Shown one piece after another: positions 1-64,000 of a DNA stretch of 64,000 bases. The notes under the pieces are model-generated. The model had not been told where the DNA came from and ran no database searches. It saw only the letters and a program-made list of their open reading frames with translations. Numbering within the stretch: position 1 is the first letter of the stretch; the number at the start of each line of letters is the position of its first letter. The translations under genes were made by a program, and so were the position numbers. This DNA is from Streptomyces sp. JB150 (GTDB lineage: Bacteria > Actinomycetota > Actinomycetes > Streptomycetales > Streptomycetaceae): positions 569,686-633,685 of the forward strand of contig NZ_CP049780.1 in the NCBI RefSeq assembly GCF_011193355.1. Direction: 5' to 3'.

Positions 1-685
1 TGAGCAGCCGGGAGCCGTCGGCGCGCACCCCGTGCCGGGCCAGGAAGGCGGTCGCGCGGGCCAGGTCGGCGCAGGAGGCCCGCAGGGAGCACTGCCGGAA
101 GTACTGCTCCAGCAGTTCCGGCACCGGGTTGTCGATGTTGCCGTACGACGCCATGAAGTGGGCGAGGGCCGCGTTCCGGGCACCGTGCGCGGCCTCGGAC
201 GCGGCGACCTCCTCGTCGTAGGACAGCTCCGGGTTGCCGGACTCGGCGCGCAGGAAGTCCAGGAGGGTGCCGGACGCGTCGCCGGTACGGGTGTGCAGGC
301 GGTCGGTGACGACGAGGGCGCCCGCGTTGATGAACGGGTTGCGCGGGATGCCGTCCTCGTACTCCAGCTGGACCAGGGAGTTGAACCGGTTGCCGGAGGG
401 CTCGCGGCCCACGTGCTCCCACAGTTCGTCGCCCTCGCGGGCCAGGTCGAGGGCGAGGGTGAAGACCTTGGTGACGGACTGGGTGGAGAACGGCTCGCGC
501 CAGTCCCCCACCCCGTACACCGTGCCGTCCGGCTCGGCGACGGCCATGCCGAAGCGGCGCGGGTCGCAGGCGGCGAGCGCCGGGATGTAGTCGGCGGGCC
601 GGCCGCGGCCGGGCGTGCGCTCGATCTCCTCGGCGATGCGCTCCAGGACCGGCTGGAAGGTCGTCGACGACGTCATGATCACCAT
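1..685 (-). CDS. glsA: Glutaminase, partial (C-terminus beyond the window edge)
   Basis: Hydrolyses L-glutamine to glutamate and ammonia in the cytoplasm. The visible 228 residues are the N-terminal three quarters of a serine-dependent beta-lactamase-like glutaminase (family about 305 residues). The active-site SxxK is seen as S70-V-T-K73 in FSTQSVTKVF, followed by a conserved NRFNSLVQLEYEDGIPRNP region and INAGALV. The ATG at 685 has GGAGG 4 bases upstream; an in-frame ATG at 676 (13 bases from the same site) is the alternative start. It points the same way as the aspartate/asparagine genes behind it, 57 bases after the aspA stop, so it may be the last gene of that operon, which would fit nitrogen release from amides. 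The family call is firm; only the end is missing. Confidence 0.93.
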   Translation of the reverse strand, partial: MVIMTSSTTFQPVLERIAEEIERTPGRGRPADYIPALAACDPRRFGMAVAEPDGTVYGVGDWREPFSTQSVTKVFTLALDLAREGDELWEHVGREPSGNRFNSLVQLEYEDGIPRNPFINAGALVVTDRLHTRTGDASGTLLDFLRAESGNPELSYDEEVAASEAAHGARNAALAHFMASYGNIDNPVPELLEQYFRQCSLRASCADLARATAFLARHGVRADGSRLL

Positions 686-741
686 TGTGCCTCCGGGCCG
701 TTCCTGGTGCGTGTCGGCGGGTCCCGCGCGGAGAACGCGGG

Positions 742-2154
742 TCAGACGACGGGCGAGCCGTTGCCCGCGACGACCTCGGGACGCAGCAGGGCGGCCAGCT
801 TCTCCTGCGGCAACAGGCCCTTCTCCAGGACGAGTTCGGCCACGCCCCGGCCGGTGGCGAGGGCTTCCTTGGCGATGTCGGTGGCGGCCGTGTAACCGAT
901 GTGCGGGTTCAGGGCGGTGACCAGGCCGATGGAGTTCTCGACACTGGCCCGCAGCACCTCGGTGTTGGCGGTGATGCCGGCCACGCACCGCTCGGCGAGG
1001 GTGACGCAGGCGTTGCGCAGGTGGGTGATGGACTCCGACAGGGAGTGCAGGATGATCGGCTCGAAGGCGTTCAGCTGGAGCTGACCGGCCTCGGCGGCCA
1101 TGGTGATGGCGACGTCGTTGCCGATGACCTCGAAGGCGACCTGGTTGACGACCTCGGGGATCACCGGGTTGACCTTGCCGGGCATGATCGACGAACCGGC
1201 CTGCACGGGCGGCAGGTTGATCTCGCCGAGACCCGCGCGCGGCCCGGAGGACAGCAGTCGCAGGTCGTTGCAGCTCTTGGACAGCTTGACGGCGATCCGC
1301 TTGAGCACGCCGGACATCTGCACGAACGCGCCGCAGTCCTGGGTGGCCTCGACCAGGTTGGCGGCGGTGACCAGGGGCAGGCCGGTGATCTCGCAGAGGT
1401 GGCGGCGGGCCGCCTCCGCGTAGCCGCGGGGCGCGTTGAGGCCGGTGCCGATGGCGGTGGCGCCCAGGTTGATCTCGTGGATCAGCTCGACGGCCTCGGC
1501 GAGCCGGCTGCGGTCCTCGTCGAGCATGACGGCGTACGCCGAGAACTCCTGCCCGAGCGTCATCGGCACGGCGTCCTGGAGCTGGGTGCGGCCCATCTTC
1601 AGCACGTCGCGGAACTCGACGGCCTTGCGGGCGAAGGCGTCCTGGAGGACCGACATCGCCTTGAGCAGGCCGCGCACCGCGAACACCGTCGCGATCTTGA
1701 CGGCGGTCGGGTAGACGTCGTTGGTGGACTGGCCGAGGTTGACGTCCTCGTTGGGGTGCAGGTACCGGTACTGCCCCTTCTCGTAACCCAGCAGCTCCAG
1801 CGCCCGGTTGGCGACGACCTCGTTGGCGTTCATGTTGGTGGAGGTGCCGGCGCCGCCCTGCACCACGTCCACCACGAACTGGTCGTGCAGCTCACCGGCG
1901 CGGATCTCCCGGCACGCGGCGACGATCGCGGCGGCCTTGCGGGGGTCGAGCAGCCCCAGCTCCTCGTTGGCGAGCGCGGCGGCCTCCTTCACGGCGGCCA
2001 GGGCGGTGATCAGGTGCGGGTAGGCGGAGATGGGGGTGCCGGTGATGGCGAAGTTCTCCGTGGCGCGCAGGGTGTGCACACCCCAGTAGGCGTCGGCGGG
2101 AACGTCCCGGTCCCCGAGCAGGTCGTGCTCACGACGGGTGGCGACGGCGTTCAT
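742..2154 (-). CDS. aspA: Aspartate ammonia-lyase (aspartase)
   Basis: Deaminates L-aspartate to fumarate and ammonia, feeding the TCA cycle. The 470-residue product has the normal length and the signatures of the fumarase/aspartase superfamily: GAGTSTNMNANEV at residues 101-113 and the mobile catalytic loop GSSIMPGKVNP at 320-330. Fumarase C shares these motifs, but neighbouring asparaginase, glutaminase and amino acid permease genes favour aspartase. It lies downstream of the asparaginase gene on the same strand, so asparagine can be taken up, deamidated and deaminated in sequence. The ATG at 2154 is followed directly by the standard N-terminal region. Confidence 0.92.
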   Translation of the reverse strand: MNAVATRREHDLLGDRDVPADAYWGVHTLRATENFAITGTPISAYPHLITALAAVKEAAALANEELGLLDPRKAAAIVAACREIRAGELHDQFVVDVVQGGAGTSTNMNANEVVANRALELLGYEKGQYRYLHPNEDVNLGQSTNDVYPTAVKIATVFAVRGLLKAMSVLQDAFARKAVEFRDVLKMGRTQLQDAVPMTLGQEFSAYAVMLDEDRSRLAEAVELIHEINLGATAIGTGLNAPRGYAEAARRHLCEITGLPLVTAANLVEATQDCGAFVQMSGVLKRIAVKLSKSCNDLRLLSSGPRAGLGEINLPPVQAGSSIMPGKVNPVIPEVVNQVAFEVIGNDVAITMAAEAGQLQLNAFEPIILHSLSESITHLRNACVTLAERCVAGITANTEVLRASVENSIGLVTALNPHIGYTAATDIAKEALATGRGVAELVLEKGLLPQEKLAALLRPEVVAGNGSPVV

Positions 2155-2198
2155 CGGAAGGGGCTTCTTTCATTGGGAAAGGTGAAGGTGAACTGCCT

Positions 2199-2267
2199 CA
2201 GGGGCGCGGGGAACCGCGCGAGCGGCCACGAAACGACCCGCGGACCGCCGACGGTTCGCAGCCCCCC
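2199..2267. repeat. Intergenic repeat of the type widespread in Streptomyces
   Basis: The 128-base gap between asparaginase and aspA holds a non-coding block starting CAGGGGCGCGGGGAACCGCG and continuing with CACGAAACGACCCGC and a run of C. From memory this resembles a dispersed intergenic repeat seen many times per Streptomyces chromosome. GGGGCGCGGGGAACCGCGCG can fold into a small hairpin. No second copy occurs in this window. Confidence 0.5.
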
Positions 2268-2282
2268 ACTCGGCATCGGCGC

Positions 2283-3302
2283 CTACACGGACACCGGGTC
2301 CAGCGCCCGGACCACCCGTACAGACCCCACCGGCTGCCCGCCACCGAGCAGCGGCTCCCCGGCAAACCCGGTCAGCAGTGCCGGGTCCACGCCCGCGCGG
2401 GCGAGCGCCGCCGCGGCGACGGGAATCCGCGCCCGGTTCGCCCCGTCGGAGATCTTCACGGCGACGGCCCGCCCGTCGGGCAGCGCGGCGACCTGGACGC
2501 CTTCGAAGCCGTCCTTGGCGAGCAGCCCCGGCACGGCCCGCATCAGCGCGGCCACGTCCCGGCCCGAGCCGGAGGCCATTTCCGCGTGGTCGCGCATGGC
2601 GTCGGCGACCCGCGCCTCCGGCGTGCCCGGCGCCGCGGTGGTGATCCGGGCGACGGCGCGCGCGAGCCCGTGCAGGGAGACGGAGAACAGCGGCGCGCCG
2701 CAGCCGTCGACGGTGACCGCGGCGACCCGCTGCCCGGTCAGGTCCTCGACGATCTCGGCGATCGCCTGCTGGAGGGGGTGCTCGGGGTCGAGATAGTCGT
2801 CCAGGGACCAGCCGTTGAGCCGGCAGACGTACAGCATGGCGGCGTGCTTGCCGGAGCAGTTCTGGGCGAGCCGGGAGGGCCGGCGTCCCTCGCGCACCCA
2901 GGTGTCCCGCACGGCGGGGTCGAACGGCAGGTCGGGCGTGTTGCGCAGGTCGTCCTCGGTGAGGCCGGCCAGTTCCAGGATGCGCCGGGCGCCGGTGAGG
3001 TGGCGTTCCTCGCCGGAGTGGCTGGCGGCGGCGAGGGACAGCAGTTCCCCGTCGAGCGGCAGCCCGGCCCGGACCATGGCGACGGCCTGGACCGGCTTGA
3101 GCGCCGAGCGCGGGTAGAACGCGGCCTCGATGTCGCCGAGCTGGAGGGTGACCCGGCCATCGGAGTCGAGGACGACGAGGGAGCCGTAGTGGATGCCCTC
3201 GACGACCCCGCCGCGGACGAGGTGGGCGACGGGGGCGTGCAGGGGTTCACGGACGAGGGGTGCGTCCGCGGCGGAACTGCTGTACATCACTGCCTGGTTC
3301 AT
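2283..3302 (-). CDS. L-asparaginase (asparaginase II family)
   Basis: Predicted to hydrolyse L-asparagine to aspartate and ammonia. The 339-residue protein belongs to the asparaginase_II family (thermolabile type, unrelated to the E. coli AnsA/AnsB fold). Recognisable segments are the N-terminal HLVRGGVVEGIHYGSLVVLD, FYPRSALKPVQA, the AASHSGEERH box, NCSGKHAAML near residue 160 and VDGCGAPLFS near 210. There is no signal peptide, so it is cytoplasmic. It starts 28 bases after the permease stop and precedes aspA, so import, deamidation and deamination are encoded in order. Confident family call; asparagine specificity is inferred from the family and the context. Confidence 0.9.
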   Translation of the reverse strand: MNQAVMYSSSAADAPLVREPLHAPVAHLVRGGVVEGIHYGSLVVLDSDGRVTLQLGDIEAAFYPRSALKPVQAVAMVRAGLPLDGELLSLAAASHSGEERHLTGARRILELAGLTEDDLRNTPDLPFDPAVRDTWVREGRRPSRLAQNCSGKHAAMLYVCRLNGWSLDDYLDPEHPLQQAIAEIVEDLTGQRVAAVTVDGCGAPLFSVSLHGLARAVARITTAAPGTPEARVADAMRDHAEMASGSGRDVAALMRAVPGLLAKDGFEGVQVAALPDGRAVAVKISDGANRARIPVAAAALARAGVDPALLTGFAGEPLLGGGQPVGSVRVVRALDPVSV

Positions 3303-3330
3303 CGGTGGGTGGGTGTCGGCCTGGGCGGGG

Positions 3331-4797
3331 TCACGCGTCGGCCTGGGCGGGCGGGGTGGTGCCGGTGCGGCCGCGGACGGCGTACCAGCCCGCGACCAGG
3401 GCGGCGACGATCAGCGGCAGGCACAGCACGGTGGTGCGTCCGGCGCCGCCGTCGGCGTACATGAGGACCAGGACGGAGGCGAGGAACGCCAGCGTCACGA
3501 GCTCGGTCCAGGGGGATCCGGGGAGGCGGTAGCCGGGGCGGTCCAGCTCGCCCCGCTGGGTCTTCCGCCAGAACAGCAGGTGGCAAACCATGATCATGCC
3601 CCAGGTGGCGAGGATGCCGATCGCGGCGAAGTTCAGCACGATCTCGAACGCCTCGGCCGGGACGACGAAGTTGAGGCCGACGCCGAGGACGCAGAAGCCG
3701 CTGGTGAGCAGGATGCCGCCGTAGGGGACCTTGCTGCGGCTCATGACGCTCGTGAACCTGGGGGCGGAGCCGGACATCGCCATGGAGCGCAGGATGCGGC
3801 CGGTGGAGTACAGGCCGGAGTTGAGCGAGGACATCGCCGCGGTGAGCACGACGAGGTTCATGATGCCGCCGGCGGCGGGCACGCCGATGTTGGAGAGCAC
3901 GGTGACGAAGGGGCTCTCGCCCGCCTTGTACGACGACCAGGGCAGCAGCATCGACAGCAGCACGACCGAGCCGACGTAGAACAGGCCGACGCGCCACATG
4001 ATCGAGTTGATCGCCTTCGGCATGATCTTCTCGGGGTTCTCGGTCTCGCCGGCGGCGACGCCGACCAGCTCGACGGAGGCGTAGGCGAAGACGACGCCCT
4101 GGACGATCAGCAGCATGGGCAGCAGGCCGTTGGGGAAGACGCCGCCGTTGTCGGTGATCAGCGACGGGCCGGGGGTGTGGCCGTCGACGGGGTGCTGGGT
4201 GACCAGCAGGAAGACGCCGATGCACAGGAAGACGACGAGCGCGCCGACCTTGACGATGGCGAACCAGAACTCCAGTTCGCCGAAGATCTTCACCGAGATC
4301 AGGTTCACGGTGAGCACGACGGCGAGCGCGATCAGCGCGAGCACCCACTGCGGGATGTCGGAGAACATGCCCCAGTAGTGGGTGTAGGTGGCCACGGCGG
4401 TGATGTCGGCGATGCCGGTGGTGGCCCAGTTGAGGAAGTACATCCAGCCCGCGGTGTACGCGCCCTTCTCGCCCATGAACTCGCGGGCGTACGAGACGAA
4501 GGCGCCGGAGGAGGGCCGGTGGAGCACGAGTTCGCCGAGGGCGCGCACGACGAGGAAGGCGAAGAGGCCGCAGACCGCGTAGGCGATGAAGAGGGAGGGA
4601 CCGGCGTCGGCGAGCCGGCCGCCCGCGCCGAGGAAGAGGCCGGTGCCGATGGCGCCGCCGATGGCGATCATGTTGACGTGCCGGGACTTGAGGGACTTGC
4701 TGTAGCCCTCGTCTCCGGCGTCGACATGGACGGAACGTTTCTGCACGCCGTCGCCGTGCCCGGTCCGCACATCCTTGTGCAGGGACTGCTCGCTCAA
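3331..4797 (-). CDS. Amino acid permease (APC superfamily)
   Basis: A 12-helix amino acid/proton symporter of the AAT (GabP/AnsP) group, about 488 residues. The N-terminal cytoplasmic tail of about 40 residues leads to [20 protein letters not shown], the hallmark of the first broken helix; later [20 protein letters not shown] is also family-typical. Context (asparaginase, aspA) suggests asparagine or aspartate uptake, but the sequence alone does not fix the substrate. I chose the TTG at 4797, which overlaps the TGA of the regulator gene (CGTTGAGC) and has GGAAGGCGGA upstream, giving translational coupling. GTG codons at 4770 and inside DGVQKRSV are possible alternatives. Confidence 0.88.
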
Positions 4798-5525
4798 CGC
4801 TCGGGTCCGCCTTCCGTGGTGGTGCCGGTGCGTGGGGATCGCACGATGTGGGTGAGGGTGGTCTCGACGCGGTCGAGGTGGTGGGACATCGCCTCGACGG
4901 CGTCGTGCTCGGAACCGTCGATCAGCGCCTCGACGATGGCCCGGTGCTCGCGGTTGGACTGCTCGCGCCGGCCGCCGACCTCGTTCAGGAACGCGGACTG
5001 GCGGGCGAGGGCGTCCCGGATCTCCTCGATGACCCGGCGGAACACCGGGTTCTGGGCGGCCTCGGCCACGGCCAGATGGAAGAGGGTGTCCATCGCGACC
5101 CACGCGGTGGTGTCGGTCTCCCGCTCCATGCGGTCGAGCAGATGGGCCAGGTGGTCGAGGTTCTCGGGGGTGCGGCGCAGGGCCGCGTACCCGGCGACCG
5201 GGATCTCGACGTGCCGGCGCACCTCCAGCAGATCGCTGGCCGCGTAGTCGCCGAAGGTGGGGTCCTCGACGCTGCTGGCGACCACGAAGGTGCCCTTGCC
5301 GGTCTTGGCCACGGTCAGACCGAGCGCCTGCAGGGCGCGCAGCGCCTCGCGCAGCACGGGCCGGGAGACCTCGAGGGTGCGGCAGAGTTCCGCCTCGGAG
5401 GGCAGCTTGTCGCCGATCGCGTACTCGCCGCGCTCGATCGCGCCGCGAAGGTGGGTGAGCACCGCTTCCATGGCGCTGACGCGCCGCGGGCCCGGACCAC
5501 CTGTCTGGCTGTCTGACAGGTTCAC
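4794..5525 (-). CDS. FadR-type GntR regulator of the aspartate/asparagine operon
   Basis: A DNA-binding repressor candidate of 243 residues. The winged helix ([20 protein letters not shown], then [14 protein letters not shown] and TGKGTFV) is followed by an all-helical FCD ligand domain with the metal/ligand-type residues H-x-A in [13 protein letters not shown] and late H residues ([19 protein letters not shown]). It is first in the operon and overlaps the permease start. The GTG at 5525 is preferred because a TTGACA/CAGGAT promoter places transcription initiation 1-2 bases before it (leaderless mRNA); an upstream TTG at 5546 and an internal ATG at 5471 are less likely. Autoregulation is suggested by the palindrome at its 5' end. 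The ligand is unknown, perhaps an acidic amino acid. Confidence 0.85.
5499..5521. promoter_or_regulatory. Candidate operator of the GntR regulator
   Basis: A perfect 7-bp inverted repeat, ACCTGTC-N9-GACAGGT, spans the second to tenth codons of the regulator gene, with a nested CTGTC-T-GACAG palindrome (5509-5519). It begins just downstream of the predicted transcription start, an ideal roadblock/autorepression position. Assignment to this regulator is inferred from position. Confidence 0.5.
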
Positions 5526-5533
5526 GGTGGTCG

Positions 5534-5563
5534 ATCCTGCGGGCAACGCCGGGGGCCTGTCAA
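5534..5563 (-). promoter_or_regulatory. Promoter of the aspartate/asparagine operon
   Basis: Reading on the minus strand, a consensus -35 TTGACA (5563-5558) is followed after 18 bases by CAGGAT (5539-5534). Initiation would fall at about 5527, so the transcript would begin at or next to the GTG start codon at 5525. Confidence 0.55.
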
Positions 5564-5603
5564 GGGAAAGATTCAGCGGGGTGGACGGCTGATGTGACCA
5601 CTT

Positions 5604-5960
5604 TCACACGGCGTGGGCCAGCGCGACCCCCGCGCACGCCGCCGCGAGGCCGGCGAGCACGCTCGCCGCCACGTTGAGCGCCGCGTACAGCCGCGCGCCG
5701 GTCTCGGCGAGGCGCAGCGTCTCGTACGAGAAGGTCGAGTACGTGGTCAGGGCGCCGCACAGGCCCGTGCCGAGCAGCAGCCCCCAGCGGGAGCCGAGCG
5801 CCGCGCCGGTCAGCAGGCCGAGAACCAGGCACCCGGTGACGTTGACCGTGAGGGTGCCCCAGGGGAAGACCGAGTCGTGGCGGGACTGCACCGCGCGGTC
5901 GGTGAGATAGCGCAGCGGCGCGCCGATCATGCCGCCGACGACGACCAGCAGCCAGTTCAC
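5604..5960 (-). CDS. crcB: Fluoride exporter CrcB/FluC, first subunit
   Basis: A small four-helix fluoride channel protein of 118 residues. Diagnostic segments are [14 protein letters not shown] near the N-terminus, [19 protein letters not shown] (the N of the TLxVN motif lines the pore) and [15 protein letters not shown], the FluC signature. FluC works as an antiparallel dimer; the second, divergent crcB copy upstream suggests a heterodimer. The GTG at 5960 has GGGAGG 4 bases before it and overlaps the stop of the DUF190 gene by 4 bases (GTGA), which rejects the longer upstream reading. Confidence 0.93.
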
Positions 5961-6322
5961 GGTGCCTCCCGCCGGGTGGGGAACCGGACGATCTCGCACG
6001 GGTCGAGGGTGACCAGTGCGTCGGTGACCAGCTCCGCCAGGCGCGGCAGGAAGGCGCGGACGCGGTCCTCGGCGTCCACGATCACGACGGCGACCGGCAG
6101 GTTCTCGCTCAGCGAGAGCAGGCGGGAGGTGTGCACGACCGAGGAGGCGCCGAACCCCTCGATCCCGCGGAAGACGCTGGCACCGGCGAGGCCCGCCACG
6201 TGCGCCCGGTGCACGATCTCCGTGGCCAGGGGCCGGTGGTGCCAGGTGTCGTGCTCGCCGACGAGGACGGTCAGGCGCAGGGCGGGGCCGGCCGGCCGGG
6301 GCGTAGCCGCGTCGGGGTTCAT
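5957..6322 (-). CDS. DUF190 protein between two fluoride exporter genes
   Basis: A 121-residue DUF190 family protein, PII-like in predicted fold. Seen segments are [37 protein letters not shown] and [19 protein letters not shown]. It overlaps both flanking crcB genes by 4 bases, so the three are translated as a unit. The biochemical role is unknown; because of this fixed arrangement it probably modulates or assists the channel, perhaps through a small-molecule-binding PII-like fold. The first is an observation of gene order, the second an inference. Confidence 0.9.
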
Positions 6323-6783
6323 CGCTGCCTCCGGGTGAGGAGCCGGCGGGTCGCCGTGGCCGCGAGGGCGACGGCGGTGAGGGCCGCGAGGAGGGTCGCG
6401 GCGAGGTAGGCGAACGCCGTGGCGGGGCGGCCCGCCTCGGTCAGCCGCTGGATGTCGACGGCGTACGTCGAGAAGGTGGTGAAGCCGCCGAGCACGCCGG
6501 TGCCGACGAACGGGCGCACCAGCGGATGGGCCGGGCGGATCTCGGTGACGGTCACCAGGAAGACGCCGATGGCCGCGCAGCCGGCGACGTTGACCCAGAA
6601 GGTCGCCCAGGGAAAGCCGCCGGGTGCGGCGGGCCAGAGCAGGGACGCGGCGTAGCGGGCGGCGGCCCCGATGCCGCCGCCGGCCGCGACCACGGCGACC
6701 ACCGGCGCCTGGGCACGCCAGGCGGGGCGGCGTCGTGCGGGCGTGGCGCGCGGGGGCGCGCTGCCGGTGTCCGGGGCTGTCAT
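6319..6783 (-). CDS. crcB: Fluoride exporter CrcB/FluC, second subunit
   Basis: A 154-residue second FluC paralogue with an extra proline/arginine-rich N-terminal tail of about 35 residues. Core motifs are [36 protein letters not shown] and [15 protein letters not shown]. The ATG at 6783 opens MTAPDTGS; the stop overlaps the DUF190 start (ATGA). Two non-identical crcB genes with opposite charge bias are typical of heterodimeric channels in actinobacteria. I saw no fluoride riboswitch in front of it; the upstream gene is an ArsR-type regulator 50 bases away. Confidence 0.92.
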
Positions 6784-6832
6784 GCGGTCAGCAGCGTAAC
6801 CCCGGACGCCGGCGGCGGGCACCTCGGCCCTG

Positions 6833-7117
6833 TCACCACCCCTTCTCGAAGATCCGGGCCACCTCCGCGATCCGCATGTCGTCGCGCCGGTAGTGGACGC
6901 GGCCGCGGACGTGGTGGGTGCGGAGCAGGCCCAGGGCGGCGAGGAGGGCGAGGTGGGTTTCGGCGACCGGGCGGGGGACGCCGAGTTTGGCGGCGACGGC
7001 GTCCGCGGGGACGCCGTCGCCGACCGGGTCGGTGGGGTGGTGCGGGAAGTGGGCGGCCGGCTCCTTGAGCCATTCCAGGATGCGCAGCCGTGTGTCGTTG
7101 CCGGGAGTCCTCAGCAT
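6833..7117 (-). CDS. ArsR-type winged-helix regulator
   Basis: A 94-residue winged-helix protein: [14 protein letters not shown] (helix 1), [20 protein letters not shown] (recognition helix), [19 protein letters not shown] (wing) and a short C-terminal helix. The CxC/ metal motif of metal-sensing ArsR proteins is absent, so the signal is not obvious; H residues in [10 protein letters not shown] are possible ligands. The ATG at 7117 with GGGGGAC upstream is chosen over an upstream in-frame start at 7144. It lies 50 bases ahead of the fluoride exporter genes on the same strand and may control them, but this is inference. Inverted repeats at 7177-7197 (CACCGC-N9-GCGGTG) and 7211-7228 (ATCGAA-N6-TTCGAT) lie upstream. 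Confidence 0.8.
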
Positions 7118-7250
7118 CTCGTCCCCCTCGATCGGGCCCCTCACTGGCCGTTTGCCCGGTGCGGCAGGGGTCGAGACACCGCATCCCGGACGCGGTGCCT
7201 CTTGGCCGGTATCGAACGGTTCTTCGATCTACGGGGGTGGGCGCACGGCC

Positions 7251-7294
7251 GGGGGTCCGGCCGCGGAGGTGTGTCCTCTCGCGGCCGGACCCCC
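7251..7294. terminator. Strong hairpin behind the galactanase gene
   Basis: A perfect 15-bp inverted repeat (GGGGGTCCGGCCGCG, 7251-7265, and its complement 7280-7294) with a further GAGG-TGTGT-CCTC inside the loop. It lies 54 bases beyond the galactanase stop and before the ArsR-type gene, so it is most likely the terminator of the glycosidase transcript. Confidence 0.75.
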
Positions 7295-7347
7295 GGGTCC
7301 GTGGGCGCCCGTGGCCGAAGCGGGTCAGCGGCGGCCGGCCGGCGGGG

Positions 7348-8907
7348 TCAGCGGTGGCCGAACCACGCCATCGCGGGCAGCGCCCGGTCGTCGTAGCCGA
7401 ACAGCGCCTGGTTCTCCCAGCCGTTGCCGGAGGACGGGTCGGTGGGGTCCCAGCCGTTGCCCTTCACGGCGGTCCAGGTGGCCTCCCAGTAGAAGACGCC
7501 GAGCCCGCGGCGGTTCGGGACGGCCTCCACGATGCTCGTGATGTCGTTCATCCACCTGGTCTGCCCCGCGGTGGTGGCCGGGTAGCCGGCGACCAGTTCG
7601 CCGGGGAGGTCGATGATGTTCTCGTGCGCGTCCTCGCTGTCGAGGCGGAAGGGGTAGGCCGTCTCGGCGACGAACACCGGCTTGCCGTAGCGGGCGGCCG
7701 CGTCGTCCAGGGTGGTCTGGAAGTCGTACAGCGAGCCGTGCCAGTAGCCGTAGTACGACAGGCCGATGGCGTCGAACCTCACGCCGTGCGCGACGGCCGC
7801 GTCGAACCACCAGCGGGTGCCGGCGAGGTCACCGCCCTTGGCGAGGTGCAGGGCGACCGTGGTGGAGGAGCTGACCGCCTTGACCGCGTCGTAGCCGGAG
7901 TTGAGCAGTCCGGCGAGCTGGGGCCAGTTGTCCGTCGAGCCCTCGTTCCACAGCATGCCGCCGTTGATCTCGTTGCCGACCTGGACCATGTCGGCGGTGG
8001 TCCCCTGGGCCTTCAGCGCGCTCAGCACGTCGTACGTGTGGTCGTACACGTCCGTCTTGAGCCGGCTGTAGGAGTGGCCTGCCCAGGCGGCCGGCTTGGA
8101 CTGGGCGCCCGGGTCGGCCCAGGTGTCCGAGTAGTGGAAGTCGACGAGGAGCTTCATGCCCTGCGCCTTGACGCGCTTGGCGAGGGCGAGCACCCGGGTC
8201 TTGTTGTTGTAGCCGTCGGCCGGGTTCACCCAGACCTTCAGCCGGGCGTAGTTCATGCCCGCGGACTTCATGACGGCGAGCGGGTCGGCGGTGGCGCCGG
8301 AGCTGGCGCGGTAGACCCCGCCCAGGGCCTCGCTCTTGGCGAGGGAGGAGACGTCGGCGCCGTGGATGGTGGTGCCGGACGTGCCCGGGGTGAAGGTGAG
8401 GTCGTCGACGTTGATCCAGTTGCCCGCGTTGGCGTCGCTGTTGACGCTGATCGTGCACTGGTTGGCGGTGACCTTCACCGGCACGACGATCCGCAGCCAG
8501 CCGCTCGCGGAGACCGGGATGTCGGTGCGCTGTTCGGCGCCGCCGCAGTTCTTCAGGGCTATGTAGGCGGCGTTCTGACCGCCGCCGGAGCGGACCCAGG
8601 CGGTCAGCTTGTACGTGCCGTTGGTCAGGCCCGAGAGGTACTGGTACGTCTCCACCTTGTAGGCGGTGGACGCCCAGTGGCTCAGCCGGTAGCCGCCGCT
8701 GTGGCCGCCCGCCTCGGTGAAGGAGGCCGCGGTGGAGCCGTACTCCGACCAGCCGCCGGGCGTGCCGGTTCCGGTGCCGTCGGTCTCGAATCCCCCGTTG
8801 GTGAGCGTGCTCGCCGCCTGGGCGGCCGGTGCCGGGAGGGCGGTCAGGGCGAGCCCTGCGGCCAGCGGCAGCAGCAGGGCCCTGAGGGTGCGTCTGGGAT
8901 GGAACAT
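7348..8907 (-). CDS. Secreted endo-beta-1,4-galactanase (GH53) with N-terminal carbohydrate-binding module
   Basis: Cleaves beta-1,4-galactan side chains of pectin (arabinogalactan type I) outside the cell. The 519-residue product has a signal peptide with twin R (residues 1-31, AQA/AS), a carbohydrate-binding beta-sandwich similar to CBM61 (about 34-173, GGFETDGTG ... NWINVDDLTF) and a GH53 TIM barrel (about 180-519). The acid/base is E313 in VQVGNEINGGMLW and the nucleophile E415 in PVFVAETAYPF. It sits 190 bases behind the GH42 gene on the same strand; released galacto-oligosaccharides would be imported by the ABC system encoded divergently. The CBM61 label is by position and resemblance; the GH53 call is firm. 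Confidence 0.93.
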   Translation of the reverse strand: MFHPRRTLRALLLPLAAGLALTALPAPAAQAASTLTNGGFETDGTGTGTPGGWSEYGSTAASFTEAGGHSGGYRLSHWASTAYKVETYQYLSGLTNGTYKLTAWVRSGGGQNAAYIALKNCGGAEQRTDIPVSASGWLRIVVPVKVTANQCTISVNSDANAGNWINVDDLTFTPGTSGTTIHGADVSSLAKSEALGGVYRASSGATADPLAVMKSAGMNYARLKVWVNPADGYNNKTRVLALAKRVKAQGMKLLVDFHYSDTWADPGAQSKPAAWAGHSYSRLKTDVYDHTYDVLSALKAQGTTADMVQVGNEINGGMLWNEGSTDNWPQLAGLLNSGYDAVKAVSSSTTVALHLAKGGDLAGTRWWFDAAVAHGVRFDAIGLSYYGYWHGSLYDFQTTLDDAAARYGKPVFVAETAYPFRLDSEDAHENIIDLPGELVAGYPATTAGQTRWMNDITSIVEAVPNRRGLGVFYWEATWTAVKGNGWDPTDPSSGNGWENQALFGYDDRALPAMAWFGHR

Positions 8908-9043
8908 CGTCGTCCGTCGTCCCTTCGACGTGAGGGTGATGGGGACCTCCCCGTTCCCGGGCGCCGGTGGCCCGCAGCGGTGGAGGCGGCCCCTCCACCC
9001 GCGGCTCCTGCGGCTCGCACGGGTGGAGGGGAGTCGGGGCGGC

Positions 9044-9092
9044 CACCAGGGCCGGCCGGCCCAGGTGGTGCGGGGGCCGGCCGGCCCTGGTG
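9044..9092. terminator. Perfect 18-bp hairpin between GH42 and GH53 genes
   Basis: CACCAGGGCCGGCCGGCC (9044-9061) pairs exactly with 9075-9092 around a 13-base loop, ending 5 bases behind the GH42 stop codon. Probably a terminator or attenuator that lowers, or a stabiliser that adjusts, galactanase expression relative to the beta-galactosidase. Confidence 0.75.
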
Positions 9093-9097
9093 CCTGC

Positions 9098-11119
9098 TCA
9101 GCCGTCCAGCCGGACGACCCGGACCGCTCCCGCGGGCAACTCCAGGCGGCCCGCGGCGCGTTCGCCCGTCAGGAGTTCGGTGCCGGGGGTCTCCAGGGGG
9201 ATCTTGACGTCGGCGGAGGTGTGGTTGAGGGCGAAGAGGTAGGTGCCCCGCTCTCCGGTGCGGACGACCACTTCCACGTCGCGGGGCAGGTCGGCGCTGG
9301 GCGCGAGGCGGGCGTCCTCGGCGGCCTGGGCGAGGACCGCGTCCAGACCTTCCGCCCCGAGGCGGGTGGAGACGTACCACGCCGTGCCCGCGCCGAGGCG
9401 GTGCCGGGTGACGGCGGGGCGGCCGGCGGTCAGGCCGTCGGCGTACGTCCACACGGTCTGCGCGCCGCGCGGCACGACGAACTCCGTCCACACGTCGGCG
9501 CGCAGCTCGCTCCCGCCGGGGCCGGTGACGCGGACCGTCTGGTCCTTCAGCAGCGGGGAGAACTCCTCGACGGTCAGGCCGAGGACGTCCCGCAGCGCGC
9601 CCGGGTAGGCGCCCTCGTGGACGGCGTCGTGCTCGTCGACGATGCCGGAGAAGTACGACACCAGCAGGGTGCCGCCGTTCTCCACGTACGCCTGGAGATT
9701 GCGTCCGGCCGCCTCGGTCATCAGGTAGAGCGCGGGGACCACGACCAGGGGGTAGGCGGACAGGTCGGCTTCCGGGTGGGCGAAGTCGACGGTGAGGTGG
9801 CGGTCGTAGAGCGCCTCGTAGAAGGCGTCGGCGCGTTCGCGGGCGTCGTGGTCCTCGCTGGGCCGCCAGTCGAGGCCCTGCGCCCACCAGGACTGCCAGT
9901 CCCACAGCACGGCCACGTCCGCGCGGGTGCGGGTGGAGCGGATCTCGCCCAACCGGTCCAGGTCGGCGCCCAGTCGCACGACCTCGTGCCAGACGCGGGT
10001 GTCGGTGCCGCCGTGCGGGACCATCGCCGAGTGGAACTTCTCGGCGCCGCGCCGGGACTGCCGCCACTGGAAGAACATGGCGCCCTCGGAGCCGCGCGCC
10101 ACATGGGCGAGGGAGTTGCGGGCCATCTGACCGGGGGCCTTCGCGGGGTTGCGGGCCTGCCAGTTGACGCCCGACGTGGAGTGCTCCAGGAGCAGCCAGG
10201 GCGCGCCGCCGGCGACCGAGCGGGTGAGGTCGGCGGCCATGGCGAGGTTGACGTGGGTGCGGCGGCCGTCGGTGATCAGGTAGTGGTCGTTGGTGACGAG
10301 GTCGACCTCGCGGCCCCAGGCCCAGTAGTCGATGGAGTCACACTGGCTGAGCGCGGTCATGAAGTTGGTGGTGACCGGCACGCCGGGCGAGAGGCGGTGC
10401 AGGATGTCCCGCTCCGCGCGGAAGTTCTCGCGCAGGGTGGCGTCGGCGAACCGCTTGTAGTCCAGCGCCTGCGCCGGGTTGCCGACGGTGGGGGTGGCGC
10501 GCGGCGGGTTGATCTGGTCCAGATCGGTGTAGCGCTGGCCCCAGAAGGCGGTTCCCCAGGCCTCGTTGACCGCTTCGACCGTGCCGTAGGTGTCCGCCAG
10601 CCAGCGGCGGAAGTGGGCGGCGCAGCAGTCGCAGTAGCAGGCGGATACGGGGACGCCGTACTCGTTGTGCACGTGCCACATCGCGAGCGCGGGATGGTCG
10701 CCGTAGCGCTCGGCGAGCTGGGTGGTGATGTTCGCGGCGGCGGCCCGGTAGTCGGGGTTGCTGTGGCAGATCGCGCCGCGGGAGCCGAACTCGTAGCGGG
10801 TGCCGTCGGCGGTGACCGGCAGCGCCTCGGGGTGCTCGCGGTAGAACCAGACCGGGGGCACCACGGTGGGGGTGCCGAGGTCCACGCGGACGCCGCTGTC
10901 GTGCAGCAGGTCCAGCAGCCGGTCGAGCCAGCCGAAGTCGTACTCCCCGCGGGCGGGTTCCAGCAGCGCCCAGGAAAAGATGCCGACGCTCACCAGGGAG
11001 ACGCCGGCCTCCCGCATCAGCCGGACGTCCTCCTGCCAGACGCTTTCCGGCCACTGCTCGGGGTTGTAGTCCCCACCGAAGGCGAGCCTGGTGAGGCCCC
11101 TGGGGGTGGTCTCCGGCAT
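9098..11119 (-). CDS. Beta-galactosidase (GH42), intracellular
   Basis: Hydrolyses terminal beta-galactosides, here most likely galacto-oligosaccharides derived from galactan. The 673-residue protein has the three GH42 domains: TIM barrel (about 10-390), trimerisation domain (about 395-605) and a small beta domain. The acid/base is E153 (WHVHNEYG) and the nucleophile E312 (WLLLEHSTSGVNW). The structural zinc cluster is kept: C119 and the cysteines of ACYCDCCAAH (161-166). No signal peptide. The start ATG at 11119 has GGGAG 6 bases upstream. It is divergent from the sugar importer operon; GH42 plus GH53 and an importer is the known gan-type arrangement. Confidence 0.94.
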   Translation of the reverse strand: MPETTPRGLTRLAFGGDYNPEQWPESVWQEDVRLMREAGVSLVSVGIFSWALLEPARGEYDFGWLDRLLDLLHDSGVRVDLGTPTVVPPVWFYREHPEALPVTADGTRYEFGSRGAICHSNPDYRAAAANITTQLAERYGDHPALAMWHVHNEYGVPVSACYCDCCAAHFRRWLADTYGTVEAVNEAWGTAFWGQRYTDLDQINPPRATPTVGNPAQALDYKRFADATLRENFRAERDILHRLSPGVPVTTNFMTALSQCDSIDYWAWGREVDLVTNDHYLITDGRRTHVNLAMAADLTRSVAGGAPWLLLEHSTSGVNWQARNPAKAPGQMARNSLAHVARGSEGAMFFQWRQSRRGAEKFHSAMVPHGGTDTRVWHEVVRLGADLDRLGEIRSTRTRADVAVLWDWQSWWAQGLDWRPSEDHDARERADAFYEALYDRHLTVDFAHPEADLSAYPLVVVPALYLMTEAAGRNLQAYVENGGTLLVSYFSGIVDEHDAVHEGAYPGALRDVLGLTVEEFSPLLKDQTVRVTGPGGSELRADVWTEFVVPRGAQTVWTYADGLTAGRPAVTRHRLGAGTAWYVSTRLGAEGLDAVLAQAAEDARLAPSADLPRDVEVVVRTGERGTYLFALNHTSADVKIPLETPGTELLTGERAAGRLELPAGAVRVVRLDG

Positions 11120-11145
11120 GGATGTCTCCCGATTAATCGATCATT

Positions 11146-11159
11146 TGGGAACGTGCACA
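11146..11159. promoter_or_regulatory. LacI-type operator, site 2 (GH42 side)
   Basis: On the minus strand TGTGCACGTTCCCA matches 11 of 14 positions of the palindrome at 11235-11248, including the central ACG. It lies in the leader of the GH42 gene, downstream of its predicted promoter, and probably lets the LacI-type regulator repress both directions. Confidence 0.45.
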
Positions 11160-11182
11160 CACAGGGATAGCGGTGCGGGGCC

Positions 11183-11213
11183 AACATAACCGCACAGCAA
11201 CAACCATTGACAA
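11183..11213 (-). promoter_or_regulatory. Candidate promoter of the GH42 gene
   Basis: On the minus strand TTGTCA (11213-11208) is followed after 19 bases by TATGTT (11188-11183). The -35 box is back to back with, and overlaps, the -35 box of the divergent importer promoter. The 19-base spacer is long, so this is tentative. Confidence 0.35.
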
Positions 11214-11237
11214 GTGTCCGGGATGTTTCTCTACTGT
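11207..11237 (+). promoter_or_regulatory. Promoter of the sugar importer operon
   Basis: Consensus TTGACA (11207-11212) and TACTGT (11232-11237) separated by 19 bases. The -10 box is overlapped by the LacI-type palindrome, as expected for a repressed sugar operon. Confidence 0.5.
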
Positions 11238-11248
11238 GAACGCTCACA
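11235..11248. promoter_or_regulatory. LacI-type operator, site 1 (importer side)
   Basis: TGTGAACGCTCACA is a 14-bp near-perfect palindrome with a central CG, the typical shape of LacI-family operators. It covers the end of the -10 box of the importer promoter. The only LacI-type regulator in the window is the last gene of the operon it precedes. Confidence 0.65.
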
Positions 11249-11301
11249 GAAGCATGGCAGGCCCCCGTGACAGGCGGGGGCCCAGGTCAGGGGAGATATC
11301 C

Positions 11302-12621
11302 ATGCCGAACACGAAGCGCTCTCGCCTCGTGGCCACCGTCGTCGCCGCAACGCTCGGCACCACCGCCCTCGCCGCGTGCGGCGGCGAGGAGGGGGACAGC
11401 GAGGCCCGGTCCGGGCCCGTCTCGCTCACCTACTGGACCTGGGCGCCCGGCATGGACAAGGTCGTGGACCTGTGGAACAAGGGCCCGGGCAAGGAGAAGC
11501 AGATCACCGTCACGGTGAAGAAGCAGGCCTCCGGCGACACACTGGTCACCAAGATCCTCACCGCGCACAAGGCCGGCAAGGCGCCGGACCTGGTGCAGGC
11601 CGAGTACCAGGCGCTGCCCACGCTGGTCAGCAATGACGCGCTTGCCGACATATCGGGCGAGGTCGGCGACGCGGAGAAGAAGTTCGCCGAGGGCGTCTGG
11701 CAGCAGACCACGCTCGGCACGGAGGCCGTCTACGCGGTGCCGCAGGACATCGGCCCGATGATGTTCTACTACCGCGAGGACCTGTTCGAGAAGTACGGCC
11801 TGAAGGTCCCCACCACGTGGGACGAGTTCGCCGAGACCGCCCGGCAGCTGAAGAAGAAGGCCCCGGACACCGACCTCACCACCTTCTCCGCCAACGACTC
11901 CGGTCTCTTCGCCGGCCTCGCCCAGCAGGCGGGCGCGAAGTGGTGGACCACCGAGGGCGAGCGGTGGAAGGTCGGCATCGACGACCCCGCCACCCGCAAG
12001 GTCGCCGACTTCTGGGGAGGCCTCGTCGAGGAGGGCGTCATCGACAACCAGCCGATGTACACCCCCTCCTGGAACAAGGCGCTCAACACCGGCAAGCAGA
12101 TCGCCTGGGTCAGCGCCGTGTGGGCGCCGGGCACGCTGACCACCGCCGCGCCCGACACCAAGGGCAAGTGGGCCATGGCCCCGCTCCCCCAGTGGTCGGC
12201 GAGCGAGAACGTCACCGGCAGCTGGGGCGGCTCCTCCACCGCCGTCACCACGGACTCCGAGCACAAGGAGGCCGCCGCCGAGTTCGCCGCCTGGCTGAAC
12301 ACCGACGGTCAGGCGCTGAACGCGCTCGCCAAGGAGAGCGGCATCTACCCGGCCTCCAGCGCCGCCCAGCTCAGCGGCGCCTTCACCGAGTCGCCGGAGT
12401 ACTTCTCCAACCAGGCCGACTTCTACACCAAGGCCGCGGAGATCGCGCAGACGACCGCGCCGGCCGCGTGGGGCCCGAACGTGAACGTCGCCTACACCGC
12501 CTTCAAGGACGCCTTCGGCGCCGCGGCCAAGAACAAGTCGGACTTCACCGCCGCCCTGGAGACCATGCAGGAGGCCACCGTCGCCGACCTGAAGAAGCAG
12601 GGCTTCGAGGTCGCGGAGTGA
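11302..12621 (+). CDS. Sugar-binding lipoprotein of an ABC importer
   Basis: Extracellular solute-binding protein of the family 1 (MalE-like) type, 439 residues, anchored as a lipoprotein: the signal peptide ends in the lipobox LAAC with C26. The mature part opens SLTYWTWAPGMDKVV and contains the typical APDLVQAEYQALP, QDIGPMMFYYREDLFEKYGL and GGSSTAVTTDSEHKEAAAEF segments. The ATG at 11302 has GGGGAG upstream. It is the first gene of a four-gene operon (binding protein, two permeases, LacI regulator). The neighbouring galactanase and beta-galactosidase suggest galacto-oligosaccharides as substrate. Confidence 0.92.
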   Translation: MPNTKRSRLVATVVAATLGTTALAACGGEEGDSEARSGPVSLTYWTWAPGMDKVVDLWNKGPGKEKQITVTVKKQASGDTLVTKILTAHKAGKAPDLVQAEYQALPTLVSNDALADISGEVGDAEKKFAEGVWQQTTLGTEAVYAVPQDIGPMMFYYREDLFEKYGLKVPTTWDEFAETARQLKKKAPDTDLTTFSANDSGLFAGLAQQAGAKWWTTEGERWKVGIDDPATRKVADFWGGLVEEGVIDNQPMYTPSWNKALNTGKQIAWVSAVWAPGTLTTAAPDTKGKWAMAPLPQWSASENVTGSWGGSSTAVTTDSEHKEAAAEFAAWLNTDGQALNALAKESGIYPASSAAQLSGAFTESPEYFSNQADFYTKAAEIAQTTAPAAWGPNVNVAYTAFKDAFGAAAKNKSDFTAALETMQEATVADLKKQGFEVAE

Positions 12622-13595
12622 CCAGCACGGCACGCCGGAAGGCGTACGGGGTCAAGGGGGCCCCGTACGCCCTCCCGTCTCCCGCCACCACCCTCGAACG
12701 AGCGCGCAGCGCGCCCTACTTTTTCCTCCTCCCCGCCACGATCCTGTTCGCCCTGTTCTTCGCCCTGCCCATCGGCTACGCGGTCTGGCTCAGCTTCCGC
12801 AAGGTGAAGGTCTCCGGCCTGGGCCTCGGCTCCGGCGCCCGCCGCGAGGTCTGGGCGGGCCTGGAGAACTACACCGCCGCCCTGACCGACAGCGAGCTGC
12901 TCGGCGGCGCGCTGCGCGTCGTCGGCTACGGCTGCATCGTCGTCCCGGTGATGCTGGGGCTGGCGCTGCTGTTCGCGCTGATGCTCGACTCCGAGAAGGT
13001 GCGGCTCGCCCCCTTCACCCGGCTCGCGATCTTCCTGCCGTACGCCATCCCCGGCGTGGTCGCGGCACTGCTGTGGGGCTTCCTGTACCTGCCGGACGTG
13101 AGCCCCTTCTTCTTCGTGCTCGACAGGCTGGGCCTGCCGCAGCCGGATCTGCTGGACGGCGGGCCGCTGTACCTGGCCCTGTCGAACATCGCGGTCTGGG
13201 GCGGCACCGGCTTCAACATGATCGTCATCTACACCTCGCTCCGGTCCATCCCGGCCGAGGTGTACGAGGCGGCGAAGCTGGACGGCGCCACCCCGTTGCA
13301 GATCGCGCTGCGGATCAAGATCCCGATGGTGGCGCCCTCGCTGGTGCTGACCTTCTTCTTCTCGATCATCGCGACGCTCCAGGTGTTCAGCGAGCCCACC
13401 ACCCTCAAGCCGCTCACCAACTCCGTGTCCACGACGTGGAGTCCGCTGATGAAGGTGTACCAGGACGCCTTCGGCAAGGGCGACATTCACGCGGCGGCCG
13501 CCCAGGCCACGATCATCGCGCTGGCCACGCTGCTGCTGTCCTTCGGCTTCCTGCGGGCCGCGAACCGACGTCAGAGGCAGGAGGCGGCACGATGA
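12618..13595 (+). CDS. Sugar ABC transporter permease (MalF type)
   Basis: Inner-membrane permease of 325 residues with six predicted helices, the first at APYFFLLPATILFALFF. The cytoplasmic EAA loop that docks the ATPase reads EVYEAAKLDGATPLQIALRI. It starts at a GTG that overlaps the stop of the binding-protein gene by 4 bases (GTGA). No ATP-binding subunit is encoded in the operon, so a shared ATPase of the MsiK type elsewhere in the genome is the likely partner. Confidence 0.93.
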   Translation: MTSTARRKAYGVKGAPYALPSPATTLERARSAPYFFLLPATILFALFFALPIGYAVWLSFRKVKVSGLGLGSGARREVWAGLENYTAALTDSELLGGALRVVGYGCIVVPVMLGLALLFALMLDSEKVRLAPFTRLAIFLPYAIPGVVAALLWGFLYLPDVSPFFFVLDRLGLPQPDLLDGGPLYLALSNIAVWGGTGFNMIVIYTSLRSIPAEVYEAAKLDGATPLQIALRIKIPMVAPSLVLTFFFSIIATLQVFSEPTTLKPLTNSVSTTWSPLMKVYQDAFGKGDIHAAAAQATIIALATLLLSFGFLRAANRRQRQEAAR

Positions 13596-14497
13596 GCACG
13601 CTGGCCGTCCGCAAGAGCGAGCCCGCCGCAGGCACCACCCCCGGCACCGCCCAGGGGCCGCCCCCGCCCCAGCGGATCGCGCTGATCCCGACGGTGACGC
13701 TGCTGCTCGGCGCGGTCTACTGCCTGCTGCCCGTAGCCTGGGTGGTGATCGCCTCCACCAAGTCCGGCAGCGAGCTGTTCTCCACGTTCACGTTCCTGCC
13801 GGGCACCGGCTTCACCGAGAACCTCTCCGACCTGAACGCCTACCGCGACGGCGTGTACTGGCAGTGGATGGGCAACTCCGCCCTCTACGCGATCCTCGGC
13901 GCCCTGCTGTCCACGGCGGTGTCGTCCTTCGCGGGCTACGCGCTGGCGACGTACCGCTTCCGCGGGCGCGAGACGATGTTCAACGTGCTGCTCGCGGGTG
14001 TGCTGATGCCGCCGGTGATCCTCGCGATCCCGCAGTACCTGCTGCTGGCGAAGGCCGACCTCACGGACTCCTACCTGTCCGTACTGCTGCCGCAGATCCT
14101 CTCGCCGTACGGTGTCTACCTCGCCCGGATCTACGCCGCCGCCGCGGTGCCCGCCGACGTGGTGGAGGCGGGGCGGATGGACGGCGCCGGCGAGTGGCGG
14201 ATCTTCACCCGGATCGCGCTGCCGATGATGGTGCCGGGCCTGGTGACGGTCTTCCTGTTCCAGTTCGTGGCGATCTGGAACAACTTCCTGCTGCCGTACA
14301 TCATGCTCAGCGACGACGAGAAGTTCCCGATCACGCTCGGTCTGCACACGCTCCTGGAGCAGGGCTCGAACACGCCCGCGCTGTACACGCTGGTGATCAC
14401 CGGCGCGTTCCTCGCGGTCTTCCCGCTGGTGGCGCTCTTCCTGGTCATCCAGCGGTTCTGGAGCCTCGACCTGCTGTCCGGGGCCGTAAAGTCATGA
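13592..14497 (+). CDS. Sugar ABC transporter permease (MalG type)
   Basis: Second membrane subunit, 301 residues, six helices; the EAA loop reads DVVEAGRMDGAGEWRIFTRI, and the end WSLDLLSGAVKS is family-typical. The ATG overlaps the previous stop by 4 bases and its own stop overlaps the LacI-type gene by 4 bases, so all genes of the operon are translationally coupled. Works with the MalF-type subunit and the lipoprotein. Confidence 0.93.
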   Translation: MSTLAVRKSEPAAGTTPGTAQGPPPPQRIALIPTVTLLLGAVYCLLPVAWVVIASTKSGSELFSTFTFLPGTGFTENLSDLNAYRDGVYWQWMGNSALYAILGALLSTAVSSFAGYALATYRFRGRETMFNVLLAGVLMPPVILAIPQYLLLAKADLTDSYLSVLLPQILSPYGVYLARIYAAAAVPADVVEAGRMDGAGEWRIFTRIALPMMVPGLVTVFLFQFVAIWNNFLLPYIMLSDDEKFPITLGLHTLLEQGSNTPALYTLVITGAFLAVFPLVALFLVIQRFWSLDLLSGAVKS

Positions 14498-15525
14498 CCA
14501 TGAGCCATCCGGGGGGTCGGCGCAAGCCGCCGACGATTCACGACGTGGCGCGCGAGGCGGGTGTCTCGCGCGGCACGGTCTCGCGCGTGCTCAACGGCGG
14601 TCACTACGTCAGCCCGGCGGCGCAGGAGGCGGTCAACGCCGCGATCCGCAAGACGGGGTACGTGGTGAACCGGCACGCGCGCTCCCTGATCACCGGCCGC
14701 TCGGACTCGGTCGGCTTCCTGCTGACGGAGCCACAGGAGCGGTTCTTCGAGGACCCCAACTTCAACGTCCTGCTGCGCGGCTGCACCCAGGCGCTGGCCG
14801 CGCACGACATCGCGCTGCTGCTGATGCTGGCGGGCACCGGGGACGAGCGGCGGCGCATCACGCGGTACATCACCGCCGGGCACGTCGACGGGGTGCTGCT
14901 GGTCTCCAGCCACTCCGGCGACCCGGTCGCGCAGGAGCTGCGCGAGGCGGGGGTGCCGCTGGTGGCCTGCGGCAAGCCGATCGGGCTGGGCTCGAAGGTC
15001 AGCTATGTCGCCGCCGACGACCGGGACGGCGCCCGGGACATGGTCCGGCACCTGCTGTCCCTCGGGCGGCGCCGGGTGGGCATGGTGACCGGCCCGCTCG
15101 ACACGCCCGGCGGTGTGGAGCGGCTGGCCGGCTACAAGGAGGTGCTGGCCGAGGCGGGCCTGCCCGTCGACGACGCCCTGATCGTCTCCGGCGACTACAG
15201 CCGGGCCAGCGGCGAGGAGGGCGCGGAGCGGCTGCTCGCCCGGGCGCCCGACATGGACGCCGTGTTCGTCGCCTCGGACCTGATGGCCCAGGGCGTGCTC
15301 ACCGCGCTGGCGCGGGCCGGGCGCCGGGTGCCGCAGGACGTCGCCGTCGGCGGCTTCGACGACTCCCCCGCCGCCGTGGCCGCGAGCCCCGAGCTGACAA
15401 CCATACGGCAGCCCTGGGACCGGATCAGCGCCGAGATGGTGCGGGTCCTGCTCGCCCAGATCGGGGGCGAGGACCCGGCGGCGGTGATCCTCCCGACGGA
15501 GCTGGTGAAGCGGGAATCGACCTGA
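14494..15525 (+). CDS. LacI-family regulator of the galactan locus
   Basis: A 343-residue transcription factor. The N-terminal helix-turn-helix with hinge reads PTIHDVAREAGVSRGTVSRV and later RHARSLITGRSDSVGFL; the rest is a periplasmic-binding-protein-like effector domain ending in the conserved DVAVGGFDDSPAA and TIRQPWDRI segments. It probably represses the divergent galactan operons by binding the palindromes at 11146 and 11235 and is released by a galactose-containing sugar (inference). The ATG at 14494 overlaps the permease stop; an ATG two codons later is possible. Confidence 0.9.
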   Translation: MTMSHPGGRRKPPTIHDVAREAGVSRGTVSRVLNGGHYVSPAAQEAVNAAIRKTGYVVNRHARSLITGRSDSVGFLLTEPQERFFEDPNFNVLLRGCTQALAAHDIALLLMLAGTGDERRRITRYITAGHVDGVLLVSSHSGDPVAQELREAGVPLVACGKPIGLGSKVSYVAADDRDGARDMVRHLLSLGRRRVGMVTGPLDTPGGVERLAGYKEVLAEAGLPVDDALIVSGDYSRASGEEGAERLLARAPDMDAVFVASDLMAQGVLTALARAGRRVPQDVAVGGFDDSPAAVAASPELTTIRQPWDRISAEMVRVLLAQIGGEDPAAVILPTELVKREST

Positions 15526-15557
15526 CCCGGGCGGTGGGTGACCAGCCCACCGCCGGG
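15526..15557 (+). terminator. Terminator of the sugar importer operon
   Basis: Immediately after the regulator stop codon, CCCGGGCGGTGGG (15526-15538) pairs with CCCACCGCCGGG (15546-15557), a 12-bp stem with one bulged G and a 7-base loop. Confidence 0.7.
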
Positions 15558-15750
15558 CACCGCGGGCCATCGGGTGCTGTGGCCCGCCTTCGTACCGCGG
15601 AATGTTGACGCCGGATACCGCGCGCAGTTGACGACTCCCGGCTGCCGAACGGGCAGGCTTGTCGCTCGCACTTCGGGCGAGAGAGGCCTGCCCGCGTTGC
15701 GAGGGACAGTGCCGAGGAGGCCCGAACGCCTGGGGGGAGCCGCGCTGTCC

Positions 15751-16549
15751 GTGACGCGCGGCGGCAACGGCCGTACGCGCGACGAAGGTCCGAGCAGCAT
15801 CAATGCACACAGAACCGCGCACGTCATCCTCACGTGTGCCCTGAGCTTGGGCCTGGCCGGGGTGGCCGAGGCCGAACCGGGGCCGACGCCCTCCGGCACC
15901 GCCCGGCAGACGGCGGCCACAGCGGCCGGACCGGGCGCTGCGGCCGGGGACAAGGCGGTCATCAACGGCCCCGTCTTCAACGATCCGCTGTCCGGACCGG
16001 CCGACGGCGCCATCCGTGGCTCGCCGCCATCGACCGACTGGTACCTGTTCCGGTCCTACAACGACGCCTCCACGCTCTCCAACGCCCAGCTGTACTCGGC
16101 CTGACGTGCTTCGAGGACCTGCGCAAAGGCCGCACCACCGACTCCGTGAACCCCGGCTACGGGTGGACCACGCCGACCGGTTCCACCTACCGGGCGTTGT
16201 TCTACCCGCGCTGGAAGACCGACGCGGACCCCATGGTGAACACGCTGCACTCGGTGAAGTGCTCCTGCACGGAGGACGGCCAGAAGACCATGCCGCCTCC
16301 AACGGACTGCACATCCAGCGCCGTTCCTGCCGCATCACCGGGGACGGGCGCGGCATCATCCCGCACACCGAGATCATGATGATCGACGGCGCGTACGACG
16401 ACGACCTCGTCCCGCGCGTCTGCATCGGCAGCGGCAACTTCACGCATCCGGAGAACTCGGACGACTCACAGCTGCGCCTCATGGGCCGTGACGCGCACAG
16501 CGCGTATCTGAGCTGGTTCTACAAGCTCAGGTCGGCCTGCGGCGGCTGA
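15751..16549 (+). pseudogene. Decayed secreted phospholipase D-like gene
   Basis: Three reading frames are needed to follow one protein. Frame 1 (GTG 15751 to 16104) gives a signal-peptide-like stretch (VILTCALSLGLAGVAEAEP) and INGPVFNDPL; a second frame gives CFEDLRKGRTTDSVNPGYGW and STYRALFYPRWKTD; a third gives IPHTEIMMIDGAYDDD, GSGNFTHPENSDD and the C-terminus LSWFYKLRSACGG. These are pieces of an actinobacterial secreted PLD-superfamily protein. The only remaining HxKxxxxD motif has E in place of K (HTEIMMID). It lies tail to tail with an intact PLD-family gene. At least two frameshifts plus a catalytic substitution make real decay more likely than a read error. Confidence 0.75.
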
Positions 16550-16571
16550 ACCGCTCCCGCGGCGCCGGGGG

Positions 16572-17795
16572 TCACAGGAACCGGCGGATGGGCTGCACGG
16601 CCGCCTCGCGGGTCCGCTGGAGGAGGGAGCGCTTCTTCCAGCGGCCCGGCCTGACCAGTTCACTGGCCGCGGCGTCCTCGTCGAAGTGCTCGTCCAGGGT
16701 GGCGGTGAAAGCCGGGTCCAGCACGGCGAGCATGACCTCCTCGTCGTGCTCCAGGGAGCGGCGGTTGAAGTTGGTCGAACCGATCAGCGCGGCGACCCGG
16801 TCGACGGTGATGACCTTGGCGTGCATCATCGTCGGCTGGTACTCGTGGATCCTCACCCCGCACGCGGTGAGGTCCTCGTAGAAGTGCTGCCCGGCGAGCC
16901 GGCAGACCCGCTTGTCGGTGTGCGGCCCGGGCAGCACGATCTCCACGTCGACCCCGCGTCGCGCGGCGGCGCACAGCAGCCCGACGAAGTAGGCGTCCGG
17001 GGAGAAATAGGCGGTGGCCAGGCGGAAGCGTTCCTCGGCCGACTCCAGCATCACGCGTATGAGGGTCTGCATGTCCTGCCAGCCCAGGCTGGCCGAGCCG
17101 CGCACCACCTGCACGATCGCGTCGCCCTGCGGGCGGTGCTCGATGAACCGGTCCCGCTCGTCGAACAACTCGTCGTGGCACTCGGCCCAGTTCTGCGCGA
17201 ACGCCGCGGCGATGCCGTCCACCGCCGGGCCGCGGACCTCGACATGGGTGTCGCGCCACTCGTGCGGGTCGCGGGCGTCGCCGCACCACTCCTCTGCTAT
17301 GCCCACCCCGCCGGTGAACGCGGTCTCCTCGTCGACCACGAGGACCTTGCGGTGGCAGCGGTGGTTCTGCTTCAGCGGGGACAGATGCCGCGGCTTGCGA
17401 AACCACGCCACCTGCACTCCCGCCCGCCGCATCGTCTCCAGCTGCTCGGTCTCGATCAGCCGGCTGCCGAACCCGTCCAGCAGCAGCCGCACCCTGAGCC
17501 CGGCGCGGGCGCGGTCGGCGAGGGCCTCGGCGAACTCGCGGGCGATGTCGCCCTTCCAGTAGACGAACGTCATCATGTCGACGGTGTGCTCGGCTGCCCG
17601 GATCGCGGCCAGCATCGCGGGGAAGATCTCGTCCCCGTTGCGCAGGACGGTCAGCGCGTTGCCCTCGGTCGCGGCGATTCCGATCAGCCGCTCCAGACGG
17701 CGCCGTATCCGCGCGACGCGGTCGTCGGCGGTGGGTTCACTCGGTGTGTGGAGGGCTCTCGGGGTCAGCTCGGGAGATTCCTGTGTGTTCGTCAT
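16572..17795 (-). CDS. Phospholipase D/cardiolipin synthase family protein
   Basis: A 407-residue PLD-superfamily enzyme with two catalytic HKD motifs: HRKVLVVDEETAFTGG in the N-terminal half (preceded by RLLLDGFGS and WFRKPRHLSPLKQNHR) and HAKVITVDRVAALIGSTNFN in the C-terminal half. Predicted to transfer phosphatidyl groups (cardiolipin synthesis) at the membrane, although it lacks the N-terminal membrane helices of classical Cls enzymes and may be peripheral. The ATG at 17795 has AGGGAA 6 bases upstream. It stands alone; its neighbour on the other strand is a decayed PLD gene. Confidence 0.88.
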   Translation of the reverse strand: MTNTQESPELTPRALHTPSEPTADDRVARIRRRLERLIGIAATEGNALTVLRNGDEIFPAMLAAIRAAEHTVDMMTFVYWKGDIAREFAEALADRARAGLRVRLLLDGFGSRLIETEQLETMRRAGVQVAWFRKPRHLSPLKQNHRCHRKVLVVDEETAFTGGVGIAEEWCGDARDPHEWRDTHVEVRGPAVDGIAAAFAQNWAECHDELFDERDRFIEHRPQGDAIVQVVRGSASLGWQDMQTLIRVMLESAEERFRLATAYFSPDAYFVGLLCAAARRGVDVEIVLPGPHTDKRVCRLAGQHFYEDLTACGVRIHEYQPTMMHAKVITVDRVAALIGSTNFNRRSLEHDEEVMLAVLDPAFTATLDEHFDEDAAASELVRPGRWKKRSLLQRTREAAVQPIRRFL

Positions 17796-17934
17796 GACGG
17801 TTCCCTGGCCGGGACACGGCGCGTGCGCGAGGCCGCCGGACGGGGCCGCCGGGCTTCGCGCAGACGCGGTGCGGGTCGAGGTCGAGGCCGTGCCCGCACC
17901 CCGCGGGGTCAGCGTGCGGGCCGGCCGGGGTTCT

Positions 17935-18345
17935 TCACGTGGCCGACGGGCGGAAGCAGGCGGTCACCGACTTGCCGTGCGGGCAGCGACGGGCTTCCCA
18001 TTCGTCGGCCAGGGCGTCGACGAGAAGCATCCCCCGCCCGCCGGGGCGGTCCTGGCTGGGCTCGCGCGGTGTGGGCAGGGCGGCGTCGTCGTCGTGCACG
18101 GTGATGTGCAGGCACTGGCCGTCCCAGGCCATCACGAGCCGGGCGGTGGAGTGCGCGTGGACGTGGGCATTGGTGACGAGTTCGGAGACGGTCAGCAGCA
18201 CGTCGTCCACGGTCTGCGGGTGGCTGCGCGTCCAGCCGAGGGACTCCAGATGGTCGCGGGTCCAGTCGCGTGCCGCTTTCGGGCCGGTACTCAAGGGCAG
18301 CGAGCGTGCCCAGCCCACCGCTCGCAGGGACGAATCATCCACCAC
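17935..18345 (-). CDS. ATP-binding protein of the anti-sigma/RsbW type
   Basis: A 136-residue HATPase_c_2 domain protein. The N box is VSELVTNAHVHAHS (E and N chelate Mg-ATP), the central strand is LHITVHDDD and the G box is DRPGGRGMLLVDALADEW. Streptomyces encode dozens of such stand-alone kinases/anti-sigma-like proteins; partners are usually anti-anti-sigma factors or unknown. No sigma or STAS gene is adjacent, so its target is not visible. The start is one of two adjacent GTG codons (18345, 18342) with GGAGGA upstream. Confidence 0.85.
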   Translation of the reverse strand: MVDDSSLRAVGWARSLPLSTGPKAARDWTRDHLESLGWTRSHPQTVDDVLLTVSELVTNAHVHAHSTARLVMAWDGQCLHITVHDDDAALPTPREPSQDRPGGRGMLLVDALADEWEARRCPHGKSVTACFRPSAT

Positions 18346-18381
18346 AACTCCTCCTGGCCTTCCCGCCCCGCGCCGGCGGCC

Positions 18382-18405
18382 CCACGCCCCAGAGGCCGGG
18401 CGTGG
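18382..18405. terminator. Hairpin behind the lipoprotein gene
   Basis: CCACGCCC (18382-18389) pairs with GGGCGTGG (18398-18405), 32 bases beyond the lipoprotein stop on the minus strand. Confidence 0.45.
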
Positions 18406-18436
18406 CGGGCAGCCGACGCGGACCGGTCCTGGCGGG

Positions 18437-19306
18437 TCAGCTCTGCTGCCGGGCGCCCCGGAGCGCCTCGTCGGTCATGTCGGCCACCTGTCCGGACGGC
18501 GGCGCCTCCGCGTCGACTTCGGTGCCGAAGTCCGAGAACTGCAGCACCGTGCTCATCTTCAGCCGCTGCGGCGCCGCGCTGTTGTCCGGCTGGGCCGAGG
18601 CGGAGGCCGGGGCGTCGACGGTCATGTCGATCTGCTGGCGGCGCAGCCGGCCCTCGTCGTCGAGCCAGACCTGCATCGGCAGCGTCGGGCCGAGCTGCTT
18701 GCTCATCTGCTCCCCGCCCGGCAGCTCGGCGACGTCGACGGAGACCTTGTAGTGGGTGGTGCTGGTGCCGTCGATCTTCTCGGTGCCGACCTTGGTCACG
18801 TCCTTGTCGGTGATCGCCTTGGCGTACGCGGCAGTCTGGGCCGGGTCGCCGAGCTGCTGGTTGCCCAGGCCCTGCTGTGCGGCCGCCTTCTTCAGGTCGA
18901 TCTTGATCCAGGGCTTGCCGCCCGGCGCCTTCTGACCGGTCACCTTCTGGTAGAGGACCTGGTCGACGACGCGCTGTTCGAGCGTCCCGTCCTGCGCGCG
19001 GACGGTCATGACGCTGTCGCCCTCGGCCAGATCGATGACGCCTTCGCCGTCGGACGTGATCGTCTTGCCGTCCGCGGAGAGCTTCATCCTGATCGTCATC
19101 CGTGCCGACTCGGCCTCGGCCGTCTTGTCGTAGGCCGCCCGTACCTCCGTCGTGCCCTGCTCCCGGGCACCGGCGCTCGTGCCGGCGCTCGGCGACCTGC
19201 CGTCCCCCTCGGCCTCCGCGTCGCCGCCGCCACAACCGGTCAGGACGACACTCCCCACCACCGCGGCGACCACGATCGCGCCGGACGTCCTCCCCCTGAA
19301 GCGCAT
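18437..19306 (-). CDS. Lipoprotein of the LppX/LprAFG-like type
   Basis: A 289-residue putative lipoprotein: MRFRGRTSGAIVVAAVV is followed by the lipobox LTGC. The mature domain (YDKTAEAESARMTIRMKLSA, EGVIDLAEGDSVMTVR, QVLYQKVTGQKAPGGKPWIK, GTSTTHYKVSVDVAELPG) resembles the lipid/glycolipid-binding LppX_LprAFG fold of actinobacteria. It may carry lipids or sense the envelope; the function is not known. The ATG at 19306 with GGGG 6 bases upstream is preferred to the ATG at 19318, which abuts its GAGGAG. Monocistronic, with a hairpin behind it. Confidence 0.78.
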   Translation of the reverse strand: MRFRGRTSGAIVVAAVVGSVVLTGCGGGDAEAEGDGRSPSAGTSAGAREQGTTEVRAAYDKTAEAESARMTIRMKLSADGKTITSDGEGVIDLAEGDSVMTVRAQDGTLEQRVVDQVLYQKVTGQKAPGGKPWIKIDLKKAAAQQGLGNQQLGDPAQTAAYAKAITDKDVTKVGTEKIDGTSTTHYKVSVDVAELPGGEQMSKQLGPTLPMQVWLDDEGRLRRQQIDMTVDAPASASAQPDNSAAPQRLKMSTVLQFSDFGTEVDAEAPPSGQVADMTDEALRGARQQS

Positions 19307-19506
19307 ATGAATCCCCATCTCCTCAACGTGTACCGACCGCCGTCCCATCACGCCGGCCCACTGCGCCGAATGCCCCGGATGACCGCTGACACACCCGGCC
19401 CCGGCCCGAATCGCACACGAGTGACGCCTGGTGATTCCTCGTGGGGGCTCGCCCGCCGGGACGCGCCCCGCCCGCGGCTCGCACCGTCCTGACTGCCGCT
19501 CGCCCC

Positions 19507-20476
19507 TCAGAAACGTTTCTGCACCAGGGCACGGAACTGCGTCGGGGTCATGCCGGTCGCCGCGCGGAAGGCCCGGGTGAACTCGGAGGGCCGTGGACAA
19601 CCCCAGCGGGCGCCGATCGCCCGGACGGGGCTCGCGTCGCGCGGGTCCGCGAGGTCCCGGCGGCAACGGGACCTGCGTGCCCGCCGGATGACGTCGCACA
19701 CGGTGGTCTCGTGCGCCTGGAAGACGCGGTGCACGGTGCGCAGGGACACGCTGTGCGCCGCCGCCACGTGGCCGGTCCGTGCTGGGGATCGGGCAGGTTC
19801 CGGACGATGGAGCCCACCATCGCGTGGTAGAGCGCGGACATCCGGGACCCCGGCGGCAGCGCCGACGCCTGCTCGACGTGTCCGGCGACCGCCGCCGTGA
19901 GGTCGACGACGGTCGTGCCCAGCAGGGCCTGGTCGCCGCCGGACAGCTCGGTGTCCGGACCGGCCAGTGTGGTGAGCATCTGACGGAACACCAGGCCCAT
20001 GCCCGCCGTCGGCTTCATAGGGCCGCCCCGCACTCCGGTCTGACCACCCGGTCCGAAAGGGGCATCAGCTGCCGGGGGAGCTGCAGCAGCACGCAGCCGG
20101 ACCGCTCCCGGTCCGTCTCGACGCGCCCCTGGAACGGCTGGGAGCTGTCGTACAGGACCATCTCGCCCGGTCCGAGCAGCGTCTCGTGCCCGCCCTGCTC
20201 CACGCCCTGCCGCCCGGACGTGATCAGGGCGAGCTGGCAGAACTCGGGGTCCGACTGCCGGATGAGGCGTGCGGAGCGGTACGAGACCAGGGGCGCGTAC
20301 GCGATCGCGGAGAGCTGGGCCGCTCCCAGTTCCATGACCCGGATGAGCGCGCCGGAGCGTTCCGGGTCCGGGAACCGGAAGCGCTGGGTGACCAGCGCGA
20401 GCGCCGCCGTCTCCTCCCAGACGGACGTCCTCTCGTCCGGCGACAGGCCCGTCGTGTCCAGCACGGTTCTCGTCAT
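19507..20476 (-). pseudogene. AraC-family regulator broken by two frameshifts
   Basis: One protein is spread over three frames: MTRTVLDTTGLSPDERTSVW through RVVRPECGAAL (20476-20015), then GMGLVFRQMLTTLAGPDTEL through IVRNLPDP (to about 19770), then VAAAHSVSLRTVHRVFQAHE and the C-terminal HTH ending PTQFRALVQKRF (to 19507). Joined, they make an AraC_binding_2 sensor domain with an AraC HTH of normal length, about 320 residues. Shifts fall near 20017 (CCCTATGAAGCC) and near 19768 (GGCCACGTGGCG). Everything else is well conserved, so recent inactivation or sequencing errors are both possible. Confidence 0.75.
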
Positions 20477-20687
20477 GAGTCCCCCCGGCACTCGTCGTGC
20501 GTCACCGCGCACAGCAGAGTGTGCGGAGCGAAGATCCGCCGAGGACAGCGCTCTTTGCGTCAAGTAGCCCGGTTCCTCGGCAACGGGCGAGCATGCCCGC
20601 GGCACGACTGGCCTAGGACCAACGTCCGAGAGCGGGCCCGACCCGGGTCCGCCGACGGAGCCGCGACGCCCGCCTAGGGTGAGGGGC

Positions 20688-21518
20688 ATGTCCGAAACGA
20701 CACCGTTCGATCTCGACGCCTATCTCCGCAGAATCGGCTGGGACGGCCCCCTCGGTGCCGACCCGGCGACGCTGCGGGGGCTGCATCTGGCCCACTCCCT
20801 GTCGATCCCGTTCGAGAACCTGGAGGCGCTGCACAGCAGGGCGCCGTCCCTGGCCCCGGGTGATCTCATGGCCAAGCTGGTGGAGAGCCGGCGGGGTGGC
20901 TACTGCTACGAGCACAACCTGCTGTTCTCGTACGCGCTGCAAGCGCTCGGCTTCCGGGTGACCATGCTCGCCGCACGCGTCGCTCTCGGCGCCGACCGCG
21001 TCGAGAGCCGCCCGCGCTCCCACATGGCCCTGCTCGTCACGGTGGACGGCGATCCGTCGCCGTACCTCGCCGACGTCGGCTTCGGGACGGTCGGGGCGCT
21101 GCTGGAGCCCGTGCCGCTGACCGCGGGGACCGAGTTCCACGGCGCGGGGCGCCGCCACCGGCTCGTGCCCGCGTCGCACGGCGGGCCGCTGCCGGTGTGG
21201 ACGCTGGAGGCGTACGACCGAACCGGCGGGGAGTGGGTCGCGCAGTACGCGTTCACCGTGGAGCCGTTCGAGCCGGCCGACTACGAGATGTTCAACTGGT
21301 TCGTGGGGACGAGCCCGCGGTCGCCGTTCACCCGGCGGCTGTACATCCAGCGGACCACGTCCGACGGGCATCTCCTCCTGGAGGACCGCCTCCTCACCGA
21401 GACCGGCGACGACGGCACGGTCCGCAAGCGGGAACTGGCCGGTGAGGCCGAGGTGCGCCGGGTGCTGGACGTCGACTTCGGCATCGCCGTGCCGGAGGGG
21501 ATGTCGCTGACCCCGTGA
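20688..21518 (+). CDS. nat: Arylamine N-acetyltransferase
   Basis: Transfers an acyl group from acyl-CoA to arylamines or hydrazines in the cytoplasm; relatives also act as amide synthases in polyketide biosynthesis. The 276-residue protein has the family's cysteine-protease-like triad: C73 in RRGGYCYEHN, H112 in RSHMALLV and D129 in YLADVGFG. IPFENLEAL near residue 40 is also conserved. The ATG at 20688 has GGGTGAGGGG upstream. It is divergent from the broken AraC-type gene, which may once have regulated it. Confidence 0.94.
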   Translation: MSETTPFDLDAYLRRIGWDGPLGADPATLRGLHLAHSLSIPFENLEALHSRAPSLAPGDLMAKLVESRRGGYCYEHNLLFSYALQALGFRVTMLAARVALGADRVESRPRSHMALLVTVDGDPSPYLADVGFGTVGALLEPVPLTAGTEFHGAGRRHRLVPASHGGPLPVWTLEAYDRTGGEWVAQYAFTVEPFEPADYEMFNWFVGTSPRSPFTRRLYIQRTTSDGHLLLEDRLLTETGDDGTVRKRELAGEAEVRRVLDVDFGIAVPEGMSLTP

Positions 21519-21548
21519 TCGCTGACCTGTGACCGGCGGCCGCCGCCG

Positions 21549-21947
21549 TCAGGGGCGGGCCAGCAGGGTGCGCACGCCGTCCGAGGTCAGCGTCAGGCCG
21601 TGCGCCGAGCTGGCGTCGATGGTGAGGGAAAGATCGTCCGAGGGCCACTGCGCGGCCAGCGCGCCCAGCGGGACCAGCCGGTAGCGGGAGACGTACGGCA
21701 GCAGCCCGGCCATCTCCAGCTCGGAGGTGAACACGGGCACCACCGGCACGCCGTCCGGCTGTTCCAGTACGGGCAGCGCCACGGCGCTGGGGTCGGTCGC
21801 GTCCTCCTCGGGGACGTCGTCGGGCACCGGGACGAGCACGTCGCTGTGGGCGAGCGTGTCCAGCGCGGCGGCATCCTCGGTGTTCCGGGCGAGGGCGTCG
21901 AGCGCCCGCTGCGCGGGGGTGGTGCCGTTCTCGGCGGGTGTGTCCAT
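21549..21947 (-). CDS. SseB-like domain protein
   Basis: A 133-residue soluble protein with an SseB N-terminal-type domain: AQRALDALARNTEDAAAL, DVLVPVPDD, VPVFTSELEM and a central LVPLGALAAQWP segment followed by LTIDASSAHGLTLTSDGV. In Streptomyces these small proteins are common and of unknown function; the fold is named after enteropathogen SseB but does not imply secretion here. The ATG at 21947 has GGGGAC upstream. Convergent with nat. Confidence 0.75.
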   Translation of the reverse strand: MDTPAENGTTPAQRALDALARNTEDAAALDTLAHSDVLVPVPDDVPEEDATDPSAVALPVLEQPDGVPVVPVFTSELEMAGLLPYVSRYRLVPLGALAAQWPSDDLSLTIDASSAHGLTLTSDGVRTLLARP

Positions 21948-22082
21948 GGCGGGTCCCCAGATAGCTGCGGTCGTACGACGTGCCCGGCCCAAGATCGACC
22001 CGGACACGGCATTCCACGCGTACCCGAAGCAGCCCGGACCATGCGCGCGCGAGGGCCCGCACCCGCCGGACATCGGATGAGC

Positions 22083-22194
22083 GACCCGAGACGGATCCGC
22101 CAGGTCAGCCGACCCGTGGCCGATCCGACAGGTCAGGCGACCCGCGGCCGAAACGCCCGGTCAGACGACCCGCGGCGGATCCGACAGGTCCGGG
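22083..22194. repeat. 28-bp tandem repeat, four copies
   Basis: Four consecutive 28-base units start at 22083, 22111, 22139 and 22167. Each begins GACCCG and most contain GATCCGACAGGTC or a variant. The units differ from one another at several positions, so the array is old or under relaxed selection. It lies between the SseB-like gene and the katG terminator, outside coding sequence. Confidence 0.85.
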
Positions 22195-22220
22195 CCGGCC
22201 CGTGACGGGTCGGCCCGGAC
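22188..22220 (-). terminator. katG terminator hairpin
   Basis: GTCCGGGCCGGCCCG (22188-22202) pairs with CGGGTCGGCCCGGAC (22206-22220) around the loop TGA with one mismatch, 33 bases behind the katG stop. It overlaps the end of the tandem repeat. Confidence 0.65.
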
Positions 22221-22252
22221 AGCGGAGGAGCGGCCGGTCAGGCGGAGCCGGC

Positions 22253-24484
<2,232 letters not shown>

Positions 24485-24501
24485 CTAGTGGATCACGGTG
24501 C

Positions 24502-24939
24502 TCAGGAACTGCTGGTGGTGGAACAGCCGGGGCACAGACCCCAGTAGATGACCTCGGCCTCGTCGATGGCGAAGCCGCGGTCGTCGGACGCGGTGAGACA
24601 GGGGGCGTGGCCGACGGCGCAGTCGACGTCGGCGACGGCGCCGCACGAGCGGCACACGAGGTGGTGGTGGTTGTCGCCGACCCGGCCCTCGTAGCGGGCC
24701 GGGGAGCCCGGGGGCTCGATACGGCGTACGAGTCCGGCCGCGGTGAGCGCGTGCAGCGCGTCGTACACGGCCGGAAGGGAGATCCGGCCCACGCGCTCGC
24801 GCACACCGGCCGCGACGGCCTCGGCGTCCAGGTGGCCGCCGGCCCGCACGGTGTCGAGCAGCGCGACACGGGCCGCCGTCACCCGCAGGCCTGCGCCACG
24901 CAGCTCGTCGGCGGTGGTCGGGGTCCCGGATGCGGTCAC
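24502..24939 (-). CDS. furA: FurA-type peroxide-sensing repressor
   Basis: A 145-residue Fur-family repressor. The winged helix (RVTAARVALLDTVRAGGHLD, AVYDALHALTAAGLVRRIEP) is followed by the dimer domain with the metal site HHHLVCRSCGAVADVDC and a C-terminal CPGC, the structural zinc cysteines. FurA homologues repress their own gene and katG and are inactivated by oxidation. I chose the GTG at 24939 (VTASGTPTTADELRG) because a TAGCTT box ends 7 bases before it, giving a leaderless transcript; a TTG at 24948 would overlap that box. Confidence 0.9.
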   Translation of the reverse strand: MTASGTPTTADELRGAGLRVTAARVALLDTVRAGGHLDAEAVAAGVRERVGRISLPAVYDALHALTAAGLVRRIEPPGSPARYEGRVGDNHHHLVCRSCGAVADVDCAVGHAPCLTASDDRGFAIDEAEVIYWGLCPGCSTTSSS

Positions 24940-24946
24940 GGGGGCC

Positions 24947-24997
24947 AAGCTACCGCGTAAACACGAACAATTAAAGAAAACAAACGGTTCAAGTTTG
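24947..24997 (-). promoter_or_regulatory. furA promoter and candidate FurA operator
   Basis: An AT-rich island unlike its surroundings precedes furA. On the minus strand TAGCTT (24952-24947) is placed for initiation at the GTG itself; no good -35 is visible. Upstream, CAAAC-N7-GTTTG (24981-24997) is an inverted repeat inside an A/T-rich stretch (TTAAAGAAAACAAACGG), the likely repressor site. Confidence 0.5.
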
Positions 24998-25080
24998 ATG
25001 GCCGGACGAGGGGATCCGTGCGGCCAGGGGGTGACGGGCGGGTGACCAGGGGTGGGGGCGGGCGGCCGAACCCCCGGCCG

Positions 25081-27156
25081 TCAGCCGCTGTGGACGCTGA
25101 CCTCGCGGAGGGAGTAACCCCAGTCCGTGCCGCGCTCCAGGCCCTGGACGCGGACGTACCGGGCGGGTGCCGGGGTGAAGCGCGCGGTGTCCAGTCCGCC
25201 GTCGCCGGACGTGGTGGACCAGGCGGTCCGCCAGGTGTCCCCGTCGGTGGACAGCTCGACGCGGTACGCCCTGCCGTAGGCGCGTTCCCAGTCGAGGGTG
25301 ACCCGGCCGACGAGGTGGGTGGCGCCCAGGTCGACGGTCAGCCACTGGTCGTCGCTCCACTCGCTGGCCCAGCGGGTGCCGGGCTCGCCGTCGACGGCGC
25401 GGCCGGGCGCGAAGCTCGTGAAGGGGTTCCACCACTCGGTCGAGCTCGCGGTGGCGGTGGCGCCGCGGGCGAGGTCGGTCCCGGACCGGTGCCGCTCGGT
25501 CGCGCCCCAGGTGCCGAGGTAGGACTCGGCGCCGCGGAACAGGTCGTCCACCACGTCCTGGCCGCCGACCCGCCGGATGTCCTCGATCCAGTCGGGGACG
25601 AGGCCGTAGTGGGCGGCGCCGTCGGTGTTGAGGTCCCAGGTGCGCTCGCCGGTGGTCTGGCGGTCGAGGAGGGAGCCGCCGTCGGCGCTGCGGAAGGGGT
25701 AGCGGACCGGGTTGCCGGTGTCGGTGCCGCGGGGGGCGGGCCAGCCGCCGAGGCCGTTCATGTCGGTGCCGTAGCCGTAGCCGGCGCCGTACTTCTCGCG
25801 CAGCGCGTCGGTGCGCCGCGCCTCCGCGGTGAAGTGCTCGGAGCCGTGCATGTACTGGGCGACGAAGCCGCCGAGGCGGTAGACGCGCTCGGTCCAGTTC
25901 AGGTCCATCCAGCTGTGCGAGGAGAGCACGCCCGGGTAGGACTCGGCCTCGAAGATGTCGAGCACCCGGCCGGTGGCCTTGACGCTCATGTGGTCGATCT
26001 CGAGCATCATCTTGCGCTGCATCATGCCGCGCACGGCGTACTCGCCGAGCGGGGTGAGCCCGCGCACGTTGCAGCGGGCGTCCGCGTCGTACGACGGGAC
26101 GCTCACGCCGGCCGGCAGCCGCTTCTCCGCCTCCGGCGCGGCCGCGAGACCGATCGGGTTGTCGGCCTGCGGGCCCGTGCACTTCTCGGTCTTCCAGAAG
26201 GTGCCGGTGGACAGGAACTGTCCGACGTTGATCGCGGTGCCGAGGGCGCCGGAGTCGAAGCGGACCCCGCACAGCGCGTTGTCGAACTTGTGGCACAGGA
26301 ACATGCTGCGCACGCCCAGCGAGTGCAGCTCGTCCAGGCCCTTGTCGATGTCCTCCTTGTCGCACTGGGGCACGTCGAGGACCTGCTTGCAGCCGAACGG
26401 CTCGGAGGTCTCCACGCCGAGGATCACGGCCAGCTTGCCCTGCTCGATGACCCGGCGGGCCTGGGCGCTGTCGGTGACGATCCGGAACCAGCCCTTTCCG
26501 GGTCCGCCGTACATGCGGTCGACGTACGCCTGGAGGTCGTACGTCAGTTTCGCCTGGAGCCGGATGGACGTCATCTCGTCGCAGGAGCGGTCCTTGAAGA
26601 AGTAGACCGAGCAGATCACGCCATTGGTGACGAGGTCGTTGACCATGACGCGCTGGCCGCCGCGCCAGGCCCGTTCGATCCAGGCGTAGTAGTTCTGCTG
26701 ATGGGTCAGCGAGTCGTGGGCGGGCCAGTCCGCGAAGGTGGGCCAGCCGACGGGGTCGTGCCGGCCGTCGCCGCCGTTGGTGATGAAGTCGAAGATCGCG
26801 AGCGAGCCGTCGGGGTAGTGCTCCGGGCAGTCCTTGAGAGCGTCGGCGATGCCCGCGTCGGAGAACGGCTTGCCGCAGAGGAGCTGGCCGCCGAAGGCCT
26901 CGTTGGAGAACAGGTGGTTGTGGGCGTCGACGAATCCGCGCACCCGGCCCTGGGCGTCGGTGCCGGTGAACGGCTCGCCGGTGACGCCGATGCGGGAGTC
27001 GGGGGCGGGGCGCGCGACCGGGTTCCACCAGTCGTCGCCGGCGGCGGACTGCGGGGCGGGGCCGAGGGCCATGGCCAGGGCGAGGAGGAGCAGCGTGACG
27101 ACGGTGACGTTCTTCCGCCCGGCGTGCTTTCGCGTGCGGTACCAGCGTGGAGCCAT
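25081..27156 (-). CDS. Secreted dipeptidase/amidohydrolase-like protein with C-terminal F5/8 type C (discoidin) domain
   Basis: A 691-residue exported protein. After MAPRWYRTRKHAGRKN comes a signal helix (VTVVTLLLLALAMALGPAP). The large central domain looks like a metal-dependent TIM-barrel hydrolase of the membrane-dipeptidase/amidohydrolase type: VDAHNHLFS near the start, EIDHMSVKATGRVLDI, then SSHSWMDLN and YGTDMNGLGG as likely metal-site segments. The last 140 residues form a discoidin-like sugar-binding domain (GATATASSTEWWNPF, DGEPGTRWASEWSDDQWLTV, RYVRVQG). Substrate unknown; the discoidin domain suggests attachment to a polysaccharide. The ATG at 27156 with GGGGAG 5 bases upstream is preferred to the ATG at 27177. 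Confidence 0.75.
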   Translation of the reverse strand: MAPRWYRTRKHAGRKNVTVVTLLLLALAMALGPAPQSAAGDDWWNPVARPAPDSRIGVTGEPFTGTDAQGRVRGFVDAHNHLFSNEAFGGQLLCGKPFSDAGIADALKDCPEHYPDGSLAIFDFITNGGDGRHDPVGWPTFADWPAHDSLTHQQNYYAWIERAWRGGQRVMVNDLVTNGVICSVYFFKDRSCDEMTSIRLQAKLTYDLQAYVDRMYGGPGKGWFRIVTDSAQARRVIEQGKLAVILGVETSEPFGCKQVLDVPQCDKEDIDKGLDELHSLGVRSMFLCHKFDNALCGVRFDSGALGTAINVGQFLSTGTFWKTEKCTGPQADNPIGLAAAPEAEKRLPAGVSVPSYDADARCNVRGLTPLGEYAVRGMMQRKMMLEIDHMSVKATGRVLDIFEAESYPGVLSSHSWMDLNWTERVYRLGGFVAQYMHGSEHFTAEARRTDALREKYGAGYGYGTDMNGLGGWPAPRGTDTGNPVRYPFRSADGGSLLDRQTTGERTWDLNTDGAAHYGLVPDWIEDIRRVGGQDVVDDLFRGAESYLGTWGATERHRSGTDLARGATATASSTEWWNPFTSFAPGRAVDGEPGTRWASEWSDDQWLTVDLGATHLVGRVTLDWERAYGRAYRVELSTDGDTWRTAWSTTSGDGGLDTARFTPAPARYVRVQGLERGTDWGYSLREVSVHSG

Positions 27157-27373
27157 ACCCACTCCCCTGTTTGCCATGTCCGCGCCAATCGCGTGCGTCG
27201 AGCATCCCGACCGGGGCCTCGGGAGTCAAGGAGATCGGCCGAAGGACGGTGCCAACCGGGCGTAAAGCGACCAGAGAATGGATAGGGGGCTATACGGCGA
27301 AGCTCGGGAAGGGGCGGGAACGGTCGGGCGGGCCCGGGGGCGCCGGGTCTGGCATGCGGGCGGAGGGGCGGGC

Positions 27374-28855
27374 ATGGGCGGGCATCCCTTGTATCTCGAA
27401 CCACGACTGGGCGCGCGTACCGGCTCGTTGCTGGAGTCCCCGCGGCTCCTGCACGCACTCACCGACGGGCTCGGCTCACCGCTGAACGTGGTGATCCCCG
27501 ATCAGATCGCGGACAACGTCGCGGAGTTCCGCTCCGTCTACGCGAAACACCATCTGCCGGGCCAGGTGTTCTACGCGCACAAGGCGAACCGCTCCAGCGC
27601 CCTGCTGCGCCGGCTGGCCGCCACGGACGCCGGGGTCGACGTCGCGTCCCTGGACGAGTTGCGGCACGCGCTGGGCGCCGGCTTCACCCCCGACCGCGTC
27701 ACGGCCACCGGCCCGAAGAACACCGAGTTCCTGTGGCTGGCCGCCCGCAGCTCCGTCACCGTCAGCGTCGACAGCCGGGGCGAGCTGGAACAACTGGCGG
27801 CGCTGGTACGGCGGTTCGGGCTGCCGCCGGTGCGGGTGCTGCTGCGTCTGTCGGGGTTCGAGGCGTCCGGTGTGCGGGTGCTGAGCCGGCGCAGCCGCTT
27901 CGGTACGCCGGTGCGGGCGGCCGGGTCGCTGCTGGCGGCGGCCGAGTCGTACCGGGACGCGGTGGAGCCGGTGGGCGTGGCCTATCACCTCGACACCACC
28001 AGCGTCGACGAGAAGGCGACCGCGCTGGAGGGCTGCCTGCGGGTCCTGGAGGAGTGCCGCGACCGGGGGCTGCGGCCCCGGGCCGTCGACGTGGGCGGCG
28101 GGTTCGGACTCGACTACCTGGCCGACGGCGAGCAGTGGCAGCGCTACACGAGCGCGCTCACCGACGCCGTCCTCGGACTGCGGCCACCACTGACCTGGGG
28201 CGGGCACGGCTACGGACTGCGCAACGAGGGCGGCACCCTGCGCGGCGCGCTCGGCCTCTACCCCGCTCACCGGCCGGTCGCCGGCGCCCGCTACCTCGAC
28301 GAACTGCTCGCCCACCCCGCCCCGTCGCTGGACGGCCGGCCGCTGGGCGCGCTGCTGGCGGAACATCTGTACGACCTCCACACCGAGCCGGGACGAGCCC
28401 TGCTGGACCAGTGCGGGCTGACCCTCGCGAAGGTGCTGGAGGTGCGCGAGCCGGAGCCCGGCGGGGAGCTGCACGTGCGGCTGGCGGCGAACGCCGGCGA
28501 CATCGGCCTGGAGGAACACGGCGTCCTGCTGGACCCCGTCGTCGTCCCCCGCGCCGGCCGTGGCCCCGCCCCGGCCGGACCCGGCGAGGCGCCGGTCGCC
28601 GTGCACCTCTTCGGCAATCTCTGCCTGGAGTCGGACCTGATCACCCGCCGCACGGTCTTCCTGCCGCACCGGCCCGAGCCGGGCGACCTGATGGCGTTCG
28701 TGAACACCGCCGGCTACTGCATGGACTTTCACGCCACCCTGGCCCAGCGGCAGCCCGTCGCCCGCAAGGTCGCCGCCTGGCAGGAGGACGGCGGGTGGCA
28801 CTGGTGCCTGGACGATCAGTACTGGCCGACCACCTCCGTGGGGGGAGCACAGTGA
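27374..28855 (+). CDS. Fold-type III PLP-dependent decarboxylase-like enzyme (Y4yA type)
   Basis: A 493-residue enzyme of the diaminopimelate/ornithine decarboxylase fold (alanine-racemase barrel plus beta domain). K70 in FYAHKANRSS is the PLP lysine; H205 (YHLDTTSVDEKA), the phosphate loop GGGFG (241-245), EPGR (338-341) and C417 in GNLCLESD are the equivalents of the canonical catalytic residues. Spacing inserts and the unusual CLESD/AGYCMDF motifs set it apart from true LysA, so decarboxylation of an unusual amino acid is expected. The ATG at 27374 has GGAGG 7 bases upstream. It overlaps the next gene by 4 bases and starts a three-gene PLP/sulfur operon whose product is unknown. Confidence 0.85.
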   Translation: MGGHPLYLEPRLGARTGSLLESPRLLHALTDGLGSPLNVVIPDQIADNVAEFRSVYAKHHLPGQVFYAHKANRSSALLRRLAATDAGVDVASLDELRHALGAGFTPDRVTATGPKNTEFLWLAARSSVTVSVDSRGELEQLAALVRRFGLPPVRVLLRLSGFEASGVRVLSRRSRFGTPVRAAGSLLAAAESYRDAVEPVGVAYHLDTTSVDEKATALEGCLRVLEECRDRGLRPRAVDVGGGFGLDYLADGEQWQRYTSALTDAVLGLRPPLTWGGHGYGLRNEGGTLRGALGLYPAHRPVAGARYLDELLAHPAPSLDGRPLGALLAEHLYDLHTEPGRALLDQCGLTLAKVLEVREPEPGGELHVRLAANAGDIGLEEHGVLLDPVVVPRAGRGPAPAGPGEAPVAVHLFGNLCLESDLITRRTVFLPHRPEPGDLMAFVNTAGYCMDFHATLAQRQPVARKVAAWQEDGGWHWCLDDQYWPTTSVGGAQ

Positions 28856-30171
28856 GGTACGACAGCATCACCGAGGCCATCGGCAACACCCCGTTGGTGC
28901 GCATCGAGCCGGCCGTGCACGGTCTGCGCCACATCGACCTGTACGCCAAGCTGGAACTGCTCAACCCGTTCGGCTCGGTCAAGGACCGGGCCGCGTGGAA
29001 CATGGCCCGCCCGCACCTGGATACCGCGGCGGCGCGGGGCAGCCAGGTCGTGGAGCTGTCCAGCGGGAACACGGCGAAGGCGCTGGCCGTGCTCGCGGGC
29101 ATGCACGGGCTGACCTTCAGAAGCGTCACCAACCGGATGCGGATCCCCGAGATCAAGGATCTGCTGCTGCTGCTCGGCGCGGAGATCGAGGAGCTGCCGG
29201 GCCAGAGCGAGTGCCTGGACCCGACCGCCACCGACGACCCGCTGACCCTGTTCCACCGGACGATCTCGGAGCAGGGCAGCGCGTACCTGCACACCGACCA
29301 GTACTTCAACCCGCGCAACACCGAGGCGCATCTGACCGGCACCGGCCCGGAGATCGTCAAGGACCTGGACGGCCGCGCCCCGGACTGGTTCGTCGCCTGC
29401 GTGGGCACCGCGGGCTCCTCGACGGGGGTCGCCCGGGTGCTGCGGGAGAACGACCCCGCGGTGCGGGTCCTCGGGCTGGTCGCGGCCAAGTCCGACTTCA
29501 TCCCCGGCATCCGCACCCTCGACGAGGCGCACGAGGTGGGCCTGTTCGACCCGGCCACCTACGACGCGATCGAGTCCGTCACCTCCGACGAGGCGATCGA
29601 GGGGATGCTCACCCTGAACCGCCGCTGCGGCATCCTGGCCGGACCCACCGGCGGGGCCGCCTACTTCGGTGCGGTGCGCCGGCTGCGCGAGATCGACGCG
29701 GAGCTGACGGAGCGTCGGTCGGCGGTGTTCATCGTCTGCGACCGGGTGGAGAGCTATCTGAGCTACGTCCGCAAACGGCGCCCCGACCTGTTCGGCCGCC
29801 CGGTCCGCACCGACTCGCCGGCCGACCTGACCGAGGACGAGGTGCGCACGGCCCCGTCCGTCGGCGTCGCCGAGGCCCGCGCCTGGATCGGCACCGGCCG
29901 GCCGCTCGTGGTGGACCTGCGCAGCCCGTTCGCGTACGCCGCGCTGCACATCGACGGATCGGTCAACATCGTCGACGAGGTCTTCGAGGAACTGCTGCGC
30001 GGCGGGCTGCCGTTCAGCCGCAGCCGTCCGGTGCTGCTGGCGTGTCCGGTGGGTGAGAAGTCCGCCCGCTACGCGGCGCTGCTGACCCGGATGGGCCACC
30101 CGGACGTGCGCAGTCTGGCCGGCGGGATCATCGCCTGGCGGGACGCGGGCGCGCCCCTGGTGCGGGACTGA
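28852..30171 (+). CDS. Cysteine synthase-like PLP enzyme fused to a rhodanese domain
   Basis: A 439-residue fusion. Residues 1-340 are a fold-type II beta-replacement enzyme: K44 in PFGSVKDRAAWN binds PLP, SSGNT (70-74) is the substrate loop, and GTAGSSTG is the phosphate-binding loop. The usual GxSSG near the end is AGPTGGA, so the substrate may differ from O-acetylserine. Residues 345-439 are a rhodanese domain with the active-site C398 in LACPVGEKSARYA, able to carry a persulfide. The fusion suggests that sulfur on C398 is delivered to the aminoacrylate intermediate of the PLP domain. The start GTG overlaps the preceding stop (GTGA). A desulfurase gene follows 5 bases later and is a plausible sulfur donor. 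Confidence 0.88.
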   Translation: MRYDSITEAIGNTPLVRIEPAVHGLRHIDLYAKLELLNPFGSVKDRAAWNMARPHLDTAAARGSQVVELSSGNTAKALAVLAGMHGLTFRSVTNRMRIPEIKDLLLLLGAEIEELPGQSECLDPTATDDPLTLFHRTISEQGSAYLHTDQYFNPRNTEAHLTGTGPEIVKDLDGRAPDWFVACVGTAGSSTGVARVLRENDPAVRVLGLVAAKSDFIPGIRTLDEAHEVGLFDPATYDAIESVTSDEAIEGMLTLNRRCGILAGPTGGAAYFGAVRRLREIDAELTERRSAVFIVCDRVESYLSYVRKRRPDLFGRPVRTDSPADLTEDEVRTAPSVGVAEARAWIGTGRPLVVDLRSPFAYAALHIDGSVNIVDEVFEELLRGGLPFSRSRPVLLACPVGEKSARYAALLTRMGHPDVRSLAGGIIAWRDAGAPLVRD

Positions 30172-30176
30172 CGGCC

Positions 30177-31394
30177 ATGACCACCTCCGGCATCCGCGCC
30201 CAGGGCACCGCCGCGCTCACCGAGTTACGGGACTGGCAGCGCGCGCTGCGCGACCAGTTCCCCATCGTCACCGCCCACCCCGACCTCGCCTATCTGGACA
30301 GCGCGGCCACCGCCCAGAAGCCGCGGGCCGTGCTCGACACGGCACTGACCTACCTCACCACGACCAACGCCAACGCCGGGCGCGGCACCTATCCGTGGGC
30401 CAACCGCAGCACCGCGCTGATCGAGGAGGCGCGCGAGCGGGTCAAGCGGTTCCTCGGCGACCCCGACCCCGCGCGCTCGGCGGTGCACTTCACCAGCGGC
30501 ACCACCGAGGGGCTGCGCACCCTGGCCCGCGACTGGCTGCCCTCGTTCCTCTCCGACGGCGACGAGATCGTCGTCCCCGTCGCCGACCACCAGGCGAACA
30601 TCGAGCCGTGGCTGGAAGCCCAGCGGCTGCTGGCCCGGCAGGGCGTGCGCGTCCTGCTCCGGCCGATGCCGTACCAGCCGGGCTCGGGCGACTACGACCA
30701 CCGGGCGCTCGCCGAACTGGCCGGTCCGCGCACCCGGTTCGTCGCCGTCACCCACGTCCACCACGTGTACGGCGGCGACATGAACGTGCACCGGATCCGC
30801 GAGGCGGTCGGTCCGGACGCGGTCATCTGCCTGGACGCCGCCCAGAGCGTCGGCCATGTGCCGGTGTCGGTGGCCGGCCTGGACGTGGACTTCGTCGTCT
30901 TCTCCGGGCACAAGGCAATGGCCCTGCCGGGGACGGGCGCCGTGTGGGCGCGGCAGGCGCGCGGGCCCGCGTTCACACCGGGCGGGTGGTCCGGCACGCC
31001 CAACACCGTCGGCATCGCCTCCCTGACGGCGGCCCTGGACTGGCTGGACGCGGCCGGTGTCGACCGGATCGAGCGGTGGACGGTGGCGCTCGCGGCCCGG
31101 CTGACCGACGGACTGCGCCGGCTGGACGCCTACGAGATCCTGGGCTGCCAGACCAGTCTCGCCGCCGGCTCACCCGTCCAGCAGCGCCGCGGCATCGTCA
31201 CCTTCCGGCACCGCGGCGTCGACTCCGGCGACCTCGGGTTCATCCTGTTCAGCCACGGCTTCATGGTCCGCTCCGACCAGCACTGCCAGGGCGAGGCGGG
31301 CGAGCCGACCGGCTCCGTACGGGTGAGTCTGCACGTCTACAACGAGGCGGAGGAGATCGACCGGCTGCTGTCCGTCCTGGCGTCACTGGAGTGA
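30177..31394 (+). CDS. SufS-like cysteine desulfurase (class V aminotransferase)
   Basis: A 405-residue fold-type I PLP enzyme. K246 in FSGHKAMALPGTG is the Schiff-base lysine, HFTSGTTEGLR binds the phosphate and VADHQANIEPW holds the cofactor histidine. The mobile catalytic cysteine is kept as C370 in VRSDQHCQGEAGE, followed by the SufS-type ending VRVSLHVYNEAEEIDRL. It should release sulfur from cysteine (or act as a lyase on a related substrate) and form a persulfide. Starting 5 bases after the rhodanese fusion, it is the obvious persulfide donor for it. No suf or isc genes are adjacent, so this copy is specialised. Confidence 0.88.
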   Translation: MTTSGIRAQGTAALTELRDWQRALRDQFPIVTAHPDLAYLDSAATAQKPRAVLDTALTYLTTTNANAGRGTYPWANRSTALIEEARERVKRFLGDPDPARSAVHFTSGTTEGLRTLARDWLPSFLSDGDEIVVPVADHQANIEPWLEAQRLLARQGVRVLLRPMPYQPGSGDYDHRALAELAGPRTRFVAVTHVHHVYGGDMNVHRIREAVGPDAVICLDAAQSVGHVPVSVAGLDVDFVVFSGHKAMALPGTGAVWARQARGPAFTPGGWSGTPNTVGIASLTAALDWLDAAGVDRIERWTVALAARLTDGLRRLDAYEILGCQTSLAAGSPVQQRRGIVTFRHRGVDSGDLGFILFSHGFMVRSDQHCQGEAGEPTGSVRVSLHVYNEAEEIDRLLSVLASLE

Positions 31395-31475
31395 GTGACG
31401 CCGCCACCGAACACATAATGGGAACCGTTTTCACCCGTAGACTCGTCGGACGAACGGGACAGCGGGTGCGAGACG

Positions 31476-32258
31476 GTGAGGTGGCACGACCCCATGGGAC
31501 TGAGCCTGGCGACGGCGGAACGATGGGTGGAGCGCTGGGAGCGCCAGCAGCAGCGGTACGCCATCGACCGTGAGGAGCGCTTCACCGTGATCGCCGACGT
31601 CGTCGAGCACGTCACCGCCGGCCGGCCGGGCCGCCCGCTCGTCGTCGACCTCGGCTGCGGCCCCGGCTCGCTCGCCGCCCGGCTGGCCCGCCGGCTGCCG
31701 GCCGCGGAGATCGTCGGCGTCGACCGGGACCCGCTGCTGCTGGAGCTGGCCCGCACCCACCACCCGGACGCCGCCCGGTACGTCGACGCGGAGATCGACG
31801 CACCGGGCTGGACCGAGGCCCTGGGCCTCGACCGCCCGCTGGACGCGGCGGTGTCCACGACCGCCCTGCACTACCTGGCCCCGGACGCGCTGCGGCGCAC
31901 CTACCGGCGGCTCGCCCGGCTGCTGCGGCCCGGCGGGGTCCTCGTCAACGGCGACCACCTGCCGCACGACGACCCCGCGCTCGCACAGATCGCCGGCGAG
32001 GTGGGCAGCCGCCACGCCGAACGGCAGCGGGCCTGGCCGGAGGAGGACTGGACCTCTTGGTGGACGGCGGTCGCCGAGGACCCGGAACTGACCGACCTCC
32101 TCGCCGAACGCCGCGGCCGCGAGCCCTCGCCCGGCACCCCGGAGCCCGTTCCCCTCTCCCTCTCCACCCACGTCCGGCTGCTGCGCCGGGCCGGGTTCCG
32201 GCAGGCGGGCGCGGTCTGGCAGTACGGTGACAGCCACGTGGTCGTCGCGATTCGCTGA
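31476..32258 (+). CDS. SAM-dependent methyltransferase
   Basis: A 260-residue class I methyltransferase. The SAM-binding motif I is VVDLGCGPGSLAARLARRLP, motif II VGVDRDPLLLELAR, followed by ALDAAVSTTALHYLAP and the post-motif LLRPGGVLVNGDHLP. The C-terminal half is mostly helical and would bind the acceptor, which cannot be told from sequence. It lies 81 bases behind the desulfurase gene on the same strand, so it could finish the product of the PLP/sulfur cassette or be independent. The GTG at 31476 and the ATG at 31494 are both possible starts. Confidence 0.85.
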   Translation: MRWHDPMGLSLATAERWVERWERQQQRYAIDREERFTVIADVVEHVTAGRPGRPLVVDLGCGPGSLAARLARRLPAAEIVGVDRDPLLLELARTHHPDAARYVDAEIDAPGWTEALGLDRPLDAAVSTTALHYLAPDALRRTYRRLARLLRPGGVLVNGDHLPHDDPALAQIAGEVGSRHAERQRAWPEEDWTSWWTAVAEDPELTDLLAERRGREPSPGTPEPVPLSLSTHVRLLRRAGFRQAGAVWQYGDSHVVVAIR

Positions 32259-32280
32259 CCGGGCGATCCGCCGGCGCGCG

Positions 32281-32371
32281 GCGCGCCGACCGTTGGGCCC
32301 GCCTGACCGGCGCGGCGCGCCGACCGCTGGGCCCGCTGGGCGTTGGGCCCGCTCGGCGTTGGGCCCGCTGA
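32281..32371. repeat. Degenerate tandem repeats between convergent genes
   Basis: A 22-base unit beginning GCGCGCCGACCG and ending GGGCCCGC occurs at 32281-32302 and 32315-32336 (21 of 22 identical), then two shorter GCGTTGGGCCCGCT copies follow. The block fills the gap between the methyltransferase and the esterase genes and may form alternative hairpins that terminate both. Confidence 0.7.
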
Positions 32372-32389
32372 CCCGCGCGGCCCGTCGGT

Positions 32390-33871
32390 TCAGGGCCGCC
32401 CCGACAGGGAGCACGTGGTCAGCAGGTCGGCGGCGTCCGCCCCGGCGGGCCGGGCGACCGTCCGGGAGGCGGGCGGCCGGACCCCGGTGGTGAGCCAGTC
32501 CTCCAGCGCGGTGAGCGCCGAGCGGTGGCAGGGGGTGAGCGGACGCAGCCGGTCCGGGAAGGCGTCGACCAGGCTGTCGGTGTGGGTGCCGCCCTCGATC
32601 CGGTAGTAGCGGTGCAGCGGGGCGCGCCCGGCGGCGTCGACCATGCGGGCGTAGACGTCCGAGTCCCGGCCGATGGGAAGCAGCACGTCGAGGGTGCCGT
32701 GCAGGGTGATCAGCGGTTTGCCGATCCGCCCGGTGAGCGCGATCCGCTCCACGGCCCGCCGCACCTCGTCGGGGCGCGCCGCGTAGTCGTAGTCGGCGTC
32801 GCAGCCGGGGGTGCCAGGCGCGCAGTAGGGCGTGCCGGCCTCGGTGGGGCCGTCGTAGCCGGGGTCGAGTTCCTCGCGGTAGACGCGCTGGGTCAGGTCC
32901 CAGTAGACCTGGTGGTGGTACGGCCACAGGAACTCCGAGCCGGCCGGGAAGCCCGCGGCGTGCAGGTCGGCCCGCGCCCGCTCGGCGTCCGGGCCGCCCG
33001 CGGCGAAGCGCGGGTAGGCGCGCAGCGCCTCGGGCAGGAAGTGCAGCAGGGTGGGTCCGTCGGCGCGCCAGAGGGTGCCCTCCCAGTCCACTCCCCCGTC
33101 GTACAGCTCGGGGTGGTTCTCCAGTTGCCAGCGCACCAGGTAGCCGCCGTTGGACATGCCGGTCACCAGCGTGCGCGCGGGCGGGCGCAGATAGCGCTGG
33201 GCGACGGCCGCGCGGGCGGCCCGGGTGAGCTGGGTGAGCCGCCGGTTCCACTCGGCGATGGCGTCGCCCGGCCGCTTCCCGTCGCGGTGGAAGGCGAGGC
33301 CGGTGTTGCCCTTGTCGGTGGCGGCGTAGGCGTAGCCGCGCGCGAGGACCCAGTCGGCGATGGCCCGGTCGTTGGCGTACTGCTCGCGGTTGCCGGGCGT
33401 GCCGGCCACGACCAGGCCGCCGTTCCAGCGGTCCGGCAGGCGCAGCACGAACTGGGCGTCGTGGTGCCAGCCGTGGTTGGTGTTGGTGGTGGAGGTGTCG
33501 GGGAAGTAGCCGTCGATCTGGATGCCGGGGACGCCGCTCGGCACGTCGAGGTTCTTCGGCGTGAGGCCGGCCCAGTCGGCGGGGTCCGTGTGACCGGAGG
33601 CCACCGTCCCGGCCGTGGTCAGCTCCTTGAGGCAGGCCGCCTTCTGGTGTGCGGCGCCGGGCACGCGCACCTGGGTCAGGCGGGGGCAGGGACGGGTGCC
33701 GTCGGCGGACGCGGCGGTGACCGTGCTGGTGGTTGCGGCCGCGGTCGTGGTCGTCGCAAGGGCCGAGGTCGTGGTCGTCGCCGTGGAGGCGAGGAGGGTC
33801 AGGGCGGTGAGAGCGGCGGCCGGTACGCCCCGTCGCCTGAGACGTGGTGTGGAGCCGCGGGCGAGACGCAT
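32390..33871 (-). CDS. Secreted alpha/beta-hydrolase (ester or oligomer hydrolase)
   Basis: A 493-residue exported esterase candidate. A positively charged start and signal helix (RRRGVPAAALTALTLLASTA) lead to a Thr/Ala-rich linker, then an alpha/beta-hydrolase with the nucleophile elbow GMSNGGYL, the segment LITLHGTLDVLLPIGRDSD that would hold the acid, and GGTHTDSLVDAFP that would hold the histidine. It resembles tannase-like enzymes and 3-hydroxybutyrate-oligomer hydrolases; the divergent PHB-depolymerase-like gene 183 bases away supports the latter, without proof. The ATG at 33871 has GGAGG 6 bases upstream. Confidence 0.78.
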   Translation of the reverse strand: MRLARGSTPRLRRRGVPAAALTALTLLASTATTTTSALATTTTAAATTSTVTAASADGTRPCPRLTQVRVPGAAHQKAACLKELTTAGTVASGHTDPADWAGLTPKNLDVPSGVPGIQIDGYFPDTSTTNTNHGWHHDAQFVLRLPDRWNGGLVVAGTPGNREQYANDRAIADWVLARGYAYAATDKGNTGLAFHRDGKRPGDAIAEWNRRLTQLTRAARAAVAQRYLRPPARTLVTGMSNGGYLVRWQLENHPELYDGGVDWEGTLWRADGPTLLHFLPEALRAYPRFAAGGPDAERARADLHAAGFPAGSEFLWPYHHQVYWDLTQRVYREELDPGYDGPTEAGTPYCAPGTPGCDADYDYAARPDEVRRAVERIALTGRIGKPLITLHGTLDVLLPIGRDSDVYARMVDAAGRAPLHRYYRIEGGTHTDSLVDAFPDRLRPLTPCHRSALTALEDWLTTGVRPPASRTVARPAGADAADLLTTCSLSGRP

Positions 33872-34054
33872 CGGGTGCCTCCGTGATCGAGTGCCGGGGA
33901 TGCGCGGGAGGTTAGGCCGCCCGGAGCGGGCGTGACCATGGAGGGCCGCCACATACGACACCTCTTCAACCTGGTTGCACAGCCCATGCCTTTGCGGTGT
34001 GACCGCGCCGATGATGCCCTCCCACTCGTCCATCGCAGCAGGGAGGCAGTCGCC

Positions 34055-35527
34055 ATGAGTCAGCCGCACCACCCCACGAGGGGCCGCCGTCTCCTGGGCG
34101 GCGTCCGCCGCCGGCTCGCCGCCGCGGCGGGCGCGCTCGCCCTCGCCGCCGGTCTGGTGGCCCAGGGCTCGCCCGCCTCCGCCGCGGGCCTGACCCAGGT
34201 CTCCGGTTTCGGCACGAACCCCGGCAACCTCGCCATGTACGCCTACGTCCCCGACGCCCTGCCCTCCGGCGCCCCGCTCGTGGTGGCGCTGCACGGCTGC
34301 ACGCAGAGCGCGGGCGACTACTACGGCCACTCCGGCTGGCCGGCCCTCGCCGACCGGCACCGCTTCGCGGTCGTCTTCCCCCAGACCAGCACCGCCAACA
34401 ACGCCAACTCCTGCTTCAACTGGTTCGAGCCGGGTGACAGCACGCGCGGCCGGGGCGAGGCGCTGTCGATCCGGCAGATGGTCGACAAGGCGGTCGCGCT
34501 GTACGGCAGTGACCCCCGGCGCGTCTACGTCACGGGCCTGTCGGCGGGCGGCGGCATGACGGCGAACCTGCTCGCGGCGTACCCCGACGTCTTCGCGGGC
34601 GGGGCCATCGCCTCCGGACTGCCCGCCCGCTGCGCCGACAGCGTGTCCGCGGCGTACACCTGCATGTACAGCCCGCCGGACCGGACCCCGGCCCAGTGGG
34701 GCGACCTGGTGCGTGCCGCCGCTCCGGCCGGGACCACCTCCTGGCCGCGCGTGGCGATCTGGCAGGGCACCGCCGACACCACGGTCCGGCCCGCCAACGC
34801 GACCGAACTGCGCGACCAGTGGACCGACGTGTGGGGCATCGGCCAGACCCCGTCCCGCACCGAGAACCTGACCGGCTCCACCACGCGGAGCGTCTACACC
34901 GACGCCGCCGGACGTCCCGCGGTCGAGGTGTACTCGATCGCCGGCATGGGGCACGGGCTGGCGGTCGACCCGGGCAGCGGTGCCGAACAGTGCGGCACGG
35001 CCGGTGCGTACTACCTGGACACCATCTGCTCCAGCCATCACACCGCCCGCTTCTGGGGACTGGACCGCGGCAGCGGCGACGGCGGCACCGGGGCGCTGCC
35101 CGCCCCCACGGGGCTGACCGTCACCGGGACCTCCGACTCCACGGTCTCCCTGCGCTGGAACGCGGTCGCCGGAGCGGCCTCGTACCAGGTCTTCCGCGAC
35201 GGGACCAAGGTGGGCGGCACGGCGTCCACCGGCTACACCGACACCGCTCTGGCCGCCGGCACGGCATACCGCTACACCGTGGCCGCCGTCGACTCCGCGG
35301 GCACCGCGGGCGCACTCTCCGCGGCCGTGACCGCCACCACCACCGGCTTCACGCCCACCTGTCACACCGCGAGCAACTACGAGCACACGGTGGCCGGTCG
35401 GGCCTACGCGAGCGGCGGCCAGACCTACGCCAAGGGGTCCGGCCAGCCGATGGGTCTGTGGAACACCTTCGTCACCCGCACACTGAAGCAGACCTCGCCC
35501 GGCTACTACGTGATCGCCGACTGCTGA
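34055..35527 (+). CDS. Secreted PHB-depolymerase-family esterase with fibronectin III domain
   Basis: A 490-residue exported esterase. Signal peptide about 1-43 (ends ASA/AGL), catalytic domain about 45-340 with oxyanion region ALHGCTQSAGDYY, lipase box GLSAGGGM, Asp in WQGTADTTVRP and His in AGMGHGLAVDPG, then a fibronectin III domain (PAPTGLTVTGTSDSTVSLRW) and a C-terminal cysteine-containing domain of about 55 residues (TCHTASNYEHTVAGRA) that resembles the substrate-binding domain of extracellular polyhydroxyalkanoate depolymerases. Predicted substrates are polyesters or esterified polysaccharides. The ATG at 34055 has GGGAGG 8 bases upstream. Confidence 0.88.
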   Translation: MSQPHHPTRGRRLLGGVRRRLAAAAGALALAAGLVAQGSPASAAGLTQVSGFGTNPGNLAMYAYVPDALPSGAPLVVALHGCTQSAGDYYGHSGWPALADRHRFAVVFPQTSTANNANSCFNWFEPGDSTRGRGEALSIRQMVDKAVALYGSDPRRVYVTGLSAGGGMTANLLAAYPDVFAGGAIASGLPARCADSVSAAYTCMYSPPDRTPAQWGDLVRAAAPAGTTSWPRVAIWQGTADTTVRPANATELRDQWTDVWGIGQTPSRTENLTGSTTRSVYTDAAGRPAVEVYSIAGMGHGLAVDPGSGAEQCGTAGAYYLDTICSSHHTARFWGLDRGSGDGGTGALPAPTGLTVTGTSDSTVSLRWNAVAGAASYQVFRDGTKVGGTASTGYTDTALAAGTAYRYTVAAVDSAGTAGALSAAVTATTTGFTPTCHTASNYEHTVAGRAYASGGQTYAKGSGQPMGLWNTFVTRTLKQTSPGYYVIADC

Positions 35528-35590
35528 GCGGGCCGTGCCGTCGTGGAGCGACGCCATCCGGCGCTCCCCGGACCGGAGGAGGGCGGCGCA

Positions 35591-35770
35591 GCAGCTGGTG
35601 TCCCGAGCCGCGGGGCGGCGGTTCAGCGGCGGTTCCCCGACCGCGATGCCGGGGTCCTGCGTCGCGCAGCCGACGTCGGGGAGCGGCTGGCCGAGGTACC
35701 AGCCGCCGAGGAAGACGGCGTACAGCACGGCAGTGGCGCCCAGGCGGCGCGGAGTTGTCCAGGTCGGCAC
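35591..35770 (-). pseudogene. Fragment of a small membrane protein
   Basis: On the minus strand a GTG at 35770 opens a peptide with one convincing transmembrane helix, TAVLYAVFLGGWYLGQPLP, followed by DVGCATQDPG. From memory, similar N-termini occur in small Streptomyces membrane proteins. No stop follows in frame before the esterase gene, and the sequence after about residue 55 loses protein-like character, so I read it as a truncated remnant. A real short gene with a frame error is possible. Confidence 0.3.
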
Positions 35771-36276
35771 CCAACCAGTTGGGCAGAGCGCGGAGTTGAG
35801 TGATCACGCGGGCGACTCGCGGAGGGGCGCGGGCGGACCGGCGGCGGTGGCGAGTGGGTCGGTCGCGGGGGGCGGCCTGACGGCCATCACCCCCTTGTGT
35901 GGTTGAAGTTGCATCGATCCGGGGTGGGCCGTGCGGGAGATGCACGCGTCCGGTTTCGGGCGCACCATGGGAAAAGAGCACCGCAAGGCGGGCAGACCAT
36001 GAGCGAGGACCTTTCGACGGCCGTGGGACGCCCCGATCTCCCGAGGCAGGCAGAGCAGCACATCGGTGGAGGACCGCCGGGGCCGCTCTGCCCTGTCTCC
36101 TGTCCGGGCAGCGCCGTCTCGTGGCCGGGCAGACCTGCCGGGGCGACGACGGTCTGCCGGCCGGCAGCGCTGTCTCCTGTCCGGGCAGTGCCGCGAAGGA
36201 CCGGACGTCCGCCTCCCGGCCCGCGCCGGCGATTCCACTCGGCGCCCGACCATCTTCCGATCACCGGAGTGCCGAG
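35771..36276. other. Gene-free stretch with a 19-bp direct repeat
   Basis: No convincing gene on either strand. CTGTCTCCTGTCCGGGCAG occurs twice, at 36093-36111 and 36170-36188, and variants (TGGCCGGGCAG, GGCCGGCAGCG) fill the interval, giving a 77-base periodicity. The stretch precedes the HAD/M28 gene and must contain its promoter, which I could not identify. Confidence 0.5.
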
Positions 36277-38229
36277 ATGACCGTGTTCTTCTTCGACGTC
36301 GGGGCGACGTTGGCGGATGTCAGTGTCGAGGCCGACGGCTCGCTGCGCCTCCAGGTCCGGCCTCGCGTCGCGGACGTGCTGCATGATCTTTCGGGGACGC
36401 GTAAGGGCATCCTGTCCGATCCGGGGCCGGGCGAGGAGACGCGTGCGCGGGCGGCGGCGGCCCTCGACGCGGCCTTCGGCGACCACTTCACGGACACGCG
36501 TCTCATCCACTGGGGGCCGAAGACCGATCGCGCGCTCTTCGACGCGGCGGTGGCGAGCGCGGGCGGGGCGTCCGGGGGCGAGGTGTGCGTCTTCGTCGGC
36601 GAGGACCCCGACGAACGCGCCCTCGCGCGGCAGGCGGGTCTGCGCACGGCGGCCCACCCGGTGTTCGCGCGGGCAGCCGCCGAGGAACGGCCCGTGTTCT
36701 GGGCGTGGATCGAGGTGCCGGAGGGCCGCGGCCTGGCCGAGCTGGCGGAGGCCGTGGACGGCACGGAGGCCGTTCCCGTGCACGTCCCGTCCCCCCGGCG
36801 GGTGCTCGCCATGGCGAGCGCGCTCGGCGTGGCGGACCTGCGGCGCGGCGGCTTCACCGCCGAGGTCCGCGACGAGGTGGCGGCCACGACGGCGTTCCTG
36901 GTCCGCGACGACCGGCCGGTCGCGGTCCCCGAGGCCTTCGCCGGCGCCTCGGACGGGTCGCGGGCGGCGGCCGAGGCCTCCGCCCGCGCCACGGCGGCGT
37001 ACGGCTTCCTCACCGACGGGCTGCCCGCGGACGCGCCGCCACCGCTGTCGCTGGGCGCCGCTCCGGGCGGTGTCTACGTCGCCGCGCCCGCCGGTGTCCC
37101 GGTCGAGGACCTGCACCCTCCGGGTGCCAGGCCCGGGCACACCGAACGCCTGCTGCCCGACCCGGCGCTCCTGTCCCGCCCCGGCGTGCCGCAGGCCCGC
37201 GCCCTCGCCGAGGGCGCGGCCGAGGGGTTCGCCGCCGGGCAGCCCTCCCCGCGGGTCATGGCCGCGGTGACCGCCGCCGTGACGCCGGACGCCCTGCGCG
37301 CCCACGTGGCGCGGCTCTCGGGCGCCGCCCCGCTCGTGGACGGCGTGGAGCCGGCGGTCCGCAGTCGGGACGCGTCCGCCGACGACAACCCGCGTGTCGT
37401 CGACGCCCTCACGGACCGGTTGCGCGACCTGGGCCTGACCGTCCGGCGGCACGAGTTCACCTGGCGCGGACACCGGTTGTCCAACGTGGAGGCCGAGCAC
37501 CGCGTCGAGGGCGCCGACGCCACCGTCCTCGTCACGGCCCACCTGGACTCCACGGCGTCCGGCGGTGACTTCACCGACGAGCACGGTGAGGCGCGCCCGT
37601 ACGACCCGGCGGTGGACCCCGCTCCGGGCGCGGACGACGACGCGAGCGGCACCGCGGCGGTGCTGACCGCGGCGGAGAGCCTGCGCGCGCTCGTCGCGGA
37701 CGGCGGCGCACCGGCGCTGAACGTGCGTTTCGTCCTGTTCAACGCCGAGGAGCAGGGGCTCGTCGGCAGCAAGTTCTACGCGCGCGCCGCCGCGGCGAGG
37801 GGTGACGCCATCGTCGGCGTCTTCCAGATGGACATGATCGCCGGCCGTCAGGGCGGCAGCCCGCCGCGGATGGAGATCCACACCGGCTCACGGGTGCCCG
37901 GCCCGGTCGTGGACGCGTCGAACGCGCTCGGCGGCCTGGTCGCCGACACCACCCGGGCCCTCTCCCCCGAGTTCACGGTCCAGCGGCTCACCGGCCCGGA
38001 CGATCCCGCGGTGGGGCGCAGCGACCACGCGAGCTTCCACGAGCGGGGGTGGGCGGCCGTCGCCGTGTCCGAGGACCTGTTCTCGACACCCGACGGCGCG
38101 CCGGGGACCGGCACCCGGCAGTACCACACCCCCGGCGACACCCTGTCCGACGCGGACCACGACCCGCGGTACGCGGCGACGATCGCCCGCTCGGTCACGG
38201 CGACCGCGCTGACGGTCGCGGGCCTGTGA
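36277..38229 (+). CDS. HAD-like domain fused to an M28 zinc aminopeptidase
   Basis: A 650-residue fusion without a signal peptide. Residues 1-135 look like a HAD hydrolase (FFFDVGATLAD, KGILSDPGPGEE, FVGEDPDERALARQAGLRTA), but the second catalytic Asp of DxD is G, so phosphatase activity is doubtful. A linker of about 230 residues resembles a propeptide-like region. Residues 375-650 are an M28 peptidase with all zinc ligands: H in VTAHLDSTAS, D in GADDDASGTAAV, EE in LFNAEEQGLVGSK, D in QMDMIAG and H in SDHASFHERGW. Start ATG 36277 has GGAG 7 bases upstream. It lies 110 bases ahead of a second metallopeptidase gene, a probable functional partner. Confidence 0.82.
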   Translation: MTVFFFDVGATLADVSVEADGSLRLQVRPRVADVLHDLSGTRKGILSDPGPGEETRARAAAALDAAFGDHFTDTRLIHWGPKTDRALFDAAVASAGGASGGEVCVFVGEDPDERALARQAGLRTAAHPVFARAAAEERPVFWAWIEVPEGRGLAELAEAVDGTEAVPVHVPSPRRVLAMASALGVADLRRGGFTAEVRDEVAATTAFLVRDDRPVAVPEAFAGASDGSRAAAEASARATAAYGFLTDGLPADAPPPLSLGAAPGGVYVAAPAGVPVEDLHPPGARPGHTERLLPDPALLSRPGVPQARALAEGAAEGFAAGQPSPRVMAAVTAAVTPDALRAHVARLSGAAPLVDGVEPAVRSRDASADDNPRVVDALTDRLRDLGLTVRRHEFTWRGHRLSNVEAEHRVEGADATVLVTAHLDSTASGGDFTDEHGEARPYDPAVDPAPGADDDASGTAAVLTAAESLRALVADGGAPALNVRFVLFNAEEQGLVGSKFYARAAAARGDAIVGVFQMDMIAGRQGGSPPRMEIHTGSRVPGPVVDASNALGGLVADTTRALSPEFTVQRLTGPDDPAVGRSDHASFHERGWAAVAVSEDLFSTPDGAPGTGTRQYHTPGDTLSDADHDPRYAATIARSVTATALTVAGL

Positions 38230-38281
38230 CCGCCGCCCCGCCGGTGCCCGCGCTCGCACCGCACCGACGACCCGTTCCCCT

Positions 38282-38317
38282 CCGACCGGCCGTTCCGCAC
38301 CGACCGGCCGTTCCGCA
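38282..38317. repeat. 18-bp tandem duplication before the M36 peptidase gene
   Basis: CCGACCGGCCGTTCCGCA is present twice in direct succession (38282-38299, 38300-38317), in the short gap between the two peptidase genes and 22 bases before the second start codon. Confidence 0.8.
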
Positions 38318-38338
38318 CCACGAGCACGAGGACCGACC

Positions 38339-40363
38339 ATGACCGACCTGATCGACAAACGGGATCTGGACTACGACCGGCTGACGGCGGTCGGCGGAGC
38401 GGAGGCGTTCCTCGACGCGACCGAGCGGGTGGCGGCCGAGGTGGACCACACCCTCGTCGCCGAACCCGGCAAGGTGAACCACTTCACCGGTCACCTCACC
38501 GAACTGCGCGTCGAGGGCGCACCCGGCCTCACCGGGGAGCCGGGCGCGCAGGCCACCGAGGCCGACTACGCCGCGCAGGCGAGGAGTTACCTGTCGTCCG
38601 TGGCGGAGGCGATGGGCTTCGCCGCCGACGAGCCCCCCGAGTTCGTGGCCGATCCGCGGGTGACCGCCACGAGTGAGGGCACGCGCGTGGTCAGCCTGCA
38701 GCAGACGCACAACGGCATCGAGGTGTGGGGGATGGCGCCGAAGGTGTGGCTGCGCCAGGACGGCACGGTGGACCGGGTCGTCGGCGACACGGTGAGCGTG
38801 CCGGCGAACGTCCCGGCCGTCCCGGCGGTGCCGGTCGAGGCGGCGCTGGCCGTCGCCGCGGCGAAGGCGGCCGCACCGCGGACGCTCGAAGGACCGTTCG
38901 GCGCCGACGAGTTGCCCGCCCTGGACCTGTCCGGCGGCTTCGAGCGGTTGTCGCACCACGCGGTCAACGACCAGCCGACGGCCTTCGCCCAGGGCCCGTT
39001 CGACGAGGCGGTCCCCGCCCGGCTGGTGTATCTGTACATGGGCGGCGACATCAGGCTGACCTGGGCGTTCACCTTTTCGCGGGCCAATTTCGCCGTGCAG
39101 TACCAGGCGTTGGTGGAGGCCGACGACCGTACGCGGGACACGGACGCGCCGGAGATCCTCTACTTCCAGGACGTGGCGAACCGCGTCGTCGAAGGGCGCG
39201 TCTGCCGGCGCAATCCGGCCGAGAGCGGCTTCGACCGGGTGCCGTTCCCGCTGCCGCTCAGCGAGTATCCGACCGAGCAGCCCGCCGCCCCGCTGCCCGG
39301 GTTCCCCGGCCCGTGGGCGGGGTTCCAGGACGGGCACGTGGCGACGGTCGGCAACAACGTGGTGGCCGTCGACGGGGCCAGCGGGCGGACCTTCGAGATC
39401 AGCACGGACCCGCAGGGCAACGCCGTGTTCAACCCGCCGCCCGGCTCACCCGAGGAGTTCGTCACCAACATCTTCTTCTTCTGCAACTACATGCACGACT
39501 TCTTCATGATGCTCGGCTTCACGGAGAAGCACGGCAACTTCCAGATTACGAACGTGTCCGGGGAGGGTGAGGGCGCCGACCCCGTCCGGGCCTTCGCGCA
39601 CCCGCAACCGGTCCTCGGCACGGCCAACATGGCCACCCGGGCCGACGGCAGGGAGGCCGTCATGAACATGGGCCTGGTCCGCTCCACGGGCCGGCACACG
39701 GCCCTGGACGGGGACGTCGTGGTGCACGAGTTCGTGCACGGAGTGTCCAACCGGCTGGTGGGCGGTCTGCACGACGCGGAAGGGCTGCGGGAGCAGCAGT
39801 CCCGGGCGATGGGCGAGGGCTGGTCGGACTTCTTCGCGCTCACCACCCGCAACTGCTCGCTGGAGCCGGAACGGGTCGTCGTCGGCAACTGGGTGATCGA
39901 CGATCCGGGCGGCATCCGCCAGCGGCCCTACGACGCGTCGTACCCGGGCGGCTTCGGGGACATCGGCAAGGGTCCGAGGGAACTGGCGGACGGCCTGGAC
40001 TACACGAAGATCCACAACGTGGGCGAGATCTGGTGCGCGACGCTCCTGGAGCTGACCCGCCGGATCACCACCGTGCTCGGCGACAAGGAGCGGGCCTACC
40101 GGGTGACGTGGCAGGCGGTCGTCGACGGCCTGAAGCTCACCCCGAAGAACCCGACCTTCCTCACCGCCCGCGACGCGGTCCTGCGCGCCCTGCGGGACCT
40201 GCGCGGCGGCCGGCTCACCGAGGCCGAGTACCCGGCGGTCCGGCAGGCCGCGTGGGAGTCCTTCGCGAGGTTCGGCATGGGCTTCGACGCGTTCTGCCCG
40301 ACGGCGTCCTTGGGCGGCTGCCGGGCGGGCGGCGAGCTGCCGCCGCCCGGCCACGAGGACTGA
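38339..40363 (+). CDS. M36 (fungalysin-like) metallopeptidase without signal peptide
   Basis: A 674-residue zinc endopeptidase. The N-terminal half is an FTP-type inhibitory propeptide (YLSSVAEAMGFA, VVSLQQTHNGIEVWG); the catalytic half has FFFCNYMHDFFMMLGF, the HExxH site in VVVHEFVHGVSNRLVGG and the third zinc ligand E in MGEGWSDFFAL, all typical of M36. Fungalysins are normally secreted, yet the N-terminus MTDLIDKRDLDYDRL has no signal or lipobox, and no upstream in-frame extension supplies one. It may act inside the cell, be released by lysis or leave by a non-Sec route (inference). The ATG at 38339 has GAGGA 6 bases upstream; it follows the HAD/M28 gene on the same strand. Confidence 0.88.
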   Translation: MTDLIDKRDLDYDRLTAVGGAEAFLDATERVAAEVDHTLVAEPGKVNHFTGHLTELRVEGAPGLTGEPGAQATEADYAAQARSYLSSVAEAMGFAADEPPEFVADPRVTATSEGTRVVSLQQTHNGIEVWGMAPKVWLRQDGTVDRVVGDTVSVPANVPAVPAVPVEAALAVAAAKAAAPRTLEGPFGADELPALDLSGGFERLSHHAVNDQPTAFAQGPFDEAVPARLVYLYMGGDIRLTWAFTFSRANFAVQYQALVEADDRTRDTDAPEILYFQDVANRVVEGRVCRRNPAESGFDRVPFPLPLSEYPTEQPAAPLPGFPGPWAGFQDGHVATVGNNVVAVDGASGRTFEISTDPQGNAVFNPPPGSPEEFVTNIFFFCNYMHDFFMMLGFTEKHGNFQITNVSGEGEGADPVRAFAHPQPVLGTANMATRADGREAVMNMGLVRSTGRHTALDGDVVVHEFVHGVSNRLVGGLHDAEGLREQQSRAMGEGWSDFFALTTRNCSLEPERVVVGNWVIDDPGGIRQRPYDASYPGGFGDIGKGPRELADGLDYTKIHNVGEIWCATLLELTRRITTVLGDKERAYRVTWQAVVDGLKLTPKNPTFLTARDAVLRALRDLRGGRLTEAEYPAVRQAAWESFARFGMGFDAFCPTASLGGCRAGGELPPPGHED

Positions 40364-40390
40364 GGACCAGGGGCTGAGGATCCGAGGCTG

Positions 40391-40786
40391 TCAGCTCTCC
40401 TGGAGCACGGCGAGGACGTTGCCGGCCGGGTCGGTGAACCAGGCGATCGCCGCCGGGCCTTCGCCGCCCCCGCCGCGTACGACGCCCTTGTCGTCGTGGT
40501 CGAACTCGGGGTAGCGCTCCAGGGTGACGCCGCGCTGTTCCAGTCCGGCGACGGCGGCGTCGATGTCGTCGACGGGGAAGTTGAGGATCGTGAACGTCGC
40601 GGGGGTGTGCGTCTCCTTCGGGTAGACGAAGACACGCGCGCCGCTGCCGAGCCTGAGGATCAGCATCCGCATGGCTCCCTGCCCGGCCTCCTGCACGTCG
40701 ATGCCGAGCGTGTCACCGTAGAACCGGCGGGCCGCGTCGAGGTCGTCGACCGAGAAGCCGCTGAACGCCTGCGATTGACCGAACAT
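40391..40786 (-). CDS. VOC (glyoxalase-like) superfamily protein
   Basis: A 131-residue vicinal-oxygen-chelate protein: [51 protein letters not shown] and the C-terminal [19 protein letters not shown] form the two beta-alpha-beta-beta-beta modules. Members include glyoxalases, dioxygenases and resistance proteins; this short single-domain type is usually unassigned. The ATG at 40786 has AAGGAG 9 bases upstream. Confidence 0.85.
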
Positions 40787-40852
40787 GCCGGGTTGCTCCT
40801 TCGCGGGTGAGCCGTGCCGGCGTCGGGGGCCTGACGCCCGCCCGGAGCCGGC

Positions 40853-41206
40853 TCAGTCGTGGGACTCGTCGTCGCCGGTGGGATCGTGGCCCCAGTTCAT
40901 GAGCGAGTGACGCCACCGGGAGTCGCCTACGTCTCCCGCCGGCCGTTGCGCGAGATGGCGGCGGATGTAGCCGGTGACCTTGCGCATGTGCTGGTAGTCG
41001 GCGTCCGAGAGGTCGCTCTGCTTCTTGCGCAGGATGTCCACGATGGCGCGCCCGGAGGCGTGGCCGGTCGACTCGCCGCCGTCCTTGTGCTGCCCGGCGG
41101 CCTGGGACTCGTCGGTGGCGAGCCACTTCTCCAGCCGGGCGGGCCGCATGTTGACCAGTTCCCGGAACGTCTCCCGGATCCGGCGCCGCTCGTCCTCGGT
41201 CGTCAC
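40853..41206 (-). CDS. DUF3140 family small protein
   Basis: A 117-residue charged, helical protein: ERRRIRETFRELVNMRPARL, EKWLATDESQAAG, ASGRAIVDILRKKQ and the conserved end MNWGHDP. DUF3140 proteins are found in actinobacteria and fungi next to DUF2945 genes, as here (15 bases downstream of one); they are of unknown function and usually counted among stress-related proteins. Start GTG 41206 with GGGGAC upstream. Confidence 0.8.
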   Translation of the reverse strand: MTTEDERRRIRETFRELVNMRPARLEKWLATDESQAAGQHKDGGESTGHASGRAIVDILRKKQSDLSDADYQHMRKVTGYIRRHLAQRPAGDVGDSRWRHSLMNWGHDPTGDDESHD

Positions 41207-41220
41207 GTCGCGTCCCCGTC

Positions 41221-41463
41221 CTACTTCTTCTTCTTGTTCTTCAGCGCCGAGGGCTTGTGCACGGCCGTGCGGCCGGACTTGTCGCTGCGCACCTCGTACT
41301 GCGGGTCCTCCGGGGAGGCGGCGACGGTGCGTCCGGCGGCCTCCGTCCGCTTGGTGATCTTCTTCTCCACGGTGCCCGACGTCTCGCTGCCGTGGCTCTG
41401 CCAGGCGACCTTGTCGCCCTTCTCGGGTTCCTTGCCCGACGAGGAGTGCTTGTCCTTCGCCAT
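41221..41463 (-). CDS. DUF2945 (Tudor-like) small protein
   Basis: An 80-residue basic protein: GDKVAWQSHGSETSGTVEKK, ASPEDPQYEVRSDKSGRTAV, ending LKNKKKK. The DUF2945 domain is a small Tudor/SH3-like barrel ('hypervirulence-associated' family). The K-rich tail suggests nucleic acid contact. Forms a pair with the DUF3140 gene behind it. ATG at 41463 with GAGGGAG upstream. Confidence 0.82.
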   Translation of the reverse strand: MAKDKHSSSGKEPEKGDKVAWQSHGSETSGTVEKKITKRTEAAGRTVAASPEDPQYEVRSDKSGRTAVHKPSALKNKKKK

Positions 41464-41696
41464 GGTGCCGCTCCCTCGGAAGACGGTGGGTCGACTTCCA
41501 CCTTGCAGGCCGTCGCCGCGGCTCGCACGCCGAGCAGGACGTCCGCCGAGGGGGCGGGCGGGGCATGTCCGCCGAGCGGGTGACCGGCGGCGGCCGGGCC
41601 CGCGCGCGGCCGCGGCGGAGCCGCCGCGGCGGGGAAGGCATCGGGACGCCTGCCGGCGCGCAGACGGCGCGCCGCGCGGAAGGGAGCTGGTGACCG

Positions 41697-42185
41697 ATGC
41701 AGACGTTCTTGCCGCACCCCGACTTCCGGCAGACCGCCCTGCTGCTGGACCGGCGCCGGTTGGGCAAGCAGCGGGTCGAGGCGCTGCAGGTGCTGCGTGG
41801 CCTGACCGTGCCGGGCTACGGGTGGCGCCGGCACCCGGCGGTACGGATGTGGACCGGCTACGAGGAGGCCCTGGTCCGGTACGGCCTGGAGATCTGCCGG
41901 GTCTGGCGGGAGCAGGGCCACCAGGACAGCTGCGCCGCCTCCCTGGTCGCCGGGCTGGCCCCGTACCGGCCGGGCGCCCCGGTGCGCGGGCAGGCGGAGC
42001 TGGCGGCGGCCGGTGAGCTGCCGCCGTGGCTCGGCGACGAGGCCTTCCACGAGAGCCACCGCTCGGCGCTCGTCCGCAAGGACCCGGAGGTGTACGCCGG
42101 GCTGTTCCCCGGGGTGCCGGACGACCTGCCCTACGTGTGGCCCGCCTCGGACCGCGAACCGCGGCAGACGCCCACGGACGGGTGA
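41697..42185 (+). CDS. MSMEG_6728-family protein, pyrimidine-dimer-glycosylase-like
   Basis: A 162-residue protein opening MQTFLPHPDFRQTALLLDRR and RLGKQRVEALQVLRGL, with GYGWRRHPAVRMWTGYEEAL following. This is the actinobacterial MSMEG_6728 family, related to small proteins annotated as pyrimidine dimer DNA glycosylases. The biochemical activity has to my knowledge not been settled; conserved R/K and H residues in the first 60 residues are possible active-site groups. It is convergent with a spore-photolyase-like gene, which makes a UV-repair neighbourhood attractive but unproven. Confidence 0.75.
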   Translation: MQTFLPHPDFRQTALLLDRRRLGKQRVEALQVLRGLTVPGYGWRRHPAVRMWTGYEEALVRYGLEICRVWREQGHQDSCAASLVAGLAPYRPGAPVRGQAELAAAGELPPWLGDEAFHESHRSALVRKDPEVYAGLFPGVPDDLPYVWPASDREPRQTPTDG

Positions 42186-42224
42186 GCCGCCCCCCGTGCC
42201 GCGGCGGCGACGGCGTGCCGCGAC

Positions 42225-42289
42225 GGCGGCGCTCAGAAGGCGTACCGGCGGGCGTCCGCCGCAGTGGCGGCGCTCAGAAGGCGTACCGG
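42225..42289. repeat. 24-bp direct duplication at the end of the radical-SAM gene
   Basis: A 24-base sequence (GGCGGCGCTCAGAAGG followed by CGTACCGG) occurs at 42225-42248 and 42266-42289, 41 bases apart. The second copy contains the last codons and the stop (RYAF-stop on the minus strand) of the gene; the first is a spare copy of that 3' end outside it. Confidence 0.9.
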
Positions 42290-43449
42290 ACGCGCAGCCA
42301 CGGTGTGTGGCGGTCGATGAGCGTGCGCAGGGCGGCCACCGCCTCCGCCTTGACCGCGTTGCGGTAGCGGACGTTCACCGCGCCGTTCTCGGAGCGCTTG
42401 GCCTGCTGGAGGTCCGGCTGCCACAGGACGTCCTCGGCGCGCGGGTGCCAGCCGAGGTTGACCTCGTGCAGCTCCCGGTTGTGCGTCAGCATGATCACCT
42501 CGGCGGCGGCCTGCCGCTTCACCCGCTGGGGCAGCACGTCGTCGAGCCGGGTCAGCAGCTCCGCCCAGGCCTCCTGCCAGCCGGGGCGGATCACCACGGG
42601 CGAAAGGTTGAAGTGCACCTCGTACCCGGCGTCCAGGAAGTCCGCGGCGGCGGCGACGCGCTCGGCGACGGGTGAGGTGCGCACGTCCAGCAGCCGGGAG
42701 TCGTCCGGCGGCATCAGCGAGAAGCGGATCCGGGTGCGGCCCCGCGGGTCCAGGGCGAGCAGGTCGGGGTTGACGAACTTGGTGGCGAAGGACGCCTTCG
42801 CGGTGGGCCACTGCCGGAAGGCGTGCACGAGATCCGCGGTGTTGTCGCAGATCAGGGCGTCCACCGAGCAGTCGCCGTTCTCGCCGACGTCGTACACCCA
42901 GGACACGTCGTCGCACTGGTTCGGCTCGGTCTTGGGCCCCTGCCGCGCGATGTGCCGGGCGATGCCGGCGATGATCCGGTCGATGTTGGTGAAGACGGTG
43001 ATCGGGTTGGCGTACCCCTTGCGCCGGGGCACATAGCAGTAGGCGCAGGCCATGGCGCAGCCGTTGGAGGCGCCCGGCGCGATCCAGTCCGCGGACCGGC
43101 CGTTGGGGCGCACGGTGAGCGCCTTGCGCTCCCCCAGGACCAGCGTCTCCCCCTTGACGCGGACCCAGCGCTCGACGTTCCCCTCGTTGCCGTGCAGTCC
43201 GGGGATGCGCCAGTGCGAGTCGACGGTGATCAGCCGCGCCTCGGGGAACCGGGCGATGATCTGCCGGCCGCGTGGGGAGGCGGCCGCCGCGGGCTCGGCG
43301 TGGATCTCCCGCACGAACAGCAGCCGGCGGGCCGTGGCGGAGTCGCGGAACAACGGTCCTTCGGGAACCTTCGCCGGCTCGCCGCCGAGGGCGTCGAGGC
43401 CGAAGAGCGTGCCGGAGCCGTCGTCCGGGACGGGGGACGGGTGGTGCAT
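42274..43449 (-). CDS. Radical SAM protein of the spore photoproduct lyase family
   Basis: A 391-residue protein. The radical-SAM cluster motif CxxxCxxC is seen in NGCAMACAYCYVPRRKG near residue 140; WIAPGASNGCAMACAYC, KTEPNQCDDVSWVYDVGENG and FSLMPPDDSRLLD are typical of the SPL-family proteins of actinobacteria. True spore photoproduct lyase repairs thymine dimers of the spore type; whether this branch does so is unknown. The ATG at 43449 was chosen because the family's N-terminus (LFGLDALGGEPAKVPEGPLF) starts shortly after it. Confidence 0.87.
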   Translation of the reverse strand: MHHPSPVPDDGSGTLFGLDALGGEPAKVPEGPLFRDSATARRLLFVREIHAEPAAAASPRGRQIIARFPEARLITVDSHWRIPGLHGNEGNVERWVRVKGETLVLGERKALTVRPNGRSADWIAPGASNGCAMACAYCYVPRRKGYANPITVFTNIDRIIAGIARHIARQGPKTEPNQCDDVSWVYDVGENGDCSVDALICDNTADLVHAFRQWPTAKASFATKFVNPDLLALDPRGRTRIRFSLMPPDDSRLLDVRTSPVAERVAAAADFLDAGYEVHFNLSPVVIRPGWQEAWAELLTRLDDVLPQRVKRQAAAEVIMLTHNRELHEVNLGWHPRAEDVLWQPDLQQAKRSENGAVNVRYRNAVKAEAVAALRTLIDRHTPWLRVRYAF

Positions 43450-43689
43450 GGCTGCTCCGGTGCGAGGGTGCGCGGACGCGAGGATGCGCGGGGTTCGGTC
43501 TGGTGCCCGGGGTACCGCCGGCGCGTGGTGTGCGGCCGGTACGGTACGCCGCTTCCCCTCCACTGTACGGGGCTCACCGCACGTCCCCGCCGGCTCACGG
43601 CCCGTACCGGGTGTCGCCGGAACGGAGTGCGGCGGAGCAGTATGGACAGACGTCACCTGTCGCCGGCCGGGGAAGGAGGGGAGGGCATC

Positions 43690-44574
43690 ATGCGACTGCC
43701 CCCGAGCCTGGACCCGCTGCGCGACCGGATGGGCGAGGCGATCTTCTCGCGGGTCGCCGGGCCGCAGGGCGCGCGGAACCGGGCGCACATCCACGGCGCG
43801 CCGGGTCCGCGCTGGTTCGGCCCCGAGCGGCCGGTCCGCCAGGTCCACGGCGACGCGTCGATGTTCATCGGCGGCCTGGCCGCCCTGCTGCTGCAGTCGC
43901 TGCACCCGCTGGCCATGGCCGCTGTGGCCGCGCACTCCGGCTTCCGCGGTGACCCCTGGGGGCGGCTGCAGCGGACCAGCACCTTCCTCGCCGTCACCAC
44001 CTACGGCCCGGCCGGCAGCGCGCAGGCGGCCTGCGACCGGGTGCGGGCGGTCCACGAGCGGGTCCGCGGCACCACCGCCGACGGCCTCCCGTACGCCGCC
44101 TCGGACCCGCACCTGCTGTGCTGGGTGCACATCGCGGAGGTCGACTGCTTCCTGCGCGCCCACCAGCGCTACGGCGCCCGCCCGCTGGACGACGCCGGCT
44201 GCGACGGGTACGTCGCGGACATGGCCCGTATCGCCACCGCGCTCGGCATTCCCGACCCGCCGGCCGACCGCGCCGGCCTCGCGGACCGGCTCGCCGCCTA
44301 CCGCGGTGAGCTGCGGGCGACGCCCGAGGCCCGCAGCACGGCGCGGTATCTGCTGCTGCGGCCGCCCGTCCCACTGGTGGCGCGGGTGCCCTACGGGGCC
44401 GTCGCCGCGTCCGCCGTCTCGCTGCTGCCGCCGTGGGCGGCCCGGGCCCTGTGGCTGCCCCGGCTCCCGGTGGCCGAGGAGGTGTGCGTACGCCCGCTCG
44501 GCACGGCCGTCACCGCGGGGATCCGCTGGGCGATGGCCCCGCGCCGGGAGGCGGCGGACGGGGGCCGGGCCTGA
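43690..44574 (+). CDS. MpaB/DUF2236-type oxygenase
   Basis: A 294-residue protein of the oxygenase MpaB / latex-clearing protein (DUF2236) family, a haem-b, all-helical fold. Family landmarks are VRQVHGDASMFIGGLAALLLQ near residue 60, SLHPLAMAAVAAHSGFRGDPWG, TSTFLAVTTYG, then ADGLPYAASDPHLLCWVHIAE with the conserved H and D/E. Substrates of most bacterial members are unknown; characterised relatives cleave isoprenoid double bonds. The ATG at 43690 follows GGAGG and GAGG sites. Confidence 0.85.
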   Translation: MRLPPSLDPLRDRMGEAIFSRVAGPQGARNRAHIHGAPGPRWFGPERPVRQVHGDASMFIGGLAALLLQSLHPLAMAAVAAHSGFRGDPWGRLQRTSTFLAVTTYGPAGSAQAACDRVRAVHERVRGTTADGLPYAASDPHLLCWVHIAEVDCFLRAHQRYGARPLDDAGCDGYVADMARIATALGIPDPPADRAGLADRLAAYRGELRATPEARSTARYLLLRPPVPLVARVPYGAVAASAVSLLPPWAARALWLPRLPVAEEVCVRPLGTAVTAGIRWAMAPRREAADGGRA

Positions 44575-44933
44575 CACCGGGATGACGGGACCGCGGCGGG
44601 CAGAACCGGCCGAGACGACGTATTCGCCACCGACGGCCCGGTCGCCGCCGGAGTTCAGGTGATCATGTGCCGGGGAACCGACGCGGGTCCTCGCCCAACC
44701 GCGTGCCCTGGGCCCGCCGGGCTCCCGAAGCTCGACTCCCGTGGAGCGGCGGCGAGTTCACTCCGCCGGTGGACGGACCTGCGCCGTTGGATGACCTCCC
44801 CCGGCGGCGACGGTGACCGGAGGCTCACCGACCGGATGACAGCCTGCAGACATATCGGACGCCGCCGGGGACGCCGCCGTATCTCCTCTAAACTCGGCGG
44901 AGTTCACGTCGAGCCGGTGGGAGGAGGGGGAGC
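44575..44933. other. Gene-free stretch
   Basis: No reading frame here looks protein-like on either strand. The end carries GTGGGAGGAGGGGGAGC, the ribosome-binding region of the next gene; CTCCTCTAAACTCGGCGGAG just before it has an A/T-rich centre that could be a -10 region. Nothing else recognised. Confidence 0.4.
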
Positions 44934-45374
44934 ATGACCCTCACGGAGGAGATGTGGCGCAAGTTCGTCGAGGAGTGCGCACACGGCGACGCGGCCGGGG
45001 CTCCCAGGGAACCGTCGGCTGCGGCGCGCGGTGCGGGCGCTCGGGTCCTGCCACCCGCCCCGCCCGCTCGCGAGGTCCGGGACGAGCCGGTCGGTGAGCT
45101 GTGGGAGCCGCAGAACAGCGCCGGTCCCGCGTGGCGCGACCTGGACGGTCCGGCCCGGCGCCGCCGGCTGCGGCAGGTGATCGGCACGGCCTGCGTCGGC
45201 GCGCTGCTGCTCGCACTGGCGTCCGTGGTCCCCGCGCACGCGCCCGGCGGGGACGAGGGCCCGGCGGACGCCACGGTCTCGGAGGCCACGCCGTCCCCGG
45301 TGACCACCACCCACGAGGGCCTGGACACGACGCCCCGCACCCACGCCTCCACCGGGTCACCTCACCTCGGCTGA
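44934..45374 (+). CDS. Hypothetical single-span membrane protein
   Basis: 146 residues: a soluble, acidic and proline-rich N-terminal part ([20 protein letters not shown]), a basic stretch RRRRLRQ, one transmembrane helix [18 protein letters not shown] and an extracytoplasmic Thr/Ser/Pro-rich tail. The topology (N-in, single helix, disordered outside) recalls small anti-sigma-like or envelope proteins, but no zinc-binding HxxxCxxC motif is present. The ATG has an excellent GGAGGAGGGGGAGC site. Confidence 0.65.
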
Positions 45375-45451
45375 GAGCGACGCCGCGTCAGCGGGCGCCG
45401 GCGGCCACCACGCCGCCGCGCCCGGACCCGTTCCCGCCACGGGAGGACCAC

Positions 45452-45985
45452 ATGGCCGAACACCCCGCGCAGGCAGGCCCCGGCCCGGGGCGGCGCGCCC
45501 TGCCCGCCGACGCCCCCGCACGCGTCGGCACCCGCCCCCGCACCACGAAACCACCCACCCCGCAGGCAGCGCTCGGGGTCGGTGCCGTACTGTTCGGCCC
45601 GGACGGCCTGCTGCTGGGCCGTCACCGGCTGGGCACGACCGAGCTGCCCGGCGGGACCGTGGAGCCCGGCGAGTCGCTGCCCGACGCCGTGGTGCGCGAA
45701 CTCGCCGAGGAGACCGGGCTGTACGCCGACCCCGCCGACGTCCGGCTGCTGGGCATGTTCCTCGACCGGGTCGGCGACGTCGTCCGCGTCACCGTCGGCG
45801 CCCTCGTCACCGCCTGGCGGGGAGAACCCGCCGACCAGCCCGGCGAGAGCGTCGGCGACTGGCGCTGGTGGCCCCTCGACGCCCTGCCCGCCGACCTGTT
45901 CGAGTGCAGCGCGCAGATTCTCACCGCCTGGCGGCCCGACCTGCCGATCGACCATCCGCCCGCGCACTTCACCCCCTTCACGTGA
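45452..45985 (+). CDS. NUDIX hydrolase
   Basis: A 177-residue pyrophosphohydrolase acting on a nucleoside diphosphate linked to another group. The Nudix box GX5EX7REUXEEXGU is complete: [18 protein letters not shown] then RELAEETGL. An N-terminal extension of about 38 residues, rich in P and A, precedes the fold ([20 protein letters not shown]); the end [14 protein letters not shown] is typical of the MutT/NUDT15-like group. Start ATG at 45452 with GGGAGG upstream. Convergent with the lasso peptide operon. Confidence 0.9.
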
Positions 45986-46017
45986 GGCGAGTGAGGCGAA
46001 TGAGGTGAGTGAGGTGA
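45982..46017. repeat. 9-bp tandem repeat, four copies
   Basis: GTGAGGCGA, GTGAGGCGA, ATGAGGTGA, GTGAGGTGA run in succession from the NUDIX stop codon to just before the transporter stop, between the two convergent genes. Confidence 0.85.
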
Positions 46018-46027
46018 GTGTGTGTGC

Positions 46028-47890
46028 CTATTCCGCCCGCCGGCCCACGACGTGCGTGGCGGCCAGTTCGCGGTAGGCCGGGCTGGTCGCGAGCAGTTCG
46101 TCGTGCCGGCCGGAGGCCACCGTGCGGCCGCCTTCGAGGACGACGATCCGGTCGGCGTGGCGCACGGTGGCGAGGCGGTGGGTGATGACGAGGACCGCGC
46201 AGTCCCGTGTGAGGGCGGTCAGCGACCGGGTGAGTGCCGTCTCGTTGACGGCGTCGAGGTGCGAGGTGTGCTCGTCGAGCAGGAGCAGCCGGGGACGGGC
46301 GAGCAGGGCGCGGGCCAGGGCGACGCGCTGGCGCTCCCCCGCCGACAGGGTGCCGCCCCGGTCGCCCAGTGCGCCGTCCAGGCCGCCGGGCAGGCGCCGC
46401 ACGACGTGGTCGAGCCGGGTCAGCTCCACGACGCTGCGGATGTCGTCCTCGGTCGCGCCGGGAGCGGCGTAGACGAGGTTCTCGCGGAGTGTGCCTTCCA
46501 GGACGTGGGTGTTCTGGTCCACCAGGGCGATGCCCGCGCGGCACTCCTGGCGGCTCAGGGCGGTCGCCGGGCGGCCGTCGAAGCGGATGGTGCCGGCGTC
46601 GGGGTCGTAGAGGCGGGCGATCAGCGCGAAGAGGGTGCTCTTGCCGGCTCCGGAGCGGCCGACGAGGGCGACGAGTCCGCGGTGCGGGACGGTGAGGGTC
46701 GCCCCGCGCAGGACGGGGCGGCCGGGGACGTAGGCGAAGCGGATGCCGGTCAGTTCCAGCGCGGGTACCGGGTCCGGTGGGGCGGCCGGGGCCGGTGAGG
46801 CCGCCGGCGGCGGGGCGGGGACGGTGGGGCCGGGCCGCTGGGCGGGTTCCTCGGGCAGGGCGAGGACCTCGTTGATCCTGAGGTACGCGCCGGTGCCGCG
46901 CTGGATCAGGCCGATGGCGCGGAACACCGACGACAGGGGCATGACCAGGTACGAGGCGTACAGCAGGAAGGCGACCAGGTCGCCGAGGGAGTCCGCGCCT
47001 CCGCTCCCGACCCGCATCCCGCCGACGACCAGGACCAGCAGGAAGGAGCCCTGGACGGCCAGTTCGACCGCGCTGCTCATGATCGCGGCCAGCTTCGCCG
47101 CCCGCACGCCCGACCCGTGCGCCGCGTCCACCCGCTCGCCGATACGGCGTGCCTCACGTTCCTCGGCCCGGTACACCCGGACCACCGGCAGGGCGCCGAG
47201 GGCCCGTTCCAGTTCGGCGGCGACCGCGCCCACGGAGGACTGCATCCGCTCCGACGCCACCCGCATGCCCTTCAGGAGGGTGGTGACGACGGCCGCGGCG
47301 AGGGCGACCGTCGCCACGACGAGGAGCAGCAGCAGCGGGTCCAGCCACAACATCAGCAGCAACGCCCCGGCCGAGACCAGGCAGCCGGTGAGGAGGTCGA
47401 CCAGGGCCTGGGAGACGACGTCGCGCAGCAGGGTGGTGTCGGCGGTGACGCGGGAGACCAGGTCGCCGCGGCGGCGCCGGTCCATCTCCCGCATCTCCAG
47501 CCGCAGCAGCCGCGCGACGAGTCCGTGCCGCACCATGCGCACCACGCCCTCGCCCATGCGGTCCAGCAGGAACCGGCCGGTCGCCCCGGCGGTGGCCTCG
47601 GCGGCGAAGAGCGCGGACAGCAGCAGCAGGAACGGCCACAGCACCTCGCCGCGGGCGCCGGCGTCCACCACGTGCTTGGCGAGGAGGGGCTGGGCGAGAC
47701 CGAGCGCGGAGGCGGCCAGGGTCAGCGCGGTCGCGGCGGCGATGGACCGGCGGTGACCGGACGTCAGACGGAACAGGGCGGCGACCGAACCGCCCGTCGT
47801 CCGCCCCGCGCGCCGCCCGGCTCGCCGCGCCGCGTCACCGTCCGGGCCGGTGCCGGCCGGGGCGTCGTCCGCGACGGCCGTGCCGCTCAC
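46028..47890 (-). CDS. ABC exporter of the lasso peptide
   Basis: A 620-residue half-transporter: six-helix membrane domain (about 45-330) and ATPase domain (about 385-620) with Walker A GRSGAGKST (about 411-419), signature LSAGERQRVALARALL (about 515) and Walker B RLLLLDEHTSHLD (about 535). No peptidase C39 domain is present, so it exports an already processed product. Two copies dimerise. The GTG at 47890 overlaps the B2 stop by 4 bases (GTGA), which rejects the longer upstream reading. As the last gene of the lasso operon it should export the mature peptide and provide self-protection. Confidence 0.9.
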   Translation of the reverse strand: MSGTAVADDAPAGTGPDGDAARRAGRRAGRTTGGSVAALFRLTSGHRRSIAAATALTLAASALGLAQPLLAKHVVDAGARGEVLWPFLLLLSALFAAEATAGATGRFLLDRMGEGVVRMVRHGLVARLLRLEMREMDRRRRGDLVSRVTADTTLLRDVVSQALVDLLTGCLVSAGALLLMLWLDPLLLLLVVATVALAAAVVTTLLKGMRVASERMQSSVGAVAAELERALGALPVVRVYRAEEREARRIGERVDAAHGSGVRAAKLAAIMSSAVELAVQGSFLLVLVVGGMRVGSGGADSLGDLVAFLLYASYLVMPLSSVFRAIGLIQRGTGAYLRINEVLALPEEPAQRPGPTVPAPPPAASPAPAAPPDPVPALELTGIRFAYVPGRPVLRGATLTVPHRGLVALVGRSGAGKSTLFALIARLYDPDAGTIRFDGRPATALSRQECRAGIALVDQNTHVLEGTLRENLVYAAPGATEDDIRSVVELTRLDHVVRRLPGGLDGALGDRGGTLSAGERQRVALARALLARPRLLLLDEHTSHLDAVNETALTRSLTALTRDCAVLVITHRLATVRHADRIVVLEGGRTVASGRHDELLATSPAYRELAATHVVGRRAE

Positions 47891-48321
47891 CTCGCCGCCC
47901 GCCGCGCCGGGGCCACCGTCACCAGCCGGGCGAAGTAGTCGTCCGGGACGCCCTCCCCCACGGGACGGCCGCCGGCCTCGATCCAGGCGTGGGCGGAGAA
48001 CGGCGGAACCTTGCGCACGCCGGTGCACCAGGTGGGCCAGGCCCCGTACAGGCGGCACAGCAGGGCCGCCCCCAGCGACCGCGGCAGGCAGCCGCGCGGT
48101 CCCGCGCAGCGCAGGCTCACGGCGCACATCGCCTCACGGGCGGCCGCGGCCTGCGCGGGGGTGGCGGGGCGTGCCCCGCGGCGCACCCACCCCAGTACCG
48201 CGCGGATGTGACGCGGCGGCAGGAAGGACAGGGCCAGCGCGGGCACCAGGACGAGGCGGGCGGCCAGGCGGCGGGCGAGGGGGACTCCGGTGGGCCGGTC
48301 GAGGGCGCTGGGGGTGGTCAT
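47887..48321 (-). CDS. Lasso peptide leader peptidase (B2, transglutaminase-like)
   Basis: A 144-residue cysteine protease that removes the leader peptide before ring closure. The catalytic C78 lies in GPRGCLPRSL and H111 in PPFSAHAWIEAGG, the standard B2 arrangement; the third residue would be the acidic position after HAW. The N-terminal RRLAARLVLVPALALSFLPP is the usual hydrophobic helix. Overlaps B1 by 4 bases and the transporter by 4 bases. Confidence 0.92.
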   Translation of the reverse strand: MTTPSALDRPTGVPLARRLAARLVLVPALALSFLPPRHIRAVLGWVRRGARPATPAQAAAAREAMCAVSLRCAGPRGCLPRSLGAALLCRLYGAWPTWCTGVRKVPPFSAHAWIEAGGRPVGEGVPDDYFARLVTVAPARRAAR

Positions 48322-48572
48322 GCGACCAGCCCCGCGTCGCGCAGTTCGCGCACCAGTGCCGTGACGTCCTGTTCGGCGCGGTCGCGGTCGATGTCGAACC
48401 GCTCGACCAGTGCCGTGACGGCCGCCGTCTCGTCGCCGTCGTCCATGAGGGTGCGCACCACGAGGGCGCCCGTGGGGTTGAGTTCCCAGTACTCACCGCT
48501 GCGCTGGTCGAGGAGGACCGTCCCGTACTGGGTCTCCGCGGTGGAGACGTCCTGGTGGAATCGGAGCGTCAT
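48318..48572 (-). CDS. Lasso peptide RiPP recognition element (B1, PqqD-like)
   Basis: An 84-residue RRE domain with the PqqD fold: YGTVLLDQRSGEYWELNPTG, VVRTLMDDGDE, ALVERFDIDRDRAEQD, LVRELRDAGLV. It binds the YxxPxL motif of the leader and presents the precursor to B2 and the cyclase. Overlaps B2 by 4 bases; 138 bases separate it from the cyclase gene. Confidence 0.92.
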   Translation of the reverse strand: MTLRFHQDVSTAETQYGTVLLDQRSGEYWELNPTGALVVRTLMDDGDETAAVTALVERFDIDRDRAEQDVTALVRELRDAGLVA

Positions 48573-48710
48573 GCGAATCGGCGCCTTTCTGCTGTCGTGG
48601 TCGTCCGACGGCGGGCCGGGGTGCGCCCTCCCGGCCGTCCGCCGTGCGAGTCGGAGTGCGGGGCGTGGTGCGGTCCCGGTCGTTCCGCGCGGCTCGGGAC
48701 GCGGTGCCGG

Positions 48711-50561
48711 TCATCCGACGGCGGGGCGGGGCGCGCGGTCCCGGGAGCGCAGCCACACCTCGCAGGCGATGGTCGAGTAGAGGATCGCGTCGCGCAGGCC
48801 CGGCGCGGAGGGCCGCTGGGCGAGCCGGCGCAGCTGCTCGCCGTCGACCAGGCCGAGGCGTTCCAGCCGGGAGTCGCTCCACAGGGTCATCAGGTCACCC
48901 CGGTGCCGGCGCAGCCCGTCGGAGGCGTCCATCGAGGCCTCGGCCTTGTTGGCGCGCCGCAGGCAGGCGTCCGGGACGACACCGCGCATCGCCTCGGTGA
49001 GCAGCGGTTTGTACTGCCAGGGCGTGACGCGTTCGTCGGGCCGGACCGCCAGGCACGCCTCGATCACCCGGTCGTCCAGGTACGGCGACGCCATGGGGAG
49101 TCCCGCCCGGGTGGCCATGCGCTCCCACTGGCGGATGATGCGGGTGCAGGTGCGGATCAGCTCCAGGTCGGTGTGCAGGCCGCGGTCCGGGTGCAGCGGC
49201 TCGGCGTGCGCTGCCGAGTCCAGCAGGGCCTCGCGGGCCAGCCGTTCCGTCTCGGGTGTCATCCAGGGGAACAGGCGGGGTGCCATGCCCCAGCCGAGGC
49301 TGCCGGTCACCGAGGACTCGGGCATCGGGGTGCGCAGCTGCCGGGCGGAGTCCGCCAGCCAGCGGGGGTAGGCGCGGGTGTCGGCGAGGGCGCGCGCGGT
49401 CGCGCCGAGCGGCCAGTTCCACAGGGCGCGGAAGCCGCGCAGCCGGCTCAGCGCGAACAGCGGCCGGGTGCGCAGCAGCCGGTGGTAGTACGCCTCCGAG
49501 CACCAGGCGACGTGGTCGCCGCCGATGCCGGTGAGGTGCACCCGGCTGCCGCGTTCGGCCAGCCAGGGCAGGTGTTGCAGGACGCGGGAGCGGTCCATGA
49601 CCCCGATGGTCGGTTCGTCGAGGAGGTCGTCGATGCCGAGCAGGTCCGAGTAGACCAGCGCGGAGGCGTCCGCGTCCCAGACGACGTGCTCGGTCCTGGG
49701 CAGGTGTTCGGCCGCCTGCCGGGCCCAGGCGAGGTCGGTGTCGGCGGGGTCCCGGCCCGGCCAGGTCGCCGCGAGCACGGAGGCGGAGGAGCGGGCGGCC
49801 AGGAAGCAGACGGAGGTGGAGTCCAGTCCGCCGGACAGGTCGCAGCTGACCACCCCGCCCGGCCGGGTCCGCAGGTCGACGGCCTCGGCGAGTGCCGCGC
49901 GGACGGCGGGGGCGCCCCGGGTGAGGGTGCGGACCGGCTCCGGGGGCCACCACCAGCGTGAGGTGCGGGCCCGCCGTCCGTCCGCGGAGACGATCAGGGC
50001 GTCGTGCGGGGAGACCGCGTCGACGCCCTGCCACACCGAGGTCTCGTAGAGCGGATGCGGCACGGGCCACAGCAGCCGGACGGCCAGCCGGCCGGTGTCC
50101 GGGCGGCTGTCCAGGGCCGTGGCGAGCAGGTCGGCGCTGGTCGCGGCGATGTGGACGCCGCCGATGCGCGCGTGGAAGACGAGCCGCAGGCCGGAGGCGG
50201 TGCCCTGGATCCTGACCTGCCCGTCGTGGGCGGCGACCAGGTGGAAGCTGCCCGGCAGGGAGCGGGCGAGGTCGTCGAGTTCGGTGAGGTCGCGCATGCG
50301 GGCGGCGCGGCGTTCGAGCCGCGGCCGGTCGGCCGCGCACCATCCGACGGCGGCGAGGGCCGTCGTACCGGCGCGCGCGGTGACGATCTCCGTGCCGGAC
50401 CAGTGGCCGATCAGCCAGGGGCGGCCGGAGGCGTGGGTCAGGACACGGGTGCCGGGGTGGCGGAAGAAGCGGGCCGCGGCGGCCGCCTCCTCGCAGTCGG
50501 GGAAGACCGCGAAGTGGGCGTCACCGCGACCCGTTTCCGCACTCTCGTGCATGTCGGACAT
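48711..50561 (-). CDS. Lasso peptide macrolactam synthetase (asparagine-synthetase-like cyclase, C)
   Basis: A 616-residue ATP-dependent enzyme that adenylates the side chain of the ring Asp and joins it to the N-terminus of the core. The glutaminase-like N-terminal half (FAVFPDCEEAAAAARFF ... GSFHLVAAHDG) lacks the catalytic Cys of real asparagine synthetases; the C-terminal half has the pyrophosphatase loop SGGLDS at 243-248 (CDLSGGLDSTSVC) and LTGIGGDHV. Start ATG at 50561 with GGGA upstream, 27 bases behind the precursor gene; a second ATG at 50552 is possible. Confidence 0.93.
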   Translation of the reverse strand: MSDMHESAETGRGDAHFAVFPDCEEAAAAARFFRHPGTRVLTHASGRPWLIGHWSGTEIVTARAGTTALAAVGWCAADRPRLERRAARMRDLTELDDLARSLPGSFHLVAAHDGQVRIQGTASGLRLVFHARIGGVHIAATSADLLATALDSRPDTGRLAVRLLWPVPHPLYETSVWQGVDAVSPHDALIVSADGRRARTSRWWWPPEPVRTLTRGAPAVRAALAEAVDLRTRPGGVVSCDLSGGLDSTSVCFLAARSSASVLAATWPGRDPADTDLAWARQAAEHLPRTEHVVWDADASALVYSDLLGIDDLLDEPTIGVMDRSRVLQHLPWLAERGSRVHLTGIGGDHVAWCSEAYYHRLLRTRPLFALSRLRGFRALWNWPLGATARALADTRAYPRWLADSARQLRTPMPESSVTGSLGWGMAPRLFPWMTPETERLAREALLDSAAHAEPLHPDRGLHTDLELIRTCTRIIRQWERMATRAGLPMASPYLDDRVIEACLAVRPDERVTPWQYKPLLTEAMRGVVPDACLRRANKAEASMDASDGLRRHRGDLMTLWSDSRLERLGLVDGEQLRRLAQRPSAPGLRDAILYSTIACEVWLRSRDRAPRPAVG

Positions 50562-50587
50562 GAAGTCCCGTTACGTTCCGGTCGCCG

Positions 50588-50698
50588 TCAGTTCTTGCTG
50601 AGGATCAGACGGTCGTTGCCGTTGCGCTGCAGCAGCCCGGTCTTCTGACGGAACGATCCGAGCCGGACGAGCGTCGGGGCCTCGTACGCCTTCTTCAT
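50588..50698 (-). CDS. Citrulassin-type lasso peptide precursor (A)
   Basis: A 36-codon gene, first in the lasso operon, read by translating the minus strand from the ATG at 50698 (GAGGTGA 7 bases upstream). The leader (residues 1-21) starts MKKAYEAPTLVRLGSF and carries the RRE recognition motif YxxPxLxxxG (Y5, P8, L10, G14) and the conserved penultimate Thr (T20). The predicted core is LLQRNGNDRLILSKN (residues 22-36). With Leu1 and Asp8 this gives an eight-residue macrolactam and tail RLILSKN. NDRL-LSKN is the hallmark of citrulassins, whose reference core, from memory, is LLGLAGNDRLVLSKN; positions 3-5 (QRN for GLA) and 11 (I for V) differ. If cleavage lay one residue earlier, a Gly1-Asp9 ring would result. 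Confidence 0.92.
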   Translation of the reverse strand: MKKAYEAPTLVRLGSFRQKTGLLQRNGNDRLILSKN

Positions 50699-50756
50699 GT
50701 CATCACCTCGCTGTGAGCGGTACCGTCGGCCTCCTTGCGGCCGGCGGCGGTGTCAC

Positions 50757-50787
50757 CAGCTAGCGCGGCGGAACGCGACCCGGACAA
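50757..50787 (-). promoter_or_regulatory. Candidate promoter of the lasso peptide operon
   Basis: On the minus strand TTGTCC (50787-50782) and TAGCTG (50762-50757) are 19 bases apart, which would give a leader of about 50 bases before the precursor ATG. The long spacer and weak -35 make this tentative. Confidence 0.3.
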
Positions 50788-51259
50788 GACGCCCTCGATA
50801 AGTCATATCAGCAGACTTTCCCTGGCCTGATGCGATGGCCGAAAGCGCTGCCGGCCGCCTCCCCCCGATACGGAGGGGGGTGGCGCAGGGAGGCGAAAGA
50901 GCGACGAACCCGTCCCACCTGCGCGATGGCGCCGGCGCCCCGGACGCGGTGGCGAACGCACCCGGCCCACACGACAAAGGGGCGCCGCCCGGCGCATCTT
51001 CCGCGGCAAACGCAACAGCCGGCAGGACGTGAAGGCGGTGTCCGCCCGAGGCGAGCGGCTTGCCCGACGTGAGCGGCCGCCGTCCCCGCCACGCGGCCGC
51101 ACCACTCCCCCGAACGGGCCTCTGCGTCCACCCGGACGGATGAACGGGTGGGCCGTACGGCGCAAGGACGGCCCGTACGGCGCCTCGCTCCCGGCGAAGA
51201 CGACTAGCTTCCGCTGAGCCGGCTACAAGCGTCCGAACCCATGCCGACCGAGGGACCCG
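50788..51259. other. Gene-free divergent region
   Basis: Between the lasso operon and the cytochrome oxidase gene no frame on either strand looks like a protein. The part near 50800-50815 is locally A/T-rich (CTCGATAAGTCATATCAG). The rest is GC-rich without repeats that I could recognise. It must hold the ctaD promoter. Confidence 0.4.
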
Positions 51260-52972
51260 ATGGCGACACATACCGAACCGGTTGCTCCGGTACCGGCGGC
51301 CGAGAAGCGCCGCCGCGGCCAGGTGATCGTGACCTGGCTGACCACGACCGACCACAAGAAGATCGGTCACCTCTACCTGATCACGTCGTTCCTCTTCTTC
51401 CTCTTCGGCGGCGTGCTGGCGATGGCGGTCAGAGCCGAGCTGGCCCGGCCGGGACTGCAGATCCTGTCCACCGAGCAGTACAACCAGGCGTTCACCCTGC
51501 ACGGCACGATCATGCTGCTGCTGTTCGCCACACCGACGTTCGCCGGGTTCGCCAACGCGATCATGCCGCTGCAGATCGGCTCGCCGGACGTCGCCTTCCC
51601 CCGGCTGAACATGTTCTCGTACTGGCTGTTCCTCTTCGGCGGCCTGATCGTGATGGCCAGCTTCTTCACCCCCGAGGGCGCGGCCGACTTCGGCTGGACC
51701 GCCTACACCCCGCTCAGCGGCGGGGAACGCACCACGCAGCTCGGCGGCGACCTGTGGATCATGGGACTCGGACTGTCCGGGTTCGGCACGATCCTCGGCG
51801 CGGTCAACTTCATGACGACGATCATCTGCATGCGCGCCCCCGGCATGACCATGTTCCGCATGCCGATCTTCACCTGGAACGTGCTGCTGACCTCGGTGCT
51901 GGTGCTCTTCGCCTTCCCCGTCCTGGCCGCGGCCCTGTTCGCGCTGGAGGCGGACCGCAAGTTCGGGGCGCACATCTTCGACCCGTCCAACGGCGGAGCA
52001 CTGCTGTGGCAGCACCTGTTCTGGTTCTTCGGCCACCCCGAGGTCTACATCCTCGCCCTGCCGTTCTTCGGCGTGATCACCGAGATCATCCCGGTCTTCT
52101 CCCGCAAGCCGATCTTCGGGTACGGCGGGCTGGTCGGCGCCACCATCGCCATCGCCGGGCTGTCGGTGACCGTCTGGGCCCACCACATGTTCGCCACCGG
52201 CGCGGTGCTGCTGCCGTTCTTCTCCTTCATGAGTTTTCTCATCGCCGTGCCGACCGGCGTGAAGTTCTTCAACTGGATCGGCACCATGTGGCGGGGCTCG
52301 GTGTCCTTCGAGCCGCCGATGCTGTGGGCGGCCGGCTTCCTCGTCACCTTCCTCTTCGGCGGCCTGACCGGCGTCCTGCTCGCCTCGCCGCCGATGGACT
52401 TCCACGTCACCGACTCCTACTTCGTGGTGGCGCACTTCCACTACGTCCTGTTCGGCACCATCGTCTTCGCCATGTTCGGCGGGTTCAGCTTCTGGTGGCC
52501 GAAGATGACCGGCACGATGCTCGACGAACGGCTGGAGAAGATCCACTTCTGGACGCTCTTCGCGGGCTTCCACACCACCTTCCTCATCCAGCACTGGCTC
52601 GGCGCCGAAGGCATGCCCCGCCGCTACGCCGACTACCTGGCCGCCGACGGCTTCACCGCCCTCAACACCATCTCGTCCATCGGCGCGTTCCTCCTCGGCC
52701 TGTCCACGCTGCCGTTCCTCTACAACGTGTGGAAGACCGCCAAGCAGGGCGAGCGCGTCGAGGTCGACGACCCGTGGGGTTACGGGCGTTCCCTGGAGTG
52801 GGCCACCTCCTGCCCGCCGCCCCGCCACAACTTCACGACCCTGCCGCGCATCCGCTCCGAGTCCCCCGCCTTCGACCTGCACCATCCCGACCTCGCGCAG
52901 CTGGAGCAGCGGGCGAACGCCGGTCAGCGGGACGTCGTGGGCGCCGACGAGCACAAGGGCGGACCGCAGTGA
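51260..52972 (+). CDS. ctaD: Cytochrome c oxidase subunit I (aa3 type)
   Basis: The haem-copper catalytic subunit, 570 residues, twelve predicted membrane helices. Haem a ligand H in [14 protein letters not shown]; CuB/Tyr site in [14 protein letters not shown]; CuB histidines in WAHHMFATG; haem a3 and a ligands in [11 protein letters not shown]. Proton-channel segments are as in the family. Start ATG 51260 with GAGGGA upstream. Subunits II, III and the bc complex are not in the window, so this is probably an additional ctaD copy outside the main respiratory cluster. It overlaps a small membrane-protein gene by 4 bases. Confidence 0.95.
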
Positions 52973-53337
52973 GACGCGACCGGAACCGCCCGGCACCGGC
53001 CGACACGGCGTCGACCGACACCGTCGAGGGCTACCTCATCGCCCGCGCCCACCACGACCAGGCGCACCGCGAGGCGGGGCTGCTGTGCTCCCGGATGCCC
53101 TGGCTGACCACCGCGCAGGCGGACGACGTCACGCGCCACTACGTCGAGCAGCGCCTCGAAGCCAGCCGCCACCTGCTGCGCGAGGCGGTGGACCGGGCCG
53201 CCCAGCTGCGGCGGGAGTACGAGGACCGGTACGCGGCCCTGCGCCGCGACCTGCTCGTCCGCCACACGGCGGCCGCCTGCGTCACGCTCGCCTGCGCGGC
53301 GGGCGTGGGCACCCTGGCGGGCCTGATCGCCCGCTAG
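52969..53337 (+). CDS. Small helical membrane protein coupled to ctaD
   Basis: 122 residues, GTG start overlapping the ctaD stop (GTGA). The N-terminal 85 residues are helical and charged ([40 protein letters not shown]) and may form a coiled coil; one C-terminal membrane helix follows ([20 protein letters not shown]). I do not recognise the family. Translational coupling suggests a role with the oxidase, for example assembly or stabilisation. Its stop codon TAG abuts a MITE-like element. Confidence 0.7.
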
Positions 53338-53546
53338 GGGGTGTCTCGTCGATCAGGCCGGATCAGCGAGCGGCGTCAGGTGCCGCGCATCGCAAGGCGG
53401 AGGAGGGAGTCGACGCGATGGGGGTGCCCCCGCGCGAGCGCCGCCGAGCGTGGGGGAGTTGGCGACCGACGACGACCGACCGACGACAACGCGGCGAGGC
53501 GCGGTGCCAGATGCCGGGAGCCCGGCATGACCGGCGAGACACCCCC
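53337..53546. mobile_element. 210-bp MITE-like element with 25-bp terminal inverted repeats
   Basis: The left end GGGGGTGTCTCGTCG... (53337-53361) and the complement of the right end (53546-53522) agree at 22 of 25 positions. The inside is non-coding, with short internal palindromes and CGACGACCGACCG runs. No transposase is present and no clear target-site duplication is seen. It fills the gap between two convergent genes, beginning at the stop codon of the ctaD partner. From memory similar sequences are dispersed in other Streptomyces chromosomes. Confidence 0.65.
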
Positions 53547-53597
53547 CATGACCCGTCGTCCCGATAGGGCCGGGATTCGCGGGCCGTCGGCGGGTGT

Positions 53598-54299
53598 TCA
53601 GCGTCGTCCGCGCGGATGCGCTCGGCGTCGCCCACGCCGGATCGCGCGGGCGGCGCCGGTGAGGGCCAGCAGTACGGCCAGACCGGTGGCCGCCGTGCGC
53701 GGGCCGGCGGCGGGGCCGCGGGCGCTCAGCGCGTCGCGCGCCCGGTCCTTGAGGCTCAGCGGGACGCCCAGGACCGCGTTGCCGGGCGGGCGCCTCGGGA
53801 CGGCGGGGTGGGGATGGGTGGGCGCGGTCCGCCGTACCGTCTCCCAGGCGGCGCCGAGCCGTCGCAGACGGGTGGCGTCCATGGCCTCCTGCAGCCGGGG
53901 CAGGAGCAGGTCCTCCTCGTCCCTGATGTCCTGCCGGATCAGCGCGAAGGCGCGCTCGATCCTGTCCGCGCGCTCCGGGTCCCCGAGGGGGAGACGTTCG
54001 ACGGCGGTGACGAGATCGTTGATCTGCTGGTGCTCCTCCTCGACGCGGGCGGTCAGTTCCTCACCGTCGGGGACGAGACGGCGCACCACCGGCCACAGCA
54101 CGGTCTCCTCGGCGAAGGCGTGGCTGAAGACCAGCTGGACCAGCTCCTTCAGGGCCCGCTCGCCGTCCTCGTCGTCGCGCCGGGCGCGGTAGCGCTCCAT
54201 GAGCCGGTCGATCTCCGCGTGATCGCGGCGCTGGCGCGCCAGGACGCTGCGCGGGCCGCCGAGCTGCCGGTCGGTCTGGTGCTTGATGGTGTTCGCCAT
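53598..54299 (-). CDS. Hemerythrin-domain protein
   Basis: A 233-residue protein with a four-helix hemerythrin-like domain (about 20-165): RRDHAEIDRLMERYR, FSHAFAEETVLWPVVRR, VEEEHQQINDLV and DEEDLLLPRLQEA give the H, HxxxE, H and E pattern of a di-iron site. A linker and one C-terminal hydrophobic segment (TAATGLAVLLALTGAARA) suggest membrane attachment. Could sense or bind oxygen, NO or redox changes. Start ATG 54299 with GGAG 8 bases upstream. Confidence 0.85.
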   Translation of the reverse strand: MANTIKHQTDRQLGGPRSVLARQRRDHAEIDRLMERYRARRDDEDGERALKELVQLVFSHAFAEETVLWPVVRRLVPDGEELTARVEEEHQQINDLVTAVERLPLGDPERADRIERAFALIRQDIRDEEDLLLPRLQEAMDATRLRRLGAAWETVRRTAPTHPHPAVPRRPPGNAVLGVPLSLKDRARDALSARGPAAGPRTAATGLAVLLALTGAARAIRRGRRRAHPRGRR

Positions 54300-54370
54300 G
54301 CTCCCTGCTCCGCTCCTCGTGATCTGCTCTCGGGTGGCGCTACAGCGGCGGTGCCGGGCCGCGCCGGTGG

Positions 54371-55591
54371 TCAGGGGGTCAGCTCGTCGTGCCGGCCGGC
54401 GCGCCATTCGACGAGGAGCACCGTCGCGTCGTCGGCGAGGCGGCCCGCGTGGTGCTCCATCACCGCGTGCATCAGACGGCGCAGTGTCTCGTGCAGGGGC
54501 TGGTGGCCGAAGTGGTGGCGTACGACGAAGTCGACGAAGCGGTCACGGCCGAACTCCCGGCCGTCGGCGTCCCGTGCCTCGACCACGCCGTCGGTGTACA
54601 GCAGCAGCCGGTCGCCGGGTTGCAGCTGCCGGCGGGAGACGGTGATGGGCAGGCCGAGCCCGCTGCCCATCGGCCCGGCGGGCGGGCAGGACAGCTCGAC
54701 GGTCCAGCGGTTGTCGCGCACGACCAGCGGCAGATGGTGGCCGCGGTTGACCCAGGTCAGCTCACCGGTGGCCAGGTCGAGGTCGGCGAGGATGCCGGTG
54801 ACGTAGCGGCTGGTGCCGAAGTGCGTCATCAGCAGGTCCTCGACGGCCCGGCTGGTGTCCGCGAGGGAGGCGTCCTGGCGGCGGGCGTTGCGGCAGGCGG
54901 CCACGGCCACGTTGGCGGTGATCCCGGCGGTGGTGTCGTGGCCCATCGCGTCGAAGACGGACAGGTGCAGTGTGGTGCCGCTGACGGCGTAGTCGAAGGC
55001 GTCGCCGCCCACCGAGTAGGCGGGTTCGACCAGCCCGCCGACGGTGACGTCCCGGCCGGCGAAGGCGGACGGCGCCATCAGGTTCCACTGCATCTCCGCG
55101 GCCACGTTCATGCGCTCGATGCGGACCAGCCGGGCGAAGGAGTCGCTGACGGACCGCTTGCTGAGCAGCAGCAACGCCACCAGGGAGGCCAGGTCGCGCA
55201 GGTCGTCGCGCGCGGTGTCGCCGGCGTCGTCGGCGGTGTCCGCCCGCAGCACCCCGAGCCGTACGATCCCGTCCGTCACCGGCACCCACCACCGCCGGGT
55301 GTGCCGGTCGGCGGGGGCGGTCTCGGTGAGCACGTCGACCCGCTGGAAGGCCCGGCCGGGCAGTGTGCCGTCCACCGTCAGCCGCTCCCCGTCCTCACCC
55401 GCCTCCACGCCACGGCCGGTGACCTGCCGCAGTACGGTCTCGCGGATGTCGGCGACGAAGACGGCGACGTCGCGGAAGCCGGCCCGGGCCGCGTGTCCGG
55501 CGATCAGGCCGGGCAGCTGCTCGAACGTCACCGTGTGCGCGGCCCGCATCAGGTCGCGCAGGATCCGCCCGGTGTCCGCGGTGGCTTCCAT
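54371..55591 (-). CDS. PP2C-type phosphatase of the SpoIIE/RsbU group with N-terminal GAF-like sensor
   Basis: A 406-residue protein serine/threonine phosphatase. The N-terminal 150 residues look GAF-like (VTFEQLPGLIAGHAARAGFR); the catalytic domain (about 170-400) shows VEPAYSVGGDAFDYAVSG (metal-binding GGDxxD), VFDAMGHDTTAGITANVA, WVNRGHHLPLVV and LLLYTDGVVEARDADG. Such enzymes dephosphorylate anti-anti-sigma proteins, often in response to a signal bound by the sensor. The neighbouring hemerythrin gene, on the same strand 71 bases away, may be co-transcribed. Confidence 0.88.
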   Translation of the reverse strand: MEATADTGRILRDLMRAAHTVTFEQLPGLIAGHAARAGFRDVAVFVADIRETVLRQVTGRGVEAGEDGERLTVDGTLPGRAFQRVDVLTETAPADRHTRRWWVPVTDGIVRLGVLRADTADDAGDTARDDLRDLASLVALLLLSKRSVSDSFARLVRIERMNVAAEMQWNLMAPSAFAGRDVTVGGLVEPAYSVGGDAFDYAVSGTTLHLSVFDAMGHDTTAGITANVAVAACRNARRQDASLADTSRAVEDLLMTHFGTSRYVTGILADLDLATGELTWVNRGHHLPLVVRDNRWTVELSCPPAGPMGSGLGLPITVSRRQLQPGDRLLLYTDGVVEARDADGREFGRDRFVDFVVRHHFGHQPLHETLRRLMHAVMEHHAGRLADDATVLLVEWRAGRHDELTP

Positions 55592-55742
55592 CGTCGCCGG
55601 TCCTTGGTTCGCAGGGGCCTCTCGCCGGGGGCGGCCGGTCCGCCGCCCGGGCGCCGTCGGGCGCGCTTCCGCGTACCCACACAGCGGGAGGCGACTCCTG
55701 GCGGCCGCCCGCCCGGGCCGGGGCGGGCGGGGCGGGGGCGCG

Positions 55743-57464
55743 TCATGCCTCCGGGCGGTCCGCGCCGGGCCGGCGCACCACCGTGAGCAGGCCGTCGCGG
55801 GCGGCCAGCGCCTCCAGGGAGAGGGTGTGATAGCCGGCGTGGTCGAACAGCACCGTGATGCGGTCCCGGTCCTCGCTCAGCACCGTGCCGTCGCCCCACT
55901 GCTCGTGCCGTACCTCGGTCCCGACGGGATAGCGGGCCGCTGCCGGGTGGACGGGCCGCTCCTCGGGTCCGCTCGCGGCGCTCACCGCGGTGCGCGGGTC
56001 GTCCTCGTCGCAGCGGTCGCAGTTGCCGCACGGCGCCTCGTACTCCTCGCCGAAGTAGCCGAGCAGGAAGTGCCGCCGGCAGCCGGTGGTCTCGGCGAAC
56101 GCGCGGGCCATCTCGACCCGTGACCGGTCGGTGCGGCGGTGTGCCTGCGCGGCCCGCGCGGCCCGCTCCGTCGCGCGGCCGGGGGTCATGCCGGGGGCGG
56201 GCCGGATCTCCCCGTCCTCGCCCGTGGCGACGGCGCCGGCCTCCTCCAGCAGGTTGACGGCGGCGGTGACCCGGTTCCTGGACAGGCCGGTCTCCTCGCG
56301 CAGCTCGTCCAGCCCGGCGGCGTCGTCGCCGTCGTCGTCGTGGACGGCGTCGGCCACGTCGGACAGGGTCTCGCGGCTCGGGGTGCGGCCGGCGAACCAG
56401 GTCTGCATCCCGGTGTCCCGCGGCCGGTAGTGCAGTACGGCGAGGGCCGGGCGGCCGTCCCTGCCGCAACGGCCGATCTCCTGGTAGTAGGCGTCCAGGG
56501 AGCCCGGCAGCGACGCGTGGAGGACGAACCGTACGTCCTCCTTGTCGATGCCCATGCCGAACGCGGAGGTCGCCACGACCACGTCGGCGGTGCCGGAGAG
56601 GAAGGCGTCGTGGACGCGGGACCGCTCGGCGGCGCGCAGTCCGGCGTGGTACGCCTCGGCGGTCAGCCCGAGGGCGGCCAGTTCGGCGGCGTAGTGCTCG
56701 GTGTCCTTGCGGGTCCCGGCGTAGACGATGCCCGGCTTGGGCTCGGCGGCGGCCCGTTCGACGACGGCGCGGCGCCGGTCGTCCTCGTCCAGGAAGCGGT
56801 GGACCTCCAGCCTGATGTTCGGCCGGTCGAAGCCGGTCACCATCACGCGTGGCCGCCGCATGCCGAGGCGCTCGGTGATCTCCCTGCGCACCGGTGGGGC
56901 GGCGGTGGCGGTCAGGGCCAGGACCGGCGGTCTGCCCACCCGGCGCACCGCGTGGTGCAGTCGCAGGTAGTCGGGGCGGAAGTCGTGGCCCCAGGAGGAC
57001 ACGCACTGCGCCTCGTCCACCACGAACAGCGCGGGCCGGGTCTGCGCCAGCCGCTCCACCACCTCGTCCTTGGCGAGCTGCTCGGGGGACAGATACAGGA
57101 AACGGGCCTCGCCGCGGCGCACCGCCTCCCAGGCGGCGTCGGTCGCCGCCGCGCCCACGTCGGAGTTGACCGCGACGGCCCCGGCGGCGGCGTCGTCGTC
57201 CGGCAGCCCGGCGATCTGGTCGCGCTGCAGGGCCAGCAGGGGGGACACCACCACGACCGGCCCGGACAGCATGAGGGCGGGGACCTGGTAGACGGCGGAC
57301 TTGCCGGATCCGGTCGGCATGACGACGAGGGCGTCCTCGCCGGCGGCCACCCACTCCATGGCCGTGAGCTGGCCCGGCAGAAGCGTGTCCCAGCCGAACA
57401 CGTCCGCGGCGATCTCCCGCAGGCGCGCGGCGCGGGCCTCTTCCTTCCGCGTCCGTTCCACCAT
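55743..57464 (-). CDS. RecQ-family ATP-dependent DNA helicase
   Basis: A 573-residue 3'-5' helicase of superfamily 2. Motifs: Q region LLPGQLTAMEWVA, Walker A VVMPTGSGKSAVYQ, DEAQ box FVVDEAQCVSSWGHDFRPDY (motif II and the aromatic loop), ALTATA, then SGTADVVVATSAFGMGIDK and IGRCGRDG. The zinc site (YEAPCGNCDRCDEDD) and winged-helix-like regions follow. The HRDC domain is absent; the last 60 residues carry a small beta domain (VGTEVRHEQWGDGTVLSEDR), as in a common actinobacterial variant. ATG at 57464 with GGGAGC upstream. Confidence 0.92.
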   Translation of the reverse strand: MVERTRKEEARAARLREIAADVFGWDTLLPGQLTAMEWVAAGEDALVVMPTGSGKSAVYQVPALMLSGPVVVVSPLLALQRDQIAGLPDDDAAAGAVAVNSDVGAAATDAAWEAVRRGEARFLYLSPEQLAKDEVVERLAQTRPALFVVDEAQCVSSWGHDFRPDYLRLHHAVRRVGRPPVLALTATAAPPVRREITERLGMRRPRVMVTGFDRPNIRLEVHRFLDEDDRRRAVVERAAAEPKPGIVYAGTRKDTEHYAAELAALGLTAEAYHAGLRAAERSRVHDAFLSGTADVVVATSAFGMGIDKEDVRFVLHASLPGSLDAYYQEIGRCGRDGRPALAVLHYRPRDTGMQTWFAGRTPSRETLSDVADAVHDDDGDDAAGLDELREETGLSRNRVTAAVNLLEEAGAVATGEDGEIRPAPGMTPGRATERAARAAQAHRRTDRSRVEMARAFAETTGCRRHFLLGYFGEEYEAPCGNCDRCDEDDPRTAVSAASGPEERPVHPAAARYPVGTEVRHEQWGDGTVLSEDRDRITVLFDHAGYHTLSLEALAARDGLLTVVRRPGADRPEA

Positions 57465-57595
57465 GGCCCGCTCCCTCTCCGTTCGCGCGGGCGCGCCCGG
57501 CCGCGTCCCGACGCCAGGGCGAGTACCCGGTGCGGGGATGCGCACCCGCGGGCCGGGGACGCGGTGCGCCGGGCCCGCGCGGTGCTCAGGCGAGG

Positions 57596-58016
57596 TCCGC
57601 GGGAATGGGCGGCAGTCCCGCGCCCACCCGCGCCCCCGTCTTCCGCGGCCAGATGTGGGCCGCGTCGTGGGTGTGCACCGGGTGCCACCACAGCGCATGC
57701 CGAGCTGCCGTACGGCGGGGACGTCGTAGGTGCGCTGGTAGGTGACCCACGGGAGCTGGGCCAGGTCCTGCCGGGTGAGCCGGTCGCCGGCGCTCGGGTG
57801 GTCGTCGGCGACGAGGAAGACCCAGCGGTCGTCGTCGAGGTCGGTGGCGGGGAAGTCACTGATCACTCCGTGCGGCATGAGCAGGCCGTCGGTGGCGCTG
57901 AGGAGCGTCGCGGTGTCGTCCACCACGGTGGACGGGGCCTGGGTGGAGCGGAGCCGGATGCCGGGGGCCTCGGCGTGCACCACAGTCGGCGGGCGGTGCG
58001 GGATCCGCCCGGTCAA
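57596..58016 (-). pseudogene. LysR-family regulator remnant with internal deletion and missing HTH
   Basis: Reading on the minus strand, 58016 to about 57700 encodes the middle of a LysR substrate-binding domain (EAPGIRLRSTQAPSTVVDD, LLSATDGLLMPHGVIS, WVTYQRTYDVPAVRQLGM); after a frame change the last part LWWHPVHTHDAAHIWPRK ends at the stop 57598. Roughly 70 residues are missing between the parts, and the N-terminal DNA-binding domain is absent. It can no longer bind DNA. Confidence 0.75.
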
Positions 58017-58214
58017 TACTCCGTCCGGGAATCGCCTTGGACACCGCGGAAGGTTCTACGCGCGTCGTCATCGACGTCGGTATATCGGAAGACACCAGCC
58101 CCAACCGTCGTGGTTGGAGCAATGACCACAACCACTGATCAGGGGCCGCAATACCCCCCTGAGCTGGGGCAGAATTCCGGCCGCACCGTCCAGAAAAGGC
58201 AAGAGGACCCATCT

Positions 58215-59147
58215 GTGCGACCAAGATTCCCCGGCGCTCGCGCCTCCATCGCCGCACTCGGACTGCTGGCCTCCCTCGTCACCGCCTGCGGCTCGTCCGG
58301 CGGCGGCGCCGACAGGACGACGCTGCGCCTGGTGGCGCCCGAGTACGGCAACAGCCCCTCGACCAGTTCCAAGGCGTACTGGGACGAGCTGACCGCCGCC
58401 TTCACCGCCGCCCACCCCGGCACGAAGGTCGAGGTGATGCTCCACCCGTGGACCGACGTCGACCGCGAGGCGGGGGCGCAGCCGCCGAAGACCTGGTCGG
58501 ATCTCAGGGCCGCGGCCCAGGCGCTCGAGGCGCGGGGCGTGGCGTACCCGTACGCCCTGCCGCTCGGCCCGGAGGAGGCGCACGCCGAGGCTCTGATCTG
58601 GCAGCTGAGCAACGGCGGGGGTACGCCGACGACAGTGGCGGCTACAGCCTCGCGTCCGAGCGGAACACGCAGACGTTCCGCTGGATCAGGGACAACCTGG
58701 TCGCCCCCGGCCTGACCGGTCCCGTCCCGCCGGCCCGGCTCGACCGGCAGGACGCCTTCGCCGCGTTCCTGCGCGGCGATGTCGGCATGCTCAACGGCTA
58801 CCCGTCCCTCCTGCACGAGGCGCGGCCGAAGGGCATCGAGGTCGGCACCCTGCGCATGCCGGTGTCGGACACCCTGGGCGACGGACAGGCCCCGCCGTCC
58901 GTGGGCGTCGCCGACTGGATGATGGCCTTCAAGCACGCCGACAACCGCGAACTGAGACCCCAGCGGAGAGCAGTTCCTCGCCGCACTGCGCGGTGCCCGG
59001 CTGTACCCGGTCAACGAACCGTCCTGGCTCCAGGTCAGCGACGTCATCAAGCCCGACATCGGCAAGGCGGTCGCACCGTCCGCCGAACCCGAGGCCGTAC
59101 TGGAGGACATCGCCCGGCAGGCCCGGAAGACCACCGGGAACCCGTAG
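58215..59147 (+). pseudogene. Decayed solute-binding lipoprotein gene
   Basis: Begins as a normal lipoprotein (GTG 58215 with GAGGA 8 bases upstream; lipobox VTAC, then RLVAPEYGNSPSTSSKAYWD). An in-frame junction at VDREAGAQPPKTWSDL removes about 80 expected residues. A frameshift near 58620 is needed to continue with YADDSGGYSLASERNTQTFR and GVADWMMAFKHADN, and another near 58960 for EQFLAALRGARLYPVNEPSW and the end KTTGNP (stop 59145-59147). It was a sugar-type ABC binding protein; no permease genes remain beside it. Confidence 0.8.
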
Positions 59148-59214
59148 GCGGGTGACCGGGCGGTTCGTCGCCGGCCGAGGTGTCGCCCCCGGCGGGCAGG
59201 GGCACCCGTGCGCC

Positions 59215-60471
59215 ATGAACGCACCTCACCGCCCCCTCGTCGATCACACGTTGCCCGCGCTCGCCGAGGGGTACGCCTGGCTGCCCAACCGGATGAGGCG
59301 GAGCGCGGACCAGGTCGTGCGGACCCGCCTCATGGGCCGTCCGGCGCTGGCCGTGCGGGGCCCGGAAGCGGTGAGGTTCTTCTACGACGAGCGACACGTG
59401 CGCCGCCATGACGCCGTCCCCGGCCCGGTGCTGAGCACCCTGTTCGGCCACGGGGCGGTCCACACCCTCGACGGGGACGCCCACCGCGTGCGCAAGGACC
59501 TGTTCCTGCCCCTGCTGGGCGTCGAGCGGATCGCGGGGGTGGTCGAGCATGTCACCGCCGCGTGGGACGAGGCGGCCCCCACGTGGGCCGGCCGCTCCTC
59601 CGTCGTACTGCTCGACGAGACGAGCGTGGTGCTCACCCGAGGCGTCTGCCGGTGGGCGGGGATCCCCCTGAGCGACGACGACGCCGAGCCGACGGCGCGG
59701 GACCTGGTCGCGATGGTGGACGGGTTCGCCACCCTGGGGCCGCGCCACTGGCGGGCCCGGCGTGCCCGCGCCCGGCAGGAGGCACGGCTGGCCCGCCTGG
59801 TCGAGGACGTCCGGTCGGGCGCGGTGACCGCCCCCGCGGACTCGGTCCTCGACCGGATCTGCCGCCACCCGCACGCGGCCGGTGAGCCGCCGGAGCCACT
59901 GGAGCCGCGGACGGCCGCGGTGGAACTGCTCAACGTCATCCGCCCCACCGTCGCCGTCTGCTGGTTCGTCGCCTTCGCGGCGCACGCGCTGCACCGGTGG
60001 CCGCAGAACCGGGAGCGGCTGCGCGGCGGGGACGCCGCCTGGGCCGCGGCGTTCACGCACGAGGTCCGCCGCTTCTACCCGTTCGCCCCGTTCCTGGGCG
60101 GCCGGGCCGTCTCCGACCTGACCTGGCAGGGCGAACACGTGCCGGCCGGCGCCATGGTGCTGCTGGACGTGTACGGGCAGAACCACGACGAGAAGCTGTG
60201 GGGAGACCCGTACGCCTTTCGCCCGCAACGGTTCCTGGACCGGCCGGTCGACCGCGACGAACTCATCCCGCAGGGCGGCGGCGATCCCCGGCACGGGCAC
60301 CGCTGCCCGGGCGAGGGCATGACCATCGGACTGCTGGAGGCCCTGGCGACACGGCTGGCCCGCCTGGAGTACACCGTTCCGGAGCAGGACCTGACGATCT
60401 CGCTGCGGCGCATCCCGGCACGACCGCGCAGCGGCTTCGTCATCGCCGACGTGCGCCCGCCCGCCGCATGA
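59215..60471 (+). CDS. Cytochrome P450 of the CYP152 (fatty acid peroxygenase) type
   Basis: A 418-residue P450. The haem-thiolate Cys is C364 in GGGDPRHGHRCPGEGMTI. Instead of the usual acid-alcohol pair of the I helix it has R243-P244 in NVIRPTVAVCWFVAF, the diagnostic Arg-Pro of CYP152 peroxygenases, which use hydrogen peroxide and the substrate carboxylate for hydroxylation or decarboxylation of fatty acids. EVRRFYPFAPFLGGRA is the K-helix ExxR region. No redox partner is needed or encoded nearby. The ATG at 59215 fits the family's N-terminus. The stop overlaps a GAF/ANTAR gene (ATGA). Confidence 0.92.
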   Translation: MNAPHRPLVDHTLPALAEGYAWLPNRMRRSADQVVRTRLMGRPALAVRGPEAVRFFYDERHVRRHDAVPGPVLSTLFGHGAVHTLDGDAHRVRKDLFLPLLGVERIAGVVEHVTAAWDEAAPTWAGRSSVVLLDETSVVLTRGVCRWAGIPLSDDDAEPTARDLVAMVDGFATLGPRHWRARRARARQEARLARLVEDVRSGAVTAPADSVLDRICRHPHAAGEPPEPLEPRTAAVELLNVIRPTVAVCWFVAFAAHALHRWPQNRERLRGGDAAWAAAFTHEVRRFYPFAPFLGGRAVSDLTWQGEHVPAGAMVLLDVYGQNHDEKLWGDPYAFRPQRFLDRPVDRDELIPQGGGDPRHGHRCPGEGMTIGLLEALATRLARLEYTVPEQDLTISLRRIPARPRSGFVIADVRPPAA

Positions 60472-61181
60472 CCGCCGAGGTGACGAAGGCGGCGCGGCTG
60501 GTCGCGCGAGCCGCGGCGGGCAGCCCCGGTGCGGAGGTTCCCCGGCGGGTGTGCGCGGCGGTGCGCGAAGGGCTCGGCGTGGACGGTGCCACCTTGTCGT
60601 TGCTCACCGACACCCCCTCCCGCCAGCTGCTCGCCGCGTCGGACGATGCCGCCCTGCAGCTGGAGGAGATCCAGTTCACGGTGGCGGAGGGACCCTGCGT
60701 CAGCGCCGCGCGGACCGGCGAGCCCGTCGCCGTGAACGACCTGCGGCACGAGCTGACGCCCTGGCCGCTGTTCGGGGCGATGACGCGGGAGAAGCTGCCG
60801 GAGGTGCGCTCCGTCTACGCGCTCCCGCTGTTCTTCGGCGACTACGTCCTCGGGTCCGTCGACCTGCTGGCGACGCGGCCCGGCGCGCTCGACGAGGAGG
60901 CCCTGGAGCAGGCGGCCGACGTGGCCGACGCCGTGACGGCGGCGCTCATGCCGACCCGCGAGATGCTGCTGACCGGGAACGAGGCCCCCGCGTGGGAGCC
61001 GGAGCCGGTCGTCCGCGCCCACTGGTTCGACACCTGGCGCGCGGTCGGAGCGCTGGCGGCCCGGCGGCGGGTCACCCCGGAGGACGCCCTCGCCCTCCTG
61101 CGCGCCGAGGCCTTCCGCACCGGCAGGTCGCTGCCGGACATCACCACGGACATCCTGCGCGACCCGCCCGGTACGTCGTAA
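60468..61181 (+). CDS. GAF-ANTAR regulator
   Basis: A 237-residue sensor/antiterminator-type protein. A GAF domain (about 15-160: VDGATLSLLTDTPSRQLLAA, LQFTVAEGPC-type stretch, SVYALPLFFGDYVLGSVDLL) is followed by a C-terminal ANTAR domain (about 170-237: VGALAARRRVTPEDALALLR, AFRTGRSLPDITTDIL), an RNA-binding three-helix bundle. Its ATG overlaps the P450 stop, so both are made together; the target RNA is unknown. Confidence 0.85.
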   Translation: MTAEVTKAARLVARAAAGSPGAEVPRRVCAAVREGLGVDGATLSLLTDTPSRQLLAASDDAALQLEEIQFTVAEGPCVSAARTGEPVAVNDLRHELTPWPLFGAMTREKLPEVRSVYALPLFFGDYVLGSVDLLATRPGALDEEALEQAADVADAVTAALMPTREMLLTGNEAPAWEPEPVVRAHWFDTWRAVGALAARRRVTPEDALALLRAEAFRTGRSLPDITTDILRDPPGTS

Positions 61182-61228
61182 GCCGCCGGTACGTCGCAGG
61201 CGCGCAGGTGTCTCGTAGACCCGCGGGT

Positions 61229-61477
61229 TCAGGCGCCGAGCTGGGTCACGGCGACGTCCAGGCGCGCGGCGATCGCCTCCAGGTCGCGCCCGGACGCGTC
61301 GTCGGTGTCGAGCCGGGCGACGAGGTCTTCCCTGGAGATGACCTCCGCCGCCCCGCGCCACCGCTCGTCCGTGAGCGCCGACGCCGGTACGACGGCGGCG
61401 GCACCGGCCACGACGACCAGGACCGGCTCGTCGGCGTCGGACTCCAGCAGGGCCTTGACGTGCTCAGACGTGATCAT
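61229..61477 (-). CDS. Small hypothetical protein
   Basis: 82 residues, soluble, starting MITSEHVKALLESDADEPVL, with a strand-rich centre (VVVAGAAAVVPAS) and two helices (REDLVARLDTD, LEAIAARLDVAVTQL). It has a GGAGG site 6 bases before the ATG at 61477. Not recognised; similar small proteins occur in other Streptomyces as far as I recall. Confidence 0.65.
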   Translation of the reverse strand: MITSEHVKALLESDADEPVLVVVAGAAAVVPASALTDERWRGAAEVISREDLVARLDTDDASGRDLEAIAARLDVAVTQLGA

Positions 61478-61695
61478 TCGGTTCCTCCGGTTCCCTCGGT
61501 GTTGCCGGTCGCCGCGGACGGCTCACGCGGACGGCTCACGGGTAACCCGCAGCCCCGCTCGCACTCCGCTCAGGCGGTGTGTGCCGGGGAGAGATAGGGC
61601 GACGCGGTCGGGGTACTCGCCGCACACCGGGGCCCACCGGCGCACGCGCTACTCCCCCGCACCCCCCACTCCGCTTCCCGAGGATGTGATCCCCC

Positions 61696-62169
61696 ATGAC
61701 TCCCGCTGGGAAATCGCTGACGGCGGCCGCCGCGGGTCTGGCCGCCGGGACCGCCGTCCTGCTGCGCCGCGCGAAGGCACGTTCGTCCGCGAAATCCGCC
61801 GGAGACCGGTGGCTGACGGTGACGATCTACCGTGAACCCGGTGAGGTGCGGCCCGACGAGCTGCCGTCCCCGCTGCGGGAGTACGGCGACCGGATCGAGA
61901 CGCGCGTCCGCCCGGCACCCGGCGACCGGGGCACGGAACTGGCGGTGCGCCTGCGGGAGACGGAGCCGGACGCCGCGTACTCCGTGCCGGCCCGGCTCGC
62001 CGGTGCGGACCCGCGGCAGGACCTGCGCCAAGCCCTGCGCGAGGCCAAGTCGCTGCTGGAGGCGGGTGAGGTCCTGCGCCCCGACGCGCCGCCCACCACC
62101 CACGACACGCCGGGCGGAAAGCTCGTCGGTCTGCTGAGTCGCCGCGCGGGCGGGGAGGGAGTGCTGTGA
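61696..62169 (+). CDS. Hypothetical protein with N-terminal anchor
   Basis: 157 residues: a hydrophobic N-terminal segment (LTAAAAGLAAGTAVLLRRAK) that could be a membrane anchor, then a compact alpha/beta domain (WLTVTIYREPGEVRPDELPS, REYGDRIETRVRPAPGDRGT, DLRQALREAKSLLEAGEVL). It overlaps the downstream dehydrogenase gene by 4 bases, so a linked function is likely. The domain resembles small polyketide-cyclase/SRPBCC-like pieces that often lie next to such dehydrogenases in actinobacteria, but this is not certain. Confidence 0.68.
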   Translation: MTPAGKSLTAAAAGLAAGTAVLLRRAKARSSAKSAGDRWLTVTIYREPGEVRPDELPSPLREYGDRIETRVRPAPGDRGTELAVRLRETEPDAAYSVPARLAGADPRQDLRQALREAKSLLEAGEVLRPDAPPTTHDTPGGKLVGLLSRRAGGEGVL

Positions 62170-63341
62170 AGGCCCTGTGCTGGGAAGGCGTCAACAAGCT
62201 CGCCGTGGAGCAGGTGCCCGATCCGGAACTGCGCAACGACCAGGACGTGATCGTACGGCTCATCGCGGGCACCACCTGCGGTTCGGACCTCCATCTCATC
62301 GGCGGCTACATCCCGCTCATGCGCTCAGGTGACGTCATCGGCCACGAGTTCCTCGGCGAGGTCGTCGAGGTCGGCTCCGGCGTACGCAAGCACCGGGTGG
62401 GCGACCGGGTGGTGGTCTCCTCGTTCGTCGGCTGCGGCCGGTGCTGGTACTGCGCCCACGACCTGTGGTCCCTGTGCGACAACACCAACACCAACCCCGG
62501 TGTCGGCCAGGCCCTGTTCGGCGCCGACACGGGCGGCATCTTCGGCTACTCGCACGCCATGGGCGGCCTGCGCGGCAGCCACGCCGAGTACGTGCGCGTC
62601 CCCTTCGCCGACTACGGCGCCTTCCCGGTCCCGGAGGGCGTCGACGACACCAGCGCCCTGTTCGTGTCCGACTCGGTGCCCACGGGCTGGATGGGCGCCG
62701 ACCTGGCGGGCGTGAAGCCGGGCGACACGGTCGCCGTGTGGGGCTGCGGGGCGGTGGGCCAGATGGCCGCACGCGCCGCGATCGTGCTGGGCGCGGAGCG
62801 GGTGATCTCCATCGACCGCATTCCCGAACGGCTGGAGATGACCGAGCGGTACATCGGCAGCGAGGTCATCGACTACACCGCCACCGATGTGGGGGCCGAA
62901 CTGCGCGAACGCACCGGCGGCCGGGGGCCGGACGTGTGCATCGAGGCGGTCGGCATGGAAGCCCACAGCGACAGCCCCGTGCACCTCTACGACCAGGTCA
63001 AACAGCAACTGCGCCTGCAGACGGACCGCCCCACCGCCGTACGCCAGGCCATCCACGCCTGCCGCAAGGGTGGCACGGTGTTCGTCCTCGGTGTCTTCGC
63101 CGGCGCGGTCGACAAGTTCCCGCTGGGCGCGGTGATCAACAAGGGTCTGACCGTGCGGGGCGCGCAGCAGCACGGCCAGCGGTACATCCCGATGCTCCTG
63201 GACCGCCTGGCGACCGGCGAGCTGAGCACCGCCCACCTGGCGACCCACACCCTCTCCCTGGACCAGGCGCCGCGCGCGTACGACATGTTCAAGGAGAAGA
63301 CGGACGGCTGCGTCCGCGCGGTGATCCGCCCGGACGCGTGA
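62166..63341 (+). CDS. Zinc-dependent alcohol dehydrogenase (formaldehyde-dehydrogenase-like)
   Basis: A 391-residue medium-chain dehydrogenase. The catalytic zinc ligands are C39-type TTCGSDLHL, H in GDVIGHEFLGEV and the lobe cysteines in GCGRCWYCAHDLWSLCDN (structural zinc). Rossmann motif VAVWGCGAVGQMAARAA binds NAD. It is closest to glutathione-independent formaldehyde dehydrogenase-like enzymes, with a long insert DTGGIFGYSHAMGGLRGSHA. Substrate unknown. GTG start at 62166, overlapping the preceding gene. Confidence 0.88.
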   Translation: MKALCWEGVNKLAVEQVPDPELRNDQDVIVRLIAGTTCGSDLHLIGGYIPLMRSGDVIGHEFLGEVVEVGSGVRKHRVGDRVVVSSFVGCGRCWYCAHDLWSLCDNTNTNPGVGQALFGADTGGIFGYSHAMGGLRGSHAEYVRVPFADYGAFPVPEGVDDTSALFVSDSVPTGWMGADLAGVKPGDTVAVWGCGAVGQMAARAAIVLGAERVISIDRIPERLEMTERYIGSEVIDYTATDVGAELRERTGGRGPDVCIEAVGMEAHSDSPVHLYDQVKQQLRLQTDRPTAVRQAIHACRKGGTVFVLGVFAGAVDKFPLGAVINKGLTVRGAQQHGQRYIPMLLDRLATGELSTAHLATHTLSLDQAPRAYDMFKEKTDGCVRAVIRPDA

Positions 63342-63357
63342 ACCGCCGGGGGGCGGT
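63342..63357. terminator. Short hairpin between convergent dehydrogenase genes
   Basis: ACCGCC (63342-63347) pairs with GGCGGT (63352-63357) around GGGG, right between the two stop codons; a small bidirectional terminator candidate. Confidence 0.35.
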
Positions 63358-64000
63358 CAGTCGGTGACGGACAGGACGATCTTGCCGGTGGTCCGGCGGG
63401 AGTCGCCGAGTTCGTGGGCCCGGGCCGCCTGGGCCAGCGGGAGCACCGCGGCGATCTCGGGGCGCAGCAGGCCCGCGTCGACGAGTGCCGCGATCTCGCG
63501 CAGGCCCGCCTGGTCGGCTTCCACGATCATGAATGCGGCGCGCCGGCCGAGGGCCGCCGCCTCGTCCGCGAGATACGCCTCGGCCGGGGAGGCGAGGGAG
63601 ACGAGCACGCCGCCCGGGCGCAGTACGCGCAGCGAGCGCGGCCCGCAGGCGCCTCCGATCGCGTCGACGACCACGTCGACCGGTTCGATCGCCGTCTCGA
63701 AGTCGGTCTCGGTGTAGTCGACGAGTTCGTCCGCGCCGAGGCCGCGCAGGAACGCGTGCTTGGCCGCGCGGGCGGTCCCGATCACGTGTGCGCCGCGTGC
63801 CTTGGCCACCTGGACGGCGAGGTGTCCGACGCCGCCCGCCGCCGCGTGGATCAGGACGCGCTGCCCCGGCCGCACCTCGGCGACGTCGACGAGCGCCTGC
63901 CAGGCGGTGAGCGCGGCCAGCGGCAGCGCCGCGGCCTGCGCATGGGTCAGGCCGCGCGGCTTGCGGACCAGGTGCCGGGCGGGCGAGGTCACGTACTCGG
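63357..64000 (-). CDS. Zinc-free quinone oxidoreductase-like enzyme, partial
   Basis: The last 213 codons or so of a medium-chain NADPH:quinone oxidoreductase; the N-terminal domain lies beyond the window. Seen are AAALPLAALTAWQALVDVAE, the Rossmann loop IHAAAGGVGHLAVQVAKARG (AxxGGVG), HAFLRGLGADELVDYTE and DVVVDAIGGACGPRSLRVLR, ending RRTTGKIVLSVTD. No structural-zinc cysteines. Convergent with the alcohol dehydrogenase gene. Confidence 0.88.
   Translation of the reverse strand, partial: EYVTSPARHLVRKPRGLTHAQAAALPLAALTAWQALVDVAEVRPGQRVLIHAAAGGVGHLAVQVAKARGAHVIGTARAAKHAFLRGLGADELVDYTETDFETAIEPVDVVVDAIGGACGPRSLRVLRPGGVLVSLASPAEAYLADEAAALGRRAAFMIVEADQAGLREIAALVDAGLLRPEIAAVLPLAQAARAHELGDSRRTTGKIVLSVTD

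Follow-up and report, generated by a model that had tools for sequence, protein, structure and literature searches.

A conserved four-gene cassette of PLP and SAM enzymes in Streptomyces with a probable role in zinc starvation

What would a PLP decarboxylase, a beta-replacement enzyme fused to a rhodanese and a desulfurase-like enzyme make together, and under which condition? The three are encoded side by side in a 64,000-nt stretch of DNA from Streptomyces sp. JB150, referred to here as the window, whose positions serve as coordinates throughout. The first gene (27374..28855, plus strand, like the other three genes of the unit) encodes a fold-type III PLP decarboxylase of the Orn/DAP decarboxylase superfamily (PF02784 Orn_Arg_deC_N, E 5.7e-27); the second (28852..30171) a CysM-like beta-replacement enzyme with a fused rhodanese (PF00291 PALP, E 1.6e-53; PF00581 Rhodanese, E 4.1e-15); and the third (30177..31394) a SufS-like PLP enzyme with a sulfur-carrying cysteine (PF00266 Aminotran_5, E 6.3e-74). 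A sequence-only reading had placed three open reading frames here, separated by a 4-base overlap and a 5-base gap, and was correct on these points. The three genes are real, but the trio is incomplete, since a SAM-dependent methyltransferase gene (31476..32258; PF13649, E 7.5e-17) belongs to the unit as its fourth member. The -4 overlap between the decarboxylase and CysM-rhodanese genes was seen again at 32 of the 35 homologous loci, where a script had picked the start codons. An in-frame ATG at 27278, ahead of the decarboxylase start at 27374, was rejected as the start, since the first residue of the closest homologues corresponds to the codon at 27374.

The CysM-rhodanese gene was found in 35 of 150 Streptomyces genomes, JB150 counted. 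Beyond the window, the four genes stood in order at all 35 loci examined and at 78 of the 84 loci of a second, overlapping set (the locus sets overlap, and 131 loci reduce to 121 unique ones), the methyltransferase following the SufS-like gene in 35/35 (L035 and L046 matching in part) and 78/84, respectively. Among the six exceptions, L070 has the methyltransferase, but reversed; L071 and L072 are of a distant Nocardia type; L104 meets a contig end; L106 has a piece of the methyltransferase 11 kb away; and L127, whose decarboxylase is cut by the contig start, has no methyltransferase. The methyltransferase of L151 is only 33% identical. The poor conservation that the sequence-only reading had named as speaking against its grouping was therefore not seen, and its suggestion of the next gene as a partner of the trio was borne out. 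No open reading frame outside the cassette was common to more than 6 of 36 loci. A neighbouring FUR-family/KatG pair was considered as the regulator of the cassette and rejected: among the 35 loci compared, the pair occurred in L046 only, and KatG was near the cassette also at L063. The literature searched held no described pathway with the trio, as had been supposed, nor a description of the four-gene set, nor a matching natural-product cluster. The paulomycin cluster was rejected as a counterpart; the main text of the paper describing it names a cysteine desulfurase but contains none of the terms rhodanese, cysteine synthase, PLP-dependent and decarboxylase.

A 15-bp palindrome, TGGGAACCGTTTTCA, lies at 31419..31433 in the gap between the SufS-like and methyltransferase genes and resembles the operator of the zinc repressor Zur. 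It was scored against TGANAANNNTTNTCA, the core of a published Zur motif as quoted in a passage of PMC5472717. A score of at least 8 of 10 was reached in 56 of 74 non-redundant SufS-methyltransferase gaps versus about 0.8 in shuffles, which, here as for the Nocardia operon and the upstream-element counts, preserved base composition only. The centre of the Streptomyces operator was mostly AACCGTT (47/56), compared with atSat in the S. coelicolor motif, and most of the 18 gaps that scored below 8 had CTGCAATGATTTTCA-like sites. We take the palindrome to be a predicted Zur operator. Within the window cassette, a Zur-type site stands only before the methyltransferase, and no Zur-like site with up to 4 mismatches was found in the 300 bases 5' of the decarboxylase. 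The decarboxylase promoter has a conserved two-block element unrelated to the Zur site, GGGCGTAAA...CTATACGGC (27258..27298, plus strand), which may be a promoter or an operator. Of 93 non-redundant upstream regions, 19 had both blocks, with at most one mismatch each and a start-to-start spacing of 31-32, and the CysM-rhodanese proteins of these loci, the window itself apart, are 83-94% identical to that of the window.

We then searched the whole 7.3-Mb genome with the pattern TGRNAAYSRTTNYCA, which gave five sites, while the reversed control gave none. One is the cassette palindrome itself; another ends 3 bases before the longest ZnuA open reading frame of a ZnuA-ABC-ABC-3 operon (znuACB), and a third is some 57 bases upstream of a lipoprotein gene of the SBP_bac_5 type. 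The pattern was written after the cassette sites had been seen, and the independent part of this result is the matches at znu and SBP_bac_5. Nineteen other cassette-bearing genomes held 76 sites versus 2 control sites. Among the 75 listed, 17 were before ZnuA genes (in 16 genomes), 7 before SBP_bac_5 genes, 12 in the cassette and 9 within 10 kb of it, and 30 were without assignment; in 7 of the 19 genomes the cassette had no exact match to the pattern. At L146, an NRPS gene about 10 kb from the cassette has a Zur-type site. Membership of a Zur regulon was judged by a Zur-type operator close to the genes, and by sequence the window cassette has one.

The neighbourhood of the cassette was then surveyed for five zinc markers over the 121 unique loci. 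S14, L28 or L31 ribosomal-protein paralogues were found at 17 loci, a COG0523-type GTPase at 13, a His-rich protein at 21, ZnuA at 3 and SBP_bac_5 at 2; at least one marker was present at 36 loci and none at 85, within the stretch examined, in counts that include those loci from which the marker queries had been drawn. The S14 gene was near 15 of the 121 loci (14 without the query locus) versus 0.2 estimated by chance, an estimate that follows from S14 genes numbering about one per genome (71 of 101 genomes). Neither the Zur-type operator nor the nearby zinc-regulon genes had been noted in the sequence-only reading; both indicate a physiological function for the cassette, and we consider its link to zinc well supported in silico.

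Whether the product would leave the cell is a separate matter. The same linkage to Zur sites and to ribosomal-protein paralogues of the zinc-sparing type, together with the lack of any transporter within the cassette at the loci compared, would suit an intracellular zinc-sparing or zinc-buffering thiol. Mycothiol enzymes that depend on zinc would fail in zinc-starved cells, and a substitute thiol made by PLP and SAM enzymes could then serve. We consider such a thiol unlikely in view of SBP_bac_5, whose gene carries a Zur-type site in the JB150 genome, though away from the cassette, adjoins the cassette in 2 of the 121 loci (L110 and L183) and co-occurs with it in a cutoff-dependent manner. An SBP_bac_5 orthologue scoring at least 741 bits was present in 15 of 35 cassette-bearing genomes versus 13 of 115 others (Fisher p 1e-4, relatedness uncorrected), whereas at E <=1e-120 (all 67 genomes) it was present in 19 of the 35 (p 0.24, likewise uncorrected); the paralogue set alone gave p 0.24. 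The association of the cassette with SBP_bac_5 depends on the score cut. A secreted metallophore would be the likely product.

Relatives of the cassette are widespread in Nocardia, with a match in 118 of 118 genomes searched, the genus label being inferred from named proteins (best 120 of the matches listed). In one Nocardia locus, L183, the cassette adjoins genes for an opp-type ATPase, SBP_bac_5 and MFS, that is, an importer and an exporter, and Zur-type sites precede the decarboxylase gene and lie between the divergent SBP and MFS genes. In Nocardia copies of this type the methyltransferase was reversed in 13 of 14 loci, and seven such loci had exact Zur-motif matches at the 5' end of the reversed gene. 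The core Nocardia operon was judged to have no Zur operator in front of it, since over 22 loci the best sites differ from the motif at 5 to 7 positions. Nevertheless, the best site had 5 mismatches in 10 of these 22 versus 1.2 in shuffles, and therefore a weak trace of a Zur site may be present there. The core Nocardia paralogue carries a copper-chaperone-like domain.

As for the enzymes, all the catalytic residues noted in the sequence-only reading are in place. In alignments of 22 rows, taken from homologous loci picked for diversity, the PLP lysines K70 (decarboxylase), K44 (CysM-like) and K246 (SufS-like), the sulfur cysteines C398 (rhodanese) and C370 (SufS-like) and the SSGNTAK loop of the CysM-like domain were invariant (22/22). 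An alignment of 19 rows, 16 of them of the distant Nocardia type, kept the lysine and cysteine of CysM-rhodanese throughout (19/19), as did one of 13 rows from both clades, 10 of Nocardia type, for K246 and C370 (13/13). C398 sits in a CPVGEKS loop, which fits the rhodanese catalytic loop pattern CxxGxxS/R, and the domain was assigned to the rhodaneses. Repeated gene order and retained sulfur-transfer cysteines support the idea of a conserved gene set acting together, and at the level of sequence the four genes form a conserved, self-contained unit with intact catalytic residues.

The conserved cysteines would also suit an unrelated sulfur natural-product pathway to the thiol or persulfide amine proposed in the sequence-only reading, with Zur-type sites gained by chance and zinc not the ligand. 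The fourth gene varies across loci (methyltransferase, ATP-grasp, HMA protein, CMD-like), as in the tailoring of a bioactive compound. We hold such a pathway improbable, because the operator, znu, ribosomal-paralogue and SBP_bac_5 linkages are repeated in many genomes of two families.

The three PLP enzymes all scored below the curated NCBIfam cutoffs of the identities considered. The best NCBIfam match of the decarboxylase, lysA, scored 116.4 bits versus a cutoff of 298, and the enzyme is therefore not a DAP decarboxylase. The CysM-like protein scored 173.6 bits to cysKM (cutoff, 344) and has SSGNTAK where CysM has TSGNTGI, which argues against a housekeeping CysK/CysM despite the presence of K44; 2,3-diaminopropionate-type SbnA (139.1 bits; equivalog cutoff, 350) and the cysteate synthase CapA (114.5 bits; equivalog cutoff, 600) were rejected as well. 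Its top-scoring solved structures are those of CysM (OASS-B), with 139.6 bits versus 96.7 for SbnA, and the domain appears to be a subfamily of its own within the CysM-like enzymes. The third enzyme matches SufS structures at E 9e-62 and has the PLP lysine and persulfide cysteine of a SufS-type cysteine desulfurase. We class it as SufS-like and not as the SufS of Fe-S assembly, its NCBIfam sufS score being 254.8 bits versus a cutoff of 475.

Such a CysM-like enzyme need not use sulfur. The Fusarium fusadapamide enzyme Fda4, likened here by description, is likewise a cysteine-synthase-kind PLP enzyme with a rhodanese-like domain, and passages of PMC12751119 report that it condenses O-phosphoserine with L-Ala; therefore, the sulfur route is not the sole option. 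According to the same passages, Fda4 and aspergillomarasmine synthase make serine-amine conjugates with alanine or aspartate, and marasmins are metal chelators. The [S,S]-EDDS zincophore pathway of Amycolatopsis japonicum, as presented in part of PMC6103462, likewise gives a small-molecule chelator in an actinomycete under Zur control. The zinc ligand could, by analogy, be an aminopolycarboxylate of the marasmin/EDDS type, for which the CysM-like domain would join O-phosphoserine to an amino acid by a C-N bond and the decarboxylase trim the conjugate (a CysK-type enzyme followed by a PLP decarboxylase would suit an ethylenediamine-type product), with the SufS/rhodanese relay serving later thiolation or being secondary. 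We think this rather doubtful: both sulfur cysteines are invariant in the 22 rows and in both clades, the top solved structures are CysM sulfhydrylases and not SbnA, and the cassette is without a dehydrogenase or lyase. The same passages of PMC12751119 name an FAD-dependent oxidoreductase as its partner and no SufS-like or decarboxylase one.

Other known systems resemble the cassette in part. M. tuberculosis CysM/CysO has a CysM-like enzyme too (129 bits), but there the sulfur comes from a thiocarboxylate protein carrier, in place of a fused rhodanese, and the cysteine is for primary metabolism. To our knowledge, the EDDS pathway has no rhodanese fusion, SufS-like enzyme or methyltransferase. 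The cnt systems for staphylopine and pseudopaline, the latter under Zur control, keep genes for an SBP_bac_5-type importer and an MFS exporter next to those for biosynthesis, as at L183, but use nicotianamine-synthase-like and opine dehydrogenase enzymes, which the cassette lacks. The coelibactin cluster of S. coelicolor is likewise a Zur-controlled metallophore system in Streptomyces but is NRPS based, unlike the cassette.

Taken together, we regard the four genes as probably a self-contained Zur-regulon (zinc-starvation) cassette whose product would be a small metabolite that binds zinc, most probably a metallophore (zincophore). Speaking against this reading are the lack of a Zur-type site before the window's decarboxylase, the deviating operator centre and the low-scoring gaps, the cassettes with no exact pattern match, the unassigned sites, the absence of a transporter from the cassette, the many loci with no zinc marker, the cutoff dependence of the SBP_bac_5 association and the core Nocardia paralogue, with its copper-chaperone-like domain and no clear Zur site. 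With zinc bound, Zur would repress the cassette, and the four genes would be expressed when zinc falls. We infer a sulfur route in which C370 of the SufS-like enzyme would receive sulfane sulfur from cysteine and hand it on to the rhodanese C398. From an activated amino acid of the serine type, probably O-phosphoserine, the CysM-like domain would form an aminoacrylate and add to it the delivered sulfur or another nucleophile. Desulfurating cysteine merely to remake it would be futile, and the route therefore needs another substrate or nucleophile; the product is perhaps built with sulfur. Loss of a carboxyl group by action of the decarboxylase would give an amine, to be capped by the methyltransferase. 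The product, an amine chelating through N,S or N,O, would leave the cell and return as its zinc complex, perhaps via the Zur-boxed SBP_bac_5 system encoded elsewhere in the genome. More tentatively, and with the balance somewhat against it, the cassette could define a new class of zincophores: an NRPS-free aminothiol or related sulfur ligand made by PLP and SAM enzymes only, with a desulfurase and the fused rhodanese handing sulfur from cysteine on to the CysM-like active site, horizontally transferred through Streptomyces and other actinomycetes, and with a Nocardia-wide sister pathway linked to a copper-chaperone-like domain.

An orphan enzyme trio thus becomes a testable hypothesis with a growth condition, zinc starvation. 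Should it hold, roughly one in four Streptomyces species (35 of the 150 sampled) would have a compact zinc acquisition pathway of a kind missed by NRPS/PKS-centred mining, a specific role could be given to the CysM-rhodanese fusion, and its genus-wide Nocardia relative would become interpretable.

The window lies in a genome of 7.3 Mb on one contig, and the nearest relatives that bear a name are Streptomyces. Pfam searches bore out the three ORFs that the sequence-only reading had joined into a PLP/sulfur trio, namely, a decarboxylase (Dec; 27374-28855), a CysM-like/rhodanese fusion (CysM-Rhd; 28852-30171), and a SufS-like enzyme (SufS; 30177-31394), and a methyltransferase gene (MT; 31476-32258) begins 81 bases after the SufS-like gene. 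The PLP lysines (K70, K44, and K246) and sulfur cysteines (C398 and C370) that it had found intact were invariant in all 22 aligned rows. The curated NCBIfam cut-offs for lysA, cysKM, sbnA, capA, and sufS were all missed by wide margins, and the trio enzymes are therefore relatives of those families, not members.

The cassette is a unit of four genes, MT included. CysM-Rhd was present in 35 of 150 Streptomyces genomes, the window's own counted (E <= 1e-100). Conservation of the trio across genomes, proposed earlier as a check, proved high: Dec, CysM-Rhd, SufS, and MT kept the same order and strand in 35 of 35 loci outside the window (33 of the CysM-Rhd-bearing genomes, L002, which is a record of genome G019, and L001), the MT match being only partial in L035 and L046, and all four were in order in 78 of the 84 loci of a second set (80 named; strains partly the same as in the first). 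Named loci outside Streptomyces included some from Kitasatospora, from Nocardiopsis, where MT was missing, and from Couchioplanes, whose MT was 33% identical. Five genomes of a 396-genome phylum sample had a match at E <= 1e-70, three in the window's genus (own genome counted) and two in one other genus. No ORF family outside the cassette was common to more than 6 of 36 loci, so the cassette looks self-contained and mobile. As the sequence-only reading had said, the pathway appears undescribed, in that no account of the four-gene set was found in the openly licensed literature searched.

Other genes of the window include a FUR-family regulator and catalase-peroxidase (KatG) pair upstream of the cassette (22253-24948), also near it in locus L046, with KatG in L063 too. 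A gene divergent from the cassette (25081-27177) codes for a protein with an F5/F8 type C domain and a weak match to membrane dipeptidases (M19); it adjoins the cassette in L046 as well and has partial matches 8 to 9 kb off in L053 and L054. In a 767-aa ORF (42274-44577), the C-terminal half gave a match to PF20903, the spore photoproduct lyase family, which is not generally expected in Streptomyces. An ABC exporter near an asparagine-synthase-like gene (46028-50561) may belong to a cluster for a peptide natural product.

The window's predicted operator for the zinc repressor Zur, TGGGAACCGTTTTCA at 31419, lies in the SufS-MT gap. When the gap was scored against the core of the 21-bp actinobacterial Zur motif (given as taaTGaNAANNNTTNtCANta in PMC5472717), 56 of the 74 non-redundant loci had a site of at least 8/10 (shuffles, about 0.8), 47 of the 56 with the Streptomyces operator center AACCGTT; the remaining 18 mostly carried CTGCAATGATTTTCA or a near variant. 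Upstream of Dec, Zur-like palindromes differing from TGAAAATGATTTTCA at no more than 3 positions occurred in 10 of 93 non-redundant regions (shuffles, 0.2), about a 9-fold enrichment over the remainder of the loci. In the window the Zur-type site stands only at MT, and the Dec promoter has another conserved element, two inverted-repeat-like blocks, GGCGTAAA and TATACGGC (27258-27298), found with 22 to 23 bases between them in 19 of the 93 regions. In seven Streptomyces-type Nocardia copies (L070, L177, L178, L180, L184, L185, and L186), the Zur motif of S. coelicolor (tGaNNatSatNNtCa according to PMC5472717) was matched exactly at the 5' end of a reversed MT, at about +4855 to +4904 counted from the start of Dec. 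The core Nocardia operon, a distant, genus-wide relative ordered SufS-HMA protein-Dec-CysM/rhodanese (L071, L072, and L154-L173), had no clear Zur site, and neither a family nor a convincing fold was matched by the 340-residue N-terminal part of its HMA protein. Of 394 genomes of the class, 3 had it, each in that genus, and the organism names among the best 120 of 380 matches were Nocardia.

The predicted cassette operator matches the putative zinc operator of its own genome. A pattern composed from the cassette sites, TGRNAAYSRTTNYCA, occurred five times in the 7.3 Mb, and its reversed control never. One site is in the cassette; the second stops 3 bases short of a ZnuA gene as given by its longest ORF (the true start may be further in), and genes for an ABC ATPase and an ABC-3 permease come next; the third is some 57 bases ahead of the gene for an SBP_bac_5 lipoprotein, downstream of which lies an ABC ATPase gene; the fourth adjoins a Peripla_BP_2 lipoprotein gene; and the fifth, between aldehyde dehydrogenase and glycosidase genes, has no obvious link. 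Nineteen other cassette-bearing genomes had 76 sites versus 2 control sites. Among the 75 listed, 17 stood 139 to 228 bases before a ZnuA domain (16 of the 19 genomes), 7 stood 57 to 74 bases before SBP_bac_5 (one, in G019, a 56% homologue), 12 were in the cassette (12 genomes, the other 7 having no exact match there), 9 were within 10 kb of it, and 30 fell in none of these classes.

Judged from predicted genes and sites, the cassette neighborhood is zinc-related. Beside near-cassette sites stand genes whose products exceed the NCBIfam cut-offs for ribosomal proteins S14, L28, and type B L31, and a gene for a GTPase of COG0523 type that stays below the cut-offs of the MRF and ZigA models. An ArsR/SmtB metalloregulator and a FecCD/BtuC-like permease are encoded there too. 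Neither the S14 nor the L31 copies near the cassette contain cysteine, matching the expectation for zinc-independent versions, and Zur controls such ribosomal paralogues and COG0523 according to PMC6103462. Across 121 unique cassette loci (2.4 Mb, query-supplying loci included), 17 had S14/L28/L31-type genes, 13 had COG0523, 3 had ZnuA, and 2 had SBP_bac_5. The fifth marker, a small conserved protein (L110:6987-7358, L055, L056, L143, and others), is His-rich and repeats HxHxHGxxCGH-like motifs; it lies near the cassette in 21 loci, has no NCBIfam match, and perhaps binds zinc. At least one of these five markers was found in 36 loci and none in 85. Of 101 genomes, 71 carry the S14 gene, one of them in two copies, from which an estimated 0.2 of the 121 loci would have it near the cassette by chance; 15 were counted, or 14 minus the query locus.

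No transporter belongs to the unit. In locus L183, the cassette is convergent with an oligo_HPY-type ABC ATPase gene and an SBP_bac_5 gene, the latter divergent from an MFS gene, and Zur-type sites stand at this divergence and before Dec. In L110, a 69% orthologue of the window genome's SBP_bac_5, with a one-mismatch site close to its start, begins about 3.4 kb from the cassette. Orthologues of at least 741 bits, a cut placed at a gap in the scores, occurred in 15 of 35 cassette-bearing versus 13 of 115 other Streptomyces genomes (p 1e-4, uncorrected for shared ancestry). The association vanished when all 67 genomes at E <= 1e-120 were taken (19/35, p 0.24), and the paralogue set by itself gave p 0.24. 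About 10 kb from the cassette of L146 lies an NRPS gene (PP-binding, condensation, and AMP-binding) with an exact Zur-motif site some 99 bases upstream, perhaps a second zincophore cluster.

The predicted link to zinc is drawn from evidence; the chemistry we infer. Four observations limit the zinc reading: the window's one Zur-type site is that of MT, the Streptomyces operator center is mostly AACCGTT, the unit includes no transporter, and the core Nocardia operon shows no clear site. Both sulfur cysteines are conserved in two clades, which argues for a genuine sulfur relay. Because turning cysteine into cysteine would be pointless, the sulfur acceptor would be another activated amino acid, or the CysM-like domain would employ another nucleophile. 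The strongest rival product is a marasmin- or EDDS-like chelator, since one fungal enzyme that carries a rhodanese-like domain joins serine, from O-phosphoserine, to alanine, giving serine-alanine conjugates (PMC12751119). The more novel reading, a sulfur-bearing version of the zinc ligand, we put forward tentatively. The cassette itself probably encodes a pathway that answers zinc starvation with a small zinc ligand.
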